A model generated the notes under the pieces. It had not been told where the DNA came from and ran no database searches. It saw only the letters and a program-made list of their open reading frames with translations. The position numbers and the translations under genes were made by a program. Shown here piece after piece: positions 1 to 64,000 of a DNA stretch of 64,000 nt. This DNA is from Rhizobium sp. Leaf371 (GTDB taxonomy: Bacteria; Pseudomonadota; Alphaproteobacteria; Rhizobiales; Rhizobiaceae): assembly GCF_001424045.1 (NCBI RefSeq), contig NZ_LMQB01000024.1, forward strand, positions 372,001 to 436,000, written 5' to 3'. Positions within the stretch are counted from its first letter, which is position 1, and every line of letters starts with the position of its first letter.

Positions 1-430
1 AGAGGTTCGCTGTGCCCCAGAGCAGCTTGACGCCGGTTTCCTGCTGTTTGCCGGCGAAGTAATCGACGATCTCGTTCAGGTTCCTGGTGTTTTCCGCAAA
101 GGTCTTGCCCTCGGGACGCACGTCGGCATCGTGGAAGCAGTAATAGGGAACGCCGAGCAGATCGAAGAATTCGAACGCCACGTCGGCCTTCAGCTTGGCC
201 GCCTTCATGCTGTCCTCGAACCAGGGACGCTCGAAGGTTTGCCCGCCGAAAGGGTCGCCGCCCGGCCAGACGAAGGTGTGCCAGTAGGCAACGGCAAAGC
301 GCAGATGCTCTTCCATCCGCTTGCCCATGACCACTTCGTTCGGGTCGTAATGGCGGAAGGCCAGCGGGTTCGTGCTGTCAGGGCCTTCGAAGCGGATCTT
401 CTGGATATCCTTGAAATAACCCGTGCTCAT
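1..430 (-). CDS. xylA: Xylose isomerase, N-terminal part (cut by window edge)
   Basis: This enzyme interconverts D-xylose and D-xylulose in the cytoplasm, the first step of the isomerase route of xylose use. About 143 N-terminal residues are present and the rest lies left of the window. The start ([12 protein letters not shown]) follows a strong GGAGGAAA ribosome site. The stretch [11 protein letters not shown] carries the family's catalytic His-Asp pair, here H100 and D103. [18 protein letters not shown] is also typical of XylA. It is the last visible gene of a minus-strand operon behind the regulator and xylB, 31 bases after xylB. The identification is secure from the motif and the context. 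Confidence 0.95.
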
Positions 431-461
431 GATGTTTCCTCCAATAGGTCGATGTTCGGGA

Positions 462-1913
462 TCAGTAGGCGGCGCGGATGGCGGGGTAGAGCCGGCCATA
501 GCGCTGATAGGCATCGTCGTAAGCCTCGCGCAGCGAAGCGACCGGCGCGACCGTGTGGGCGGTCTTCGGCGGCGTGAAGACGGAAAGGGGATCGGCAGCG
601 GTGGCCGCGACCAGGCCGAGACGGGCAGCACCGAAGGCCGCGCCGAAATCGCCATCGGCCGGCACATCGACCGGCAGGTCGAGCGCGGTCGCGATCGATG
701 CCAGCCAAAGGGTCGAGCGCGAGCCGCCGCCGATCGCCGTGACCCGGTGCAGCTGGGTGCCCGCACGTCTCAAGGCTTCGAGGCTGTCGCGGATGGCGAA
801 GGACACGCCTTCCAGAACCGCCTGCGTCAGCACGGCCCGGCTGCTTTCATGGCCCAGCCCGATGAAGGCGCCGCGGATGGTGGCGTCGTTGTGCGGCGTG
901 CGCTCGCCCGAGAGATAGGGAAGGAAGGTGACGCCCGTCGGGGCCTGGAGCGTGTCCCCCAGCTCCCGCGTCAGCTCCGAGGCGCTGCGGCCGGTGACGC
1001 CGGCATGCCAATTGAGCGCATCGGTCGCCGACAGGATCACGCCCATCTGGTGCCAGGTGTCCGGCAGGGCATGGCAGAAGGCGTGGACCGCACTTTCCGG
1101 ATTGGGCAGGTAGCGCGCATTGGCCGCAAACAGCACGCCCGAGGTGCCGAGCGAGACGAAGGCCTGGCCCTCGCCGATCGTGCCCATGCCGCAGGCGGAC
1201 GCCGCATTGTCGCCCGCACCGCCCGCGACGACGACACCGGCGCCCATGCCCCAGCCGGACGCGAGGTCCGACTTCAGCGTGCCCGCGGGCGCCGTGCCCT
1301 CGACCAGCGACGGCATCTGTCGCTCGCTCAGGCCGGTTGCCGCCAAGAGGCTCTCCGACCAGGCCCGCTTGCCCGTATCGAGCCAGGACGTGCCGGCCGA
1401 ATCCGACATGTCCGACATATGCTCTCCGGTCAGCCAGAGGCGCAGATAGTCCTTCGGCAGCAGCACCCAGCGGACCTTGGCAAACACCTCCGGCTCGTGC
1501 TTGGCCACCCAGGCAAGTTTCGGCGCGGTGAAGCCGGGGAAGACGATATTGCCGGTGATGGCGCGGAACTGCGGATCGGCATCGAGCGCCGCGGCCTCGG
1601 CATGCGAGCGCGTGTCGTTCCAGAGAATGCAGGGGCGCAGCACGCTGTCGCTGTCGTCGAGCAGCGTTGCGCCATGCATATGACCGGAAAGTCCGATACC
1701 GCGCACGGCGGCAAGCTCCGTCGGATGCGATGCCTTCAGCCCCGCGATCGCTTCCTGCGTCGCGCGGATCCAGTCGGCGGGGTCCTGCTCGGACCAGCCG
1801 GGATGGGGGCGCAGCACGTCGCAGGCGCCGGTCGCCGAACCGACGATGCGCTGTTCGCCGTCGATAAGCAGCGCCTTGACGCCCGATGTGCCGAGATCGA
1901 TGCCGAGATACAT
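462..1913 (-). CDS. xylB: Xylulokinase
   Basis: XylB phosphorylates D-xylulose with ATP to xylulose 5-phosphate, feeding the pentose phosphate pathway. The 483-residue length is normal for the FGGY sugar kinase family. The N-terminus [18 protein letters not shown] is the phosphate-binding segment of the actin-like fold. [12 protein letters not shown] and CILWNDTRS are typical xylulokinase substrate-site segments, and [11 protein letters not shown] near the C-terminus matches the second nucleotide motif. The start has an AGGAG site, and only 9 bases separate it from the stop codon of the regulator upstream. That spacing implies a single transcript of regulator, xylB and xylA. Confidence 0.96.
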
Positions 1914-1922
1914 GAAATGCTC

Positions 1923-3008
1923 CTAGTTTTCGCCGCTTGCCAAACCGAATGGGCGAAGCGCGTTGCCGTCCGCCTCGTCTGCGAACGGCAGGTTGTCTTT
2001 CAGAAAGATATCGATGCGGATACGCTCCTGCGCGTCGACCGCGGGTATGCCGTCCGCCTTGGCCTTGAGAACCCGGATGGCGCTGCGCACCTCGTGGCCG
2101 GCATCCTGGTTGAGCACGGCGTCGATCAGATCGGCTTCGAGCGCCGCACGCGTATGCAGCGTCAGCTCGTGGGCGATGATCGCGCGCGGCCGTGGGCCCA
2201 AATGCCGCCGCAGGGCCGCGATCAGGCCGCGATTGCCCGCGCCAAGGCTGTAGATGCCGGCGAGATCGGAATGTTGCGCCAGAAGATCCGCGATCAGCCG
2301 TTCGGTCGCGGCGGGATCGTCCTGCCCTTCGAGCACGGGCAGCAGGGTGCAGGTTCCGGACAGGGCGGACTTAAAGCCGTCGAGCCTGTCGCGATGATCG
2401 CGCACCAGCATGGAGCCTGCGAGGACCGCAACCTTTGCTGTCTCGGAGGCCTCTCGGCCGACGAAGCGCCGCATCAGGCTGCCGGCGGTGCGCCCGGCGG
2501 CATGGTTGTCGATGCCGGCAAAATGATCCCGGCAAGCGGGCCCGAGATCGGACACCAGCGTAACCAGCGGAATGCCGGAGGCCTGCACGCGCAGCGCGGC
2601 ATCCATCACATCGGGCGCGTCCACCGCCACCACGGCGATGCCCGCCGGCTCCTGCGCAATCGCTGCATCGAGCGCCCGGGCAACGGCGGCACCGTCGAAC
2701 GGGGGAACGACGACGAGCGAAATCGCAACGCGATCGGACGCGGGCCGTACCACGGCCTCGCGCACATGCCGCTCCAGACCCCGCATGAACGAGTTGTCGC
2801 CGCCCGGAAGAATGAAGGTGAAGGGATAGACCCGGCTCTTGGCAAGGTTCGCCGCCGCCATGTCGCGAACGAACCCGATCGCCGCGATCGCCGCCTCGAC
2901 GCGCAGGCGTGTCGCCGCCTTGACGCCCGGCCGCCGGTTGAGAACCCGGTCGACCGTCGCGAGGCTGACGCCCGCTTGTGCAGCGATATCGTGAACGGTC
3001 GGTCGCAT
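1923..3008 (-). CDS. LacI-family transcriptional regulator of the xylose operon
   Basis: This is a DNA-binding regulator of 361 residues. Residues 1-50 form a LacI-type helix-turn-helix plus hinge (TVHDIAAQAGVSLATVDRV). The remainder is a periplasmic-binding-protein-like sensor domain (FILPGGDNSFMRGLERHV onward). I chose the ATG at 3008 because it has a GGAGGAA site and because family members begin a few residues before the first helix. An upstream in-frame ATG would add 30 residues unlike the family. The gene is first in the operon with xylB and xylA, so it probably responds to xylose or a derivative. The effector and whether it represses or activates are inferred, not visible. Confidence 0.88.
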   Translation of the reverse strand: MRPTVHDIAAQAGVSLATVDRVLNRRPGVKAATRLRVEAAIAAIGFVRDMAAANLAKSRVYPFTFILPGGDNSFMRGLERHVREAVVRPASDRVAISLVVVPPFDGAAVARALDAAIAQEPAGIAVVAVDAPDVMDAALRVQASGIPLVTLVSDLGPACRDHFAGIDNHAAGRTAGSLMRRFVGREASETAKVAVLAGSMLVRDHRDRLDGFKSALSGTCTLLPVLEGQDDPAATERLIADLLAQHSDLAGIYSLGAGNRGLIAALRRHLGPRPRAIIAHELTLHTRAALEADLIDAVLNQDAGHEVRSAIRVLKAKADGIPAVDAQERIRIDIFLKDNLPFADEADGNALRPFGLASGEN

Positions 3009-3081
3009 GTTTCCTCCGGAAACGAGATCTAGAGGAAATCTTGATGTACGTAAATCAGAAATTCCAGCCCCGACTCCGAAA

Positions 3082-3110
3082 ACGAAAAACGCCGGCACGA
3101 GGGCCGGCGT
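3082..3110 (-). terminator. Intrinsic terminator after the MFS efflux gene
   Basis: Read on the minus strand, an 8-bp GC stem ACGCCGGC / GCCGGCGT with a 5-6 base loop is followed directly by a T-rich run (TTTTTCGTTTT). It lies about 25 bases past the stop of the efflux pump gene and separates that operon from the xylose operon. Confidence 0.85.
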
Positions 3111-3133
3111 CGATCAGAGAGAAAGGACGGTTT

Positions 3134-4765
3134 TCAGTGCCCGCCGCCGGCACTGGGCGCAACCGGCTTCGGCTTCTGGATGACGAGGACGCAGAAGATG
3201 AGAGCGCCGAACAGGAATGTCAGCAGCACGAAAATATCCGCGAATGACAGGATGGAAGCCTGCCGCTGGACGATGCCGGCCAGCTGCTTCATGGCGATGG
3301 TCGTGCCGTCCATGCCATGGGCGTTGTAGTTGCCGGCGATCTGGTTCAGCTGCGCCATGGCTTCCGGGTTGCTCCACGTCACATGCTCGGAAAGCTGGGC
3401 GTAATGCACGTCCTGCCGCCGCGTCAGAATCGTGTTGATCGCCGCGAGACCCACGGCGCCGCCGAGGTTTCGGGTGAGGTTGAAGACGCCGGATGCGCCC
3501 CGGACCCTGTCCGGGGACAGCGTGCCGAGCGCCACATTGTTGATCGGCACCATGCACATCATCATGCCGAAGCCGCGCAGGATCTGCGGTACCAGGAGCT
3601 CGTAGAAATCCCAGTCGGTGGTGATGTTCGTCATGATGTAGGTGCCGCCCGAAAACGAGGCGAAGCCGATCACCATCAGTACGCGCGGGTCGAACTTGCC
3701 CGAAAGAATGCCGGCGATCGGCGCCGTGCAGAACATGGCGATGCCCGAGACGAACATGGTCTCCCCGATCATCAGCGAGTCGTAATGGCGGATCTGCCCG
3801 AGATAGAGCGGGTAGAGATAGGTCAGCCCGTAAAGCCCGATGCCCATGATGAACGAGAAAAGCGAGCCGAAGGCGAAGTTGCGGTTGGTGAAGGCGCGCA
3901 AATCCACCACGGGGAAATCGACCGTGAACACCCGGTAAAAGAATACGACGGCCGCGACGACGCAGGCAACGGCGCCGATCACGATATGCCCGTCGCTGAA
4001 CCAGTCGTTGGTATTGCCTTCCTCCAGCACATATTCGAGGCAACCGAGGAAGACGCCCATGGAAAGCAGCCCCCACCAGTCGAACTTCTTGACGAGGCTG
4101 AGCTCCGGCTTGTCGAAATCGATGTAGTTCCAGGTGACGATGGCCACCACGATCCCCGGGGGAATGTTGACGAGGAACAGCCAGTGCCAGGAAAAGGCAT
4201 GGCTGAGATAGCCGCCGACCGTCGGCCCGATGGTCGGCGCCAGAGTCGCGATGAGGCCGATGATGGGCGAGACGATGTTGCGCTTGGAGGGCGGAAAGAT
4301 GGTGAAGGCCGCCGCAAAGACGGACGGGATCATGCCGCCGCCGATGAACCCCTGCAGCGCGCGGTAGATGATCATCTGGTCGATATTGGTCGCGGTCGCC
4401 GCAAGGGCGCTGGCGACGGTGAAGCCGGCGGCCGAGCAGGCAAACAGCACGCGCGTCGACACGATGCGGGCCAGCGTGCCCGAAAGCGGGATCATGATGA
4501 CTTCGGCGATCAGATAGGCCGTCTGCACCCAGCCGATCTCGTCGGAGCCGGCAGAGATGCCGGCCTGGATCTCGGCGAGCGATGCGGAAACGATCTGGAT
4601 ATCGAGGATCGACATGAACATGCCGACGACCATCGCGAAGAAGGCGATCAGCCGGCGCGGATCCATCTTCTCGTCCGCGCCCGTCTTGGCGCCCGATCCG
4701 GAGCCTGAACCCGCCGCCATCGCACTGGGCCGTCCGCCGGCGGTTGCAGTTGCACTCGCAGCCAT
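3134..4765 (-). CDS. DHA2-family (EmrB/QacA-type) multidrug efflux MFS permease
   Basis: This inner membrane proton-driven drug exporter has about 543 residues. After a Gly/Ser/Ala-rich cytoplasmic N-terminus come roughly 14 hydrophobic segments. Family markers are LDIQIVSASLAEIQAG in helix 1, GWVQTAYLIAEVIMIPLSG, and the motif-C-like antiporter segment LAPTIGPTVGGYLSHAFSWHWLFLVN (shown here by its parts). I prefer the ATG at 4765, preceded by GGGAG, over the in-frame ATG at 4828, which has no ribosome site. The HlyD-type adaptor gene lies just upstream on the same strand. The two should form an EmrAB-like pump, with the outer membrane partner encoded elsewhere, perhaps the NodT protein in this window. 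Confidence 0.9.
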   Translation of the reverse strand: MAASATATAGGRPSAMAAGSGSGSGAKTGADEKMDPRRLIAFFAMVVGMFMSILDIQIVSASLAEIQAGISAGSDEIGWVQTAYLIAEVIMIPLSGTLARIVSTRVLFACSAAGFTVASALAATATNIDQMIIYRALQGFIGGGMIPSVFAAAFTIFPPSKRNIVSPIIGLIATLAPTIGPTVGGYLSHAFSWHWLFLVNIPPGIVVAIVTWNYIDFDKPELSLVKKFDWWGLLSMGVFLGCLEYVLEEGNTNDWFSDGHIVIGAVACVVAAVVFFYRVFTVDFPVVDLRAFTNRNFAFGSLFSFIMGIGLYGLTYLYPLYLGQIRHYDSLMIGETMFVSGIAMFCTAPIAGILSGKFDPRVLMVIGFASFSGGTYIMTNITTDWDFYELLVPQILRGFGMMMCMVPINNVALGTLSPDRVRGASGVFNLTRNLGGAVGLAAINTILTRRQDVHYAQLSEHVTWSNPEAMAQLNQIAGNYNAHGMDGTTIAMKQLAGIVQRQASILSFADIFVLLTFLFGALIFCVLVIQKPKPVAPSAGGGH

Positions 4766-4893
4766 GGGCTTGCTCCCGTGCGAGCGCCAAGGCCTCTCAA
4801 AGGGCCTCGGAGCGCTCGATATGGTCATAAGGACATCCGTCCGGGCGGCGGGGCGGAGCCGCTGTCGCCCGGACGACAGAAGATGCAGACGGA

Positions 4894-6108
4894 TCAGCGC
4901 GCGGCGGCGGTATCCGTCGTCGTCGGCGCAGTACGCGTATCGACATCCACCACGACGCTGAGGCCGGCCTGCAGGCGCCCGCTGTCGAGCACGTCCTGCG
5001 GCAGAGCGATGCGCACCGGCACGCGCTGGATCACCTTGGTGAAGTTGCCGGTCGCATTTTCAGGCGGCAGCAGCGAGAAGACCGAGCCGGAAGCCGGTGC
5101 GATGGATTCGACGGTCGCCTCGATCGGCTTGTCGTCATAGGCATCCACATGCACCTTCACCTTGGAGCCCGGCACCAGGCCGGCGATTTGCGTCTCCTTG
5201 AAGTTGGCATCGATGTAGAGCTTGTTGACCGGCACGAGGGCGGCGAGACGCTGGCCGGCCGAAACGAGATCGCCATCCTGAACCGCAAGATTGCCGACGA
5301 CGCCGTCATAGGGGGCCTTGAGAACGGTGAAGGCAAGATCGCGTTGCGCCTTGTCGCGCGACAGTTCCAGCGAGCGGATCGTGCTCTCGGCCTCGGCGCG
5401 CTGGGCTTCCAGCACCGAGACGTTGGCGGCGGCCGCTGCGATCGTCGCATCCGCGGCGAGAACGTTGGCCTTCGCCTGGTCGAGCGCCACATTGGCGCTG
5501 TCGAGGGAAGCGACCGAACCGACGGCCTTCGACTGGAGGTCGCTGGCACGCTTCTGCGTGATATCGGCCCCGCGCACGGTCGCTTCCAACGCGGTCTTCT
5601 GCGCCCGGGCCTGCTGCAGGCTCGCCTGGGCACCGGCGATCTGCGCATCGAACCGCGCGAGAGACAGTTTTTCGGTATCGATCTGGGCCTGCGCCTGATC
5701 TGCGGCGATCCGGTAGTCGCCATTGTCGAGCGTCACGAGCGGATCGCCCGCCTTGACCCGCTGGTTGGCGACGACGTTCACCGTCTCCACATAGCCGGAA
5801 ACCTTAGGCGCGATCGAGGTCAGATCGCCTTCGATATAGGCATCGTCGGTCGAGATCATGAAGCGGCCATTGGTCCACCACTCATAACCGAACCAGCCGG
5901 CCGCGCCGAGGACGGCAAGGCCGATGATCGGGACCACCAGGCGGCGGCGCTTCGGCTGCTTTTCAGGCGCGTCGGGCGCGGGCGCGGCAATGGGCGCGAC
6001 AGAGGCCGGCGCATCCGCCGCTTTTGCCGTCGCGGCACCATCCGTCGTGTCGAAATCCTCACCCACCGGCCGCACATGCGCTGCCGCTGTCTTGCTGGAA
6101 CCTGCCAT
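4894..6108 (-). CDS. HlyD/EmrA-type membrane fusion protein of the efflux pump
   Basis: This periplasmic adaptor of 404 residues has a disordered Ala/Pro-rich cytoplasmic start, one membrane anchor (about residues 55-75, VVPIIGLAVLGAAGWFGY), a lipoyl/barrel segment TDDAYIEGDLTSIAPKVSG, a long coiled-coil hairpin rich in Ala, Gln and Glu (about 130-250), and the return barrel APYDGVVGNLAVQDGDLV. This order is characteristic of EmrA. It is the first gene of the minus-strand efflux operon, 128 bases ahead of the MFS gene. It is divergent from a TetR regulator, with operator-like sites in the shared promoter region. Confidence 0.92.
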   Translation of the reverse strand: MAGSSKTAAAHVRPVGEDFDTTDGAATAKAADAPASVAPIAAPAPDAPEKQPKRRRLVVPIIGLAVLGAAGWFGYEWWTNGRFMISTDDAYIEGDLTSIAPKVSGYVETVNVVANQRVKAGDPLVTLDNGDYRIAADQAQAQIDTEKLSLARFDAQIAGAQASLQQARAQKTALEATVRGADITQKRASDLQSKAVGSVASLDSANVALDQAKANVLAADATIAAAAANVSVLEAQRAEAESTIRSLELSRDKAQRDLAFTVLKAPYDGVVGNLAVQDGDLVSAGQRLAALVPVNKLYIDANFKETQIAGLVPGSKVKVHVDAYDDKPIEATVESIAPASGSVFSLLPPENATGNFTKVIQRVPVRIALPQDVLDSGRLQAGLSVVVDVDTRTAPTTTDTAAAR

Positions 6109-6143
6109 GGTCGACGTCCCCGGAAAATAGTAAGAAAAGCAAA

Positions 6144-6161
6144 CTGAACCGTTCAGTTCGA
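6144..6161. promoter_or_regulatory. Candidate TetR operator, site 1
   Basis: This site contains GAACCGTTCAGTTCGA, which matches site 2 (6200-6217) at 14 of 16 positions. It also overlaps a 17-bp inverted repeat with arms AACTGAAC and GTTCAGTT at 6142-6158. It abuts the candidate promoter elements of both divergent genes, as expected for an autoregulated TetR repressor. Confidence 0.65.
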
Positions 6162-6162
6162 T

Positions 6163-6193
6163 TTGACATAGGCAAGTTGATCCCGCATATCAA
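6163..6193. promoter_or_regulatory. Overlapping divergent promoters of tetR and efflux operon (candidate)
   Basis: On the plus strand TTGACA (6163-6168) is followed after 17 bases by CATATC. On the minus strand TTGATA (6193-6188) is followed after 17 bases by TATGTC (6170-6165). The two candidate promoters lie face to face between the two operator-like repeats. The -35 boxes are good and the -10 boxes are weak (3 of 6 matches), so this is a prediction. Confidence 0.4.
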
Positions 6194-6199
6194 GTGAAA

Positions 6200-6217
6200 T
6201 CGAACCGCTCGGTTCGA
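6200..6217. promoter_or_regulatory. Candidate TetR operator, site 2
   Basis: This is a perfect palindrome, arms TCGAACCG and CGGTTCGA with a CT centre. It is the second copy of the element at 6144-6161, offset by 56 bases. It lies between the candidate promoter and the ribosome site of the TetR gene. Confidence 0.68.
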
Positions 6218-6240
6218 AAAGTTAATGAAGGGAGAATGCG

Positions 6241-7002
6241 ATGCCTGCTCTGCAGCGAGTCGATGCCCGAACGACCGCCGTCGAAGCCGAGGCTCCGGTC
6301 GCCGAAATATCGCGCCCGAACGGCATCGCCGGCTCCACGTCGCCAGACGGTTGCGACGCTTGCGAGATTGCCACAGGCGGACGACGGGCAGCGGGCGAGG
6401 ATCCCGTGAAGCGCGACCAGATCATCGATGGCGCCAAGCGCGTCTTCATGGCCGTCGGCTTCGATGCCGCCAGCATGAACGACATTACCCGTGAAGCCGG
6501 CGTCTCCAAGGGCACGATCTACGTCTATTTCGGCGGCAAGGAGGACCTGTTCGCGGCCATGATCGAGCGCGAGCGGGCCAAGTTGGTCGCCAGCATGAAG
6601 CATGTGATGCACAGCAATCACGGGCCTGTGGATGCCGTTCTCTATGATTTCGGCGTCACGTTCGTCACGCATCTCTGCTCGGACACGACCGTCCGCGGCA
6701 TGAAGATGGTGCTGAGCGTCAGCGAGCGCATGCCGGATCTCAGCCATCGCTTCTTCTCGGCCTCGCCGGAAAACGGCTATACGATCCTTCGCACCTATCT
6801 GGAAAGCAAGATCGCCGAGGGTCTGTTCGATATCGAGGATACCGATCTCGCCGCACGCCAGTTCATCGAGCTCTGCATGCCCGGCCTCTTCAAGCGCCGG
6901 CTGTTCGGCTGGCTGCCCGTTCCACCGGATGCGGAAGAGATCGACCGGACCGTCCGATCGGCAATTGCGATGTTCCTGAAATTTTATATCGCGAAAAAGT
7001 GA
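6241..7002 (+). CDS. TetR/AcrR-family repressor of the divergent efflux operon
   Basis: The protein has 253 residues with a long, poorly ordered N-terminal extension of about 50 residues. The helix-turn-helix domain follows (KRDQIIDGAKRVFMAVGFDAASMNDITREAGVSKGTIYVYFGGKEDLF, shown at about 57-105). The C-terminal ligand domain resembles the TetR_C group, with EDTDLAARQFIELCMPGL. The ATG at 6241 has a GGAG site 6 bases upstream. An internal GTG at the end of the extension could also serve. Divergent placement against the HlyD-MFS pair and the two palindromes between them suggest that it represses the pump and itself until a drug-like ligand binds. The ligand is unknown. Confidence 0.9.
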   Translation: MPALQRVDARTTAVEAEAPVAEISRPNGIAGSTSPDGCDACEIATGGRRAAGEDPVKRDQIIDGAKRVFMAVGFDAASMNDITREAGVSKGTIYVYFGGKEDLFAAMIERERAKLVASMKHVMHSNHGPVDAVLYDFGVTFVTHLCSDTTVRGMKMVLSVSERMPDLSHRFFSASPENGYTILRTYLESKIAEGLFDIEDTDLAARQFIELCMPGLFKRRLFGWLPVPPDAEEIDRTVRSAIAMFLKFYIAKK

Positions 7003-7158
7003 TGTAACGTGATGTCGAGACCGGTTCGGCGTGCTGCGGGCGACTTGCCGCGTGCCGATTTCCCGTTACATGGGTAGCGTTGACGCCTGCCGCCTTGCGC
7101 AGGCACCCCGCACCAGCCTCTCAACGAGGCCGCCCCTATCAAGGAAGGACCCGTCCCG

Positions 7159-7938
7159 ATGCAGGATTTCCTGCTGCTCATGCAAGACCCAGCCGCCTGG
7201 ATCGCGCTCATCACGCTTGTCGTCATGGAAGTCGTGCTCGGCATCGACAACCTGATCTTCATCTCCATTCTGACGAACAAGCTGCCGCCCGAGAACCGCG
7301 ACAAGGCCCGCAAGATCGGCATCGGCCTGGCTCTCATCATGCGCCTCGGCCTGCTCTTCGCCATCGCGTGGATCGTCAAGCTCGACTCCGACCTCTTCAC
7401 GATCTTCGGCATGGGCTTCTCCGGCAAGGATCTGATCCTCATCGCCGGCGGTATCTTCCTCGTCTGGAAGGCCACGAAGGAAATCCACCATTCGGTAGAC
7501 GCCGAGGATCACAAGGAAGATCTCGTCGGTGCCGGCAAGAACGTCGTGCAGATGACCTTCGGTGCCGCGATCGGCCAGATCCTCATCCTCGACCTCGTCT
7601 TCTCGATCGACAGCATCATCACGGCCGTCGGCATGACGCCGCACGTGCCGATCATGTTCATTGCCGTCATCACCGCCGTGACGGTCATGCTTCTGGCCGC
7701 CACGCCGCTCGCCAACTTCATCGAGAAGAACCCGACCATCGTCATGCTGGCGCTCGCCTTCCTGCTGATGATCGGCGGTACGCTGATCGTCGAAGGCTTC
7801 GGCGTCCACGTGCCCAAGGGCTACATCTACGCCGCCATGGCCTTCTCGGCTGGCGTCGAGGCACTGAACATGTTCTCGCGCCGCAAGCGGGAGCGGGAAC
7901 GCGCCGCCAAGGCCGGCGTGGTTCCGACGCGCCACTGA
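7159..7938 (+). CDS. TerC-family integral membrane protein
   Basis: This 259-residue inner membrane protein has about seven hydrophobic segments. It shows the TerC family's paired acidic membrane motifs: [19 protein letters not shown] near residue 25 and [16 protein letters not shown] near residue 150. Relatives are linked to manganese or other metal-ion export and tellurite resistance, so a metal-efflux role is likely but not shown. The C-terminus is basic ([11 protein letters not shown]) and cytoplasmic. The gene stands alone between the TetR gene and gltX and is followed by an intrinsic terminator. The 156-base leader has a short GC hairpin but no convincing metal riboswitch. Confidence 0.9.
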
Positions 7939-7969
7939 TCGCTCGGATGGCATGAATGATCTGACGAAG

Positions 7970-7999
7970 AGGGCCTGGCAGAATCTGCCGGGCCCTTTC
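7970..7999 (+). terminator. Intrinsic terminator after the TerC gene
   Basis: A 12-bp stem (AGGGCCTGGCAG / CTGCCGGGCCCT, one G-T pair) closes a 3-base loop and is followed by TTCC. It lies about 30 bases after the stop codon. The T-run is short, so termination may be partial. Confidence 0.6.
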
Positions 8000-8188
8000 C
8001 TGTCCTGAGGCACGCCGCGCACGGCCTCCGCCTTGACGTGCGGCGGGGAATATGGTCTCACGCCCGCGATTGAAGACAGCTGGCCTCGCCCTTGAGGCGC
8101 TTGGTCGCGTGTCTTAGCCTTCGAAGGCCGGGGCCAGTGCGGCGGCGCTTGCCCGGAAACGCCAGCAGCACGCCAACAGGCCGAGATC

Positions 8189-9649
8189 ATGACAGACACA
8201 CCAGTCCGGGTGCGCATCGCTCCCTCCCCCACCGGCGAACCGCATGTCGGCACGGCCTATATCGCGCTGTTCAACTATCTCTTCGCCAAGAAGAACAACG
8301 GCACCTTCATCCTGCGGATCGAGGACACGGACGCCACGCGCTCGACGCCTGAGTTCGAAGCCAAGGTGCTCGATGCGTTGAAATGGTGCGGGCTCGAATG
8401 GTCCGAAGGCCCGGATATCGGCGGCCCCTACGGCCCCTACCGCCAGTCCGACCGCAAGGACATCTACAAGCCCTATGTCGAGAAGATCGTCGATGCCGGC
8501 CACGGTTTCCGCTGCTTCTGCACCTCCGAGCGTCTTGCGGAAATGCGCGAGGCGCAGCGCGCTGCCGGCAAGCCGCCGAAATATGACGGCCTCTGCCTGC
8601 ATCTGAGCGCCGAGGAAGTGACCCGCCGCGTGGACGGCGGCGAGCCCCATGTGGTGCGCATGAAGATCCCGACCGAAGGCGTCTGTTCCTTCGTCGATGG
8701 CGTCTACGGGCCCGTGGAAATTCCGTGGGATGCCGTCGACATGCAGGTCCTGCTCAAGGCCGACGGCATGCCGACCTACCATATGGCAAACGTGGTGGAC
8801 GACCATCTGATGCGCATCACCCATGTGGCGCGCGGCGAGGAATGGCTGTCCTCGGTCCCCAAGCACATCCTGCTCTATCGCTATCTCGGCCTTGAGCCGC
8901 CCGTGTTCATGCATCTCTCGCTGATGCGCAATGCCGACAAGTCGAAGCTCTCCAAGCGCAAGAACCCGACATCGATCTCCTACTATTCCGCGCTTGGCTA
9001 TCTGCCGGAAGCGCTGATGAACTTCCTCGGCCTGTTCTTCATCCAGATCGCCGAAGGCGAGGAGATGCTGACCATGGCGCAGCTGACCGAGCATTTCGAT
9101 CCGGAGAACCTGTCGAAGGCCGGCGCGATCTTCGACGTGCAGAAGCTCGACTGGCTGAACGGTCGCTGGCTGCGAGAGGGGATTTCGGAAGAAGACTTCG
9201 TCGGCCGCGTGTTGGCCTGGGCCATGGAGAACGGCCGGATCAAGGAAGGCCTGCGCCTCTCCCAGTCCCGCATTTCCAAGCTGGGCGACCTGCCCGACCT
9301 CGCGGGCTTCCTGCTGAAGGCCGATCTCGGGCTCGACGCTTCCTCCTTCGCCAAGGTGAAGACCTCGCCGGAGGAACTGGTCGAGATCTTCAAGACGGTG
9401 CAGCCGGATCTCGAAACCATCGTCGAGTGGAACGCGGAATCGGTGGAAGCCGAATTGCGCGCCAGCTCGGACCGGATGGGCAAGAAGCTGAAAGTGGTGC
9501 TCGCGCCGCTCTTCATCGCCATCTCCGGTTCGTCGCGCTCTCTGCCCCTGTTCGACAGCATGGCCATCCTCGGCCGCTCAGTCGTGCGCCAGCGCCTGAA
9601 AGTCGCGGGTCAGGTGGTTGCGGCGATGGCGGCCAACGCCGGGAAGTAA
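8189..9649 (+). CDS. gltX: Glutamate--tRNA ligase
   Basis: This cytoplasmic class I aminoacyl-tRNA synthetase charges tRNA-Glu, and in bacteria lacking GlnRS often also tRNA-Gln. The 486-residue length fits. The class I signature appears as PSPTGEPHVGTAY (HVGT form, about residues 12-24) and the KMSKS loop as KLSKR at 253-257. The anticodon-binding helical domain follows. Rhizobia commonly carry two gltX copies, so a second may lie elsewhere. lysS follows on the same strand after a repeat element. Confidence 0.97.
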   Translation: MTDTPVRVRIAPSPTGEPHVGTAYIALFNYLFAKKNNGTFILRIEDTDATRSTPEFEAKVLDALKWCGLEWSEGPDIGGPYGPYRQSDRKDIYKPYVEKIVDAGHGFRCFCTSERLAEMREAQRAAGKPPKYDGLCLHLSAEEVTRRVDGGEPHVVRMKIPTEGVCSFVDGVYGPVEIPWDAVDMQVLLKADGMPTYHMANVVDDHLMRITHVARGEEWLSSVPKHILLYRYLGLEPPVFMHLSLMRNADKSKLSKRKNPTSISYYSALGYLPEALMNFLGLFFIQIAEGEEMLTMAQLTEHFDPENLSKAGAIFDVQKLDWLNGRWLREGISEEDFVGRVLAWAMENGRIKEGLRLSQSRISKLGDLPDLAGFLLKADLGLDASSFAKVKTSPEELVEIFKTVQPDLETIVEWNAESVEAELRASSDRMGKKLKVVLAPLFIAISGSSRSLPLFDSMAILGRSVVRQRLKVAGQVVAAMAANAGK

Positions 9650-9667
9650 CCCAAGGAAAGGCAGCCT

Positions 9668-9788
9668 CCTCATCCGCCTGCCGGCACCTTCTCCCCGCTT
9701 GGCAAGGGCGAAGGGACAAGCGGCACCCATGAGGCCCCAATCGAGGCACGTCCCTCTCCCCGCGAGCGGGGAGGGCCTCGGGTGAGGG
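9668..9788. repeat. RIME-like rhizobial intergenic mosaic repeat
   Basis: The 190-base gap between gltX and lysS is filled by a GC-rich element. It begins CCTCATCCGCCTGCCGGCAC, continues CCTTCTCCCCGC, and ends GCGGGGAGGGCCTCGGGTGAGG, so its ends are near-complementary and it contains an internal CTCCCCG/CGGGGAG stem. This is the pattern I know for repeated intergenic elements in Rhizobium and Sinorhizobium genomes. The single copy here shows no coding capacity. Confidence 0.7.
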
Positions 9789-9841
9789 GCGACGCTACCG
9801 ATCATCATTATCGCGGCCTTGCCGCCACAGGACAGGCAACC

Positions 9842-11332
9842 ATGACCGAAAAGCTCGACACCGCCCTCTCCTCCGACGTCACCGAAGTCCGCGCGCAGAA
9901 GCTGAAGCTGCTGCGCGAGCAGATCGGCGATGTCTATCCCGCGCATTTCCACCGGACCATCACCAACGGCGACCTTGCGGAGAAATACGAAGGGCTGGAG
10001 CCGGATGCCGTGACCGAGGATGTGGTCACCGTTGCCGGTCGCGTCTTCTCGTCGCGCAATTCCGGCATGTTCATGGATATCCGCGATGCCGGGGCTAAGA
10101 TCCAGATCTTCTCGCACAAGGACACGACGCCCGAGGCAGCGCGCGCGCTGCTGCCGATGGTCGATATCGGCGACATCATCGGCGTCACCGGCGTCGTGCG
10201 CCGCACCAAGCGCGGCGAGCTGACGATCAACGCCCAAGAGATCACCATGCTGACCAAGGCGCTCCTGCCCATGCCGGAGAAGTGGCACGGCCTTTCCGAT
10301 ATCGAGCTGCGCTATCGCAAGCGGCACCTCGACATTCTCACCAACGAGGATTCGAAGCTCCGCTTCCAGCAGCGCGCCCGCATCATCTCCGGCATCCGCC
10401 GCTTCATGGAGGAGGACGGCTTCATGGAGGTCGAAACCCCCATGCTGCACTCCGTCTATGGCGGGGCGACCGCCGAGCCCTTCAAGACACACCACAACAC
10501 GCTCAAGCTCGACATGTACCTGCGCATCGCGCCGGAGCTGTTCCTCAAGCGCACGCTGGTCTCGGGTCTTGCCGACAAGGTTTTCGAGGTCAACCGCAAC
10601 TTCCGCAACGAAGGCGTCTCCACCCGGCACAATCCGGAATTCACGATGATGGAGTGCTACTGGGCCTATGCCGATTACGAGGACATCATGGATCTCGTGG
10701 AGCGCCTGTTCTCCTCGCTCGCCATGGCCATCCACGGCACGACCGACGTGACCTTCGGCGACAAGACCCTCTCGTTTGCAGGCCCGTTCAAGCGCGTCCC
10801 CATGCCGGATGCGGTGAAAGAGGTGACCGGCATCGATTTCCTCGCCATCAAGACGGACGAGGACGCCCGCGCCGCCGCCAAGGCCGCCGGCTTCGAGGTC
10901 GAGAAGGACTGGACCTGGGGCGAATGCCTCGCCTTCATCTTCGAGGAAAAGGTGGAGGGAACGCTGGTGCAGCCGAGTCACGTCACGCATTTCCCGAAGG
11001 ACATTTCGCCCTTTGCCAAGGAAGTGCCGGGCGAGCCGCGTCTGGTCGAACGTTTCGAGACCTATTGCAACGCCTGGGAAGTCGGCAACGCGTTTTCAGA
11101 GCTGAACGATCCGGAAGAACAGCGTCGCCGCATGGTGGAACAGCTGGAGCAGGCCCATGCCCGCGGCGAGAAGGAAAAGCAGCTGGATGACGATTTTCTC
11201 GATGCGATCGACCAAGGCATGCCGCCCGCAGGCGGTCTCGGCATCGGCGTCGATCGTCTCGTGATGCTCCTGACCAACGCTCCGTCGATCCGCGACGTCA
11301 TCCTCTTCCCGGCCCGCCGCAAGGCAGACTGA
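9842..11332 (+). CDS. lysS: Lysine--tRNA ligase, class II
   Basis: This cytoplasmic enzyme charges tRNA-Lys. It has 496 residues. The N-terminal OB-fold anticodon domain (VTVAGRVFSSRNSGMFMDIRD, about 60-80) is followed by the class II catalytic core. Motif 2 is FRNEGVSTRHNPEFTMMECY and motif 3 is GLGIGVDRLVMLLT near the end, and both are intact. An in-frame ATG at 9782 lies inside the upstream repeat and is rejected as a start. The ATG at 9842 begins the family-like MTEKLDTALSSDVTEVRAQK. Many rhizobia use a class I LysRS, so the class II form here is worth recording. Confidence 0.96.
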   Translation: MTEKLDTALSSDVTEVRAQKLKLLREQIGDVYPAHFHRTITNGDLAEKYEGLEPDAVTEDVVTVAGRVFSSRNSGMFMDIRDAGAKIQIFSHKDTTPEAARALLPMVDIGDIIGVTGVVRRTKRGELTINAQEITMLTKALLPMPEKWHGLSDIELRYRKRHLDILTNEDSKLRFQQRARIISGIRRFMEEDGFMEVETPMLHSVYGGATAEPFKTHHNTLKLDMYLRIAPELFLKRTLVSGLADKVFEVNRNFRNEGVSTRHNPEFTMMECYWAYADYEDIMDLVERLFSSLAMAIHGTTDVTFGDKTLSFAGPFKRVPMPDAVKEVTGIDFLAIKTDEDARAAAKAAGFEVEKDWTWGECLAFIFEEKVEGTLVQPSHVTHFPKDISPFAKEVPGEPRLVERFETYCNAWEVGNAFSELNDPEEQRRRMVEQLEQAHARGEKEKQLDDDFLDAIDQGMPPAGGLGIGVDRLVMLLTNAPSIRDVILFPARRKAD

Positions 11333-11350
11333 AGACTTCACCTCGCAATC

Positions 11351-11378
11351 ACCGGCGCCATCAATGCGTGGCGCCGGT
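11351..11378. terminator. Hairpin between convergent lysS and the low-complexity gene
   Basis: A perfect 10-bp stem ACCGGCGCCA / TGGCGCCGGT closes an 8-base loop 18 bases after the lysS stop. The stop codon of the opposing gene (11361-11363) sits in the loop. No clear T-run follows on either strand, so it may be a weak bidirectional terminator. Confidence 0.45.
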
Positions 11379-12608
11379 CTCCTCGGTCGTCACCTCATGC
11401 GGCACGGCCGCTTCATGGGCAGGCTCGGGAGTCTCTGGCGCGTGTTCGGCGGCGCCTTGCGGAGATGCCTTCGTCACCTGTGACGCCTCTTCGGCAGCCG
11501 GACCATGCGCCTCCGCCTTCGCATTTTCCGTCTTCGAGCCTGCCTCGTGACCTGCCTCGGGGACCGTCACGGCCTGCTCGGCGGGTGCATGCTCGGTTGT
11601 TGCCGCAGGCGGTGCGGAGGTGTCCCCGCCCATGCCGGGGATCAGCCGCATCACGGTGGACAGCACGCCGGTCTGCGCCCCGCCCGCTTCTTCCGGCGGC
11701 GCGCCTTCGGCCTTCTGCGTCTCGCCACCCATGCCCGGGATCATCGCGGTCACGGTTGCAAACCATCCACCCTTTGCCGCAGGCTCCTCTTCCCCTTCCG
11801 GTGCGGCCTCATGGCCGGAGGCAGCGGCGGCAGCGGCTGGTTCATGCCCTTCCGAAGGCTTGGCATCGGCTTCAGCGGCTTCACCATGTCCTTCGGCAGC
11901 TTCGCCCTTCGCGTCCGCGGCCTCTCCATGGCCTTCGGCGGGCGCAGCCTTCCCTTCGGATGCGCTCTCGCCATGCCCGCTGGCAGGCTTGCCATGTGCT
12001 CCGCCCGTATCGCCCTCGACGGGGGCGGACGAATCGGCCACCAGCGTCTCGCAATCGGTGCGGTCGGTCATTTCGGTCAAAGCCGTGCGGATATCCTCGG
12101 GTGAGAGCGTCTTGCGCTCGCCATAGAACAGCCCCACGGGATTGGCCCTGCCGTCGGCGTAGCGCGCGATAAAGGGTTGGTCCATGTCCGGCAGCTTCGT
12201 CGGGTCCGGCGCAAACAGCACCTCGGCGCCAATGGCCGCGCCACGAAGATTGGCCCGTCCCTCGGGCCCCGCGCGGTCGAGCACGACGACCTGATAGAGA
12301 TCCGCCTTCTCCGCCTTTGCCAGCACGCCGGCGACGCGAAGCGCGGTGCGCACCCGCTCGATGCCGTCGACGCTATCGGTCCGGACATATTTGCGCAGCC
12401 AGCGCTGACCACCGCGATTGAGCTTGATGAAATCGGTCGTGGTGCAGGCGACGCCCGAGGGCTGGGAGGCCTTCACCTCTGCCACAGCATCCGAAAGGAG
12501 ACCGCTCTGCAGCGCGTAGGCGCCACCACCGCCCGCCACGAGGAGACAGGTGGCCGCGCCGATGAGACGCTTCTTCGACAGCCGGACTTTCAGGGAAATG
12601 CCTTTCAC
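11361..12608 (-). CDS. Membrane-anchored low-complexity protein, function unknown
   Basis: I do not recognise a characterised family. The protein has 415 residues if it starts at the GTG at 12608, which has GGAG eight bases upstream. A cytoplasmic basic start leads to one hydrophobic segment (about 15-34, LIGAATCLLVAGGGGAYAL). A compact region follows to about residue 200, with paired cysteines and DRTDC near its end. The C-terminal half is disordered, rich in Ala, Glu, Gly, Pro and His, with GHGEAA-like repeats and two copies of an IPGMGG module (MIPGMGGE and LIPGMGGD) about 30 residues apart. The anchored design suggests an envelope protein. It converges on lysS. Confidence 0.7.
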   Translation of the reverse strand: MKGISLKVRLSKKRLIGAATCLLVAGGGGAYALQSGLLSDAVAEVKASQPSGVACTTTDFIKLNRGGQRWLRKYVRTDSVDGIERVRTALRVAGVLAKAEKADLYQVVVLDRAGPEGRANLRGAAIGAEVLFAPDPTKLPDMDQPFIARYADGRANPVGLFYGERKTLSPEDIRTALTEMTDRTDCETLVADSSAPVEGDTGGAHGKPASGHGESASEGKAAPAEGHGEAADAKGEAAEGHGEAAEADAKPSEGHEPAAAAAASGHEAAPEGEEEPAAKGGWFATVTAMIPGMGGETQKAEGAPPEEAGGAQTGVLSTVMRLIPGMGGDTSAPPAATTEHAPAEQAVTVPEAGHEAGSKTENAKAEAHGPAAEEASQVTKASPQGAAEHAPETPEPAHEAAVPHEVTTEETGATH

Positions 12609-12884
12609 CTCAGCCGCTCCATACCCGATCACGCGCTCCAACGGCCTGCCAGCGGCAGACATCCTGCCCGGACCGTAAACGAACGGGGTTGAGGAAGCTT
12701 TAATCCGAACCGGTCGCGTGCCCGGCGACGCGATGCGAAAAACCGCGCCGCCGCGTCTTTGCCCTTGATTGCCGATGGCCGGATGGCGCATGACCTTGGG
12801 CAGCGACGGGGACGTCTGCCGCACACCGGCAACGCGGCCCCTCCGGGTTTTCGAACGGAATCCAAGAGCATCGGACAGGACGGC

Positions 12885-14135
12885 ATGGCACGGATCGGGA
12901 TAGTGGGCGGCGGCATCATCGGTTGCGCAACGGCGATCCATCTGATCGCGCGGGGCCATGACGTCACGGTCTTCGAACAGGATGCGGCCGGCCTTCCCGC
13001 CTCCGTCGGCAATGCCGGCATCATGGCAATTCCGGAAATCGACCCGATCGCCCGACCGGACATGCTGATGTCCGCACCGCGCTGGCTTGCCGATCCGCTC
13101 GGTCCGCTGACACTGCGCTGGAGCGACCTCCCTGCCCTCACCCCCTGGCTGCTCGCCTTCCTGCGCTCGGCCCGCCCGGCACAGGCCGTCCGCACCCGCA
13201 CCGCCCTGCTCGGCCTGATGCGCACGGTGCTCGACGATCACAGGCACCTTGCCGAGATGGCCTGCCTCGTGGACCCCGTGCAGCACACCGGCGCCATGAC
13301 GATCTTCGATGCGCAGACATCGCTCGACGCGGCCTTCCGCCATGAAAGCGAAACGGCAAAACTCCTCGGCTTTGCCGTCGAGCGCCTGAGCCCGGCCGAG
13401 GTGCGCACGCGCATTCCCGCCCTCGAAGGTTCGCTGGCGGGCGGCATCTTTTCCGCCGGCTACCACACCTTCCGCCATCCCGAGACCTTTTTGCGCGCGC
13501 TCCAGGCGCAGCTGCGCGATCGGGCGACCTTCACCGAGGCGGGCGTCGCCGCTGTGCGACCGGGCGCGGACGGCATCACCCTCACCACGTCTTCGGGCGT
13601 GCGCCATACCTTCGACAAGGCCGTGATCGCCGCCGGTGTCTGGTCGCGCGACCTCGTGCGCGGCCTCGGGCTGCGCGTCTCGCTGGAAACCGAGCGCGGC
13701 TACAACACGACCTTCGCCGATCCCAAGGTGACGCTGCCCATGCCGATCTTCTTCTCCGAGCACGGCTTCTGCGCCACGCCCTTCGACAATGCGCTGCGGG
13801 TCGGCGGGGCGGTGGAACTGGCACGGCCGGATGCGCCGGCAAATTTCGCCCGCGCCAAGGCGATGCGCACGAAGATGCGCCGCTACGTGCCGGCTCTGCC
13901 CGAAACAGGCGGCACGGAGTGGATGGGCCGACGTCCCTCGACACCCGACAGCCTGCCGGTGATCGGCCTCAGCCCGGACGATCCGCGTATCGCGCTGGCC
14001 TTCGGCCACGGTCATCTCGGCCTGACGCTTTCGGCCACCACCGGCCGGCTCGTCGCGAATCTCTTCGACCAGGGCGAGCAGCCGGCGCTCGCGCCATTCA
14101 GCATCCGCCGCTTCCAGCGCGGCCAGAAGACCTGA
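12885..14135 (+). CDS. FAD-dependent amine oxidoreductase (DadA/DAO-like)
   Basis: This 416-residue flavoprotein starts with an intact dinucleotide-binding motif (IGIVGGGIIGCATAIHL, residues 3-19) and ends with the DAO-family C-terminal FAD segment (GHGHLGLTLSATTGRLVANL). Family members oxidise amines such as D-amino acids, passing electrons to oxygen or the respiratory chain. The substrate cannot be told from sequence. The ATG at 12885 follows an AGGA site and places the Rossmann motif at the N-terminus, as usual. The nucleoside hydrolase gene follows after 9 bases, so the two are probably co-transcribed, an unusual pairing. Confidence 0.88.
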   Translation: MARIGIVGGGIIGCATAIHLIARGHDVTVFEQDAAGLPASVGNAGIMAIPEIDPIARPDMLMSAPRWLADPLGPLTLRWSDLPALTPWLLAFLRSARPAQAVRTRTALLGLMRTVLDDHRHLAEMACLVDPVQHTGAMTIFDAQTSLDAAFRHESETAKLLGFAVERLSPAEVRTRIPALEGSLAGGIFSAGYHTFRHPETFLRALQAQLRDRATFTEAGVAAVRPGADGITLTTSSGVRHTFDKAVIAAGVWSRDLVRGLGLRVSLETERGYNTTFADPKVTLPMPIFFSEHGFCATPFDNALRVGGAVELARPDAPANFARAKAMRTKMRRYVPALPETGGTEWMGRRPSTPDSLPVIGLSPDDPRIALAFGHGHLGLTLSATTGRLVANLFDQGEQPALAPFSIRRFQRGQKT

Positions 14136-14144
14136 GGAAGAATC

Positions 14145-15095
14145 ATGCACAAAGTCATTTTCGATACCGATCCCGGCGTGGACGACGCCATGGCGCTGCT
14201 CTTCCTGCACCAGCACCCCGACATCGACCTTCTCGGCATCACCACCATCTTCGGCAATGCCTCGATCGAGACGACGACCCGCAACGCCCTGTTCCTGAAA
14301 AGCGCATGGGACATTCCGGCACCGGTCGCCAAGGGCGTGGCGGAGACGATCGAGCCCGCCCGCGCCCATGTCGGCTGGCCGGTGATGATCCACGGCCATG
14401 ACGGGCTCGGCAATATCGGTGTGCCCGACACAGTGGACGGCGAGCCCGATGCGCGTCCCGCGCATCGCTTCATCATCGACACGGTGCGCGCCCATCCCGG
14501 CGAGGTCACGCTGGTCGCCGTCGGACGCATGACCAATCTTGCCCGGGCGCTGGCCGAGGACCCCGAGATCGTCTCTCTGGTCAAGGCCGTGGTCATCATG
14601 GGCGGTGCCTTCGATGTCGCCGGCAACATCACGCCGGCCGCCGAGGCCAATATCCATGGCGACCCGGAAGCCGCCGACATCGTGATGGGTGCGGCCTGGC
14701 CCGTGACCGTCATCGGCCTCGACGTGACGATGAAGACGATCATGACCCGTCCGGCCCTGGCCGAAATCGCCGCCGCCTCGGGACCGCGCGCAAAGCTGCT
14801 CGCCGAAATCTCCGATTTCTACATCGATTTCTACGCCCATATCGTCGAGGACGGCATGGTGGTGCACGACAGCTGCGCCTGCGTCTATGTCGTCGCGCCC
14901 GAGCTCTTCACCACGCGAACCGGTGCGATTCGCGTCGTCTGCGGCGGCATTGCCGATGGCCAGACCATCCAGAAAGCCGATGGCCGCTCTTTCCCGCCAA
15001 GCCCCTGGGACGGCCTGCCGAGCCAGACCGTCTGCACGGATATCGATGCCGACGCCGTCATGGCGCTGATCACGGAAACGCTGTCGCGCGCCTGA
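14145..15095 (+). CDS. Inosine-uridine-type nucleoside hydrolase
   Basis: This 316-residue enzyme of the IUNH family hydrolyses the N-glycosidic bond of ribonucleosides, releasing base and ribose for salvage. The calcium-binding aspartate cluster DTDPGVDDA is at residues 7-15 (D9, D13, D14). NIHGDPEAA and the late TDIDAD segment also match the family. No signal peptide is present, so it acts in the cytoplasm. It lies 9 bases after the FAD oxidoreductase, with a GAGGAAG site. Substrate preference (purine, pyrimidine or broad) cannot be assigned. Confidence 0.93.
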   Translation: MHKVIFDTDPGVDDAMALLFLHQHPDIDLLGITTIFGNASIETTTRNALFLKSAWDIPAPVAKGVAETIEPARAHVGWPVMIHGHDGLGNIGVPDTVDGEPDARPAHRFIIDTVRAHPGEVTLVAVGRMTNLARALAEDPEIVSLVKAVVIMGGAFDVAGNITPAAEANIHGDPEAADIVMGAAWPVTVIGLDVTMKTIMTRPALAEIAAASGPRAKLLAEISDFYIDFYAHIVEDGMVVHDSCACVYVVAPELFTTRTGAIRVVCGGIADGQTIQKADGRSFPPSPWDGLPSQTVCTDIDADAVMALITETLSRA

Positions 15096-15163
15096 CGCGC
15101 CGACAGCAAAGAATCCCGGCCGTCTCTCTGGCGGCCGGCTTCGGTCCGGCTATCTAGAGAAAG

Positions 15164-16174
15164 ATGAAACCGGAAACGCTGCTCTATCCCACGCCCAAGG
15201 GCCTGTTTTGCGAAGCGGGCGGCTTTTACATCGATCCGGTACATCCGGTCGACAAGGCGCTGATCACCCATGGCCATGCAGACCACGCCCGCTCCGGCCA
15301 TGGCGAGGTGCTGGCGACGCGGGAGACGCTGGAAATCATGGCGATCCGCTACGGCGCCGATTTCTGCCGCCAGTCGCAGGAGGCAGCACTCGGCGAGACG
15401 ATGACGATCGGCGATGTGACCGTCAGCTTCCATCCGGCCGGCCATGTTCTCGGCTCCGCGCAGATCGCGGTCAGCCGCGGCGGAACGAAGATCGTCGTCT
15501 CCGGCGACTATAAACGCCGCCGCGACCCGACATGCCTCCCTTTCGAGCCGGTCCCCTGCGACGTCTTCATCACGGAGGCGACCTTCGGCCTGCCCGTCTT
15601 CCATCATCCGCCGGATGCGGATGAGGTCGGCAAACTGCTCACCTCCCTGCGCCAGTTTCCCGAGCGCGCCCATCTGGTCGGCGCCTATGCGCTCGGCAAG
15701 GCCCAGCGCGTGATCATGCTGCTGCGCGAAGCCGGCTATCACGAGCCGATCTATATTCATGGCGCGCTCGTCAAGCTCTGCGACTATTATCTCTCCAAGG
15801 GCATTCCGCTCGGCGAACTCCGCCCGGCGACCGTGACCGCGAAGGAGAAGCCGGCCTTTGCGGGCGCCGTCGTCATCGGCCCGCCCTCGGCCTTTGCCGA
15901 CAAATGGGCCCGCCGTTTCCCAGACCCGATTCCGATCTTCGCCTCCGGCTGGATGCTCGTGCGCCAGCGGGCCAAGCAGCGCGGCGTCGAACTGCCGATC
16001 ATCATCTCGGACCATTGCGATTGGGCGGAACTGACCGACACCATTCGCGAAATCCGCCCGGGACAGGTGTGGGTGACCCATGGGCGCGAGGAAGCGCTCG
16101 TCCGCTGGTGCGAGCTGGAAGGCATCAAGGCCCGACCGCTGCATCTGGTGGGCTACGACGACGAGGGCGAATGA
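15164..16174 (+). CDS. Ligase-associated metallo-beta-lactamase-fold DNA exonuclease
   Basis: This 336-residue protein belongs to the MBL-fold group encoded beside ATP-dependent DNA ligases (ExoMBL-like). The metal motif THGHADHARSG gives H36, H38, D40 and H41, and FHPAGHVLGSAQI and VVSGDYKRRRDP supply further ligand and family segments. SDHCDWAEL near the C-terminus matches the beta-CASP-like end of these nucleases. It overlaps the ligase gene by an ATGA junction, so the two are translationally coupled and likely act together in DNA end repair. Confidence 0.9.
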   Translation: MKPETLLYPTPKGLFCEAGGFYIDPVHPVDKALITHGHADHARSGHGEVLATRETLEIMAIRYGADFCRQSQEAALGETMTIGDVTVSFHPAGHVLGSAQIAVSRGGTKIVVSGDYKRRRDPTCLPFEPVPCDVFITEATFGLPVFHHPPDADEVGKLLTSLRQFPERAHLVGAYALGKAQRVIMLLREAGYHEPIYIHGALVKLCDYYLSKGIPLGELRPATVTAKEKPAFAGAVVIGPPSAFADKWARRFPDPIPIFASGWMLVRQRAKQRGVELPIIISDHCDWAELTDTIREIRPGQVWVTHGREEALVRWCELEGIKARPLHLVGYDDEGE

Positions 16175-17811
16175 TGCGGGATTTTGCCGAACTCTTGGAC
16201 CGCCTCGTTCTCACCCCCTCGCGCAACGCGAAGATCCGGCTGCTGACCGACTATTTCCGCACGGCGCCCGATCCCGATCGCGGTTATGCGCTGGCGGCCC
16301 TGGCAGGCACGCTGACGCTCTCGACGGTGAAGCCGAACGTGCTGCGCCAGCTGATGCTGGAGCGGATGGACCCGATCCTCTTCCAGTATTCCTACGATTA
16401 CGTGGGAGACCTCGCCGAGACCATCTCGCTCGTCTGGGAAGGCACCGAGCCGGATGAGGCCGAGGTCGGCGATCTCTCGCTCGGATCGATCGTCGAGAAG
16501 CTGCAGTCGGTCGGTCGCGCGGATGTCCGCAGCCTCGTGCGCAGCCTGCTCGACCGGCTCGACGGCTCCAGCCGCTTCGCCTTCCTCAAGCTCATCACCG
16601 GCTCCATGCGCATCGGCGTCTCGTCGCGGCTCGTCAAGCAGGCGCTGGGCGAGATGGGCACGGTCGATGTCACCGAGATCGAAACCCTTTGGCACGGCCT
16701 GCTGCCGCCCTATGTCGAGCTTTTCGCCTGGCTCGACGGCCATTCCGGTCGTCCCGAACTGACCATGCCGGCCGTCTTCCACTCCGTCATGCTGGCAACG
16801 CCGGTGGGCGACAAGGACCTCGACAATCTCGACCCCGCCGATTTCGTGGCGGAATGGAAATGGGACGGCATCCGCGTCCAGCTCGCCAACCTCTCGGGCA
16901 CGCGCCGGCTCTATTCCCGCAGCGGCGACGATATCTCCGGCGCCTTTCCCGACATTCTCGAAGCCGTGGATTTCGAGGGCGTCATCGATGGCGAGCTGCT
17001 GGTCGGCGGCACGCTGCGCTCCAATCAGGCGACGCGCAGCTTTTCCGACCTGCAGCAGCGCCTGAACCGCAAGACGGTCACGCGCAAGACCATCGAGGAA
17101 TACCCGGCCTTCCTGCGCGGCTACGATCTCCTGTTCGACGGCCCCCGCGACATGCGCCCGGAACCCTTCGACGTCAGGCGCGAAGCGCTGGCAAGGCTGA
17201 TCGCCACCACCCCGCCGCTCCATTTCGACCTGTCCCCGCTCGTTCCCTTCTCGTCCTGGGAGGAACTCGACCAACTAAGGACAGCGCCGCCCGATCCCGT
17301 CATCGAGGGGATCATGCTGAAACGGCGCGATTCGCCCTACACCCCGGGGCGGATGAAGGGTCCGTGGTTCAAGTGGAAGCGCGAGCCCTACAATATCGAT
17401 GCCGTGCTGATGTATGCCCAGCGCGGTCACGGCAAACGATCGAGCTATTATTCCGACTTCACCTTCGGCGTCTGGACCCCAGGCGACAAGGGCGACTTCC
17501 TCGTGCCCGTGGGGAAGGCCTATTTCGGTTTCACCGATGCCGAACTCGAAGTGCTCGATCGCTATGTCCGCAACAATACCATCGAGCGGTTCGGCCCGGT
17601 GCGCTCGGTTCGGGCCGAACCCGACCAGGGGTTCGTGGTCGAAGTGGCCTTCGAAGGCATCGCCTTCTCCTCCCGCCACAAATCGGGCGTCGCCATGCGG
17701 TTTCCCCGCATCTCGCGACTGCGCACCGACAAGCTGCCGCGGGATGCCGACCGGCTGGAGACGCTAGTCTCGATGATCGACGCGGGCGCGCCGGTGAGCG
17801 ACGAGATGTGA
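16171..17811 (+). CDS. ATP-dependent DNA ligase (LigC/bacterial archaeal-type)
   Basis: This enzyme seals DNA nicks or ends using ATP. It has 546 residues, starting at either of two adjacent ATG codons (16171 or 16174). The N-terminal DNA-binding helical domain (about 1-190) precedes the adenylation domain with the nucleotidyl lysine K230 in EWKWDGIRVQ. Downstream are ligase motifs DGELLVGG and EGIMLKRRDSPYTPGRMKG, then the OB-fold ending near FSSRHKSGVAMRFPRISR. It pairs with the MBL exonuclease just upstream. The helicase (Lhr) and MPE phosphoesterase that accompany this pair in many bacteria are not in the window. Confidence 0.94.
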   Translation: MMRDFAELLDRLVLTPSRNAKIRLLTDYFRTAPDPDRGYALAALAGTLTLSTVKPNVLRQLMLERMDPILFQYSYDYVGDLAETISLVWEGTEPDEAEVGDLSLGSIVEKLQSVGRADVRSLVRSLLDRLDGSSRFAFLKLITGSMRIGVSSRLVKQALGEMGTVDVTEIETLWHGLLPPYVELFAWLDGHSGRPELTMPAVFHSVMLATPVGDKDLDNLDPADFVAEWKWDGIRVQLANLSGTRRLYSRSGDDISGAFPDILEAVDFEGVIDGELLVGGTLRSNQATRSFSDLQQRLNRKTVTRKTIEEYPAFLRGYDLLFDGPRDMRPEPFDVRREALARLIATTPPLHFDLSPLVPFSSWEELDQLRTAPPDPVIEGIMLKRRDSPYTPGRMKGPWFKWKREPYNIDAVLMYAQRGHGKRSSYYSDFTFGVWTPGDKGDFLVPVGKAYFGFTDAELEVLDRYVRNNTIERFGPVRSVRAEPDQGFVVEVAFEGIAFSSRHKSGVAMRFPRISRLRTDKLPRDADRLETLVSMIDAGAPVSDEM

Positions 17812-18363
17812 AGCGGCAATGCAACCGCCGTTTTCGTGCAGATCCTGACGCGAAATTGTTCCCCTCGTGCAGAATATTTGCCGCCTCCTTCCCTTTCAGC
17901 GGGAGATCGACCCTGGTTTGCCCGGAACGATATCCCTGGTGCGTCAGCTTGCACCGGCGATCTCACCCTGCCGGACAGCGCCCCATAAGCCGTCTCGAAA
18001 GACAACGGAAATCGAGCAGGACGCGATACTTACGGGCGATACCCGCTTGAAATGGTCGGAACGACCATCATCAAAACGGTTAGTGCGTGAATACGGAAAA
18101 CGATTGGGCGATCTCTGTCGCAGATTGGGACGAGTCCAAAATCATTGGACAAATCAGTATCTTAGATAGAGCGCATTAAAAGCGCGCCGCTCGTGCTACC
18201 TTGCGCGAAGCTGGAGAAGCGTGGCATGCGGGGAACACTTTCACACAATAATGCGGAAGGCCCTCAGCTTTGGGATTGTTTCCTCGCTTAGAGTGATGAA
18301 CATGCTAAAGACCACGTGTGAATCATTCGTTACCGGCGCATAACCTGCCGGATGGGGACCCTT
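17812..18363. other. 552-base intergenic region before the NodT gene
   Basis: No convincing gene was found. A 100-codon plus-strand reading frame (17867-18169) has no ribosome site and no family resemblance. The right half is more AT-rich than the surroundings and holds a 17-bp inverted repeat at 18134-18150. It is probably the promoter region of the efflux lipoprotein gene. Confidence 0.6.
18134..18150. promoter_or_regulatory. Inverted repeat, candidate operator of the NodT gene
   Basis: Perfect 6-bp arms GTCCAA and TTGGAC flank AATCA, about 215 bases before the NodT start, in AT-rich sequence. The geometry fits a dimeric repressor site. No regulator gene is adjacent. Confidence 0.35.
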
Positions 18364-19776
18364 ATGAAGATTGCCCAAGCGCTCCTTCCCATGAGCATGC
18401 TCCTGCTGTCCGGATGCGTGGTGGGTCCGGATTACAAGACGCCCGCCGACAACCTGCCCGCCAAATTCTCCAAGGCCGATGCCCCTGCAGCGAACGTCAC
18501 CCTGAACCCCTGGTGGCAGAGCTTCCGCGATAAGAAGCTGGACAGCCTCGTCGCGCAGGGCATGAACCAGAACCTTGACGTCCAGCAGTCGATCGAGCGC
18601 ATCATCCAGGCGCGCGCCAATGTCGTGATCGCCGGCGCCGATGCGCTTCCCGCGCTGAACGGCAGCGCATCCGGCAATGTGCAGGGCTCGGACGGTTCCT
18701 ACCTGCGTCGGACGTCTGGCATCAGCCACACCGAAACCAAGTCGCTCGACAGCGGTCTCGGCGCGTCCTGGCTGCTCGACCTCTTCGGCCAGTATCGCCG
18801 GGCGCGCGAAAGCGCCACCGCTTCGCTCGACGCCGCCTACAACAACGTCAACGTTGCCCGTCTCGCTTATCTCTCCGATCTCGTGACGTCCTACATCGAC
18901 GCCCGCTACAACCAGGAAGCCTTGGCGCTGGCCCGGTTGAGCCTGTCCTCGCGGCGCGAGACGTTGAAGCTGACCAACGACATCCGCAGCGCCGGCGCCG
19001 CATCGAGCCTCGATGTCGTGCAGGCCGAAGGCCTCGTAAATTCCACGCTCGCCGAGCTCCCGGCCTACGAGACCGGCTTCCATCAGGCAGCCAACCATAT
19101 CGCCACGCTTCTCGGTCTTCCCGCGACCTCCGTCACCGCCGAGCTGACGCGCGGCAAGGCGCAGCCCTGGCCGAAGTTCAACACCAAGGTCGGCGTTCCC
19201 GCCGATCTCGTGCGCAATCGTCCCGACATCCGCGTCGCCGAGCGGCAGCTGGCCGCCGCGACCGCCGATATCGGCGTTGCTGAGGCGCAGCTCTATCCGA
19301 GCCTGTCGCTCAGCGGCTCGATCAATGCCGGCCGCACGTTCGGCAATGCCGTGACCGGCAACCTGACGAGCTGGTCCTTCGGCCCGACGCTCGATGTTCC
19401 GATCTTCAACGGCGGCCGCCTGCGCGCCAATGTCGAGGCGCAGCGCTCCGCCGCGCAGGAACAGTACCTCGCCTGGAAGCAGACCGTTCTCAACGGCATC
19501 GAAGAAGTCGAGAACGCGATGATCGCGCTGCGCAAGAACTATGAGACGGTGTCGGCGCTTCGCAGGGTCGTCGCCTCCTCGGAACAGGCCCTCGGCCTTG
19601 CCCGTGAAAGCTATCGCGGTGGCGCGACCTCGCTGCTCGACGTGCTCGACGCCGAACGGACGCTGTCCGACAGCCGCATCCAGCTGGCAGCCGCCATCCG
19701 CAGCCTCGCTTCCAACTACGTTGCCCTCAACGTCGCCCTCGGCGGCGGCTCCGGCATCGAAGTCGCAACGAAGTAA
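18364..19776 (+). CDS. NodT-family outer membrane efflux lipoprotein
   Basis: This trimeric TolC-like outer membrane channel lipoprotein has 470 residues. The start MKIAQALLPMSMLLLSGC gives a lipoprotein signal with lipobox LLSGC. It is preceded by GGGGA, so I prefer 18364 over the in-frame ATG at 18352. Two OEP repeats follow; VGVPADLVRNRPDIRVAERQL and YPSLSLSGSINAG are hallmark segments of the NodT/OprM group. No inner membrane pump or adaptor lies beside it. It could serve an RND pump encoded elsewhere or the EmrAB-like pair at 3134-6108. An intrinsic terminator follows 24 bases downstream. Confidence 0.93.
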   Translation: MKIAQALLPMSMLLLSGCVVGPDYKTPADNLPAKFSKADAPAANVTLNPWWQSFRDKKLDSLVAQGMNQNLDVQQSIERIIQARANVVIAGADALPALNGSASGNVQGSDGSYLRRTSGISHTETKSLDSGLGASWLLDLFGQYRRARESATASLDAAYNNVNVARLAYLSDLVTSYIDARYNQEALALARLSLSSRRETLKLTNDIRSAGAASSLDVVQAEGLVNSTLAELPAYETGFHQAANHIATLLGLPATSVTAELTRGKAQPWPKFNTKVGVPADLVRNRPDIRVAERQLAAATADIGVAEAQLYPSLSLSGSINAGRTFGNAVTGNLTSWSFGPTLDVPIFNGGRLRANVEAQRSAAQEQYLAWKQTVLNGIEEVENAMIALRKNYETVSALRRVVASSEQALGLARESYRGGATSLLDVLDAERTLSDSRIQLAAAIRSLASNYVALNVALGGGSGIEVATK

Positions 19777-19799
19777 GCAAACACGAAACGAACAAGGTG

Positions 19800-19840
19800 A
19801 GACGCACCGGAGAGCCCTCTCCGGTGCGTCTTGCGTTTCG
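19800..19840 (+). terminator. Intrinsic terminator after the NodT gene
   Basis: A perfect 14-bp stem (AGACGCACCGGAGA / TCTCCGGTGCGTCT) with a 4-base loop is followed by TGCGTTTCG, a moderately T-rich tail. Confidence 0.75.
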
Positions 19841-20208
19841 GGGAGAGCGGAACGAGATCGCCGCCGGACGAATCGTCGTCCAAGCCATCGACATGGCCCA
19901 GATGCGCCGAGATCACGAACGGGTAACAGGATGTTTTCTTGGTCTTCCCGTCCATGAGGCGTTAGGGCAGTCGGACCATCCGCCGAAAACACCGACGATG
20001 TTCATAAGACAAACTGGAAAAACGACAGGCGGGGTCTATTTGCCACTTTCGCGGGTTGGCTTCACGGCGGAATACCGGCATAAATTTCGGCATGTCGCGC
20101 AGTGTTCGTCCGCGCAGACCCTTCAAGCCGCTCGGCCCTGAAGACGTCGTCAGGCCCTCGCGAGGGGCTGCCGCGGAAAGCTGACGCCGTAACGATCAGA
20201 CTGGGGAA
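19841..20208. other. Intergenic region upstream of the antiporter operon
   Basis: About 370 bases without a credible gene. It should contain the promoter of the pha operon. I could not single out a good sigma-70 element. A GGGGA ribosome site sits just before the phaA start at 20209. Confidence 0.5.
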
Positions 20209-23139
20209 ATGACCATAGAGATCGCGCAAAACCTGCTGCTCTTGCTCGTGCTCACACCGTTCGTGGGAAGCCTTATCGCCATCAGCCTGCCGAGCGATCG
20301 AAGCTCGCTGGCGGCCTGGCTCTCGGGCTCCATCGCCTTCCTCTGCCTGGCGATCACCACATCGCTCTACGTCTTCGTGATCGAAGGCCGGGTGCTGCGC
20401 TACGATGTCGCCTGGATCCCGCAATACGGGCTGAACTTCACGCTGCGCATGGACGGTTTCTCCTGGCTCTTCTCGGCCCTGATCAGCGCGATCGCGCTCA
20501 TGGTCGTGGTCTATGCGCGCTACTACATGTCGGCAGAAGATCCGGTCCCGCGCTTCTTCTCCCTGTTCCTGGCCTTCATGGGCGCCATGCTCGGCCTCGT
20601 GCTCTCGGGCAATCTCATCCTGCTCTCGATCTTCTGGGAATTGACGAGCATCATCTCCTTCCTGCTGATCGGCTACTGGTATCACAATGCCAATGCACGC
20701 GACGGCGCCCGCATGGCCCTGACCGTAACCGGTACGGGCGGTCTCTGCCTCTTCGTCGGCCTGCTGCTGGTCGGCCATGTCGTCGGCAGTTACGATCTCG
20801 ATGTGGTGCTCGCCTCCGGCGACACGATCCGCGACCACCCCCTCTACCTGCCGATCCTCGTGCTGGTGCTGATGGGTGCGCTGACCAAGAGCGCACAGTT
20901 CCCCTTCCACTTCTGGTTGCCGCATGCCATGGCGGCCCCGACGCCTGTTTCGGCCTTTCTGCATTCGGCAACGCTGGTCAAGGCCGGCGTCTTCCTCCTC
21001 ACCCGCTTCTGGCCGGTCATGGCAGGCACCGATGCCTGGTTCTGGCTGGTCGGCCTCGCGGGCCTCTCGACCTTGCTCCTCAGCGCCTATTTCGCCATCT
21101 TCCAGCAGGATCTCAAAGGTCTGCTGGCCTATTCCACCATCAGCCATCTCGGCCTCATCACGGTTCTTTTGAGCCTCGGCAGTCCGCTGGCCGCCGTGGC
21201 CGCGATCTTCCACACCATGAACCACGCGATCTTCAAGGCGTCGCTCTTCATGGCCGCCGGCATCATCGACCACGAGACCGGGACCCGCGACATGCGGCGT
21301 TTGAGCGGGCTATTCAAATACATGCCGATAACCGCCACGCTTGCCATGGTCGCGAGCGCGTCCATGGCGGGCGTGCCCTTGCTCAACGGCTTTCTCTCCA
21401 AGGAAATGTTCTTTGCGGAGGCCATCGAAACCCATCGCATCAACCTGCTCGACACGCTGACGCCCTATGTCGCCACGCTGGCGAGCCTCTTTGCGGTCAC
21501 CTATTCCTTGCGCTTCATCTACGCCGTCTTCTTCGGCCCGAAGCCGCACGATCTGCCGAGCGAACCGCACGAGCCGCCGCACTGGATGATCGCGCCGATC
21601 GGTTTCCTCGTGCTGGCCTGCCTGGTGATCGGCATCGTGCCGAGCCTCACCATCGGGCCGCTGCTGCACACGGCCGTGGTCTCCGTTCTGCGCGATGCGA
21701 CGCCGGTCTACAGCCTTGCCGTCTGGCATGGGTGGAACCTGCCCTTCTTCATGAGCCTTTTCGCGCTTGTCGCCGGCATTCTGCTTTACGTCGTCATGCG
21801 TCCCTACCTCGCCACCAGCGTCGAGGGGCCGCCCTATTTCCGCCGGCTGCAGGGCCAGCGCATCTTCGAGCGCATTCTCGTCACCCTTTCCTGGAAATGG
21901 GCCCGCATGGTGGAGATGAAGGCCGGCACGCGGCGGCTTCAGCCCCAGATGCGCCTGCTCGTCTTTGCGGCCATCGCCGCTGCGGCGACGCCGCTTCTCT
22001 GGGGTCGCTTCCAGCCGGCCGACGTCGTCTTCCGCGGCATCGATCCGGTCTTTGCCATCCTGTGGCTGATCGGCATGGCCTGCGCGATCGGCGCCGCCTA
22101 TCAGGCGAAGTTCCACCGTCTTGCCGCGCTCGTCCTTCTCGGCGGTGCCGGCCTCGTCACCTGCATCACCTTCGTCTGGCTGTCGGCACCGGATCTTGCC
22201 TTGACCCAGCTTCTCGTCGAGATCGTCACCACGGTTCTCATTCTGCTCGGGCTGCGCTGGCTTCCCAAGCGTTTCGAGAAGCCCGATGCCGAAGCCATGT
22301 CCATCGGCGTGCGCATCCGCCGTCTCCGCGACCTTGTTATTGCGGTCACCGCCGGCGTCGGCCTGATGCTGATCTCCTACACGGTGATGACCCGGCCGAT
22401 GCCGGAGACGATCTCCAGCTATTTCCTGGAGCGCGCCTATTCCGAAGGCGGCGGCACCAATGTCGTCAACGTGATCCTCGTCGATTTCCGCGGCTTCGAT
22501 ACGTTCGGCGAAATCGCCGTTCTCGCCATCGTCGCGCTCACCGTTTTCTCCCTGCTCCTGCGCTTCCGTCCGGCGGCCGAGAGCCTGGAGCGACCGGAGC
22601 AGCAGCGCGTCCAGAACGCGTTTGACGCGCGCCATCCCGAGCGCGAGTCCGGCGAGAGCGTGGCGGAATATCTCCATATTCCCTCGGTCATCATGCGCTG
22701 GCTTTTCCCCGTCATCGGCATGTTCGCGGCCTTCCTGTTCTTCCGCGGCCATGACCTGCCGGGCGGCGGCTTTGCAGCGGGCATCGCGCTCTCCATCGCA
22801 TTCATCCTCCAATATATGAGCAGCGGCACGCGTTGGGTCGAGGAGCGCCTGCGCATCCATCCGCTGCGCTGGATGAGCATCGGCATCCTCGTCGCCACCG
22901 CCACCGGATTGGGCTCCTGGATCTTCGGTTATCCTTTCCTGACCACCCATTCGCGCTATGCCGATCTGCCGCTGATCGGCGAGATACCGCTTGCAAGCGC
23001 CATCCTGTTCGATCTCGGCGTCTTCTCGCTGGTGACCGGCGCCACGGTGCTGATCCTCATTGCGCTCGCCCACCAGTCCGTCCGCTCGCCGCGCGCCCAT
23101 ATGCGCAGCGTCCGCCTGTCGACAAAGGAGAAGAACTGA
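20209..23139 (+). CDS. phaA: Cation/proton antiporter subunit A with fused B-like C-terminus
   Basis: This is the largest subunit (976 residues, about 20 or more membrane segments) of a Pha/Mrp/Mnh antiporter that exchanges K+ or Na+ for protons and supports pH homeostasis. The N-terminal two thirds is the NuoL-like proton channel (FWELTSIISFLLIGYWYHN, STISHLGLITVLL, HTMNHAIFKASLFMAAGIID). The C-terminal part (about 780 to 976, HDLPGGGFAAGIALSIAFI) corresponds to the separate MrpB subunit of Bacillus, as in rhizobial PhaA. No separate B gene is present, consistent with the fusion. The stop overlaps the start of phaC. Confidence 0.95.
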   Translation: MTIEIAQNLLLLLVLTPFVGSLIAISLPSDRSSLAAWLSGSIAFLCLAITTSLYVFVIEGRVLRYDVAWIPQYGLNFTLRMDGFSWLFSALISAIALMVVVYARYYMSAEDPVPRFFSLFLAFMGAMLGLVLSGNLILLSIFWELTSIISFLLIGYWYHNANARDGARMALTVTGTGGLCLFVGLLLVGHVVGSYDLDVVLASGDTIRDHPLYLPILVLVLMGALTKSAQFPFHFWLPHAMAAPTPVSAFLHSATLVKAGVFLLTRFWPVMAGTDAWFWLVGLAGLSTLLLSAYFAIFQQDLKGLLAYSTISHLGLITVLLSLGSPLAAVAAIFHTMNHAIFKASLFMAAGIIDHETGTRDMRRLSGLFKYMPITATLAMVASASMAGVPLLNGFLSKEMFFAEAIETHRINLLDTLTPYVATLASLFAVTYSLRFIYAVFFGPKPHDLPSEPHEPPHWMIAPIGFLVLACLVIGIVPSLTIGPLLHTAVVSVLRDATPVYSLAVWHGWNLPFFMSLFALVAGILLYVVMRPYLATSVEGPPYFRRLQGQRIFERILVTLSWKWARMVEMKAGTRRLQPQMRLLVFAAIAAAATPLLWGRFQPADVVFRGIDPVFAILWLIGMACAIGAAYQAKFHRLAALVLLGGAGLVTCITFVWLSAPDLALTQLLVEIVTTVLILLGLRWLPKRFEKPDAEAMSIGVRIRRLRDLVIAVTAGVGLMLISYTVMTRPMPETISSYFLERAYSEGGGTNVVNVILVDFRGFDTFGEIAVLAIVALTVFSLLLRFRPAAESLERPEQQRVQNAFDARHPERESGESVAEYLHIPSVIMRWLFPVIGMFAAFLFFRGHDLPGGGFAAGIALSIAFILQYMSSGTRWVEERLRIHPLRWMSIGILVATATGLGSWIFGYPFLTTHSRYADLPLIGEIPLASAILFDLGVFSLVTGATVLILIALAHQSVRSPRAHMRSVRLSTKEKN

Positions 23140-23480
23140 TGGAACTCGTTCTGTCCGTCGGCATCGGCGTGTTCGCAGGGTCGGGCATCTGGCTCCTTTT
23201 CCGGCCGCGCACCTATCAGGTCGTCGTCGGGCTGGCGCTGTTGTCCTATGCGGTCAACCTGTTCATCTTCGGCATGGGCCGCCTGCGCCTCAATGCGCCG
23301 CCGGTGCTGGAAAAAGGCGTCGCCGGCGGCTTCCTCACCCACACCGATCCGTTGCCGCAAGCCCTCGTCCTCACCGCCATCGTCATCGGTTTCGCCATGA
23401 CGGCGCTGTTTCTCGTGGTGCTGCTCGCCTCGCGCGGCTTTACCGGCAATGACCATGTGGACGGGAGAGAGGGACGATGA
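23139..23480 (+). CDS. phaC: Antiporter subunit C (NuoK-like)
   Basis: This small membrane subunit of 113 residues with three helices is homologous to NuoK and MrpC. Typical segments are RTYQVVVGLALLSYAVNLFI and THTDPLPQALVLTAIVIGFA. The start ATG at 23139 overlaps the phaA stop by one base, with AAGGAG at 23125-23130, so translation is coupled. It overlaps phaD by ATGA. It has no function outside the Pha complex. Confidence 0.95.
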   Translation: MELVLSVGIGVFAGSGIWLLFRPRTYQVVVGLALLSYAVNLFIFGMGRLRLNAPPVLEKGVAGGFLTHTDPLPQALVLTAIVIGFAMTALFLVVLLASRGFTGNDHVDGREGR

Positions 23481-25090
23481 ACTGGGTCGGTCACCTGATC
23501 ATCCTGCCGATCCTCCTGCCGTTCGTGACGGCGGCGGCGCTGATCCCGCTCGACGAGCGGCGCAGATCGCTCAAGGGCGCCCTGAGCTTCGGTGCGACGC
23601 TCCTTCTGCTCCTGACGGGCGGCGCCCTGATGATCGCCTCCGCGCATGCGCAGGATAACGCCTCGCTCGTCTACCAGCTCGGCAACTGGGCTGCCCCCTA
23701 CGGCATCGTTCTGGTGGTCGATCGCCTGTCGGCGATGATGATCACGCTCTCGACGCTGATGGCGCTTTGTGCCCAGATGTTCTCCATGGCGCGGTGGCAC
23801 AAGGCCGGCCCGCATTTCCACACGCTGTTCCAGTTCATGCTGGTCGGAATCAACGGCGCCTTCCTGACCGGCGACCTGTTCAACCTGTTCGTTTTCTTCG
23901 AGATCATGCTGGCCGCATCCTATGGCCTCATGCTGCACGGTTCGGGGCCGGTGCGGGTCAAGGCGGGTCTGCACTACATCGCCATCAACCTTGCCGCGTC
24001 ATCGCTGTTTCTGATCGGCGTCAGCCTGATCTATGGCTCGACCGGGACGCTCAACATGGCCGATCTCGCGCTGCGCATCCCGGATCTGAGTGCCGAAAAC
24101 CGCATGCTGCTGGAGGCCGGCGCGGCCGTGCTCGGCATCGCCTTCCTCGTCAAGGCGGGCATGTGGCCGCTCGGCTTCTGGCTGCCCCAGGCCTATTCCG
24201 CAGCGACGCCGCCCGTGGCGGCGATGTTTGCCATCCTGACCAAGGTCGGCGTCTATATCCTGCTCCGGCTCTCGCTCCTTCTGTTCGGCAGCGGTGCCGG
24301 ACCATCGACGGGCTTCGGACAGGGCATTCTGCTCTATGGCGGCCTCCTCACCGTCCTCTTCGGCACGATCGGCGTCATGGCATCGCAGGCCATGGGCCGG
24401 CTTGCGAGCTATTATGTGCTGATCTCGTCGGGATCGCTGATGGCCGCCATCGGTCTCGGCATCACGGGCGTCATCCCCGGCACCCTGTTCTACCTGATCT
24501 CGTCCACGCTCGGCATCTGTGCCTTCTTCCTGCTCATCGAACTCGTGGAGCGCGCGCGGGATGCGGGCGCCGACGTTCTCGCGGTCACCATGGAAGCCTA
24601 TGGCGACGGCGATGACGAGGAGGTCGCCAAGGAGGTCGGCGCGGCCGTACCCGGCACCATGGCCGTGCTCGGCGCATGCTTCGTCGCCTGCACCATGCTG
24701 ATGGCCGGCCTGCCGCCCTTGTCGGGCTTCGTCGCCAAGTTCGCGATCCTTCACGGGCTCTTTTCAGGCCTTGCCGAAAATTCAGCCGTCACCGGCGCGC
24801 AGTGGATCTTCGTGGCGCTGCTGATCGTGTCCGGCCTTGCGGCGCTGATCGCGCTCAACCGGGTCGGCATCCGCACCTTCTGGAATTCGATCGAAGGCAC
24901 CGTTCCCCGCGTCCGGCTGATCGAGATCACGCCGGTGCTCGCGCTTCTCGCCGCCTGCGGTTTCCTGACGCTCCAGTCCGGTCCGGCGCTCCGCTATCTC
25001 CAGGATACGGCAACCGCCCTGTCGCAGCCGCAGATCTATATCGGCAGCGTGCGCGATGCAGTGCCGGTCGTGTCGCACGGAGGATCGTGA
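23477..25090 (+). CDS. phaD: Antiporter subunit D (NuoN/NuoM-like)
   Basis: This 537-residue polytopic subunit belongs to the proton-translocating NuoN/M/L-like family. Characteristic stretches are FFEIMLAASYGLMLHG, GMWPLGFWLPQAYSAATP with the channel lysine region FLVKAG, and GLPPLSGFVAKFAIL. The loop between late helices carries the usual acidic MrpD insertion (YGDGDDEEVAKEVG). The gene overlaps phaC by 4 bases and touches phaE at a TGATG junction. Confidence 0.95.
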   Translation: MNWVGHLIILPILLPFVTAAALIPLDERRRSLKGALSFGATLLLLLTGGALMIASAHAQDNASLVYQLGNWAAPYGIVLVVDRLSAMMITLSTLMALCAQMFSMARWHKAGPHFHTLFQFMLVGINGAFLTGDLFNLFVFFEIMLAASYGLMLHGSGPVRVKAGLHYIAINLAASSLFLIGVSLIYGSTGTLNMADLALRIPDLSAENRMLLEAGAAVLGIAFLVKAGMWPLGFWLPQAYSAATPPVAAMFAILTKVGVYILLRLSLLLFGSGAGPSTGFGQGILLYGGLLTVLFGTIGVMASQAMGRLASYYVLISSGSLMAAIGLGITGVIPGTLFYLISSTLGICAFFLLIELVERARDAGADVLAVTMEAYGDGDDEEVAKEVGAAVPGTMAVLGACFVACTMLMAGLPPLSGFVAKFAILHGLFSGLAENSAVTGAQWIFVALLIVSGLAALIALNRVGIRTFWNSIEGTVPRVRLIEITPVLALLAACGFLTLQSGPALRYLQDTATALSQPQIYIGSVRDAVPVVSHGGS

Positions 25091-25578
25091 TGCGCTACTG
25101 GTTTCCCTACCCGGTTCTCTCGCTCCTGCTTTTGGGATTCTGGCTGCTCGTCAATCAGTCGGTGTCGCCGGGACAGATCCTCCTCGGCACGATCCTGTCC
25201 GTTTCGCTCTCCTGGGCGATGGTCAATCTGGAACCGAGCAAACCGCGCCTGCGCCGGCCGGGTGCTGCCTTTCGCCTCGCCGGATCCGTCATCAAGGACA
25301 TCGCACAATCCAACCTCGCCGTTCTCGGCGCCGTTCTGTCGCGCCGGAAGCCGCCCGTGCAGTCTGCCTTCGTCATGGTGGAACTGCAGCTGCAGGACGA
25401 CAATGCCATCGCGTTGCTCGCCTGCATCCTCACGACGACGCCCGGCACCGCCTGGCTCGAATATGATCGCCAGACCCGCATGCTCCTCATTCATGTGCTC
25501 GATACGGCCGACGGCAAGGACTGGCAGTCCATCGTGACCCATCGTTACGAGCGGCTTCTCAAGGAGATCTTCGAATGA
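25090..25578 (+). CDS. phaE: Antiporter subunit E
   Basis: MrpE-family subunit of 162 residues. Two N-terminal membrane segments (PYPVLSLLLLGFWLLVNQS and GQILLGTILSVSLSWAMV) precede a cytoplasmic domain with the family pattern TTTPGTAWLEYD and LLIHVLD. The start ATG at 25090 shares one base with the phaD stop. It overlaps phaF by ATGA. Confidence 0.94.
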   Translation: MRYWFPYPVLSLLLLGFWLLVNQSVSPGQILLGTILSVSLSWAMVNLEPSKPRLRRPGAAFRLAGSVIKDIAQSNLAVLGAVLSRRKPPVQSAFVMVELQLQDDNAIALLACILTTTPGTAWLEYDRQTRMLLIHVLDTADGKDWQSIVTHRYERLLKEIFE

Positions 25579-25856
25579 CCGAACTTCTCATCATCTGGTC
25601 CGTGCTGGTCTCGCAGATCATGATCGCTCTGGCCATGGTTTGCGCGCTTTACCGCGTCGCCAAGGGCCCCCGGGCGCAGGATCGCATTCTCGGCCTCGAT
25701 ACGGTCTACATCACCGCCATGCTGCTGCTTCTGACCTTCGGCATCCGCACGGCCAACGTGCTCTATTTCGAAGCGGCACTGACGATCGCCTTGCTCGGCT
25801 TCGTCTCGACCATCGCTTTCGCCAAGTTCCTGATGCGCGGCGAGGTGATCGAATGA
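25575..25856 (+). CDS. phaF: Antiporter subunit F
   Basis: This 93-residue membrane protein with three helices contains the MrpF signature around YRVAKGPRAQDRILGLDT, followed by the conserved hydrophobic region to FLMRGEVIE. It overlaps both neighbours by ATGA junctions in the phaACDEFG operon. Confidence 0.94.
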   Translation: MTELLIIWSVLVSQIMIALAMVCALYRVAKGPRAQDRILGLDTVYITAMLLLLTFGIRTANVLYFEAALTIALLGFVSTIAFAKFLMRGEVIE

Positions 25857-26245
25857 CGTTCCTGGTCGATCTGCCCGTCTGGGCGGCCATTCCTGTCTGC
25901 CTGCTCCTGCTCTCGGGCTCGGCGCTCACGTTGGCCGGCGCCATCGGCCTCGTCCGTTTCCAGAGCTTCTACGAGCGCCTGCACGCGCCGACGCTCTGCA
26001 CCAGCGGCGGCGTGCTGCTGATCGCCCTGTCCTCGATGATCGCCTTCGGCGTGCTCCAGAACCGCTGGATCGTCCACGAGGTGCTCATCGTGGTCTTCAT
26101 GATCGTCACGACGCCGGTCACGCTGATGCTGCTCGGCCAGTCCGCGCTCTACCGCGATCGCGCCGAGAAGAGCGCGGAGGTCCCGCGGAAAACGGAAACC
26201 GCGAAGGCGGATCCGGGCATCGATATCTCCGGCAACGACATCTAA
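25853..26245 (+). CDS. phaG: Antiporter subunit G
   Basis: This is the last gene of the antiporter operon, 130 residues, with three membrane segments. The MrpG pattern [19 protein letters not shown] is near residue 30, and [19 protein letters not shown] forms the last helix. A hydrophilic tail of about 30 residues extends beyond the usual end. The stop overlaps the stop region of cobM on the other strand by 4 bases, leaving no room for a separate terminator. Confidence 0.94.
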
Positions 26246-27006
26246 AGTCCGTCGCGGCCACGGAACCGGCGCTGATAGCCCGCATCGTAAAGTGCGCTCT
26301 CGCGGAACCCGTCCGCCGTCAGCGTCCGCCCGACGAAGATCAGCGCCGTCCGCTCGATCGGGCTTTCGGCCACCTGCGCCTCGATATCGCGCAACGTGCC
26401 GCGCACCACACGCTCGTCCGGCCAGGACGCCTTGACGACGATGGCGACCGGGCAGTCGGCGCCGTAGAGCGGCGTCAGCTCCGCAACGATGTGCGGCAAA
26501 GCGTGGATGGCGAGGTGAATGGCCAGCGTCGCACCGGTCGCGCCGAAATTGGCGAGCGTCTCCGCATTCGGCATGGGCGAGGCCCGGCCGGAAACGCGGG
26601 TCAGCACGAGGCTCTGCGCCAGCGCCGGCAGGGTCAGTTCGCGCCCGAGCGCCGCCGCCGCCGCCGCAAAGGCCGGCACGCCCGGTGTCATCGTATAGGC
26701 GATGCCGCGCGCCTCCAGCCGCCGCACCTGCTCGGCGACGGCGCTCCAGACGGAGAGGTCGCCGGAATGCAGCCGCGCCACATCGTCGCCTTCGGCATCC
26801 GCCCGCACATATTCCGCCTCGATCTCGTCCAACGACAGGGGGGCCGTGTCCACGATGCGGGCGCCGGATGGGCAATAGGCGAGCAGGTCCCGCGAGACGA
26901 TGGAGCCGGCAAACAGGCAGACCGGGGAGGCTGCGATCAGATCGCGCCCGCGCACGGTGATGAGGTCGGCAGCACCCGGACCGGCACCGATGAAATGAAC
27001 CGTCAC
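26242..27006 (-). CDS. cobM: Precorrin-4 C11-methyltransferase
   Basis: This cytoplasmic SAM-dependent enzyme of aerobic cobalamin synthesis methylates precorrin-4 at C-11 to give precorrin-5. It has 254 residues with the tetrapyrrole methylase fold. [18 protein letters not shown] at the start, the glycine-rich DLSVWSAV and [16 protein letters not shown] segments identify CobM. It is the last gene of the minus-strand cob block. Its start overlaps the cobL stop by ATGA. It faces the phaG end with a 4-base overlap. Confidence 0.95.
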
Positions 27007-28310
27007 GCCGGCACTCCTTGCATGTTCCCAAGATCTTCGCCGTCACGACCCGGCGCATCCGCCAGCGGTTTCGTGAAAGCCCATTGCGTCACCGGCATGG
27101 CGGGCCGCCAGCCGGTCATCGTGCCCACGGGTGCCGCACGCGCAATGTCGATCCGTGTCAGGCTTCCCCCGTTCTCGGCATGGCAGGCGAGCAGAACCGC
27201 CTCCATCTCCGTCGTCACGGCATTGGCGACCAGCCGCCCGCCGGGTCGCAACGCTGCCAGCGCCGCCGCCATCGCGCCGGGCTCACTCCCGCCGCCGCCG
27301 ACAAAGATCGCATCCGGCCTGCGCTGGCCCGCAAGGCTCGCCAGCACCTCCGGCGCCTTGCCCTCGACGACGCGCAGACTTGGCACGCCGAAGGCGCGCG
27401 CATTGCGCCCGATCCGCGTCGCCCGCTCCGGATGCGCCTCGATGGCAATGGCCTCGAGCGAGGGATCGGCCAGCATCCACTCGATCGCGATCGACCCGGC
27501 ACCCGCGCCGATATCCCAAAGCCATTCGCCGCGCCGGGGAGACAACGCCGAGAGCGTCAGCGCCCGAACCTCCCGCTTGGTGATCTGCCCGTCATGCTCG
27601 AAAAGATCGTCGGCGAGCCCCGGCGACAGTGCCAGAATGCGCGCCTCGGCACCCGCGATCACCTCGATGGCGCAGACGTTGAGCGAATGGCCGTCGGCAA
27701 GATCGAACAGGGCCGCCGTCTGCCGCGTCACCCGCTCCTGCGGCCCGCCCATGGCTTCGAGCACGATGACGCCGGAGGCGCCGAAACCGCTGTCGCGCAA
27801 GAGGGCAGAGACCGCTCCCGGCCCATCCCCGTCGGACGTCAGCGCCAGAATGCGCGTTCCCGCGTGCAGATGCGGGCGGAGGAGATCGAGCGGCCGGCCG
27901 TGCAGCGAGAGGCAGACGACATCCTGCAACGCCCAGCCGAGCCGAGCCGCGGCAAGGCTGAAGGCCGAGGGTGCGGGCAGGACGCGCATCTGCGCCGGAT
28001 CGATGCGGCGCGACAGGGTTACGCCGACACCATGGAAGAAGGGATCGCCCGAGGCGAGCACGACAACCGGCATGCCGGCCATCGCCACCACGACATCGAT
28101 GGCCGTTTCGAACGGGCTCGACCAGGGGCAGCTTTCGCCCGTGATCAGCGATGCTGCGAGCGCGAGGTGCCGCGCGCCGCCGAAGACGAGCCGCGCGGAT
28201 GCGATCGCCTGCTTGGCCTCATCGCCGAGACCCGCTAGACCGTCTTCTCCCAGGCCGACGATCGTCAGCCAGGGTTTCGCCGTCAGGGAAGCGTTTTCGC
28301 CGTCACGCAT
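27003..28310 (-). CDS. cobL: Precorrin-6Y C5,15-methyltransferase (decarboxylating)
   Basis: This bifunctional enzyme of 435 residues methylates precorrin-6B at C-5 and C-15 and decarboxylates the acetate side chain, yielding precorrin-8x. The N-terminal half (about 1-200) is the CbiE-type methylase ([30 protein letters not shown]). The C-terminal half is the CbiT-type SAM domain ([17 protein letters not shown], about 255-270). The start ATG at 28310 is interlocked with the start of divergent cobK in a CATG sequence. The stop overlaps cobM by ATGA. Confidence 0.95.
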
Positions 28311-29073
28311 GGGCCTTCATATCCTTATTCTCGGTGGCACCACGGAAGCCCGCGCGCTGGCCGGCGCGCTTGCGGGCACGCGGCACGATGTGGTGCTGTC
28401 GCTGGCCGGCCGCACGCGCGCGCCGATGGCACAGCCCGTCCCGACCCGCATCGGCGGTTTCGGCGGCGCCGACGGCCTCGCGCACACGCTGCGAACCGAA
28501 GGCTTCGATCTCCTGATCGACGCGACGCATCCCTTCGCCACGCGTATTTCCGACAATGCCGCGAAAGCCTCTCTTGAAACCGGCATCCCCGCCTTCGCCC
28601 TTCGACGTCCGAGCTGGCAGCGCCAGCCGGGCGACCTCTGGACCTGCGTCGATCATGTGCATGCCGCCGTCGCAGCACTGGGCGCGTCGCCACGACGTGT
28701 CCTGCTTGCGATCGGCCGGCAGGAAGCGGCGGTGTTCGAAGCCGCACCGCAGCACGCCTATCTCGTTCGTAGCGTCGATCCCGTCGAGCCGCCCCTCGCC
28801 CTGCCCGATGTCGGCTACATCCTTGCGACCGGACCGTTCGATGAGGCCGACGAGCATGCCCTGCTCGTCGAACACCGGATCGATTGCATCGTCGCCAAGA
28901 ACAGCGGCGGCAGCGCCACCTATGGCAAGATCGCCGCAGCCAGAGCGCTGCAGATCCCGGTGATCCTGATCGAACGCGCGGCCGAGGCCGGCCTGCCCAC
29001 GGTCGCGACGGTGGAAGAGGCGCTTGTCCGGATCGATCACGTGGCCGCTCCGGGCAGGAAGCGCGGCGTGTAG
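28309..29073 (+). CDS. cobK: Precorrin-6A reductase
   Basis: CobK reduces precorrin-6A to 6B with NADPH. It has 254 residues. The N-terminal LHILILGGTTEARALAGAL is the nucleotide-binding start of the family, DATHPFATRIS and VAKNSGGSATYGKI are conserved CobK segments. It is the only cob gene here on the plus strand. Its ATG (28309-28311) overlaps the cobL ATG in opposite orientation, and its last 37 bases overlap the end of cobJ. It must therefore have its own promoter inside cobL sequence. Confidence 0.95.
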   Translation: MGLHILILGGTTEARALAGALAGTRHDVVLSLAGRTRAPMAQPVPTRIGGFGGADGLAHTLRTEGFDLLIDATHPFATRISDNAAKASLETGIPAFALRRPSWQRQPGDLWTCVDHVHAAVAALGASPRRVLLAIGRQEAAVFEAAPQHAYLVRSVDPVEPPLALPDVGYILATGPFDEADEHALLVEHRIDCIVAKNSGGSATYGKIAAARALQIPVILIERAAEAGLPTVATVEEALVRIDHVAAPGRKRGV

Positions 29074-29801
29074 ACGAGATCGTCGCGACCGGGCCGGGCG
29101 ATGATCCGCGTTTCCGGCGAGCCGATGATGACGCAGGTCGCCATGTCGGCCACGCTCGCATCGGCTTCGCCAAGCGGCATGACGCGCATCCGCTCGTCGG
29201 CCCGCCCGGCGGCGCGGCCGAAAATGACGGGCGTTTGCGCCGGCAGGATCGGCCGCAATACCTCGAAGGCGGCACCGAGCTGCCAGGGCCGCGCCTTGCT
29301 GATGGGATTGTAGAGCGCAATCACGAGCCCGGCTTGCGCCACCAGGGCGAGCCGCCGCGTGATGATCTCCCAGGGTTTCAGATTGTCCGACAGCGAGATG
29401 GCGCAGAAGTCGTGCCCGAGCGGCGCGCCGATCCGGGCCGCGACCGCCAGCATGGCCGTCACGCCGGGCGTCACGCGGAAATCGATGTCGCGCCAGAGGG
29501 CCGGCCCATGGTCGATCGCTTCGCAGACGGCCGCCGCCATCGCGAACACGCCGGGATCGCCGCCCGAGACCACGCAGACGTCGGCGCCCTGTGCGGCATG
29601 ATCGAGCGCCGCCTTGGCACGATCCAGCTCCTCGCGATTGTCGGAGGCGACCCGTTTCTGATCGGGGCGCAGCGACAGACGGTCGAGATAGGGTCCGTAG
29701 CCGAAGAAATGGCTGGCGGCGGCGATGGCCTCGAGGGCTTCCGGTGTCGTCTGCCGCGGATCGCCCGGCCCGGTCCCGACGATGGTCAGACGGCCGCTCA
29801 T
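29037..29801 (-). CDS. cobJ: Precorrin-3B C17-methyltransferase
   Basis: CobJ methylates precorrin-3B at C-17 with ring contraction to precorrin-4. It has 254 residues. RLTIVGTGPGDPRQTTPEAL opens the tetrapyrrole methylase fold. VVSGGDPGVFAMAAAV, TPGVTAMLAVAARIGAPLG and IALYNPISKARPWQ are diagnostic of CobJ. The start overlaps the cobI stop by ATGA. The 3' end overlaps convergent cobK by 37 bases. Confidence 0.95.
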   Translation of the reverse strand: MSGRLTIVGTGPGDPRQTTPEALEAIAAASHFFGYGPYLDRLSLRPDQKRVASDNREELDRAKAALDHAAQGADVCVVSGGDPGVFAMAAAVCEAIDHGPALWRDIDFRVTPGVTAMLAVAARIGAPLGHDFCAISLSDNLKPWEIITRRLALVAQAGLVIALYNPISKARPWQLGAAFEVLRPILPAQTPVIFGRAAGRADERMRVMPLGEADASVADMATCVIIGSPETRIIARPGRDDLVYTPRFLPGAAT

Positions 29802-30664
29802 GCGGCGGGGTCCTTCATGCGGCCGCTCCAGCCGGGCACGAGCACCAGCGAAAAATAAGGCGCTTCATCGGTCGGTTTGTCGGCCAGCGGCGTCATCGCC
29901 GCATTCGCCATCGTGCCCCGCTCGACATAGACGGCATCGTCGAGCTTGCCGGACGCGGCAAGCGCACGGCGGATTTTCGGCAGGTTGCGCCCGACCTTCA
30001 TGATCACGGCCGCCTGCGTATCGCCGAGCCTTCGACAAAGCTCCGCCTCGTCCATGGTACCGGGCAGGACGGACAGCACATCGTCGCCCTGAACGATGGG
30101 CAGGCCGGCGAGCGACCAGCAGCCCGACATCGCCGTGACCCCTGGCACGACCTCGGCCGCGTAGCGCCCCGCCAGCCGCACGTGCAGATGCATGTAGGAG
30201 CCGTAGAACATCGGATCGCCTTCGCTGAGAATGGCGACCGTCCGTCCCGCATCCAGATGTGCGGCGACCCTTGCGGCCGAGGCATCGTAGAAGCCGGTGA
30301 TCTGGCCCTTGTAGTCGTCGTGCTCCTTGTCGATTTCGACGGTCACGGGATAATAGAGCGGCAGCTCGATACGGCCGGGCTTCAGGATGCCCTCCATCTG
30401 CCCCGGCGCAAACAGGCTGGCAATGCCATCGGCCTTGCCGAGTCCGTCGAGAATGGTCCGTCCATTGCCCCGCCGCCCCGCCTTTGCGAAATAGGCGAGG
30501 ACGTCGGCCTCGGCGAGCGCCCGCACGGCCTTCAGCGTCAGGAGTTCGGGATCGCCCGGCCCCGTGCCGACGCCGATCAGCCGCCCGGCCTTGACGCCCG
30601 CAAGCGCCACCCCGCCGACGCTGATCTCGGCCGTGTCGATCTCTCCCGTGCCCGACGCTCTCAC
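29798..30664 (-). CDS. cobI: Precorrin-2 C20-methyltransferase
   Basis: CobI methylates precorrin-2 at C-20 to give precorrin-3A. GRLIGVGTGPGDPELLTLKA, LSEGDPMFYGSYMHLHVRL and VPGVTAMSGCWSLAGLP identify it. I place the start at the GTG at 30664, which overlaps the cobH stop in a GTGA junction and gives 288 residues. The family motif then begins some 30 residues in, so a later GTG start could be the true one, giving the more usual length near 250-260. Translational coupling to cobH is likely either way. Confidence 0.9.
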   Translation of the reverse strand: MRASGTGEIDTAEISVGGVALAGVKAGRLIGVGTGPGDPELLTLKAVRALAEADVLAYFAKAGRRGNGRTILDGLGKADGIASLFAPGQMEGILKPGRIELPLYYPVTVEIDKEHDDYKGQITGFYDASAARVAAHLDAGRTVAILSEGDPMFYGSYMHLHVRLAGRYAAEVVPGVTAMSGCWSLAGLPIVQGDDVLSVLPGTMDEAELCRRLGDTQAAVIMKVGRNLPKIRRALAASGKLDDAVYVERGTMANAAMTPLADKPTDEAPYFSLVLVPGWSGRMKDPAA

Positions 30665-31293
30665 AGACCCGGCCTCGCAAGCGCATTGATGGCGGCCGCC
30701 GTGATGGCGCTGCCGCCCAGCCGGCCGCGGACGATGGCGAAAGGCACGCCGTAGGCGTGCTCGGCGAGCGCATCCTTGGACTCCGCCGCGCCGACGAAGC
30801 CGACCGGCATGCCGAGGATCGCCGCCGGCTTCGGCGCGCCGTCGCGCAGCATTTCGAGAAGATAGAACAGTGCCGTCGGCGCATTGCCGATGGCGACGAC
30901 GGCACCACCCATCCGCTCCCCCCACAGCCGTAATGCCGCCGCCGACCGCGTATTGCCGATCTCGCGGGCGAGCGCCGGCGTCTCCGGGTCGCGCAGCGTG
31001 CAGATCACCTCGTTTCCGGCCGTCAGCCGCGCGCGCGTCACCCCGTTCACCACCATGAACGCATCGCAAAGAATGGGTGCGCCACGGCCAAGTGCCGTGC
31101 GTGCCGCCGTGACGAAATCGGGCGAAAAGACGAAATCCCGCGCCGCCTCCACCAGTCCGCAGGCGTGCACCATGCGTACGGCGACGTCCGCCTCCTCGGG
31201 CGAGAACCGCGAAAGGTCGGTTTCCGCCCGGATGATGGCGAAGGAGCGCTCGTAGATGGCATCGCCATCGCGGATGTAGTCATAAGACGGCAT
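30661..31293 (-). CDS. cobH: Precorrin-8X methylmutase
   Basis: CobH moves the C-11 methyl group to C-12, converting precorrin-8x to hydrogenobyrinate. It has 210 residues from the ATG at 31293 (MPSYDYIRDGDAIYERSF). With this start the histidine of MVHACGL is residue 43, the position of the catalytic histidine known for the family. GMPVGFVGAAESK is the conserved substrate-site loop. The start lies within the last 14 bases of cobG. A TTG two codons earlier is possible but less likely. Confidence 0.95.
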   Translation of the reverse strand: MPSYDYIRDGDAIYERSFAIIRAETDLSRFSPEEADVAVRMVHACGLVEAARDFVFSPDFVTAARTALGRGAPILCDAFMVVNGVTRARLTAGNEVICTLRDPETPALAREIGNTRSAAALRLWGERMGGAVVAIGNAPTALFYLLEMLRDGAPKPAAILGMPVGFVGAAESKDALAEHAYGVPFAIVRGRLGGSAITAAAINALARPGL

Positions 31294-32671
31294 GGTCAAT
31301 CCCGTTGAAGCGAGCCCCGGAGAAGGCGGCAGCGATCCGCGCCGGCCCCAGCCGTTGAAGGCAGGCGGCAGCCGATTCGCCCTTCTCTAGCGTCTCCGCA
31401 ACCCATTGGCCAAGCGCCGTGATGGCGCAAGGGACGTCTTCCAGGCGGTTTGTCGCCAGCAGAGGGTCTCCGGCACGTCCGCCAAGGACGATGCCGAGCC
31501 CCGGCTGACCGTCCGAGGCGGCGGCCACCAGCGTGACATCCGCGGCACGCGGCCTGGCGCAGCCCTTGGCGCAGCCGGATACATGCAGGTCGAGCGACCC
31601 ATCCATCAGCGCCGGCGCCTGTGCGATCAGGCGCGTTGCGGTGGCGTGGGTGTCGATGCGCCCCGAGGCACAGCCCGCCGCTCCGGCGCAGGCATCGATC
31701 CGCAGGACAGGATCGCCGGCATCGACGGCAAAACCGAACGACCGGGCGATCGGCACGAGGGCCGCACTGTCGCTTCCGGCAGGACCGACCAGCAGCAGCG
31801 CCCGACCGGGCGCCAGTCGCACCTCCGAGAAACCATAGGACAGGGCGGCAACCACCAGACGGCGAAGGACCTGTGCCTCCGCCTGCCCGAACGCTGGCGC
31901 CACGCCCCGCGCGACATGGGTGCCAAGATCGAACATAGCCACCGGCGACGGCGAAGCTTCGCGCCCTGCAAGCGATGAAACCGGCGCCGATGCACCATAT
32001 GCCGGAAGGTCGCGCGCCCGAGCGGCGGGCCCGCACGCGGCGATCTCCGCGACGACCGCCATCGCCGCCTCTATCATCGCGTCTGCCGACCCCGAGCGAC
32101 CCGTCTCCCGTCCGGCAACGAGCAGATGCCATGAAGCCCCGCCTTCAATGGCGGTGGCCTTGAGCCGGATGTCGGCCGCGACACCATCGAGATGCAGCCG
32201 CCCGCCGCCATCCACGACGATCGCCAGCTTCGGTGCAAGATCAAAACCGCTGTCGCGAACGCGTGCGGAAAGCGTGCCGGCGACCGGGCGCGCATCTGCG
32301 ATTTCCGTCGGGTCGAGCCCCGCGAGCGGCGGCATTTCCACAGCGATGCCTTCGCAGGGCACAATGCCTGCGCGCGCGATGGCCGCCGATAGGGGCGCGA
32401 CCGTTTCCCCCCGGAGCCCGCGGATCTGCACATTGCCCCGCGCGGTGATATCGAGCCTGCCGGTGCCGAACGCGTCGGCCGCATCCAGAAGCGCCAGGAA
32501 CGCCTCCGCCGTGAAGACGCCGGACGCGGGGCGCAGACGCGCGAGCAGTCCGTCGCCGGTCTGCATCGGGCTCGCGAGCGTCGGGCAGCCACCCCGCCGC
32601 AGCGCCGGCGGCGCACCTTGCGCCACTGTCGTCTCACCCTTGCTGCGCATTGCTGTCCCGGCCATCGTCAT
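31280..32671 (-). CDS. cobG: Precorrin-3B synthase (oxygen-dependent)
   Basis: CobG hydroxylates precorrin-3A at C-20 and forms the lactone, using oxygen. Its presence marks the aerobic pathway. It has 463 residues in the nitrite/sulfite reductase-like fold, with repeated ferredoxin-like halves. The [4Fe-4S] cysteines are visible as C328-X5-C334 and C367-X3-C371. LDITARGNVQIRGL near residue 73 is a typical siroheme-type fold segment. The ATG at 32671 has an AAGGG site. It lies 85 bases downstream of cobF. Confidence 0.93.
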   Translation of the reverse strand: MTMAGTAMRSKGETTVAQGAPPALRRGGCPTLASPMQTGDGLLARLRPASGVFTAEAFLALLDAADAFGTGRLDITARGNVQIRGLRGETVAPLSAAIARAGIVPCEGIAVEMPPLAGLDPTEIADARPVAGTLSARVRDSGFDLAPKLAIVVDGGGRLHLDGVAADIRLKATAIEGGASWHLLVAGRETGRSGSADAMIEAAMAVVAEIAACGPAARARDLPAYGASAPVSSLAGREASPSPVAMFDLGTHVARGVAPAFGQAEAQVLRRLVVAALSYGFSEVRLAPGRALLLVGPAGSDSAALVPIARSFGFAVDAGDPVLRIDACAGAAGCASGRIDTHATATRLIAQAPALMDGSLDLHVSGCAKGCARPRAADVTLVAAASDGQPGLGIVLGGRAGDPLLATNRLEDVPCAITALGQWVAETLEKGESAAACLQRLGPARIAAAFSGARFNGIDHAVL

Positions 32672-32756
32672 GTCAGCGCCCTTCGATCAGCCGTCATACA
32701 GCATGCGGCAAGGGCCGTGCAAATCCGGGCCGCAGCGCCCATCGCTGCGGCCTGTC

Positions 32757-33533
32757 TCAGCGCTGTGCCGTCAATTCCCGTGCAGGCGCGCGCAGCAGAT
32801 AGATATCCATGATCCAGCCGTGCCGTGCCCGCGCCTCCGCACGCGCGGCGACGATCGTCGCGCGCACCGCGCCGAGCCGTCCGGCGATCGTGATCTCCTG
32901 CGGCAGACCGAGATAGGCGCCCCAGAAGATCTCGGTCTCCTCGTCTTCCACCGCCAGGAAAGCCTCTTCGCCATCCAGCATCACCACGGCCGCCTGGGCC
33001 GTCTCAGGGAAGATGTCGGACAGACGCCGGGCGGGCGTGATGGTCACCGGCTGGCCGATATCGTTGATCGGAATGCGATGGCGGGCGGCAAGCAGCTGGA
33101 TGCTGGTGATCCCCGGCAGCACGGAAACCTCGAATGCCACGCGCCCGCCATCGCGCACCCGCTCCAGAATCCGCAATGTGCTGTCGTAGAGCATGGGATC
33201 GCCCCAGACGAGGAAAGCGCCCGTTTCCCCGTCGGCCAAATGATCGAGAAAAAGCTGCTCATGGATGTCTGCGATGGCGGCATGCCAGCGATCGACGCCC
33301 TGACGATAGCCGACGCCATCCGTCTGCCGCCGCGGCACGGCGAAGTCCACGAGCCGCGCATCGGGCGCGCCATGCTGCGCGATCATGCTGCGGCGAACGT
33401 CGGCGAGCTCGGCCTTGTCCTCGCCCTTCGTCGGCACGAAAATCACCTGGGCGTCGCCGATCGCCCGGACGGCCTCAAGCGTCAGGTGGTCGGGATGGCC
33501 CGTTCCGATGCCGATCACCAGGATCCGTCGCAT
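32757..33533 (-). CDS. cobF: Precorrin-6A synthase (deacetylating)
   Basis: CobF methylates precorrin-5 at C-1 with loss of the acetyl group to give precorrin-6A. It has 258 residues from the ATG at 33533, which has a strong AAGGAG site; an in-frame GTG/ATG further up would add five residues and place the ribosome site inside the gene. RRILVIGIGTGHPDHLTLEAV, LVWGDPMLYDSTLRIL and VLPGITSIQLLAA fit the family. It is the first gene of the block. No B12-box or cobalamin riboswitch is recognisable upstream. Confidence 0.94.
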   Translation of the reverse strand: MRRILVIGIGTGHPDHLTLEAVRAIGDAQVIFVPTKGEDKAELADVRRSMIAQHGAPDARLVDFAVPRRQTDGVGYRQGVDRWHAAIADIHEQLFLDHLADGETGAFLVWGDPMLYDSTLRILERVRDGGRVAFEVSVLPGITSIQLLAARHRIPINDIGQPVTITPARRLSDIFPETAQAAVVMLDGEEAFLAVEDEETEIFWGAYLGLPQEITIAGRLGAVRATIVAARAEARARHGWIMDIYLLRAPARELTAQR

Positions 33534-33803
33534 GGCTTCTCCTTCCAAGCACGTTCAGTGAGCCGCGAGGGTCCGCGGCCGTGGCCCGTTCCTATAGCGG
33601 CTGGCCCGGGGAAACGTGAAATGCTAAAATTCGTCGAAAATTTCGTTTGGTGATAAAATATTGACATCATCGTCTCTAATGTGACCGCGTCCAGGCAGCG
33701 CAGAGACCGGTCGTGACGGTTCTGCGCGCGGGATGGCAGGACGGCGTTGGGGGAATGCCGCGTTCTGGCGACACGACAGCTCTTGCGGGCATTTGGGGTG
33801 ACG

Positions 33804-35603
33804 ATGACACAGACCAGACATTCAGGCACGGAGCCGGCGCAGGCCCTGCGCGATTGCAAAGGCGCCTTCATCGGCGTCGCCGTCGCCAGCGCGCTCGTCA
33901 ACGTGCTCTACCTCACGGGCTCGTTCTTCATGCTCGAGGTCTACGACCGCGTCCTGCCGAGCCGCAGCATCCCCACGCTGATCGCGCTCTGCATCCTCGC
34001 GCTGCTGCTCTACGCTTTCCAGGGCGCGTTCGAATGGATCCGCGGCCGCATGCTGGTGCGTATTGCCGGCGCCCTCGACGAGGCGATGACGGGGCGGATC
34101 TACCGCACGGTCGTCCGCCAGCCGCTGAAGATGCGCACGTCCGGCGACGGCCTGCAGCCGCTGCGCGATTTCGACCAGGTGCGGGCCTTCCTGTCGGGTG
34201 CGGGACCTGCGGCCTTTTTCGATCTGCCCTGGCTGCCCTTCTACATCGGTATCTGCTTCCTGTTCCATCCGGTGATCGGCATCGTCTCCGTCGTCGGCTC
34301 GCTCATCCTCATCGCCCTCACCTTCCTCACCAACCGCGGAACCCAGGGCCCGTCCAAGAAAGCGTCGGAAACCGGAAATCTTCGCAACGCCTTCGCCCAG
34401 TCGTCGCAGCGCAATGCCGAAGTCATGCAGTCCATGGGCATGCTCGGCCGGATGTCGACGCTGTGGGGCGAGCGCAACGACGCCTATCGGCACCATAATC
34501 TCGTCAATTCCGACGTATCGAACGGCTATGGCGCCCTGTCCAAGGTCTCGCGCATGATCCTCCAGTCGGCGGTGCTCGCCACGGGGGCGGTGCTCGTCAT
34601 CGAGGGACTGGCCTCGCCCGGCATCATCATCGCAGGCTCCATTCTCACGGCGCGGGCGCTGGCGCCGGTGGAACTGGCGATCGGCAACTGGCGCTCCTTC
34701 GTCGCAGCACGCCAGAGCTGGAAGCGCCTCGGCGAGCTTCTGACCGCCCTGCCGGAGCGCGATGCGCCGCTGGAACTGCCGGTGCCGCGCGAAAAGCTGA
34801 CCGCCGAAGGCATTGCCGGCGGCCCGCCCGGCGTCCAACGCCTGACCTTTGCCGACGTTACCTTCACCCTGAAAAGCGGTAGCGCGCTCGGCATCATCGG
34901 GCCGAGTGCCTCGGGCAAGTCCTCGCTCGCCCGCGCGCTCATCGGCATCTGGCCGACCCTCCGCGGAGCCGTCCGGCTGGATGGCGCGGCGCTCGACCAG
35001 TGGGACAGCGACCGCCTGGGCAAGCATATCGGCTATCTGCCGCAGGACGTTGAACTGTTCTCGGGCACGGTGGCGCAGAACATCGCTCGTTTCGAAGATG
35101 ATGCCACACCGGCCGCCATCGTCGAGGCCGCCAAGGCCGCCCGCGTCAACGACCTCATTCTCAAACTGCCGAACGGCTACGAGACCGAGATCGGCGATGG
35201 CGGCTCGTCGCTGTCGGCCGGTCAGCGCCAGCGCGTCGCGCTTGCCCGCGCCCTTTATGGCGAGCCCTTCCTCGTCGTTCTCGACGAGCCGAATTCCAAC
35301 CTCGATGCCGAAGGCGAACAGGCCTTGAGCGAAGCGATCCTGGGCGTTCGGGCCCGCGGCGGCATCGTCATCGTCGTCGCCCACCGCCCGAGTGCGCTCG
35401 CGAGCGTCGATCTCGTGCTGATGATGAGCGAGGGCCGCATGCAGGCCTTCGGCCCGAAGGACGAGGTTCTGGCGCAGATCCTTCGCCGGGACACGCCACG
35501 CCCGGCGGCGGCACAGCCGTTCCAATCTCACGCCCAGGCACAATTGCAGGCGCAGCCACCCACGCTGAAAGCCGTCGGCAACGGACAGGAAGCCGCATCA
35601 TGA
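33804..35603 (+). CDS. prsD: Type I secretion ABC permease/ATPase (PrsD-like)
   Basis: This inner membrane exporter ATPase has 599 residues. About six membrane helices (GVAVASALVNVLYLTGSFFM to about residue 300) precede the ATPase domain with Walker A GPSASGKSS near 366-374, signature LSAGQRQRVALARAL near 470 and Walker B FLVVLDEPNSNLD. The C-terminal 40 residues are Gln/Ala-rich. The group exports RTX-type or glycanase proteins without a cleaved signal. In rhizobia PrsD-PrsE export EPS glycanases. No cargo gene is adjacent here, and the GH5 enzyme in the window has a Sec signal instead. The ATG at 33804 follows GGGGTGA. Confidence 0.9.
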   Translation: MTQTRHSGTEPAQALRDCKGAFIGVAVASALVNVLYLTGSFFMLEVYDRVLPSRSIPTLIALCILALLLYAFQGAFEWIRGRMLVRIAGALDEAMTGRIYRTVVRQPLKMRTSGDGLQPLRDFDQVRAFLSGAGPAAFFDLPWLPFYIGICFLFHPVIGIVSVVGSLILIALTFLTNRGTQGPSKKASETGNLRNAFAQSSQRNAEVMQSMGMLGRMSTLWGERNDAYRHHNLVNSDVSNGYGALSKVSRMILQSAVLATGAVLVIEGLASPGIIIAGSILTARALAPVELAIGNWRSFVAARQSWKRLGELLTALPERDAPLELPVPREKLTAEGIAGGPPGVQRLTFADVTFTLKSGSALGIIGPSASGKSSLARALIGIWPTLRGAVRLDGAALDQWDSDRLGKHIGYLPQDVELFSGTVAQNIARFEDDATPAAIVEAAKAARVNDLILKLPNGYETEIGDGGSSLSAGQRQRVALARALYGEPFLVVLDEPNSNLDAEGEQALSEAILGVRARGGIVIVVAHRPSALASVDLVLMMSEGRMQAFGPKDEVLAQILRRDTPRPAAAQPFQSHAQAQLQAQPPTLKAVGNGQEAAS

Positions 35604-36928
35604 GCCCGCGCGAGACCTCCTCCCCAGTTCCTACGGCCCAGTCGCGCCGGTCCCTTTCCAAGCACATCGTGGCCGTCGGCGTCATGGCGCTGGTGCTCGT
35701 CGGCGGCATCGGCGGATGGGCCGGCACGACAGAGCTTTCCAGCGCCATCGTCGCGCCCGGCACGGTCGTGGTCGAGAACAACGTCAAGAAGATCCAGCAC
35801 CTCACCGGCGGTATCGTCGGCGAACTGCGCGTGCGCGAAGGGGAAACCGTCGAGGCCGGGCAGGTTCTGGTGCGGCTCGACGGCACCACGGTGCGCGCCA
35901 ATCTGTCGATCGTGCAGAACACGCTGGCCCAGCTCTATGCCCGTCGCGCCCGGATTCTCGCCGAGCAGGCCGGCGAAACCACCTTCACCGTTCCGAAGAT
36001 CGTGCAGGTCGTGCCGACGGACATGGCGTCCAAGGGCTTCGAGGACAGCGAGCGGCGCCTGTTCGACAGCCGCCGCAGCGCGCTGGTCGGCATGAAGAAC
36101 CAGCTCGCCTCCCGCAAGGCCCAGCTGAAGGACGAGAGCGAGGGCCAGACGGTGCAGCTGAACGCCATCGCCGACAGCCTGAAGCTGATCAGCCAGGAAC
36201 TCGAAGGCGTCGACAAGCTCTATGCGCAGGGCCTCGTCTCCATGCAACGCGTCACGGCGCTGAAGCGTGACCAGGCCCAACTCGAGGGCGATCGCGGCGC
36301 CCGCATCGCCGCCCGGGCGCAAGCCGCCGGAAAATCGAGCGAGATCGACCTGCAGATCCTCCAGCTCGACGAAGACCGCCGGACGGAGAATGCCAAGGAC
36401 CTGACCGATGTCGAGGCACGCATCGCGGAATACGAGGATCGGGGCGTCGCCGCTCTCGACCAGTTGAAACGGCTGGACATCCGCTCGCCGCTGGCCGGCC
36501 GGGTCTCGCAGTTGGCCATCCACACGGTCGATGGCGTGGTCAATCCGGGCGAGGTGCTGATGCTCGTCGTTCCCGCGACCGACACGCTGACGATCGAAGC
36601 CCGGATCGCGACCACCGACATCGACCAGATCACGTTGGGTCAGCCGGTCGAAATCCGCTTCAGCGCCTTCAACCAGCGCACGACGCCGGTCGTCCAGGGC
36701 GAGGTCGCCAATATCGCCCCGGACCAGGTGACGGATCAGCGGACGGGCGCCAGCTACTATCCGCTGCGCATTCGCCCGAAGGCCGACAGCCTCGTCGCTC
36801 TCAAGGGCCTCACGCTCTATCCTGGCATGCCGGCGGAAACCTACATCAAGATCGCCGACCGGACCGTGATCTCCTATCTCGCCAAGCCTCTGACCGAACA
36901 GATGCAGCGCACCTTCCGGGAGGACTGA
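35600..36928 (+). CDS. prsE: Type I secretion periplasmic adaptor (PrsE/HlyD-like)
   Basis: Membrane fusion protein of 442 residues linking the ABC exporter to a TolC-type channel. One anchor (about 22-42, HIVAVGVMALVLVGGIGGWAG) is followed by the lipoyl half motif KIQHLTGGIVGELRVREGETVEAGQ, shown by its ends, a long coiled-coil (about 110-280), and the return segment RSPLAGRVSQLAIHTVDGVV. The end (LTLYPGMPAETYIKI and the last 25 residues) matches the HlyD family signature. It overlaps the ATPase gene by ATGA, so the two are coupled. Confidence 0.92.
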   Translation: MSPRETSSPVPTAQSRRSLSKHIVAVGVMALVLVGGIGGWAGTTELSSAIVAPGTVVVENNVKKIQHLTGGIVGELRVREGETVEAGQVLVRLDGTTVRANLSIVQNTLAQLYARRARILAEQAGETTFTVPKIVQVVPTDMASKGFEDSERRLFDSRRSALVGMKNQLASRKAQLKDESEGQTVQLNAIADSLKLISQELEGVDKLYAQGLVSMQRVTALKRDQAQLEGDRGARIAARAQAAGKSSEIDLQILQLDEDRRTENAKDLTDVEARIAEYEDRGVAALDQLKRLDIRSPLAGRVSQLAIHTVDGVVNPGEVLMLVVPATDTLTIEARIATTDIDQITLGQPVEIRFSAFNQRTTPVVQGEVANIAPDQVTDQRTGASYYPLRIRPKADSLVALKGLTLYPGMPAETYIKIADRTVISYLAKPLTEQMQRTFRED

Positions 36929-37048
36929 GGGCCCGGGAGGACGGACAGAAAGAGCAGACGCCGCACAGTCTGCGGCCTCGATGGGCCTGCTGGCGTTTTC
37001 ATCCTGAAATCGATACCGACTCGGGACAATATGCAGTAGGAGACAGGG

Positions 37049-38023
37049 ATGCCCGGCCCCGGGTCATATCCCGAAGACCTGAGCGCGACCAAACGGTCTC
37101 AAGGCGAGCACGGCAAGACCACTCCGATGACATCCAAGCGCAAGGGCTATCTCTTCGTCTTCGCCGCAATCCTGATCTTCACGCTGCAGGACGCGACCTC
37201 CAAGCATATGGGCAGCCTCTATCCGCCTGTCTTCATCACGATGATCCGCTACTGGGCGTTCGCCGCCTTCGTCGTCGTCCTGGCGGCACGCTCCAGCGGC
37301 GGCCTGAAAGCCGCGATCACCACGAAGCACCCGGTGCTGCAGGTAGTGCGCGGCCTGCTGCTGGTCAGCCAGATCGTCCTCGTCATCGCCTCCTTCGCCA
37401 GCGTCGGGCTGGCGCATTCCCAGGCGATCTTCTCGGTCGGGCCGATTTTTGTCGCGCTTCTTTCGATCGTCGTTCTCGGCGAGCGCGTCGGCTGGCGCCG
37501 CTGGACGGCGATCTTCGTCGGCCTTGTCGGCGTTATCGTGATCCTCGATCCGAACGGCGGCGAACAGGCCTCGCTGCTCATCGTTCCCGTCTCCTCGGCG
37601 CTGATCTTCGCGTTCTACGTGGTGACCACGCGCCTCGTCAGCCGCGAGGATACGGCGATGACCAGCTTCTTCTACACGGGCGCGGCCGGCGCGGTGGCCA
37701 TCACGCTGGTCGGGCCGTTCTACTGGACCTGGTTCGCCCCGGTCGATTGGCTGTGGATGGCGCTCCTCTGCGTCACCGGCACGTCCAGCCACTTCTTCCT
37801 GATCAAGGCCTACGAATATCTCGATGCCTCGGAAGTGCAGCCGCTGACCTATCTGCAACTGGTGTTCGCCAGCATCATCGGCGTTTCCGTCTTCGGCGAA
37901 GTTCTGAGCGTCAACATGATCGTCGGTGCCGTCATCGTCGTGGCTGCCGGCATCTTCACGGTCTGGCGCGAAAGCGTCGTCGCCCGTCGGGCCGGCGCCC
38001 TCAAAAGCCGCCCCCCGGCCTGA
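37049..38023 (+). CDS. DMT-superfamily (EamA) transporter
   Basis: Integral membrane protein of 324 residues with ten hydrophobic segments in two EamA repeats, each ending in a conserved helix (VGWRRWTAIFVGLVGVIVIL and VNMIVGAVIVVAAGIFTVW). The family exports or imports metabolites such as amino acids and related compounds. The substrate is not evident. I use the ATG at 37049 because of the AGGAG site before it. The family-like start is 26 residues further in (37127), so the real protein may be shorter. It converges on ung with a 20-base gap. Confidence 0.88.
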   Translation: MPGPGSYPEDLSATKRSQGEHGKTTPMTSKRKGYLFVFAAILIFTLQDATSKHMGSLYPPVFITMIRYWAFAAFVVVLAARSSGGLKAAITTKHPVLQVVRGLLLVSQIVLVIASFASVGLAHSQAIFSVGPIFVALLSIVVLGERVGWRRWTAIFVGLVGVIVILDPNGGEQASLLIVPVSSALIFAFYVVTTRLVSREDTAMTSFFYTGAAGAVAITLVGPFYWTWFAPVDWLWMALLCVTGTSSHFFLIKAYEYLDASEVQPLTYLQLVFASIIGVSVFGEVLSVNMIVGAVIVVAAGIFTVWRESVVARRAGALKSRPPA

Positions 38024-38043
38024 GGCCGGCGCGAGCGACAGGC

Positions 38044-38730
38044 TCAGAGTGGCGGCAGCGCCCAATCGATCGGCGGCCGCCCGTGCGCTTCAAGAAAGGC
38101 GTTGGCCTTGGAAAAGGGGCCCGTGCCGAAGAATCCGTTATGCGCCGACAGAGGTGACGGATGCGCCGAGCGCAGCACGAGATGCCGGCTCTGATCGACG
38201 AAGGCGGCCTTCTTCTGGGCGTAGGACCCCCACAGGATGAACACGACCGGCCGCGGCTGATCGTTGACGGCGCGGATGATGGCGTCGGTAAACGTCTCCC
38301 ATCCCCGCTTCTGGTGGGAGGCCGCCAGCGACCGCTCCACCGTCAGCACGCTGTTGAGCAGCAGCACGCCCTGCTCCGCCCAATGTTCGAGAAACCCGTG
38401 CCGGGCCGGCGGGATTCCGAGATCGGTCTGCAGTTCCTTGTAGATGTTGACGAGCGAGGGTGGAATGCGCACGCCGGGCCGCACGCTGAAGGACAGCCCA
38501 TGCGCCTGGCCTTCCCCATGATAGGGATCCTGCCCGAGAATGACGACGCTGACCTTGTCGAGCGGCGTCAGGTCCAGCGCCCGGAAATACTCCGATCCTC
38601 TAGGAAAGATCTGCTTTCCCGCCTGTTTCTCCGCCTGAAGGAAACTTTTGAGCGTGCCCATATAGGCGCTGTCGAATTCCTTCGAAAGCGCCTGCTTCCA
38701 GCTCTCCTCCAGCCTGACCGTCCCGTCCAT
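38044..38730 (-). CDS. ung: Uracil-DNA glycosylase, family 1
   Basis: Ung removes uracil from DNA as the first step of base excision repair. It has 228 residues from the ATG at 38730, a normal length. The water-activating motif GQDPYH is at 66-71 (D68), [10 protein letters not shown] binds the base region, and [13 protein letters not shown] is the DNA-intercalating loop motif. Longer in-frame starts up to 38817 have no support. It is divergent from modA. Confidence 0.95.
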
Positions 38731-38858
38731 CCTGCCCGTCCCATGCCTGTTCTTGAAGGGTCTCTCGTCGGGCAAACGATAGATCATCGCGCCGTCATCG
38801 CAAGAGCGGCGTCGCAATGTATTTCCGCAAACATATCGCTAGCCAACCAGCCGTCGCT

Positions 38859-38882
38859 CGTTATATTCGTCAAGATATTTCG
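38859..38882. promoter_or_regulatory. Candidate ModE/Mo-box upstream of modA
   Basis: CGTTATAT, eight bases, then ATATTTCG form an imperfect palindrome (6 of 8 arm positions) matching the known ModE-type operator pattern of CGnTATAT arms around an 8-base spacer. It lies 25 bases before the modA start. A ModE-like gene sits at the end of the mod operon. Confidence 0.6.
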
Positions 38883-38906
38883 ATTTCCAAAGAGGGTGGA
38901 ACACCA

Positions 38907-39695
38907 ATGTTACAAGCACTGAAGAGAAACGGACGAACCACGCTGGCGGTCCTGGCGCTTGCCGTTGCATCGCTTGCAACGCCGGCGGTAGCCGCGGAGA
39001 AGGTCACCGTCTTTGCCGCCGCAAGCCTCAAGAATGCGCTCGATGCCGTCAACACCGCCTGGGAGCAGCAGAGTGGCCATGCCGTCACCACGTCCTATGC
39101 CGCCAGCTCGGCGCTCGCCAAGCAGATCGAAGCGGGCGCGCCGGCCGACATCTTCATCTCCGCCGATCTCGCCTGGATGGACTACGTCGCGGACAAGACG
39201 CTGATCCGCGCGGACAGCCGCTCGACGCTTCTCGGCAACCGCCTCGTGCTCGTGGCGCCGGCAGCAGACGCCAAGCCGATCGACATCGGCCAGGGGTTTG
39301 ATCTGAAGGCGCGGCTTGCCGGCGGCAAGCTTGCCATGGGTGCCGTCGACTCGGTACCGGCCGGCAAATACGGCAAGGCGGCGCTCGAAAAGCTCGGCGT
39401 CTGGAAATCGGTCGAAAAAGATGTCGCGGGCGCCGAAAACGTTCGTGCCGCCCTGCTCCTCGTTTCCAAGGGCGAGGCCCCGCTCGGCATCGTCTACGAG
39501 ACGGACGCCGCCGCCGACCCCTCGGTCAAGATCGTCGGCACCTTCCCCGAAACGTCCCACCCGCCCATCGTCTATCCGATCGCGATCCTGGCGGAGAGCA
39601 AACATCCCGACGCCGCCGCCTATCTCGATTTCGTCCGCTCGCCGGCCGCAAAGCCGCTCTTCGAGGTGCAAGGCTTTACCGTTCTCGGCAAATAG
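38907..39695 (+). CDS. modA: Molybdate ABC transporter periplasmic binding protein
   Basis: ModA binds molybdate or tungstate in the periplasm for delivery to ModBC. It has 262 residues with a Sec signal (LAVLALAVASLATPAVAA, cleavage near residue 29). The mature protein starts EKVTVFAAASLKNALDAV, and the oxyanion-binding serines lie in ASLKN and YAASSALAKQIEAGAPADIF. The ATG at 38907 has a GGTGG site. modB follows after about 60 bases. A candidate ModE site lies upstream. Confidence 0.95.
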   Translation: MLQALKRNGRTTLAVLALAVASLATPAVAAEKVTVFAAASLKNALDAVNTAWEQQSGHAVTTSYAASSALAKQIEAGAPADIFISADLAWMDYVADKTLIRADSRSTLLGNRLVLVAPAADAKPIDIGQGFDLKARLAGGKLAMGAVDSVPAGKYGKAALEKLGVWKSVEKDVAGAENVRAALLLVSKGEAPLGIVYETDAAADPSVKIVGTFPETSHPPIVYPIAILAESKHPDAAAYLDFVRSPAAKPLFEVQGFTVLGK

Positions 39696-39755
39696 GAAAA
39701 GGCTAGGCAGGCGCAGACAGTCACGGATTGCGCAGTGCGTGGAGGACAATGCGAC

Positions 39756-40457
39756 GTGGACTGGCTTGCCCTCAGCGATGCGGAATGGACGGCGATCCGG
39801 CTGAGCCTAAAGGTCTCGGCCGTCGCCATGCTCTCAAGCCTGCCTTTGGCTCTCTTAGCGGCAATGGCGCTCGCACGTGGCCGGTTCTGGGGGCGCTCGC
39901 TCCTCAACGGTCTGGTGCACCTCCCCTTGATCCTGCCGCCGGTCGTCACGGGCTTTCTGCTGCTCATCCTGTTCGGACGGCGCGGGCCGGTCGGCGCTTT
40001 CCTCGAAACCTATACCGGCCTCGTCTTCTCCTTCCGCTGGACCGGGGCGGCGCTTGCCTGCGCGGTCATGGGATTCCCGTTGATGGTGCGCAGCATTCGC
40101 CTGTCGATCGAGGCGGTCGATGGACGCCTGGAGCAGGCCGCGGCCACGCTCGGCGCGTCGCCCGGCTGGGTCTTTGCCACCATCACCCTGCCGCTGATCC
40201 TGCCGGGCATCATCGCCGGCATGATCCTTTCCTTCGCCAAGGCCATGGGCGAATTCGGCGCCACCATCACCTTCGTCTCCAACATTCCCGGGGAGACGCA
40301 GACGCTGTCCGCCGCCATCTATACGTTCACGCAGGTGCCGGGCGGCGATGGCGGCGCGCTTCGCCTGACGCTCGTCTCGGTCGTCATCTCCATGGCGGCG
40401 CTCCTCTTGTCGGAATGGCTCGCCACCGCCGCCGCCCGCAAGGTGGCCGGTGCATGA
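39756..40457 (+). CDS. modB: Molybdate ABC transporter permease
   Basis: Inner membrane permease of 233 residues with five to six helices. The ABC-contact loop is LEQAAATLGASPGWVFATITLPL, shown here up to 20 residues as EQAAATLGASPGWVFATITL. I choose the GTG at 39756 because GGAGGA lies nine bases upstream and the protein then begins MDWLALSDAEW. An out-of-frame ATG at 39749 lies too close to the site to be used well. The start of modC overlaps its stop by ATGA. Confidence 0.93.
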   Translation: MDWLALSDAEWTAIRLSLKVSAVAMLSSLPLALLAAMALARGRFWGRSLLNGLVHLPLILPPVVTGFLLLILFGRRGPVGAFLETYTGLVFSFRWTGAALACAVMGFPLMVRSIRLSIEAVDGRLEQAAATLGASPGWVFATITLPLILPGIIAGMILSFAKAMGEFGATITFVSNIPGETQTLSAAIYTFTQVPGGDGGALRLTLVSVVISMAALLLSEWLATAAARKVAGA

Positions 40458-41527
40458 CGCTCGATGTTTCCGTGTGCCACCGGCTCGACGCCTTCTCGCT
40501 CGACATCGCCTTCTCCGCCGAAGGCGGCATCACCGCCCTTTTCGGGCGCTCGGGCTCGGGCAAAACCTCGCTGATCCGGATTGTCGCGGGCCTGATCCGT
40601 CCCGACGAAGGGCATGTGCGGCTCGACGGCGAAACCATCGTCGATACGGAAAGCCGGACGATGATCCCGCCCCATCGCCGCCGCTTCGGCACGGTGTTTC
40701 AGGAAGGCCGGCTGTTTCCGCACCTCAGCGTGCGGCAGAACCTGCTCTACGGGCGCTGGTTTTCCAACGTCTCGGCGGACACAGGCGACATCGAGCGCAT
40801 CGTGGACCTTCTCGGCATCGCGCCGCTGCTCGCACGCCCAACCGCCAATCTTTCCGGTGGCGAGAAGCAGCGGGTGGCGATCGGCCGGGCCCTGCTGGCG
40901 CGGCCGCGCCTGTTGCTGATGGACGAACCGCTCGCTGCCCTCGACGACGCGCGGAAAGCCGAGATCCTCCCTTATCTCGAACGCCTGCGCGACGAGACGG
41001 ACATCCCGATCCTCTATGTCAGCCATTCCGTCGCGGAAGTGACGCAGCTCGCCGATCGCGTGCTGATGATCGAAAACGGCCGGCTGGCCGCGAGCGGAAC
41101 GGCGTCGGACATGCTGAGCCTGCCGGGTTCGAGCGAGGCGATCAGCCGCCGCGAAGCCGGAACCATGATCGAGGCGATCGTCGCGTCCGAGCAACCCGAT
41201 CCTCGGATCGTCAAGGTCGTCTCCGGCGGCCTGACGCTCTGGCTGGCCGGCACCGGGCGCAAAAGCGGACAACGCCTTCGCCTGCGGATCGCTGCCCGCG
41301 ACATTCTGCTGGCCACCCGTCGCCCGGAAGGCCTGAGCGCGCTGAACATCATCGAGGGCATCATCACCGGCCTGGAGCCGTCCGGCCACGATCAGGTCGA
41401 TGTCGCACTCGACTGCGCCGGCACGCGGCTGACGGCGCGCATCACCAGCGTCTCGTGCGAGATGCTCGGCCTTGTCCCGGGGATGACGGTTCACGCCGTG
41501 ATCAAGACGGTTGCGCTGGATCCTTGA
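40454..41527 (+). CDS. modC: Molybdate ABC transporter ATP-binding protein
   Basis: ModC drives molybdate import. It has 357 residues: an ATPase domain with Walker A GRSGSGKTS (about 32-40), signature LSGGEKQRVAIGRAL (about 134), Walker B LLLMDEPLAALDD, then a C-terminal Mop/TOBE molybdate-binding domain (about 290-355, ALNIIEGIITGLEP). It is coupled to modB by a 4-base overlap. Its last 26 bases overlap the convergent ModE-like gene. Confidence 0.95.
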   Translation: MTLDVSVCHRLDAFSLDIAFSAEGGITALFGRSGSGKTSLIRIVAGLIRPDEGHVRLDGETIVDTESRTMIPPHRRRFGTVFQEGRLFPHLSVRQNLLYGRWFSNVSADTGDIERIVDLLGIAPLLARPTANLSGGEKQRVAIGRALLARPRLLLMDEPLAALDDARKAEILPYLERLRDETDIPILYVSHSVAEVTQLADRVLMIENGRLAASGTASDMLSLPGSSEAISRREAGTMIEAIVASEQPDPRIVKVVSGGLTLWLAGTGRKSGQRLRLRIAARDILLATRRPEGLSALNIIEGIITGLEPSGHDQVDVALDCAGTRLTARITSVSCEMLGLVPGMTVHAVIKTVALDP

Positions 41528-41888
41528 GCCCGGCGCGATGCGTCTCGAGCCAGTCGATATCCTCGGCCATGGCCGCAAGCGCCTTGTCCTCCATCGCCCG
41601 GAAACGCGCGATCAGCGCCTCGCCGAACGGCGTCACCGCCGCGCCGCCACCCTGTTTGCCCCCGCGCTGGGAGGTCACGGCATCGTCTTCGAACATCGCA
41701 TTCACGGCACTGACCAGCAGCCAGGCGCGGCGATAGCTCATGTCCATGGCGCGCCCGGCGGCCGAGATCGACCCGGTGTCGCGGATATGTTCGAGAAGCG
41801 TGATCTTGCCGCGCCCCAGCCGCTCAAGCCCGGAGGGGCCCGGCAGATCGAGCCGGATGACGGGCCGTGGCGGCGATGTCTGGACCAT
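41502..41888 (-). CDS. ModE-like winged-helix regulator lacking molybdate domains
   Basis: This 128-residue protein matches the N-terminal DNA-binding domain of ModE: LGRGKITLLEHIRDTGSISA, then AAGRAMDMSYRRAWLLVSAV with the LysR-like helix-turn-helix and GGKQGGGAAVTPFGEALI in the wing. The C-terminal Mop/TOBE domains of full ModE are absent, so it cannot sense molybdate in the usual way alone. It converges on modC with a 26-base overlap. A candidate Mo-box lies before modA. Short forms like this are common in alphaproteobacteria, so I read it as complete rather than truncated. Confidence 0.88.
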   Translation of the reverse strand: MVQTSPPRPVIRLDLPGPSGLERLGRGKITLLEHIRDTGSISAAGRAMDMSYRRAWLLVSAVNAMFEDDAVTSQRGGKQGGGAAVTPFGEALIARFRAMEDKALAAMAEDIDWLETHRAGLKDPAQPS

Positions 41889-41992
41889 GGATTATCCGTC
41901 GAGATGTGCCAGCAAGACCGGAGCGGCCCTCTTGTCCCCAGCATGGGAGCGCAAGGTGGCCACGGCTGTCAACCCGCCATCGCGAACGACCG

Positions 41993-42877
41993 TCAGCCCA
42001 TCCGCTCGGATGCATAGGAGCCGGGACTTGCCGGAAACACGATGGTGCGGTTGCCGTTCATGAACACGCGGTGGTGGATATGGGCATGCACCGCGCGGGC
42101 GAGAACCTGGCTTTCCACGTCGCGCCCTATGGAGACGTAGTCGTCGGGCGACTGCGCATGCGTGATGCGGGCGATGTCCTGCTCGATGATCGGACCTTCG
42201 TCCAGGTCCTCGGTGACATAATGCGCCGTGGCGCCGATGAGCTTCACACCGCGCTCGTAGGCCTGCTTGTAGGGATTGGCGCCCTTGAAGCTCGGCAGGA
42301 ACGAGTGGTGAATATTGATGATGCGGCCCGACATCTTCTTGCACACCGCATCGGACAGAACCTGCATGTAGCGGGCAAGCACGATCAGTTCCGCATTCGA
42401 TTGCTCGACGATGTCCATCAGCCGCGCCTCGGCCTCGACCTTGTTGTCCTTGGTCACCTTGATGTGATGGAAGGGAATGTCGTGATTGACGACCACCTTC
42501 TGGTATTCGAAATGGTTGGACACGACCCCGACGATTTCGACCGGCAGTGCGCCGATCTTCCAGCGGTAGAGAAGGTCGTTCAGACAATGTCCGAAACGCG
42601 ACACCATCAGCAGCACCTTCATGCGCTTGGCGCTATCGTGGATCTGCCAGGTCATGGCAAAGGTTTCCGCGATCGGTCCGAACCCCTCCTGGATCGCCGC
42701 CTCGCTGACGCCCTCCTCGGAAATGAAGCTCACCCGCATGAAGAACAGGCCGGTCTGGAGATCGTCGAACTGCGAACTGTCAACGATATTGCAGCCTTGC
42801 GTGGACAGATACCCGGAGATCGCCGCAACGATGCCGCGGGTGGATTTGCAGCTGACGGTCAGCACATAGCTCTTCAT
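41993..42877 (-). CDS. purU: Formyltetrahydrofolate deformylase
   Basis: PurU hydrolyses 10-formyl-THF to formate and THF, balancing one-carbon pools. It has 294 residues: an N-terminal ACT domain (SYVLTVSCKSTRGIVAAISG, residues 2-80) and a formyltransferase-type hydrolase domain. IINIHHSFLPSFKGANPYKQ carries the catalytic His-region motif, and TEDLDEGPIIEQ holds the aspartate. The ATG at 42877 begins at the ACT domain as in relatives. Longer in-frame starts upstream add unlike sequence. Confidence 0.95.
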   Translation of the reverse strand: MKSYVLTVSCKSTRGIVAAISGYLSTQGCNIVDSSQFDDLQTGLFFMRVSFISEEGVSEAAIQEGFGPIAETFAMTWQIHDSAKRMKVLLMVSRFGHCLNDLLYRWKIGALPVEIVGVVSNHFEYQKVVVNHDIPFHHIKVTKDNKVEAEARLMDIVEQSNAELIVLARYMQVLSDAVCKKMSGRIINIHHSFLPSFKGANPYKQAYERGVKLIGATAHYVTEDLDEGPIIEQDIARITHAQSPDDYVSIGRDVESQVLARAVHAHIHHRVFMNGNRTIVFPASPGSYASERMG

Positions 42878-43235
42878 GGGATGGGTCTCTCGCCTTTGCA
42901 GATCGCCGCGGACGCGCTCGTCCGTCAGGCTGCAAGCTACCGTGCTTGCGAACCCTCCGTCCATCCGCTTCGCGACATCCGCTAGCAGGAACCGGCCATC
43001 CGGTCACTCTCGGGCGTCGAACAGGCAAGACCGCGCCGAAAATCGCCAGGGCAAATCGCGCCCCATATCGGCCGAGGTTCCTTGTTAACGCGCCGGTTAC
43101 CCTCTCTCGCACATGACGTGTGCTCTGCAGCATCCATTAGTCTTTGACCTCTACATCTGCGTAACGAACGACGAACCGCGCGCCGTGGACATGGCGGGAT
43201 GCGGCTCGATCATGGCAATGACCCGGGAAGACCCA
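42878..43235. other. Divergent intergenic region between purU and the flippase gene
   Basis: About 358 bases without a credible gene. In-frame ATG codons reaching back to 43113 lack ribosome sites. A short repeat TAAC-6-GTTA occurs near 43086-43099. The region should carry promoters for both flanking genes and so may set expression of the polysaccharide genes. Confidence 0.45.
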
Positions 43236-44810
43236 ATGTCGACGGAAAAGCCCAAGCAGCAGCTATCGGTGAACTTCGCCATCAACGTCGCAGGCGCGAT
43301 CGCGCCGATCGTGATCGCGCTGGTGACGGTGCCCATTCTCGTGCGCCATATCGGCGATGCCCGTTACGGCGTCATGTCGATCGTCTGGGTTCTGCTCGGT
43401 TATCTCGGCTTTCTCGACCTCGGCCTGTCGCGCGCCTCGACGAATGCCCTGTCGCGCCTTCCCTTTTCCGCCACGCAGGAACGCTCCGAAATCGTCGCGA
43501 CCTCCTTCATCCTCAACATGGCGCTGGCAAGCCTCGGGGCCGTGCTCCTCTACTTCGCCGGCAATTTCCTGCTGCTCACCGTCTTCACCGTACCGCCGGA
43601 GCTCGAGGCCGAAATCGCCACGGCGCTGCCGTTCATCGCCTGTCTTCTGCCGCTCGCTCTGATTTCCGGCTTCTCGATCGGCATCCTCGAATCGCGGGAA
43701 CGCTTCCTTTTGGCCAACGGGCTGCAGATCGGCGGCATGATCGTCGGGCAGGTCGTCCCGGTCCTCTGTGCCATCCTCATCTCGCCCGATCTCTCGGTCA
43801 TCATTCCGGCCGCCGCCCTCTCCCGCGCGGCCTCCGTCGTCGTGGCGACGCTGATCGCGCTCTACACGGAACAGGGCTTCCGCTTCGATAGGTTCCGGTT
43901 TGCGAAAGTCCGGTCCCTGATGAATTATGGCGGCTGGATCACGCTGTCCTCGATCATCCTGCCGGTTCTCAATACGCTCGACCAGATCATCATCGGCAAG
44001 ACGCTCGGCGTCAGCGCCGTCACCTATTATTCGGTGCCGATGAACCTCGTGATGCGCAGCCAGGTCTTTACCAGCTCGCTCGCGCGCACGCTGTTTCCGC
44101 GCCTGTCGAGCCTGCCGCGGGCGGAGGCCATCGCCATTTCCGAGCGTGCGATGATGGTCAGCGGCATCCTCTATGCCGGGCTCTGCGCGGCCGGTATCTT
44201 TCTCATGCGTCCCTTTCTCGACCTCTGGATGGGCCCATCCTTCACGGCGATTGCCGGAACCGTCGCCGTCGTCCTCCTGATGGGCAGCTGGCCGAATGCC
44301 TTGACCTTCGCGCCCTTCACGCTGTTGCAGGGACAGGGTCGTCCCGACATGACGGCGAAGATCCATGTGGCGCAGATGGTGCCCTATGTCCTGCTGCTGG
44401 TGCTCCTGACGCACCAGTTCGGCATTCTCGGCGCCGCCATCGCCTTCCTCTGCCGCGGCTACGCCGATTGCAGCCTGCTCATTCTCTTCTCCCATATGCC
44501 CCGGCGCATTTTCCGCGCACTTTTTCCGTCAGCGGTTCTGGTCGTCGCGGCGGGCGTGCTTCAGTTTGCTCTCGCGGGCTCGACCCCGGCCCTCTTCCTC
44601 GCCGCCTGCGTCAGCATGGTGATCGCGATCGTCCTCCTGCGCCTTCAGGAACGGGAGGTCTTCAACCAGACGCTGGCGGTCGCGATGGGCGCATGGAACC
44701 GACGCCGGTCTGCGGGCTCTGCGGTGCCCGTGACCAGTCCCTCGATCGTCGGGCGCACCTTTCCGCCTGCGGTCGGTGCGCCGCAGACCGTCGAAAACCA
44801 GGGAGCCTGA
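43236..44810 (+). CDS. Polysaccharide repeat-unit flippase (Wzx/MOP family)
   Basis: This inner membrane protein of about 524 residues has 12-14 hydrophobic segments. It belongs to the Wzx/MOP group that moves undecaprenyl-linked oligosaccharides to the periplasm. Family features are VNFAINVAGAIAPIVIALVT with VPILVRHIGDARYGVMSIVW near the start, and YYSVPMNLVMRSQVF in the middle. The ATG at 43236 follows GGGAAGACC. Earlier in-frame starts are weaker. A disordered C-terminal tail follows the last helix. It is the first plus-strand gene of the exopolysaccharide-type locus, with the GT4 gene 2 bases downstream. Confidence 0.88.
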   Translation: MSTEKPKQQLSVNFAINVAGAIAPIVIALVTVPILVRHIGDARYGVMSIVWVLLGYLGFLDLGLSRASTNALSRLPFSATQERSEIVATSFILNMALASLGAVLLYFAGNFLLLTVFTVPPELEAEIATALPFIACLLPLALISGFSIGILESRERFLLANGLQIGGMIVGQVVPVLCAILISPDLSVIIPAAALSRAASVVVATLIALYTEQGFRFDRFRFAKVRSLMNYGGWITLSSIILPVLNTLDQIIIGKTLGVSAVTYYSVPMNLVMRSQVFTSSLARTLFPRLSSLPRAEAIAISERAMMVSGILYAGLCAAGIFLMRPFLDLWMGPSFTAIAGTVAVVLLMGSWPNALTFAPFTLLQGQGRPDMTAKIHVAQMVPYVLLLVLLTHQFGILGAAIAFLCRGYADCSLLILFSHMPRRIFRALFPSAVLVVAAGVLQFALAGSTPALFLAACVSMVIAIVLLRLQEREVFNQTLAVAMGAWNRRRSAGSAVPVTSPSIVGRTFPPAVGAPQTVENQGA

Positions 44811-44812
44811 CG

Positions 44813-46024
44813 GTGGCGACGCGACAGAGCAGCGATATGACGCCGCATGGCGAAAAACCCCTGATCGTTCAGGTCGTGCGCCAGTTCCTCCCCAATCGCG
44901 GCGGCCTCGAAGACGTCGTCGCCAATCTCTGCCATTCGCTGCCGGAGCGCGGCTTCCGCGTGCGCGTCGTCACCTGCGACAGCCTGTTCTCCGAACCCGA
45001 GCGCGGCCGGCTGCCCCACCAGGAGACCATCGACGGCATCGAGATCGTCCGCATTCCCTGGCGTGGCTCCCCCCGATATCCCGTCGCACCCGCCATTTTC
45101 CGGCATTTGCGCGACGCCGATCTCGTCCATGTTCACGCCATCGACTTCTTCTTCGATGCTCTCTCCTGGGGGCGCTTCCTTCACCGTCGCCCGATGGTCG
45201 CAACCACCCATGGCGGCTTCTTTCACACCAAGTCCTTTTCAGCTCTGAAGAAAACCTGGTTCAACACCATTACGCGCGGCTCGGCCCAGGGCTATGCCGA
45301 GATCATCGGCTGCAGCGAGGCGGATATGCGCACCTTCGAGCCGATCGCCGGAAGCCGCGTCCGCCTCATCGAGAACGGCGTGGATATCGCCAAGTTCGAG
45401 GATGCCGCGAGCCGCGTGCCGACGCGCCGGCTCGTCACCATCGGCCGGTTCTCCGCCAATAAACGCCTCCCCTTGCTGATCGAACTGACGGCCGCGCTGA
45501 AGGCCCGCCACCCGGACTGGAGCCTCGACATCATCGGTGTTCCCTCCGACCTCACCGTCGACATGCTGCAGGCCGAGGCGCGCAGGCAGGGCGTCGAGAC
45601 GGCCGTGACCCTCCACAAGGGCCTCACAAATCCCGAAATCCGCACGCGTCTTGCAGAGGCTTCCCTGTTCGTCTCGGCCTCCGACTATGAAGGCTTCGGC
45701 CTTGTGGCCGTCGAGGCCATGAGCGCAGGACTGCTTCCGGTGCTCAACGCCAACGCCGCCTTCACCGATCTCGCGGGTCGGCACACGGAGCTGTCGCTCA
45801 GCGACTTCGCCGACATCTCGGCCACCGCCGACGCTCTGGAAGCGGCCTACGCCCGCCTGGAAACGCGCGGCGACGCGCTTCGGGCCGATCTGATGTCTGC
45901 CGCCAGAGCCTATGGCTGGAATGCCGTGGCCGATCGCTATTGCGACGTCTATCGCTCGGTGCTCGGCCTTGCCGCGGCACCCCGCCCTGCCCTATCGTTC
46001 GACGCGACCGCCCCTGCCCGATAA
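44813..46024 (+). CDS. GT4-family glycosyltransferase
   Basis: Cytoplasmic retaining glycosyltransferase of 403 residues, GT-B fold. The N-terminal half begins VVRQFLPNRGGLEDVVANLC, the acceptor-side glycine-rich loop, and the C-terminal half carries RLVTIGRFSANKRLPLLIEL and the donor-binding EGFGLVAVEAMSAG (E-X7-E, about residues 291-299). The start is a GTG at 44813 with GGGAG upstream, two bases after the flippase stop. It probably adds a sugar to the lipid-linked repeat unit; donor and linkage are unknown. Confidence 0.9.
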   Translation: MATRQSSDMTPHGEKPLIVQVVRQFLPNRGGLEDVVANLCHSLPERGFRVRVVTCDSLFSEPERGRLPHQETIDGIEIVRIPWRGSPRYPVAPAIFRHLRDADLVHVHAIDFFFDALSWGRFLHRRPMVATTHGGFFHTKSFSALKKTWFNTITRGSAQGYAEIIGCSEADMRTFEPIAGSRVRLIENGVDIAKFEDAASRVPTRRLVTIGRFSANKRLPLLIELTAALKARHPDWSLDIIGVPSDLTVDMLQAEARRQGVETAVTLHKGLTNPEIRTRLAEASLFVSASDYEGFGLVAVEAMSAGLLPVLNANAAFTDLAGRHTELSLSDFADISATADALEAAYARLETRGDALRADLMSAARAYGWNAVADRYCDVYRSVLGLAAAPRPALSFDATAPAR

Positions 46025-46035
46025 GGACTGACATC

Positions 46036-47103
46036 ATGCAATCGACACGGTCCTTCGCCGGACGCGCCGCCCGTCTGCTCGCGCTGACAGCCTGCCTCTC
46101 GACCGGGGTCCAGCCGGCGCTTGCCGGCTGCTTCAACGGCGTCAATATCGCAGGCGCCGAATTCGGTACCATCCCCGGCACCTTCGGCAAGGAATACACC
46201 TACCCGTCCAAGGAAACGATCGACTATTTCGCCGGCAAGGGCTTCAACACCGTCCGCCTTCCGTTTCGCTGGGAGCGCATCCAGCGCCGGCTGAACGGTC
46301 CGCTCGACACCGAGGAACTCGCCCGTCTCAAGGAGAGCGTCGAGGCGATGCGCGCGCACGGGCAGACCGTCATTCTCGACCTGCACAACTACGCCCGCTA
46401 CAACGAAAAGATCGTCGGAACGAAAGACGTGCCGCAGGCAGCGCTCGCCGATGTCTGGTCGCGTCTCGCCAAGGTCTTCGCCAATCAGAAAGGCGTGGTC
46501 TTCGGGCTGATGAACGAACCCTTCGACATGCCCCCCACCGCCTGGCTTCCGCCGGCCAATGCCGCCATCGCCGCGATCCGCAAGACGGGCGCGAAGAACC
46601 TCGTGCTGGTTCCCGGCGTCTCCTGGACGGGCGCGCATAGCTGGCAGGCGGACATCGGCGGCTCCTCCAATGCCTCGACGATGATCAAGGTCAGGGATAC
46701 GGCAAACAATATGGCGTTCGAGGTGCACCAGTATCTCGACGGCGACTTCTCCGGCACGAAAGACGATTGCCCGCGCGGTGACGACGCGGTCGCCGCCCTG
46801 CGTTCCATGACCGACTGGTTCCGCGCCAACAAGACGCGTGGCTTTCTGGGCGAATTCGGCGGATCGGCGACATCGGACTGCATGATCGGGCTGGCCCGCA
46901 TGGTCGACGTGATGGCGGAGGCAAAGGACGTCTGGATCGGCTGGACCTACTGGGCAGCCGGCGACTGGTGGTCGCCGGACGAACCGTTGAACGTCCAGCC
47001 GACCGAATCCGGCGACAGGCTGCAGCTGCGAGCCCTGACGACGCGCAAACTGGCCCGCGAGGAGGACTCCTGCCCGGCGCTCGACGCCGTCAAGCCGCGC
47101 TGA
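46036..47103 (+). CDS. Secreted glycoside hydrolase family 5 endoglycanase
   Basis: This enzyme of 355 residues has a Sec signal (to about residue 30, ALTACLSTGVQPALAG). It shows the cellulase-type GH5 barrel with the acid/base glutamate E161 in FGLMNEPFD and the nucleophile E273 in GFLGEFGGSA. RLPFRWERIQ and DLHNYARYN match the family's substrate cleft. It likely cuts beta-1,4-linked glucan in the periplasm or outside, perhaps trimming the polymer made by this locus. AAGGA lies eight bases before the start. The end overlaps the convergent polymerase gene by 14 bases. Confidence 0.92.
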   Translation: MQSTRSFAGRAARLLALTACLSTGVQPALAGCFNGVNIAGAEFGTIPGTFGKEYTYPSKETIDYFAGKGFNTVRLPFRWERIQRRLNGPLDTEELARLKESVEAMRAHGQTVILDLHNYARYNEKIVGTKDVPQAALADVWSRLAKVFANQKGVVFGLMNEPFDMPPTAWLPPANAAIAAIRKTGAKNLVLVPGVSWTGAHSWQADIGGSSNASTMIKVRDTANNMAFEVHQYLDGDFSGTKDDCPRGDDAVAALRSMTDWFRANKTRGFLGEFGGSATSDCMIGLARMVDVMAEAKDVWIGWTYWAAGDWWSPDEPLNVQPTESGDRLQLRALTTRKLAREEDSCPALDAVKPR

Positions 47104-48382
47104 GACCGCGCCCGGCTTGCGAGGCATCTCGCGGCTTGCGCCCGAGCGCGGCCTCGTCGAGAACCGAAATGGTGCCGAACAGGAACCACAGCAGACCCGC
47201 CGTCTTGATGGAATAGCCGCTATCACTGATGATCATCAGCAGCAGCAGGTACACGATGACCATGCCGTGGAAGATGCGAGCCCTGCCGCTCTTCAGCGGC
47301 GCGAAGACGAGCAGTCCCCACAGCCCCATGAAGCCGAACAGGCCGAACTTCGTGAGCGTGTAGGCAAGACCCGAATCCGCCGTGAACTGCGTCGTCGTCT
47401 GGGCGCCGAACACCACGCGCAGATCGAGCGAGGTCAGGAGATGCGCCGTGACCTGAAACCGCCCGCCAATATCGTTCGGCCCGCCCTGCGTTCCCGACTG
47501 AATGCCGTAATAGGCCAGCACCGACAGCATGATGAACGGCAGGACATACCATGCGAGACGCGGCATGAAGCGGTAGACCGGCAGAAGCAGCGTCATGAGG
47601 ATGCAGGTGTAGAGCCCGAACCGCGCATCTCCGAGGGCGATCACCGTCAGGGCGAGAAACAGCGTCACGAACCGCAGGCGCATGGTTGGCCGGAACAGGC
47701 ACCAGCCATAGACGATCGCCCCGAAATTTCCGACCGACACGGGCTCGAGGAACACCGAGGACACCCGGTGCATGCCGAGGAACGGCAGGATGGTGCGCGC
47801 GCTCGGCCGCATGCCGCTGATGAAGAGCCCGGTCGTCTGTCCGTAGAGCTGATCGACCGTCACGCTGCCGCGGGCAAGGTAATAGCCGATGACGTTGAAG
47901 AAGGAGATGTAGACGTCGAGCGCCATATATTCGAACAGACCGACGGCGACCACGATGGCGGCCGAGATGAAGACCAGCCGGTCGGCGAGCCTGAGGTCGT
48001 GCAGCGTCCGGCCGGCGAAATAGAAGCCGATCGGAATGAGGATATCGCGCACGGCCTTGAGGTCGGGCTGGCCGCGCATGGTGAACAGGAAAAGCATGTA
48101 GGAGATGAAGACGGCGAGCAGCATGTAAGGCGCCGTGCGCCGCCCCAGCGCGACGATGAAGACGCAGCCGATAAGCACCATCTCCGACATCATCACATGT
48201 CCGTCCGACACCCGCATCACGCGCGTATTGACGAGACAGAGAAGCGCGTTGAAGACGAGACCGCCAATGACGCTGAAGGCCGCAAGACGCGCAGAGAGGC
48301 CCCGCCAGGCATCGTCGTCCGCTGCCGCCACGCCGCGGACCGGCAAGGCGTATCGGGCCGAGACGTCCTGCAGGACGCTCAT
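47090..48382 (-). CDS. Polysaccharide polymerase (Wzy/GumE-like)
   Basis: Integral membrane protein of 430 residues with about 11 hydrophobic segments and a large loop (about 210-300) carrying scattered arginines, the usual shape of Wzy and O-antigen ligase proteins. The sequence RGQPDLKAVRDILIPIGFYF and the late GLFGFMGLWGLLVFAPL helix resemble GumE-type polymerases. Sequence identity in this group is low, so the call rests on topology and on its neighbour, the GumC-like protein, whose stop it overlaps at a TGATG junction. It should join repeat units in the periplasm. Confidence 0.75.
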   Translation of the reverse strand: MSVLQDVSARYALPVRGVAAADDDAWRGLSARLAAFSVIGGLVFNALLCLVNTRVMRVSDGHVMMSEMVLIGCVFIVALGRRTAPYMLLAVFISYMLFLFTMRGQPDLKAVRDILIPIGFYFAGRTLHDLRLADRLVFISAAIVVAVGLFEYMALDVYISFFNVIGYYLARGSVTVDQLYGQTTGLFISGMRPSARTILPFLGMHRVSSVFLEPVSVGNFGAIVYGWCLFRPTMRLRFVTLFLALTVIALGDARFGLYTCILMTLLLPVYRFMPRLAWYVLPFIMLSVLAYYGIQSGTQGGPNDIGGRFQVTAHLLTSLDLRVVFGAQTTTQFTADSGLAYTLTKFGLFGFMGLWGLLVFAPLKSGRARIFHGMVIVYLLLLMIISDSGYSIKTAGLLWFLFGTISVLDEAALGRKPRDASQAGRGLSAA

Positions 48383-50472
48383 CAGGCCGCAGCCTCGACG
48401 ACGACGGCGCCGACGAGCTTGGTCTTCCACGGCCCGAGCGACTGCGCGAGATCCTTCAGATCGGAGCGACCGACGCGTCCGGGCCGGATGACGATCGCGA
48501 TCGCATCGCTGTCCTTCACGAAGGCCATCAGCCGCGCGGCATTTTCCTCTCCCGTCGCGTCGATGACCGAAAAATCGGCCGGCGCAGGCCGGACGGCCGC
48601 CGACAGGAGAGAACCGGACGCGCGACTGCGCTGGCGCGGCATGGCATGGCGATCGAGGCGGCGATAGCCGACGCTCTCGAATGCCGGCACGCCGCTTGTC
48701 TGCATACGCTGCAACGTGCCGGCCAGCGGCGAGGACGCGGAGACGGACGCGGCAGCCAGATCGACCGCGGCACCCGTCGCGGCGAGCGCGAGCGCGATAT
48801 CGCCGACCAGCGTCTCGTCCGGCTTTTCCAGGCCCGGCGACAGAAACACGATGCGGGCGGGCACGGCGGCAACGGCATCGGTCAAGACATAGGCCGCGCG
48901 CGTAACGCCGGCTTCGCGCTGGCGTTCGGCGGCATGCGATCGGGCAGCCGCCCGATCCGAAATCGGCAAGCGCCCGCGCATCCGCGCGAACAGACCGCGC
49001 CCGCGGCGGGACCGGCTGGCATCCCAGGCGTCGGCGTCGGCGTCTGCCGGCCCGGCTTTCAGCGTCTGACGCGGGGCGATGCGCGCGATGACCGGGACGC
49101 CGAGCATGTCGACGATCTGACGATCGGAGGTCACGCGACCATCGAGCATCTCCAGCCCGACGGCGATGGCCGAACCGGCGGCAGCCCCGAACAGGACGCC
49201 GGCGATGGCCACCAGCAAAGCGGAGGCGCGCGTCGTCTTCGTCGGCGGCAAAGCTTCCGAGATGATGCGCGAATTGCCCGAACCGATGTCGTATTGGCGG
49301 CTCAATTCTTCCGACCGCGTCAGGAAGGAGGTGTAGACGCCGCGGATCGCGTCCGCCTCGCTCTGGAGCTGGGCCAGCGTCGTGCGCGCGTCGCCGCTGT
49401 CGCCATTGGCATTGCGAAGCGCGGCAAAACGCGTTTCGAGCGCCGCGACATTGGCCTTGCTGCGCTCGAACGTATTGCGCACCGAGTCCTGCACCCGCTT
49501 CAGCTCCGACTCCAGTGCCCGGCGCATGCTTTCGGCCTGTGCCTGCGCGGTCAGAAGCTGGGGATGGCGGCTGCCGAGGCTGGTCTGCAGCTCGGCCAGC
49601 CGGTCGAGCGTCTGCGCATAGCGCGTCCGCAACGTCGTGACCGAGGTCTGCTGGAGCGCTTCGGGGATCGCACCCGAGGCGAGATCCCCGGTGGTGAGAG
49701 CCCGCACCTGATTGTAGTTGATCTGCTGCTGTTCCAGCGCCGCGCGCGCGCTGCCGAGCTGCTGCGTGACATCCTCGAGCTGCTGGTCCGTCACCAGACC
49801 CTTTTCGCCGGTGCTGATCAGCCCGTTCTGTGTGCGGAATTTTACGACCTTGTCCTCGGCTTCGAGCAGCCGCTTGCGCAGCGCCTCGGCCTCGACCTGC
49901 AGGCTCATGCTGGCCTTGAGGCTCTTGTCGGACCCGATCTTGTTCGCCTTGTCGAGGTAGATCGCGGACACGGTGTTGGCGATCTCGGCGGCGCGGTCCG
50001 CATTCGGATGCTGTGCCGTGATGGTGAAGACCAGCGACTGGTCGGCCCGCGTGATGATGAGGTTCTGCGCCAGCGCCGCAGCCGCGCCGGCAGCGGCCGC
50101 TTCGTCGGAGCCGGGGCCCGGAGGAGACCGCCCGAGAATTCGCCCGATCAGGCCGGCCTTTGCCTGGAAGAAGGGATCGTTCTTGAGCTCGAGCTTGCGC
50201 GCGGCTTCCGACAAAACGCTGAAGGATTGCATGACATAGATCTGGCTGTCGATCGCCTGCTGCGCCTGCGCGGGTGCGGCCGTGTCGCCGGCGGACTGGC
50301 CGACGGCGGCAAGCCGCTCGGGGTCGAGCAGGATCTGCGTGGAAGCGCGAAACACGGCCGGCTGGCTCAGTACGAAGGCAAAGCCCAGGCCGCCGAAGAT
50401 CAACGCCGTCACGATGACGATGCCGATGCGGCGCATCACGATCGACGGAAGTTGAAAGACATCGATGTCCAT
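48382..50472 (-). CDS. GumC-like chain-length (PCP) protein with degenerate kinase domain
   Basis: Polysaccharide co-polymerase of 696 residues. A first membrane helix (about 17-36) begins the Wzz domain. A long periplasmic coiled-coil region (about 180-400) is rich in Gln, Ala and Glu. The second helix (about 425-450, ALLVAIAGVLFGAAAGSAIA) is preceded by the PCP motif ISEALPPTKTTRAS. The cytoplasmic C-terminus (about 530-690) looks like a tyrosine-autokinase fold, but the Walker A region reads LSPGLEKPDETL without GKS/T, and no tyrosine cluster ends the protein. It is probably a structural length regulator. The ATG at 50472 is first in the minus operon with the polymerase. Confidence 0.85.
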   Translation of the reverse strand: MDIDVFQLPSIVMRRIGIVIVTALIFGGLGFAFVLSQPAVFRASTQILLDPERLAAVGQSAGDTAAPAQAQQAIDSQIYVMQSFSVLSEAARKLELKNDPFFQAKAGLIGRILGRSPPGPGSDEAAAAGAAAALAQNLIITRADQSLVFTITAQHPNADRAAEIANTVSAIYLDKANKIGSDKSLKASMSLQVEAEALRKRLLEAEDKVVKFRTQNGLISTGEKGLVTDQQLEDVTQQLGSARAALEQQQINYNQVRALTTGDLASGAIPEALQQTSVTTLRTRYAQTLDRLAELQTSLGSRHPQLLTAQAQAESMRRALESELKRVQDSVRNTFERSKANVAALETRFAALRNANGDSGDARTTLAQLQSEADAIRGVYTSFLTRSEELSRQYDIGSGNSRIISEALPPTKTTRASALLVAIAGVLFGAAAGSAIAVGLEMLDGRVTSDRQIVDMLGVPVIARIAPRQTLKAGPADADADAWDASRSRRGRGLFARMRGRLPISDRAAARSHAAERQREAGVTRAAYVLTDAVAAVPARIVFLSPGLEKPDETLVGDIALALAATGAAVDLAAASVSASSPLAGTLQRMQTSGVPAFESVGYRRLDRHAMPRQRSRASGSLLSAAVRPAPADFSVIDATGEENAARLMAFVKDSDAIAIVIRPGRVGRSDLKDLAQSLGPWKTKLVGAVVVEAAA

Positions 50473-50796
50473 AGGGCTTCCATTCCACGCCAGGTTGCGG
50501 CGAACACGCTTGGTCGAGACGTGCCGGATCCAAGACGGCCGGTGATCCACCCGCACGAGGGTCTCCGTCCTGAGATTTGACAGCTTATAGTTAACAAGCC
50601 CTGAACGCGGGCGCTGGCATTCAGGCGAAGCACTGCAATTGCAGGGGCTTAAGCGTGCAGGTCCGCAGGTCGCGCCATATGAGACCCTGCTTGAGGAAAC
50701 TTTAGCTATATTCCTTAGCCCGTTTTTAGCCCACAACCAGTAAGTCTGCATCACCACAGCCGAATGCCCCAAGCCGCGCTGAGAAGGAGCGATGCC
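50473..50796. promoter_or_regulatory. Divergent promoter region of the polysaccharide and carrier-protein operons
   Basis: This 324-base gap separates the GumC-like operon from the carrier-protein operon and holds no gene. It is AT-rich toward 50700-50740. It contains a perfect 12-bp palindrome CTGCAATTGCAG at 50633-50644, near the middle, and an inverted CCTGAA/TTCAGG pair just before it. Co-regulation of both operons by one factor is plausible. Confidence 0.5.
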
Positions 50797-51045
50797 ATGA
50801 AGACCCAAATCCGAGAGATGCTTGCCCAATATGCCTCGCTGCCATCGGCAGCCGATCTGGACGACGACGCGGACCTCTACGCGGCCGGCATGTCGTCGCA
50901 TGGCTCCGTCCAGCTGATGCTGGCGCTGGAAGACACGTTCGACATCGAGTTTCCCGACAACCTGCTGAACCGCCGGTCCTTTTCCACCATCACGATCATC
51001 GAGCAGACGGTCACCCAGCTGGTCGCCGGGAAAGAAGCCGCCTGA
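50797..51045 (+). CDS. Acyl/aminoacyl carrier protein
   Basis: A small acidic four-helix carrier protein of 82 residues. The phosphopantetheine site reads LYAAGMSSHGSVQLM, so S34 is the likely attachment serine; the usual preceding Asp is Ser33. The C-terminal part EDTFDIEFPDNLL is typical of ACP helix II-III. The ATG at 50797 follows AAGGAG. It is the first gene of an operon with the flavoprotein, the amino acid ligase and the DUF1839 gene, so its cargo is probably an aminoacyl thioester rather than a fatty acid. The next start overlaps its stop by one base. Confidence 0.92.
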   Translation: MKTQIREMLAQYASLPSAADLDDDADLYAAGMSSHGSVQLMLALEDTFDIEFPDNLLNRRSFSTITIIEQTVTQLVAGKEAA

Positions 51046-52226
51046 TGGACGTCTCCCTCACCGCTCAAGGATCGACGCTGCTGGAGCGCGCGCGCCGCGT
51101 GGCGGGCATCGCCGGCCAGCACGCAGACGACGTTGATCGCAATGCCCGCTTCCCGCGCGAAGCCGTCGATGCTCTGGTTTCGGAACGGCTCCTGTCGATC
51201 CAGATCCCCATCGAACTGGGCGGTGAGGGCGCGACGACCGCGCAGATCGCGGAAGCCTGCACCGTTCTCGGCCAGGCCTGCGCCGCCTCTGCCATGATCT
51301 TCGCCATGCACCACATCAAGCTGTCGAGCCTCGTGTCCCACGGCATCGACAGCCCCTGGCATCAGAGCTTCATGCGCCGCATCGTCGATGAACAGCTTCT
51401 CATCGCCTCGGCGACGACGGAAGGCGGCATCGGCGGCAACATGCGCAATTCGATCTGCGCCATCGAAATTGACGGCGATAGCTGCCGGCTCGAGAAGGAT
51501 GCGGCGGTCATTTCCTACGGCCGCCACGCCGACGCGATCCTCATCACCTCCCGCGCCCATCCGGATGCCGTCACCACCGACCAGGTCATGACGGTCTTCA
51601 CGAAAGACCAGTACACGCTGGAGCGGACCAACGAGTGGGATACGCTCGGCATGCGCGGCACCTGTTCGGAAGGCTACCTTTTCAAAGGTGTCGCTCCGAA
51701 GGAGCAGATCCTGCCGAAGCCCTTCGCCGAGATTGCGGCGCAGTCGATGCTGGCAAGCTCGCACCTGCTCTGGGGCGGCGTCTGGTATGGCATCGCCGTC
51801 AACGCCATGACCCGGGCACAGGCCTTCGTTCGCGCCGCAGCCCGCAAGAGCCCCGGCCAGACACCGCCCGGCGCGCTGCATCTCGCGGAGGCGTCGAGCC
51901 TCCTGCAACAGGTCCGCGCCAACGTCACCGCCGGCCTGGCCCGCTACGAGGCGGCTCTCGTCGAGCCGGAGCTGCTCTCCTCCATGGGCTTCTCCGTCGC
52001 GATGAACAACGTCAAGCTCGCCGTCTCCAAGACCGTGCCCGAGATCATCGACCACGCCATGCAGATCACCGGCATCATGGGCTACAAGAACGGCACCCCG
52101 TTCTCGCTCGGACGCCACCTGCGCGACGCCCAGTCTGCGCAGCTGATGATTTCCAACGACCGCATTCTCGCCAACACGTCGAACATGCTTCTCGTCAACA
52201 AGATCGAAACCAACCTTCTGGGGTAA
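51045..52226 (+). CDS. Acyl-CoA-dehydrogenase-like flavoprotein
   Basis: FAD-type protein of 393 residues with the ACAD fold: an N-terminal helical domain (FPREAVDALVSERLLSIQIP), the middle beta domain (SATTEGGIGGNMRNSICAIE, then WDTLGMRGTCSEGYLFKGV), and C-terminal helices. The segment that normally holds the catalytic base (IYEGT) reads ISNDR at about 369-373, so the usual glutamate is missing. It may oxidise or otherwise process an amino acid held on the carrier protein, by analogy with prolyl-carrier dehydrogenases; this is inference. It is coupled to the carrier protein gene and lies 6 bases before the ligase gene. Confidence 0.88.
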   Translation: MDVSLTAQGSTLLERARRVAGIAGQHADDVDRNARFPREAVDALVSERLLSIQIPIELGGEGATTAQIAEACTVLGQACAASAMIFAMHHIKLSSLVSHGIDSPWHQSFMRRIVDEQLLIASATTEGGIGGNMRNSICAIEIDGDSCRLEKDAAVISYGRHADAILITSRAHPDAVTTDQVMTVFTKDQYTLERTNEWDTLGMRGTCSEGYLFKGVAPKEQILPKPFAEIAAQSMLASSHLLWGGVWYGIAVNAMTRAQAFVRAAARKSPGQTPPGALHLAEASSLLQQVRANVTAGLARYEAALVEPELLSSMGFSVAMNNVKLAVSKTVPEIIDHAMQITGIMGYKNGTPFSLGRHLRDAQSAQLMISNDRILANTSNMLLVNKIETNLLG

Positions 52227-52232
52227 CGGACC

Positions 52233-53141
52233 ATGGATATGCAGCTTTCCTTGCTTGACCGGCTGTTCGCGGCCGGCCTCCTCATCGATACCGGTGTCGA
52301 CGGGCTCTACGGCCGCAGCGGCGTGTTCGAAGACGTCATCACCCGCTTCGAAGCCGTCATCGACGGTCTCGGCGGCGTCGACAAGCCGGAGGCGATCCGC
52401 TTCCCGCCCGGCATGAACCGCGCCCATTTCGAAGGCTCGGGCTACATGAAGAGCTTTCCGCAGCTGGCCGGCACCATCCATTCCTTCTGCGGTTGCGAGC
52501 TCGACCATGTCAGCCTGCTCACCTGCATGGAGGAAGGCAAGGACTGGACCGGACAGCAGCAGGCGACCGATATCGTCCTGACGCCCGCCGCCTGCTATCC
52601 GCTTTACCCGACGATCGCCAAGCGCGGCGCCCTGCCGGCCGGCGGCGGTCTGTTCGACCTGCAGTCCTATTGCTTCCGTCATGAGCCCTCGAAAGAGCCG
52701 ACCCGTATGCAGCTGTTCCGCATGCGCGAATATGTTCGCATGGGCAAGCCCGCGGATGTCGTCGCCTTCCGCCAGGATTGGATGGAGCGCGGCACCAAGC
52801 TGATGGAATCGGTCGGCCTGCCCGTCGAGATCGACGTCGCCAACGATCCCTTCTTCGGTCGCGCCGGGAAAATGTACAAGAACAACCAGCGCAACCAGAA
52901 CCTCAAGTTCGAGCTGCTGATCCCTGTCAACGCCAATGCCGGCCCGACCGCCTGCATGAGCTTCAACTACCATCAGGATCATTTCGGCAAAACCTGGGGC
53001 CTGACGACGGAAGACGGCGAAACGGCGCATACCGCCTGCGTCGGCTTCGGTCTCGAGCGTATCGCGCTCGCGCTGTTCAAGCATCACGGCCTCGACGTCA
53101 ACGAATGGCCGGCGGACGTCCGCAAGACGCTCTGGGGCTGA
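52233..53141 (+). CDS. Amino acid:[carrier protein] ligase (atypical SerRS homologue)
   Basis: This 302-residue protein is the catalytic core of a class II synthetase without a tRNA-binding domain. The family activates a small amino acid with ATP and loads it on a carrier protein's phosphopantetheine. Class II motif 2 is visible as CFRHEP (R149, E151), followed by [13 protein letters not shown], and motif 3 as [12 protein letters not shown]. Zinc ligands C121, E166 and C269 have the spacing I recall for the Bradyrhizobium enzyme. The carrier protein two genes upstream is its probable partner. Whether it takes glycine, alanine or another residue cannot be read from sequence. Confidence 0.92.
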
Positions 53142-53148
53142 TCAGAAA

Positions 53149-54117
53149 ATGCAAGCCGTCTTCCCCGGCCTCGCGCCCGAGACCTATCGCCCGCATGCGC
53201 TCCACGACAGGGAGCGCATGTGGCCGGAGACCAACTGCTATATCGATCTCTGGATCGAGGTCCTGAACACGCTCGGCCTGCCGCCGGAAGCCATGCTCGG
53301 CTTTACGCTGACGCAGGATTTCGAAGGCGACCAGTTCACCTTCTTCAAGGTGCCGCTGGAAGACCTCGAAGCGCTCTACGGCATCACCTGCACGGAACTG
53401 GCCATCTTCGACAAGGTCGAGCGGCATCTGGAAACCCAGATCGCCCGCGGCCGTCTCTGCCTGGTCGAAATGGACAGCTTCTTCATGCCCGACACCGCAG
53501 GTGTCGCCTACGGCCGCGAGCATGGCAAGACGACGATCGGCATCAACCGGCTGGACACGGCCGGCCGCAGCCTCGACTATTTTCACAATGGCGGCTTCTT
53601 CCATCTGGAAGGCGACGATTTCGACGGCCTGTTCCAGACGCTGAGCCCGCCCACTGCAGTGCCGCTTCTGCCCTATACCGAGTTTGCCAAGCTGCCGACC
53701 GTGCTGCCGGACGAGGCGCATATCCGGCAAAAAGCAGAGGCGCTGCTCGCATTCCATTTTGCCCGCCGGCCGCGCGAGAACCCGTTTCGGGCGTTTGCCG
53801 CCGTGTTCCCGGCGCAGGTCGAGGCTCTGGCCGACCGCGACTTCGATTTCTTCCACAAATACGCCTTCAACACGCTTCGCCAGTTCGGTGCGAATTACGA
53901 ACTGCTGGCCACCCATCTCGGCTGGATCGCGACCGACGGTCGCTATGAGACCGAACGTCAGGCTGCGACGAAAATCTCCGAAGTCGGCAAGACCGTGCAG
54001 TTCCAGGTCGCGCGCGCCGTCAACCGCAAGAAGTTCGACGCGCTGGCAGGAACGCTCGCACCCGCGGCAGACGCCTGGGACACGCTGATGCAGGGGCTAG
54101 CGGGCAAGCTCGCCTGA
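53149..54117 (+). CDS. DUF1839 family protein
   Basis: Protein of 322 residues of a family without known function (DUF1839) that I know as a frequent neighbour of amino acid:[carrier protein] ligases. Notable segments are ETNCYIDLWIEVLNTLGL with a conserved cysteine and TCTELAIFDKVERHLETQ. LVEMDSFFMPDTAGVAYGRE and FHNGGFFHLEGDDFDGLF resemble a papain-like or transferase pocket with Cys, His and Asp, but I cannot assign a catalytic set. No signal peptide. It lies 7 bases after the ligase. Acceptor-side transfer of the carrier-bound amino acid is a reasonable guess. Confidence 0.85.
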   Translation: MQAVFPGLAPETYRPHALHDRERMWPETNCYIDLWIEVLNTLGLPPEAMLGFTLTQDFEGDQFTFFKVPLEDLEALYGITCTELAIFDKVERHLETQIARGRLCLVEMDSFFMPDTAGVAYGREHGKTTIGINRLDTAGRSLDYFHNGGFFHLEGDDFDGLFQTLSPPTAVPLLPYTEFAKLPTVLPDEAHIRQKAEALLAFHFARRPRENPFRAFAAVFPAQVEALADRDFDFFHKYAFNTLRQFGANYELLATHLGWIATDGRYETERQAATKISEVGKTVQFQVARAVNRKKFDALAGTLAPAADAWDTLMQGLAGKLA

Positions 54118-54159
54118 CCCCGCATCGACACGCCGAGAGACAGGAAACCGCAGGCCATC

Positions 54160-56625
54160 ATGACACCGCTTCCCGCCCGCCTCCGTCTCGTGAATGAACG
54201 CACCCTGACGCAAGGCTGGCGCCTCGTCCTGACGCCGCCGGACCTGCATGCCGACCCATCGGATTTAGCGGACGACGACGGCATATCCGCCATCGTTCCC
54301 GGCACCGTGGCCGGAGCGCTGGAAGCGGCAGGCCTTTTCGACCGCACGACGCCAGAGCCGCTGAACGGGCAGGATGCCTGGTTCTTCACGATCATCGCCG
54401 ACGAGGCGCCGGGAGACGCCCTTCTGCGCTTCGAGGGGCTCGCAACCGTCGCCGACGTCTTCCTCAACGGCGAGAAGATTCTGTCGTCGCACAGCATGTT
54501 CACGCGCCACGACGTCCCCGTCCGCCTGACCGGCAGCGGCGATCGCCTCGCCATCTGCTGCCGCGCCCTTCTGCCGCATCTGTCGCGCAAGCTGAAGCGC
54601 GCCCGCTGGCGGACCAAGATGATCGTGCCTGCGGGCCTGCGCGGCGTGCGGACCACCGCGCTCGGCTACATGCCCGGCTGGTGCCCGGAGATCCAAGCGG
54701 CCGGGCCCTATCGCCCGGTAACGCTCCTGCGCCCGGAACAGCATTCCGTCCGTGCCGTGGACATGGCCGCGTCGCTCGATGCCGACGGCACGGGCCACCT
54801 CACGGTTCGCTTCGAAACGACGGCAACGCAGTCCATGCGGCTCCGTTGCGGCGGCCATGAGACAGCCGTCACGATCGAGAACGGCCATGCGAAGGCGACG
54901 CTCGATCTGCCCGGTATTGCCCCCTGGTGGCCGCGTAGCCATGGCGAGCCGTTGCTCCATGACGTCGAGCTTCTCTTCGACGGAGATCGCATCGGTCTCG
55001 GCCGCACCGGCTTCCGGCGGGTGGAGATCGACCGCGGTGCCGATGGCACGCGTTTCGCGCTGAAGATCAACGGCATCGGCATCTTCTGCCGCGGCGCCGT
55101 CTGGACCAATGCGGACATCGTTGCACTGCCGGGAGACCGAAAGGCCTATGCGCCCTGGCTGCATCTCGCGGCCGAGGCCAACATGAACATGATCCGCATC
55201 GGCGGAACCATGACCTATGAGACGAAGGCCTTCTTCTCGCTCTGCGACGAACTCGGCCTGATGGTCTGGCAGGACGCGATGCTCGCCAATTTCGACTATC
55301 CGGCCGAGGACGAGGCCTTTACCGCCGCACTCGAAGACGAGGTGGAGACGCTGCTGCGGGCGACGCAGGCCTCGCCGTCGCTCGTCGTCTTCTGCGGCGG
55401 CAGCGAGATGTATCAGCAGGCGGCGATGATGGGCCTTGCAGAGCGTGTCTGGGCCGGCCCGCTGACCGAGGCGATCCTTCCCGGCATCGTCGCGGACCAG
55501 CGCCCCGACATCGCCTATATCCCCAATTCCCCCTTCGGTGGGGCGCAGCCTTTCTCTCCGAACGCAGGCGTCGGGCATTACTACGGCGTCGGCGCCTATG
55601 AGCGACCGCTGGAGGATGCGCGCCGCGCAAATGTGAGCTTTGCGGCGGAGTGCCTCGCCTTTTCCAACGTGCCGGAGCAAGTGACCCTCGCCGCGCATCT
55701 GCCGGTCGCCCCGGTCCACGATCCCCGCTGGAAGGCGCGCGTTCCCCGGGATCGCGATGCGTCCTGGGACTTCGAGGACACGCGCGACCACTATCTCGGC
55801 CGTCTCTACGACCTCGACCCCGCGCGGCTGCGGCGGGAGGACCCCGCACGCTATCTCGACCTGTCCCAAGCGGTGACCGGCGAGGTGGTCGAGGCGACCT
55901 TTTCGGAGTGGCGGCGGGCGGGATCAGACTGCGGCGGCGCGCTCGTCTGGAAGCTCCAGGACCTTCTGGCCGGAGCCGGCTGGGGGCTCATCGATGCGAC
56001 GGGTCTGCCAAAGCCCGTCTGGCACGCCGTCCGCCGCGCCTTCCGCCCTGTCCAGGTTCTTCTCCTCGATGAGGGAACAAACGGTCTCGACATCCACCTC
56101 ATCAACGACACGGCCCACGCTCTCCCCGTGCGACTGGAACTGACCTGCCGGCGCGGCGGACGCCAGACCGTCGTCTCCGGCCGGCATGAAACCGTGCTTG
56201 CGCCGAGATCGAGGTTGCGTCTTGCGGCAACCGACCTGTTCGGCGCGTTTTTCGATACGACTTATGCCTATCGTTTCGCCGGCCCGCAGCATGACGTTAC
56301 CGAGGCACGCCTCGTCTTGGCGGAAACCAACGCATGGATCGCCGATGCCTTCCACTTCCCGCTCGGCCGCCGGGCCGCCCTTCACGATGCGACGCTGACC
56401 GCCGCTCTTGTTGAGAGTTCGGGTGGCTTCGCACTCGACATCGCGACCGACCGTTTCGCTCAGTCGGTCCACATCGATTGTCCCGGCTTTCTGCCGTCCG
56501 ACAACTGGTTCCACCTCGCCCCCGGCGCGGCGCGGCGCATCGACCTGGTCCCGCAGACGAATAGACCGGAGCGCCCCACCGGCGAGATCTCCGCCATCGG
56601 CAGCGCCCTCACCGTTCACGTCTGA
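54160..56625 (+). CDS. Glycoside hydrolase family 2 protein (beta-mannosidase-like)
   Basis: Large protein of 821 residues with the GH2 order: jelly-roll sugar-binding domain (about 1-190), an immunoglobulin-like domain, then the barrel. The barrel holds MNMIRIGGTMTYETKAFFSL and the acid/base region LVVFCGGSEMYQQ with E416, where the family normally has Asn-Glu but this protein has Ser-Glu. A nucleophile candidate is E497 in FAAECLAF. No signal peptide is present, so it is cytoplasmic. It follows the DUF1839 gene by 42 bases and may act on a glycan intermediate. Mannosidase specificity is inferred only from overall similarity. Confidence 0.82.
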   Translation: MTPLPARLRLVNERTLTQGWRLVLTPPDLHADPSDLADDDGISAIVPGTVAGALEAAGLFDRTTPEPLNGQDAWFFTIIADEAPGDALLRFEGLATVADVFLNGEKILSSHSMFTRHDVPVRLTGSGDRLAICCRALLPHLSRKLKRARWRTKMIVPAGLRGVRTTALGYMPGWCPEIQAAGPYRPVTLLRPEQHSVRAVDMAASLDADGTGHLTVRFETTATQSMRLRCGGHETAVTIENGHAKATLDLPGIAPWWPRSHGEPLLHDVELLFDGDRIGLGRTGFRRVEIDRGADGTRFALKINGIGIFCRGAVWTNADIVALPGDRKAYAPWLHLAAEANMNMIRIGGTMTYETKAFFSLCDELGLMVWQDAMLANFDYPAEDEAFTAALEDEVETLLRATQASPSLVVFCGGSEMYQQAAMMGLAERVWAGPLTEAILPGIVADQRPDIAYIPNSPFGGAQPFSPNAGVGHYYGVGAYERPLEDARRANVSFAAECLAFSNVPEQVTLAAHLPVAPVHDPRWKARVPRDRDASWDFEDTRDHYLGRLYDLDPARLRREDPARYLDLSQAVTGEVVEATFSEWRRAGSDCGGALVWKLQDLLAGAGWGLIDATGLPKPVWHAVRRAFRPVQVLLLDEGTNGLDIHLINDTAHALPVRLELTCRRGGRQTVVSGRHETVLAPRSRLRLAATDLFGAFFDTTYAYRFAGPQHDVTEARLVLAETNAWIADAFHFPLGRRAALHDATLTAALVESSGGFALDIATDRFAQSVHIDCPGFLPSDNWFHLAPGAARRIDLVPQTNRPERPTGEISAIGSALTVHV

Positions 56626-56676
56626 GAGGGAAGGGATCGCCGGTCGTTGGATCGACGGTCGCAAAGACCGGATCGC

Positions 56677-58482
56677 TCAGGATGCCTTGCGCTTCGGGGA
56701 CGTGATGGCGAGGATCGCATCGCGGATGTGCTCGCGCAACAGAGCGCGCGCGGCAGGCGGCGTCACATTGTGGTCTGCATCCGGCAGCATGAGGCGGGAG
56801 ACGTTCGGATAGCGTGCGAGCAGCTTGCCCTCCCGGCCGAAATGCTGCCTCAGCCGCGCCAGTCCGATATCGCCGACGCTATAGACGAGCAAGATCGGCA
56901 CATGACGTTCGCACAGCTGGCGGAATGCGCGGTGTACGGCCTTGCGAAGCCTTGCGTCGATGGACAGCGATCCCATGACCGGCGCCGCCGTCCGAAAGAC
57001 GCGGCGCACGACGATCTTCACGATATTGCCGGCCGCGCGCGGGACGTCGATCTTGCCGGAGATTAGCCTGTAGGCGGTCTCCACGCGGAAGGCGCGCCGC
57101 TTGTAGTCCGCGAGCGAGCGAGGATTGTAGCGGACCATCTGGTCGACATCGTCGCGGGGGTCCCAGGCAAAGGTCAGGATGTTGATCGCGATCACGCCGC
57201 GGCAGCGTGGATCGGCCAGTGCCGCGTTGAAGGCGAGATAGGCGCCGCTGCATCGGCCGACGACGACGGGATCGGGCAGACCGATGGCCTCGATGCGATC
57301 GAGCGCTGCGCGCGCATCGGCGATCTGGCCCGGCGAATAGAGCACCTGTCGCGCTCCGTCCGGCACCGGAGGGCTATCGGCGACGCCGGCGGCGTCGAAG
57401 CGGAACGACGCGATGCCGGAAGACGCCAGCATCCGCGCGGTCTCCACGGTCGATCGGGCCCAGCCGGACTGCCGGTCGTAGCCGGTGCCGAGCAGCAAGG
57501 CCGTGCCCGTGGGAATGGAATGCGCCGGGGTGCAGAGGATGCCGAACAGCCGGTCTCCGGCACCGAACCGCATGGGACATTCCATGAAGTCTCCGCCGTC
57601 GAGGACGCCGGAAGACGGTCCGCCCTGCCCCTGCCCCTGTCCCTGCCCCAAGGTTGCGGTGGGGAGATCGAGGCCGAGGATCCACGCGGTCAGCGCCTTG
57701 AAGACCGCAACCGGCGTCTCCGCGATGATCGGGTTCGATACGAGGTTGGAATAGCCCTCGAAATCCACGCGGGTGACATCCGCGCCCGCGTCCTGCAACT
57801 GGAGGGACAAGGCAGCGTCGGTGTCGGATTGCGCGCGTTCCGCGATGAAAAAGCGTGTCGATGCGGAAGGCTTGAAGGCTTTGGCATCCGCACGGCGCAC
57901 CGCGGCGGCAACGCTCACCTCCATGACCAGCCCGGCAATGGACGTGCCCGATCCGCCGCTTCCCTGTGGCAGACCCAGCGCTTCGTCGACGACCTTGGAC
58001 CAGAGCGAAAGCTCGCGCAGATAGCGTCGCCCGTTGGTGACGGGCGCGAGAAAAGCGACGCCTGCTGGTGGCAACATGGAGCCCTGCGCCTGCAGCAGCG
58101 CTGAGACCGGCAAGGCACCGAACCCCTGCGTCACCACCACCAGATGGTCGAACCCGACGAGATCGCGCAGGCATCCCGCCGCGGCCATCGCCGTCGTCAC
58201 GAAGGGATCGAGGCCCGAGGGCTCGGAAACATCCAACGCATCGCCCGTGCCGGGATGATCGTAGCGCAGACTGGCAATACCGGCAGCCGAAAGGCTGTCG
58301 GCAAGCTCGCGCCAGGCCTGGTGCACGCACAGTTCTTCCAGTCCCCACGGGCTGACGAACAGCACCGCCGCACGCGTGACCGCACCTTGCGCCGGTGTGA
58401 AAAGGCCGACGGTGTTTTCGAACGTAACGGGCCGGCCTGCAGGGTGCGGTATCCGGATGGTATCCAAGCTGGCGGCAGACAT
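56677..58482 (-). CDS. Tandem alpha/beta hydrolase fold protein
   Basis: The 601-residue protein holds two hydrolase-like halves. The first (about 1-290) has the fold's strand-turn-helix but reads VVVTQGFGAL, with Gly120 where the nucleophile should be. The second (about 320-600) reads VVVGRCSGAYL, giving a cysteine nucleophile candidate C411, and PDADHNVTPPAARALL near the end supplies a histidine. A flexible GQ-rich linker encoded by a hexamer repeat joins them. The start ATG at 58482 is preferred to a GTG 30 bases up. It may be a thioesterase or acyltransferase for carrier-bound or polymer-bound groups. It converges on the GH2 gene and follows the GT2 gene. Confidence 0.8.
   Translation of the reverse strand: MSAASLDTIRIPHPAGRPVTFENTVGLFTPAQGAVTRAAVLFVSPWGLEELCVHQAWRELADSLSAAGIASLRYDHPGTGDALDVSEPSGLDPFVTTAMAAAGCLRDLVGFDHLVVVTQGFGALPVSALLQAQGSMLPPAGVAFLAPVTNGRRYLRELSLWSKVVDEALGLPQGSGGSGTSIAGLVMEVSVAAAVRRADAKAFKPSASTRFFIAERAQSDTDAALSLQLQDAGADVTRVDFEGYSNLVSNPIIAETPVAVFKALTAWILGLDLPTATLGQGQGQGQGGPSSGVLDGGDFMECPMRFGAGDRLFGILCTPAHSIPTGTALLLGTGYDRQSGWARSTVETARMLASSGIASFRFDAAGVADSPPVPDGARQVLYSPGQIADARAALDRIEAIGLPDPVVVGRCSGAYLAFNAALADPRCRGVIAINILTFAWDPRDDVDQMVRYNPRSLADYKRRAFRVETAYRLISGKIDVPRAAGNIVKIVVRRVFRTAAPVMGSLSIDARLRKAVHRAFRQLCERHVPILLVYSVGDIGLARLRQHFGREGKLLARYPNVSRLMLPDADHNVTPPAARALLREHIRDAILAITSPKRKAS
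57623..57646. repeat. Hexanucleotide tandem repeat in the hydrolase linker
   Basis: Four near-perfect copies of CCCTGC (the third ends in T) encode, on the minus strand, the GQGQGQGQ linker between the two hydrolase halves. Copy number changes would keep the frame. Confidence 0.7.
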
Positions 58483-58617
58483 TGCGCGTTCGGTTCCGTT
58501 GATTGGATGCACATCCGTGCGGGGCTCGGCAGTCTAGGCGAAACCCGGTTAATATTCGATCCCGCTCATCGAGATCTTGCCTCGTCAAATCGAGGGACGG
58601 ATGGGCTCGAAAACCGC

Positions 58618-59499
58618 CTATCGCTCGGCCTTTCGGGGCGGTGCCGTGCGCCATCCTTGCAGGCGCCCGAGAAAGAGATGCCGCGATCGGCGCGCCATGG
58701 CCCAATCGCGTTTCAACCCGTGGACGACGATCCCTGCGAGCGGGCGTAGCAATTCCGGCAGAACGCGTCTCATCGCATAGCCATGGCGGCGGAGCACATA
58801 ACCGAGCCCGGCGCCATATCGATACATCTTCTGCGCATGGTCGAGCGTGCGCCGATCGCCGTGATCTTCGGGATGATGGGCGTTCAGCGTCGGAAAATAC
58901 CGCCCGGTCGCCCCCGTCTCCAGGCATTTCAGCACCATGTCCTGGATCTCGTGCGCGCCCCAGATCGTGCCCGACCCCGGCCCGAGAGCCATATCGAACC
59001 CGCCTGCGCGCTCGAACACCGGACGTCGCACCACGACGATCCACTCCATCAGCGTGTCCCAGACCGTGTCCCGGGTCAGCGTCACGCTATCCCCGGCGAA
59101 CCGCCCCATGATCGTCCGGCCATCCTCGTCCGTCGGGCGGCCGCTATAGATATCTGCCGGCACCGAAGCGATCAGGGTGTCCAGAGACCGGAAGAAATCG
59201 ATGGGATACCAGCAGTCGTCGTCCGGAAACATCAGCCATGCGCCGCGGGCAGCGGTCGCACCGCGGTTTCTCGCGCGACAGACACCCGTCTCGGTCGAGC
59301 GGATGTGAACGATGTCGATATCGCTGGAGAACCGCGCCAGCAGCGGCGCAAGCCGTTCATCGCCATTCTGATCGACGAACAGCACTTCGAGATCCCGACG
59401 CTGCTGCGCAACGAGGGAGACCAGAAGCCGCTCGATCTCCTCGACGCGCCCGAGGGTGGCGACCACGAGGGAGAAGCGATGCTGCAGCGGTCCTTCCAC
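58618..59499 (-). CDS. GT2-family glycosyltransferase
   Basis: Inverting glycosyltransferase of 293 residues, GT-A fold. FSLVVATLGRVEEIERLLVS opens the nucleotide-sugar domain, VCRARNRGATAARGAWLMFP leads to the metal motif DDD (FPDDDCWY), and GPGSGTIWGAHEIQDMVLKC contains the acceptor-side acidic residues. The start is a GTG at 59499 with GGGGGAGG seven bases upstream. It is followed 135 bases later by the hydrolase gene on the same strand. It probably extends the repeat unit. Donor sugar unknown; dTDP-rhamnose made by the adjacent rfb genes is one candidate. Confidence 0.9.
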   Translation of the reverse strand: MEGPLQHRFSLVVATLGRVEEIERLLVSLVAQQRRDLEVLFVDQNGDERLAPLLARFSSDIDIVHIRSTETGVCRARNRGATAARGAWLMFPDDDCWYPIDFFRSLDTLIASVPADIYSGRPTDEDGRTIMGRFAGDSVTLTRDTVWDTLMEWIVVVRRPVFERAGGFDMALGPGSGTIWGAHEIQDMVLKCLETGATGRYFPTLNAHHPEDHGDRRTLDHAQKMYRYGAGLGYVLRRHGYAMRRVLPELLRPLAGIVVHGLKRDWAMARRSRHLFLGRLQGWRTAPPRKAER

Positions 59500-59618
59500 G
59501 TCGAGCCTCCCCCGATCCGCCAGAGACGCGGATACCGTGACGTTTGCCCTTTCGGGTCCCTCGTTCCGGCATAACGCGAATTCGCCAATGTCCCCTTAAT
59601 GGCGCGCGAAAAAGCCCG

Positions 59619-61475
59619 TCAACCGTCCCGATGCGTCCCGCGCGTCCGCAGGCTGTGCGGCTGAAGTCGCTTCAACGTCTTGCCACCGGGATCGTTTTCG
59701 AGATGCAGCACGCGCTTGAAGAACCCATCGTTCGGCTGCATCCGGCCGATATTGACGATCGCGGCTTTCGCCGTCTCCACCGTGAAGAAGGTGACGACGC
59801 GCTGATAGGTTTCCGGATCGAGCGTATCGAGCACCTCCTCGATGACGATCCACCGCGGCTTGTGGAGGCCGAGCCGGGCGATGGCGAGCAGACGCAACTC
59901 CGCCTCCGTCGGCTTCACCTGAGACTGCAGCGACTGATCGAGCGCAGCGACGAAACGATCGAGCCCGAGACGCGTCAGCACGGATGCAAGCTGCTCGCGC
60001 GGGAAACGGTCGGATGCTGCCGGATGGATCAGGGTTTCCGCCACGCTTCCCGGCGGGAAATAGGGCGCGCGCGGGATGAACGCCATGCTGTCCTGCGGCG
60101 GCAGCGCAAGCCGCCCGCGGCCCCAGGGCCAGAGACCGGTGACTGCGCGGAAGAACGAACTCTTGTCGACATCGGTCCTTGCCGTGATCAGCACCCGGTC
60201 TCCCGGCTTGATCTCGACATGCGCATCGGCAAGCTTGACGCTGCCGGAGGGCGACGCCACCGCGAGATCGTCCATGACGATGCTGCCGGCATTCGGCTCG
60301 GCATAGACGATCCGCTTGTCGTTCTCGTAGCGGTCGTCGGTCATCAGCATGGCCGAGCGGAAGGCCGAGACCCGCAGGAGGGTCGCGCGCCAGTCGGCCA
60401 CGGCCTCGATGTTATCGACGAACCATCGCAGCGAAGCATGCACTTGGTTGAAGGCGCCGACGGCCATCATCAGTCCGCCGAAGGACAGATTTCCGGCGAA
60501 GAAGACCGGCGCGGCGATGACGATCGGTGCGATCACCGTGACCCAGCCATAGCCCGCCGTGACCCAGGTGAGGCGCGTCATCGCAAACATCAGGCCACGG
60601 CTGATCTCCAGGACGGAGGCGAGATCGCGCTCGATCCGGCGTTTCTCGTTCGCCTCCCCGCCCGAGAGCGAGACAGCCTCGATATGCTCGTTGACGCGCA
60701 TGAGCGAGAAGCGCAGCGCCGCCTCGCGCTGGTAGTGCTCGCCGTTCAGCTTCACAAGCGGCCGCCCGACCAGCCAGCTCAGCCAGGAGGCGACGCCGGC
60801 GTAAAGAATGGCGGCCCAGACCATGTAGCCGGGAATGGCGATGGAATAGCCCTCGAACCGGAAAACGAAACCGGCAGAAAGCGACCAGAGCACGCCGATG
60901 AAGCTGACGAGAAGAATGCCGGACTGGACGAGCCCGATGCCGAGCCCGGCCGTCAGGTCCGTCAGATGTCGTGCATCCTCATGGATGCGCTGGTCCGGGT
61001 TGATGCCGAGCGAGCCGGCATTGGCAAGACGAAAGGCCCGCGTCGGCTTCATCCATTCTGTGATCAGGTCCCGCGTCAGGCCCTCCCGCAACTTGATCTT
61101 GATCCATTGACCGAGCCAGGTCTGGATGACGTTGAGCACGAGGATCACGCCGGCGATCTGACCGAAGACGACGAATTGGCTGAGGAAGGCCGGCAGGTCG
61201 CGCCGCTCCAGCGTGTCGTAGAATGGCTTGTACCATCGGTTGAGGAAGATCTGACCGATGGCAATGGCAATGATGACGGTGAGAAGGCCGGCAGCCAGAA
61301 GAAGGATGATCCGCCGCGACGGCGAAGCGACGAAGGCCTGCTGCATCATTCGCAGTTGCTGGCCGAGCGACTGCTCTTCTTCCAGATCCCCTGCCGCGGC
61401 AGCGGTCGCGCTTTCCGTCACACGCCCCTTCCTGCCCTCTGTCGGCTTGTTGCGAGCGTCCCTGCGATGCGGCAT
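59619..61475 (-). CDS. YddA/SbmA-type ABC protein with degenerate ATPase domain
   Basis: Protein of 618 residues. The N-terminal ABC_membrane_2 domain has about six helices (IILLLAAGLLTVIIAIAIGQ onward, with WYKPFYDTLERRDLPAF and NPDQRIHEDARHLTDL as family marks). The C-terminal ATPase domain (about 400-600) is altered: the Walker A site reads ITARTDVDKSS (K438 kept, glycines lost), the signature LSGGE is replaced by KPTEAE, and Walker B is WIVIEEVLDTLD. Transport powered by ATP is therefore doubtful. I favour the ATG at 61475. Function in the locus is unknown. Confidence 0.82.
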   Translation of the reverse strand: MPHRRDARNKPTEGRKGRVTESATAAAAGDLEEEQSLGQQLRMMQQAFVASPSRRIILLLAAGLLTVIIAIAIGQIFLNRWYKPFYDTLERRDLPAFLSQFVVFGQIAGVILVLNVIQTWLGQWIKIKLREGLTRDLITEWMKPTRAFRLANAGSLGINPDQRIHEDARHLTDLTAGLGIGLVQSGILLVSFIGVLWSLSAGFVFRFEGYSIAIPGYMVWAAILYAGVASWLSWLVGRPLVKLNGEHYQREAALRFSLMRVNEHIEAVSLSGGEANEKRRIERDLASVLEISRGLMFAMTRLTWVTAGYGWVTVIAPIVIAAPVFFAGNLSFGGLMMAVGAFNQVHASLRWFVDNIEAVADWRATLLRVSAFRSAMLMTDDRYENDKRIVYAEPNAGSIVMDDLAVASPSGSVKLADAHVEIKPGDRVLITARTDVDKSSFFRAVTGLWPWGRGRLALPPQDSMAFIPRAPYFPPGSVAETLIHPAASDRFPREQLASVLTRLGLDRFVAALDQSLQSQVKPTEAELRLLAIARLGLHKPRWIVIEEVLDTLDPETYQRVVTFFTVETAKAAIVNIGRMQPNDGFFKRVLHLENDPGGKTLKRLQPHSLRTRGTHRDG

Positions 61476-61801
61476 GTCAGCGGCTTTCTTCCAATCACGT
61501 CGCGCCAAACTATAGCGCAGCCCGCAATCTCTCCCACGGGAAAACGACCATGAAGCGGCGACCTTGCCGCTTGCTGACCATTGCTGTCGAAAAGTGCAGC
61601 CGCATGGCGACGCGGAACGCGCAATCCGGTCTTCGATGGTCATCTGGTGGGCGAAGACGCGGCTGGATCGGCGCGATTTCGAAATGGCTCATCTCTTGCA
61701 TCTGTCTGTTTCGGATGGGTGTCTTGAAAGATGCACAGTCCGATTGATACAAGTGACGCCGACAGATAGAAGTATATTAGCAACGACAGATGGAAATCCG
61801 C
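61476..61801. other. Divergent intergenic region before rfbC
   Basis: About 326 bases with no credible gene. It becomes AT-rich at 61720-61790, where a candidate -35 TTGAAA (61724-61729) has only a weak -10 partner. It presumably drives the rfb operon rightward and the ABC gene leftward. Confidence 0.45.
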
Positions 61802-62380
61802 ATGAATTTTGAGCGCCTCTCGATTTCCGACGTGGTCCTGATCAAGCCGAACAAAATCGGTGACGACCGGGGCTACTTCATGGAAACGTTTCGACAGTCC
61901 CTGTTCGAGGAACAGGCAGCCAAGGTCGAGTTCCGTCAGGACAATCAGTCGCTTTCGGCAGATGCCGGCACGGTGCGCGGACTGCACTTCCAGCTGGAGC
62001 CGCGCGCCCAGGGCAAGCTGGTGCGCTGCATCGCGGGCGCGATCTACGACGTCGCAGTCGATATCCGCGTGGGTTCGCCGACCTATGGTCAGTATGTCGG
62101 CGCCGAGCTGACGGCGCAGAACGGCCATCAGCTGTGGGTCCCCGCCGGTTTTGCGCATGGTTTCTGCACACTGGTCCCGGCCACCGAGGTCAGCTACAAG
62201 GTGACGGACTACTACAGCGCGGAACACGACCGCGGACTTCGCTGGGATGATCCGGCCATCGGCATCGTCTGGCCCGATGTCGCCAAGACGCCCGTTCTCT
62301 CGAAGAAGGACACTCTTCAGCCGATGCTTGCGGACCTGAAGGAAAGCTTCATCTACACCGGCGCGAACGCCAACTCGTAA
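61802..62380 (+). CDS. rfbC: dTDP-4-dehydrorhamnose 3,5-epimerase
   Basis: RmlC epimerises C3 and C5 of dTDP-4-keto-6-deoxyglucose, the third step of dTDP-L-rhamnose synthesis. It has 192 residues from the ATG at 61802; an ATG four codons earlier is possible. The cupin fold shows [35 protein letters not shown] with the catalytic H62, and [11 protein letters not shown]. It is first in the order rfbC-rfbB-rfbD, with rfbB 22 bases on. Confidence 0.95.
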
Positions 62381-62402
62381 AACCAGTCAGGAACCGATCA
62401 TT

Positions 62403-63466
<1,064 letters not shown>

Positions 63467-63467
<1 letters not shown>

Positions 63468-64000
63468 TGGCCCTGAAGTATCTCGTCACCGGCAAGGAGG
63501 GGCAGGTCGTGCGCTCGATCATCGAGCGGGCCGCTGAGCATCCTGATATCGCCATCGTCACCTTCGGGCGTCCGGAGGTGGACTTCGCCGCGCCCGAAAC
63601 CCTGGGCCCCGCGATTGCGGCGGTACGACCCGACATCATCATCTCCGCGGCCGCCTATACGGCCGTGGACCAGGCCGAAAGCGAGGAAGCGCTCGCCACG
63701 GTGATCAACGGCGAGGCCGCAGGTGCTCTGGCGAAGGCGGCAGCCGGTCTCGGCATTCCGATCGTGCACATCTCGACCGACTACGTGTTCGACGGCACAA
63801 AGACCGGTGCCTATGTCGAGAGCGACCCGGTCGCCCCGATCGGTGCCTACGGCCGCTCCAAGCTGGCCGGTGAACAGGCGGTGGCGGCGGCCACGCCGAA
63901 CCATGCCATCCTGCGCACCGCCTGGGTGCACAGCCCCTATGGCAAGAACTTCGTGAAGACGATGCTGCGCTTCGCAGCCGATCGCGACGAAATGAACGTG
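63467..64000 (+). CDS. rfbD: dTDP-4-dehydrorhamnose reductase, N-terminal part (cut by window edge)
   Basis: RmlD reduces dTDP-4-keto-L-rhamnose to dTDP-L-rhamnose with NAD(P)H. The first 178 residues are present and the reading frame runs off the right edge. The start MALKYLVTGKEGQVVRSIIE is the Rossmann motif; AAAYTAVDQAESEE, ISTDYVFDGTKTGAYVESD and APIGAYGRSKLAGEQA are diagnostic and contain the YxxxK pair. It is coupled to rfbB. rfbA usually follows in this order and would be expected just outside. Confidence 0.95.

Follow-up and report, generated by a model that had tools for sequence, protein, structure and literature searches.

What do amino acid:[carrier protein] ligases work for? Their reaction is known but an end use has been lacking since 2010, and the accessible text of PMC9437257 (2022) still calls their role unknown. 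The locus described here raises the question in a definite form: in the window—the whole stretch of 64,000 nucleotides from Rhizobium sp. Leaf371 that was analysed—a ligase gene of this type stands in a compact module surrounded by polysaccharide genes. Our reading, to which we give a probability of about 0.58, is that this module forms a carrier-protein pathway of its own, which would aminoacylate a sugar destined for exopolysaccharide.

The block begins with four genes of the forward strand, which encode an aminoacyl carrier protein of 82 residues (50797..51045), an ACAD-fold flavoprotein (51045..52226), the ligase, of 302 residues (52233..53141), and a DUF1839 protein (53149..54117). The first-pass annotation had described them as coupled, with gaps of at most 7 bases, which the open frame list confirms (spacings of -1, 6 and 7 bases). 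It had left the next gene, a GH2 glycosidase on the same strand (54160..56625), outside the module; this has to be corrected, as the GH2 gene, 42 bases after DUF1839, is part of the conserved unit. Carrier protein, flavoprotein, ligase, DUF1839 and GH2 are indeed found together in 75 of 80 DUF1839 neighbourhoods and, in 74 of them, all five are co-directional with their order kept (neighbourhood tallies, made on 79 or 80 DUF1839 loci, take in near-duplicates and contig ends; genes in relatives were called by a simple script, with approximate start sites). Five genes in one order and on one strand so frequently are not a chance assembly. The conserved unit is larger than four genes: its core has five including GH2, and often six with a tandem alpha/beta hydrolase. 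Besides, among the 297 genomes of the order sampled, the 49 that have DUF1839 all have an adjoining ligase gene (largest gap 454 bases); within 3 kb of DUF1839 the ligase is present in 78/80 neighbourhoods and GH2 in 77/80. In R. leguminosarum Vaf10 an NRPS adjoins one DUF1839 copy, at a locus where the carrier protein and the flavoprotein were not found, transposase genes lie close by and the GH2 frame is only 303 aa; as the module there looks decayed, we rejected the NRPS as a module context.

Upstream of the module, and divergent from it, lies a GumC/Wzz-type polysaccharide co-polymerase gene (48382..50472, reverse strand; PF02706 and PF13807, i.e. Wzz and GNVR, above cut-off); the intergenic region between the two starts (50473..50796, no strand) is a candidate promoter site. 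Then come a membrane protein gene (47090..48382, reverse strand) and, on the forward strand, those of a GH5 glycanase whose N terminus looks signal-like by eye (46036..47103; PF00150), a GT4 glycosyltransferase (44837..46024; PF13439, PF00534) and a Wzx-type flippase (43113..44810; PF01943, PF13440), while a GT2 glycosyltransferase (58618..59499, reverse strand; PF00535) is encoded on the other side. From the GumC/GumE-like pair initially proposed as flank, GumC stands. The GumE-like label of the membrane protein—an open frame that position and hydrophobicity, by eye, suggest to be Wzy-type—is tentative, since neither the window protein (Pfam) nor its counterpart in locus L002 (Pfam, NCBIfam) matches a family. 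The Wzx and Wzz families of a Wzx/Wzy-type locus are thus present, together with a polymerase candidate without family match; no initiating sugar transferase was found within 20 kb in genome G000. The GumC arrangement beside the module is local: GumC, searched anywhere in the stretch, was found in 17/80 DUF1839 neighbourhoods and GH5 in 27/80.

The GH2 protein (beta-mannosidase-like; PF22666, PF17753) has no obvious signal peptide by eye and keeps E416 and E497 in 74/74 aligned sequences (all residue counts given here include the window sequence). The alpha/beta hydrolase that follows (56677..58482, reverse strand) is related in its C half to exosortase-A hydrolase 1, and to this model only (TIGR03100, 69.8 bits for a cut-off of 168); four relatives (L141, L142, L008 and L095) match both TIGR03101, by the N half, and TIGR03100. 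All these scores stay below the cut-offs (69.8–110.7 versus 168 and 57–109 versus 203), so that none of these proteins qualifies as a member of the exosortase-A families. Cys372, the nucleophile of the GxCxG motif, is kept in 49/49 aligned sequences, and L101 and L141 carry a fusion in which the hydrolase follows a Wzx flippase. Of the 80 fetched DUF1839 stretches, some of which are incomplete, 27 yielded no such hydrolase. We observe that GH2 and the hydrolase have no explanation in the transfer model developed below, and that both are closer partners of the module than any export gene.

The start of the carrier protein at 50797 is preceded by GGAG, the first ATG of the frame being at 50764. 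The protein (PF00550) scores 103 bits against NF005480 (cut-off 72) and matches 4h2w_C and Atu2571 (2jq4) in the PDB, the latter with 92.7 bits; the score drops to only 24 bits with the 4h2s carrier, from Bradyrhizobium, and the match to DltC models is weak (27 bits, below cut-off). Ser34, kept in 74/74 aligned sequences, is likely the phosphopantetheine site. The class II aaRS-like ligase belongs to its curated family (NF005479, 513.5 bits for a cut-off of 357) and matches the PDB entries of Bll0957, 4h2w and 3mey; its residues 13–300 align with 4h2w, giving a class II core and no tRNA-binding domain. C121 (81/82), E166 (82/82) and C269 (82/82), counted on a set that includes four loci without DUF1839, are residues which we take to be zinc ligands. 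Judging from its family and from the carrier gene close by, the ligase is a putative adenylating enzyme that would load an amino acid on this carrier; in the original ligase paper the SerRS-like amino acid:[carrier protein] ligases are said to be specific for Gly or Ala. A second ligase clade, 44–48% identical to the window ligase (the tree left out Bll0957 itself), goes without DUF1839 and is located in other gene clusters, so that a polymer cannot be deduced from the presence of a ligase by itself; we rejected the ligase alone as a marker of polymer modification.

The flavoprotein (PF02771/PF00441) is a probable flavin-dependent oxygenase, and its kinship is mixed. The N and C domains of ACADs are above the Pfam cut-off and the middle domain below; KijD3 and nitrososynthase are the best PDB matches in a single-sequence search (phmmer), an ACAD ranks first in the profile search, 2 bits ahead of the nitrososynthase/group D flavin oxygenase group, and the structure search intermixes monooxygenases and ACADs. 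On the other hand, the column of the catalytic glutamate—placed by PDB alignments and by the ACAD catalytic-glutamate motif, the other position that the Glu takes in certain ACADs being judged by eye—holds Ile in 74 and Val in 2 of the 76 aligned sequences. As the usual column has no catalytic Glu, and as Gly has no beta carbon, classical acyl-CoA dehydrogenase chemistry was rejected. For a flavoprotein devoid of this base oxygenation is likelier than dehydrogenation, and what is predicted is probably an oxygenation of the carrier-bound amino acid. The "possibly oxidised" amino acid first proposed is retained as a probably oxygenated one, an ACAD-type oxidation being unlikely.

The DUF1839 protein (PF08893, 437.9 bits for a cut-off of 22.5) brings the key new evidence, through its AF2 model (pLDDT 88.3). 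Foldseek returned 19 PDB matches at E<=1e-3, every one being AziU3, CtaG or CcbD, with alignments of 317–367 columns and a TM-score by query length that is moderate (0.52–0.60); the next match has an E of 0.03 over 128 columns. The two-domain CcbD/CtaG/AziU3-type fold thus extends over the full length of the predicted model, although among PDB sequences no match to these three proteins was found by phmmer to E 1 or by profile search to E 10. In its accessible part PMC10318531, the only text naming DUF1839 among the matches listed, places it among papain-like proteins with a triad Cys30, Thr129 and His146, and guesses a role in glycan processing. Cys30 opens a predicted helix (30–41) and thereby stands where the first core helix begins, as in CcbD-type enzymes; it is conserved in 77/79 sequences, Thr129 in 76/79 and His146 in 79/79. 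Both Cys30 exceptions are in-module copies of two genomes (G521 and G590), each of which bears a second DUF1839 that keeps the Cys and adjoins genes clustering with ManC, Wzc-type and alpha/beta-hydrolase proteins. The conservation of Thr129 and His146 suggests that the proposed Cys-Thr-His order is swapped compared to CtaG and CcbD. Since this fold is that of carrier-protein-dependent aminoacyl/acyl transferases, the data are best read as a transfer of the carrier-bound amino acid to a sugar, with DUF1839, going by its model, as the transferase that would move the aminoacyl group.

Would this sugar belong to a polymer? We examined 40 genomes chosen from the 57 DUF1839-positive ones, with at most 2 per genus (29 genera; the genomes are related). 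Wzz, Wzx or an initiating sugar transferase lies within 20 kb of DUF1839 in 25/40 genomes and 17/29 genera. Wzz is within this distance in 22/40 versus 1.05 expected, and Wzx in 21/40 versus 1.93 expected, if each genome's markers were uniformly placed (a match at E<=0.001 counted as a marker, which admits a few that score under the curated cut-off; DUF1839-bearing contigs only). The export link recurs with varied families (Wzz, Wzx, WcaJ-type transferase) across several genome families. Nevertheless 15/40 genomes and 12/29 genera lack every one of these markers at that distance, some copies being close to contig ends. The association with polysaccharide genes is upheld without being general: the survey bears out, in most of the 40 genomes, the co-occurrence anticipated by the first-pass annotation, far above uniform placement. 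Among the matches listed, none of the 40 genomes shows a full-length DegT aminotransferase at up to 20 kb, hence no local source of amino sugar is visible, and a DegT-made amino sugar from the same locus was rejected. Polysaccharide deacetylases, which could free an amine, are within 20 kb in at least 8/40 genomes versus 1.9 expected.

We infer from these elements a pathway in which the ligase would activate a small amino acid, which its family suggests to be Gly or Ala, and load it on the Ser34-phosphopantetheine of the carrier; the flavoprotein would probably oxygenate this carrier-bound residue, with nitrogen as a possible site; DUF1839 would take the aminoacyl group onto Cys30 and pass it, in a CcbD-like ping-pong, to a cytoplasmic repeat unit linked to a nucleotide or a lipid, where one of the sugars would accept it, most likely by an amine. 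The decorated unit would then be flipped and polymerised by a neighbouring or distant Wzx/Wzy/Wzz system. A more precise version, in which the polysaccharide bears an N-oxygenated amino acid (e.g. N-hydroxyglycyl) that a nitrososynthase-like flavoprotein would oxidise on the carrier and that would be attached in CcbD-like manner to a lipid-linked unit beside the flippase, is speculative and in our opinion rather improbable; if true, it would extend the use of aminoacyl-carriers beyond peptides and small antibiotics.

The adjacency to polysaccharide genes might alternatively reflect regulatory convenience rather than function, the module making a soluble aminoacyl-sugar or another small metabolite. 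GH2 and the ligase are far steadier partners, within 3 kb, than GumC, the sets of Azospirillum, Mycetohabitans and R. rhizoryzae have no annotated Wzx/Wzz neighbours (in incomplete gene tables), CcbD, CtaG and AziU3 all act in small-molecule pathways, and the gene clusters that house the second ligase clade look like small-molecule ones. Against these points, the excess of export genes close by, its recurrence with different export families and the existence of the hydrolase-Wzx fusion speak for a link with the polymer, and we consider a soluble product as not very likely.

The nature of the acceptor leaves room for another reading, where the group goes to a hydroxyl, as an ester, or to a protein, like in the D-alanylation of the Dlt system. 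The weak DltC match of the carrier and the lack of listed DegT nearby go in this direction; but CcbD, the only structural relative for which the analysis gave a sugar acceptor, uses an amine, and deacetylases that could free one are in excess around DUF1839, which makes a non-amine acceptor unlikely. As papain-like families are mostly hydrolases, DUF1839 itself could be a thioesterase, an amidase or a protease, which would leave the transfer to a different protein, for instance the GxCxG alpha/beta hydrolase; PHA synthases, with their Cys nucleophile, do transfer acyl groups, and the Cys of the partner hydrolase is invariant. PMC10318531 also deals, in its accessible part, with cysteine proteinases. 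However, the hydrolase was not found in a third or so of the stretches (27/80, some incomplete) while the ligase accompanies DUF1839 in all 49 DUF1839 genomes of the order sample, and generic papain-like structures align with the model only partially, at E >=0.03; this division of roles is thus very unlikely. We therefore keep the aminoacylation of an exopolysaccharide sugar, with DUF1839 as the proposed transferase, as the preferred reading.

That an amino acid decorates the polymer or its lipid-linked unit is supported by the linkage and by the DUF1839 fold, but this general interpretation is not new. According to the accessible text of PMC2922099 (2010), a note in proof predicts, for an Agrobacterium system, the coupling of an amino acid to the amine of a sugar at the cell surface; Atu2574 would form the amide, and the redox enzyme would probably be a monooxygenase. 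No test of this prediction was met in the literature searched. To it we add the fold evidence, the counts and the hydrolase. The DUF1839–CcbD link was not met in the partly accessible literature searched, where no search joined both names; it ties the ligases to a transferase fold joining amino acids to sugars, with polysaccharide neighbours, and opens the question to simple in vitro and polymer-analysis tests of a possible new polymer modification.

Compared with known systems, the module is closest to Atu2571–Atu2574, described in the accessible text of PMC2922099 as a carrier, a redox enzyme, a SerRS-like ligase and a conserved uncharacterised protein—by this description Atu2574 would be the DUF1839 protein—with a glycosidase and surface-polysaccharide genes; the window carrier matches Atu2571, whereas strain and polysaccharide locus are different. 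With Bll0957-type ligases the window ligase shares family and aligned core, its carrier being distant from that of 4h2s. The flavoprotein has the fold of sugar nitrososynthases (KijD3, its top single-sequence match, and DnmZ) and of prolyl-carrier dehydrogenases (RedW, 38 bits), but remains far under the equivalog cut-offs of the matched NCBIfam models. Likewise both hydrolase halves recall exosortase-A-associated hydrolases 1 and 2 in four relatives, under the curated cut-offs and with no exosortase locus seen here. The lincosamide system has a separate adenylation protein instead of an aaRS-like ligase, and its product is an antibiotic. There, according to the accessible text of PMC12945683, CcbD/LmbD use a Cys-His-Glu triad to join an amino acid to an amino sugar by an amide bond, in a reaction that depends on a carrier protein; DUF1839, without sequence match and with an apparently different triad order, shares the CcbD fold over its full length, the Cys at the helix start and, putatively, a carrier-bound amino acid as donor, the acceptor of CcbD being a sugar amine.

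The module lies on contig C24 of the Leaf371 genome (G000), as a plus-strand series of genes for a carrier protein (50797-51045), an ACAD-fold flavoprotein (51045-52226), an amino acid:carrier protein ligase (52233-53141), DUF1839 (53149-54117) and a GH2 glycosidase (54160-56625), the successive gaps being -1, 6, 7 and 42 bases. Upstream, two genes are divergent, one for a Wzz/GumC-type protein and one for a membrane protein without match in a Pfam search, with Wzx, GT4 and GH5 genes further out; downstream, an alpha/beta hydrolase and a GT2 are encoded on the minus strand. An SbmA/BacA-like ABC transporter gene (59619-61475, minus strand) separates the polysaccharide genes from dTDP-sugar genes. 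Among the 37 loci of the ligase search, the nearest relatives belong to Rhizobium sp. NFR03, Ferranicluibacter rubi and two other rhizobial genomes (ligase at 97-98%).

Conservation was counted over 79 loci holding 80 DUF1839 copies: the 37 of the ligase search, 6 plasmid records (out of 59 matching DUF1839) and 36 stretches fetched around DUF1839. Within 3 kb of DUF1839 we found the ligase in 78/80 cases, and GH2, flavoprotein and carrier in 77/80 each; the five genes are complete for 75 copies, and for 74 in the order and strand of the window. The incomplete sets are at a contig end (L035), apparently decayed (L099), without GH2 (L136) or around second copies (L127 and L130). The alpha/beta hydrolase is present in the fetched stretch for 53 of the 80 copies, GH5 for 27 and GumC for 17. 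These counts indicate a stable unit of five genes, often six, the GumC arrangement being local. The first-pass annotation had proposed a four-gene module beside GumC: its genes and their coupling hold, but the unit extends to GH2 and often to the hydrolase, and the GumC neighbourhood, true in the window, does not generalize.

Of 297 genomes sampled in the order, 64 scored above the cut-off of the ligase model and 49 above that of DUF1839; each of these 49 has a ligase adjacent to DUF1839 (median gap 40 bases, largest 454). DUF1839 genomes were again nested within ligase genomes in the class sample (4 and 7 of 289 genomes), and in the phylum sample DUF1839 was present in 16 genomes out of 398. 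The copy of the Rhizobium leguminosarum Vaf10 plasmid (L099:12799-18170) looks decayed: the GH2 frame is shortened, transposase genes lie nearby, an NRPS gene follows, and carrier and flavoprotein, looked for at the locus, were not found. In Rhizobium sp. NLR16a, a plasmid-borne efp, epmA and lysine-2,3-aminomutase-like set precedes the module (L141:6558-9384).

The linkage to polysaccharide genes was assessed in 40 of the 57 DUF1839-positive genomes (29 genera), with Wzz, the initiating sugar transferase and two Wzx families as markers. Within 20 kb of DUF1839, Wzz occurs in 22/40 genomes, Wzx in 21/40 and the initiating transferase in 5/40, for 1.05, 1.93 and 0.91 expected under uniform placement; the corresponding p-values are too small, since genomes were treated as independent. 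At least one marker is this close in 25/40 genomes and 17/29 genera, and none in 15/40, so that the gene set is not mostly apart from polysaccharide genes and the association initially proposed stands. Elsewhere, other polysaccharide genes take their place as neighbours, with products that cluster with a WcaJ-type transferase (L112-L114, L128-L130), with ManC and with a Wzc-type protein. The set also occurs in Azospirillum lipoferum, A. brasilense, Mycetohabitans and Rhizobium rhizoryzae, in records whose incomplete gene tables list neither Wzx nor Wzz around it. Genes for polysaccharide deacetylases (PF01522) are a recurrent feature of the neighbourhood (L008:20161-20904, L018:17067-17747 and relatives) and could possibly provide the acceptor sugar with a free amine.

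The alpha/beta hydrolase is a tandem, its N half resembling exosortase-A hydrolase 2 and its C half hydrolase 1, every score being below cut-off; both matches were obtained in 4/4 relatives tested, and hydrolase 1 alone for the window protein. In the nucleophile motif GxCxG of aligned members, the Cys is kept in 49/49 and the last Gly in 48/49. At L101:14288-17599 and L141:16874-20185 (the latter in Rhizobium sp. NLR16a) an N-terminal Wzx flippase is fused to the tandem hydrolase in single frames of 1103 aa. This fusion, seen so far in rhizobial genomes only, links the partner of the module to the flipping of lipid-linked sugars. A Wzx match also lies inside a similar frame of 1118 aa in genome G519. 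L137:5955-10799 groups ligase, carrier and tandem hydrolase, with 1.7 kb free of called genes between hydrolase and ligase; DUF1839, flavoprotein and GH2 were looked for at this locus and not found.

Of 12 sampled ligases without DUF1839, 10 (L138, L139, L143-L150) group in a single clade (support 0.83) and share 44-48% identity with the ligase of the window; L137 and L140 fall outside this clade. The surroundings of the ten (13-20 kb fetched per ligase) were read by family matches for L138 and by BLAST to L138 for the others. These clusters often contain another small carrier, AMP-ligases, an SDR and MetY/MetA-like genes: the AMP-ligase of the small carrier recurs in 6/10, a MetY-like gene in 5/10 (L138, L139, L146, L148, L149), four of these five also having a MetA-like gene. 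Such other settings suggest that the ligase is probably a general loading device, DUF1839 marking the sugar branch.

For the flavoprotein, KijD3, a sugar nitrososynthase, and another nitrososynthase entry are the top matches of a single-sequence PDB search, an ACAD ranks first by 2 bits in the profile search, and the structure search intermixes TdsC, KijD3 and ACADs. The column which we take, from the ACAD motif, to be that of the ACAD glutamate holds Ile in 74/76 sequences and Val in 2/76. Oxygenation thus seems likelier than dehydrogenation; the same guess of an oxygenating redox enzyme was made in PMC2922099.

A model of DUF1839 built from 29 aligned sequences (pLDDT 88.3, pTM 0.88) gave 19 PDB matches at E<=1e-3, all of them AziU3, CtaG or CcbD, over 317-367 aligned columns; the 20th had an E of 0.03 over 128 columns. 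As the aligned part includes the C-terminal helical domain, the likeness exceeds the papain core; sequence searches did not detect this relation. By their titles, CcbD entries 9dkr and 9dks contain a carrier domain and 7yn2 a sugar substrate. PMC12945683 describes CcbD and LmbD as joining a carrier-bound amino acid to an amino sugar by an amide, with a Cys-His-Glu triad and a ping-pong mechanism; the genetics is in PMC4351081. In 79 aligned DUF1839 sequences, Cys30 is conserved in 77, His146 and His125 in 79 and Thr129 in 76. Cys30 is missing from two in-module copies, in genomes G521 and G590 of family f204, each of which holds a second, Cys-bearing DUF1839 adjoining genes whose products group with ManC, Wzc-type and hydrolase proteins (copies at L127:88-1125, L128:13435-14421, L130:6901-7881 and L130:11732-12895). 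This distribution fits a catalytic role of Cys30. PMC10318531 reads the DUF1839 triad as Cys-(Thr/Ser)-His, in swapped order, whereas the residues mutated in CtaG are, by entry title, C11, H128 and D144.

Sugar aminoacylation was already predicted in 2010 for the Agrobacterium system Atu2571-Atu2574 (PMC2922099), and we met no experimental test of it in the literature searched. To this prediction we add the counted five-gene core and the linkage count against uniform placement, the tandem hydrolase with its Wzx fusion and the split into two ligase clades, and, from modelling, evidence that the conserved ORF of 2010, presumably a DUF1839 protein, has a CcbD-like fold; its mechanism is now open to experimental testing.
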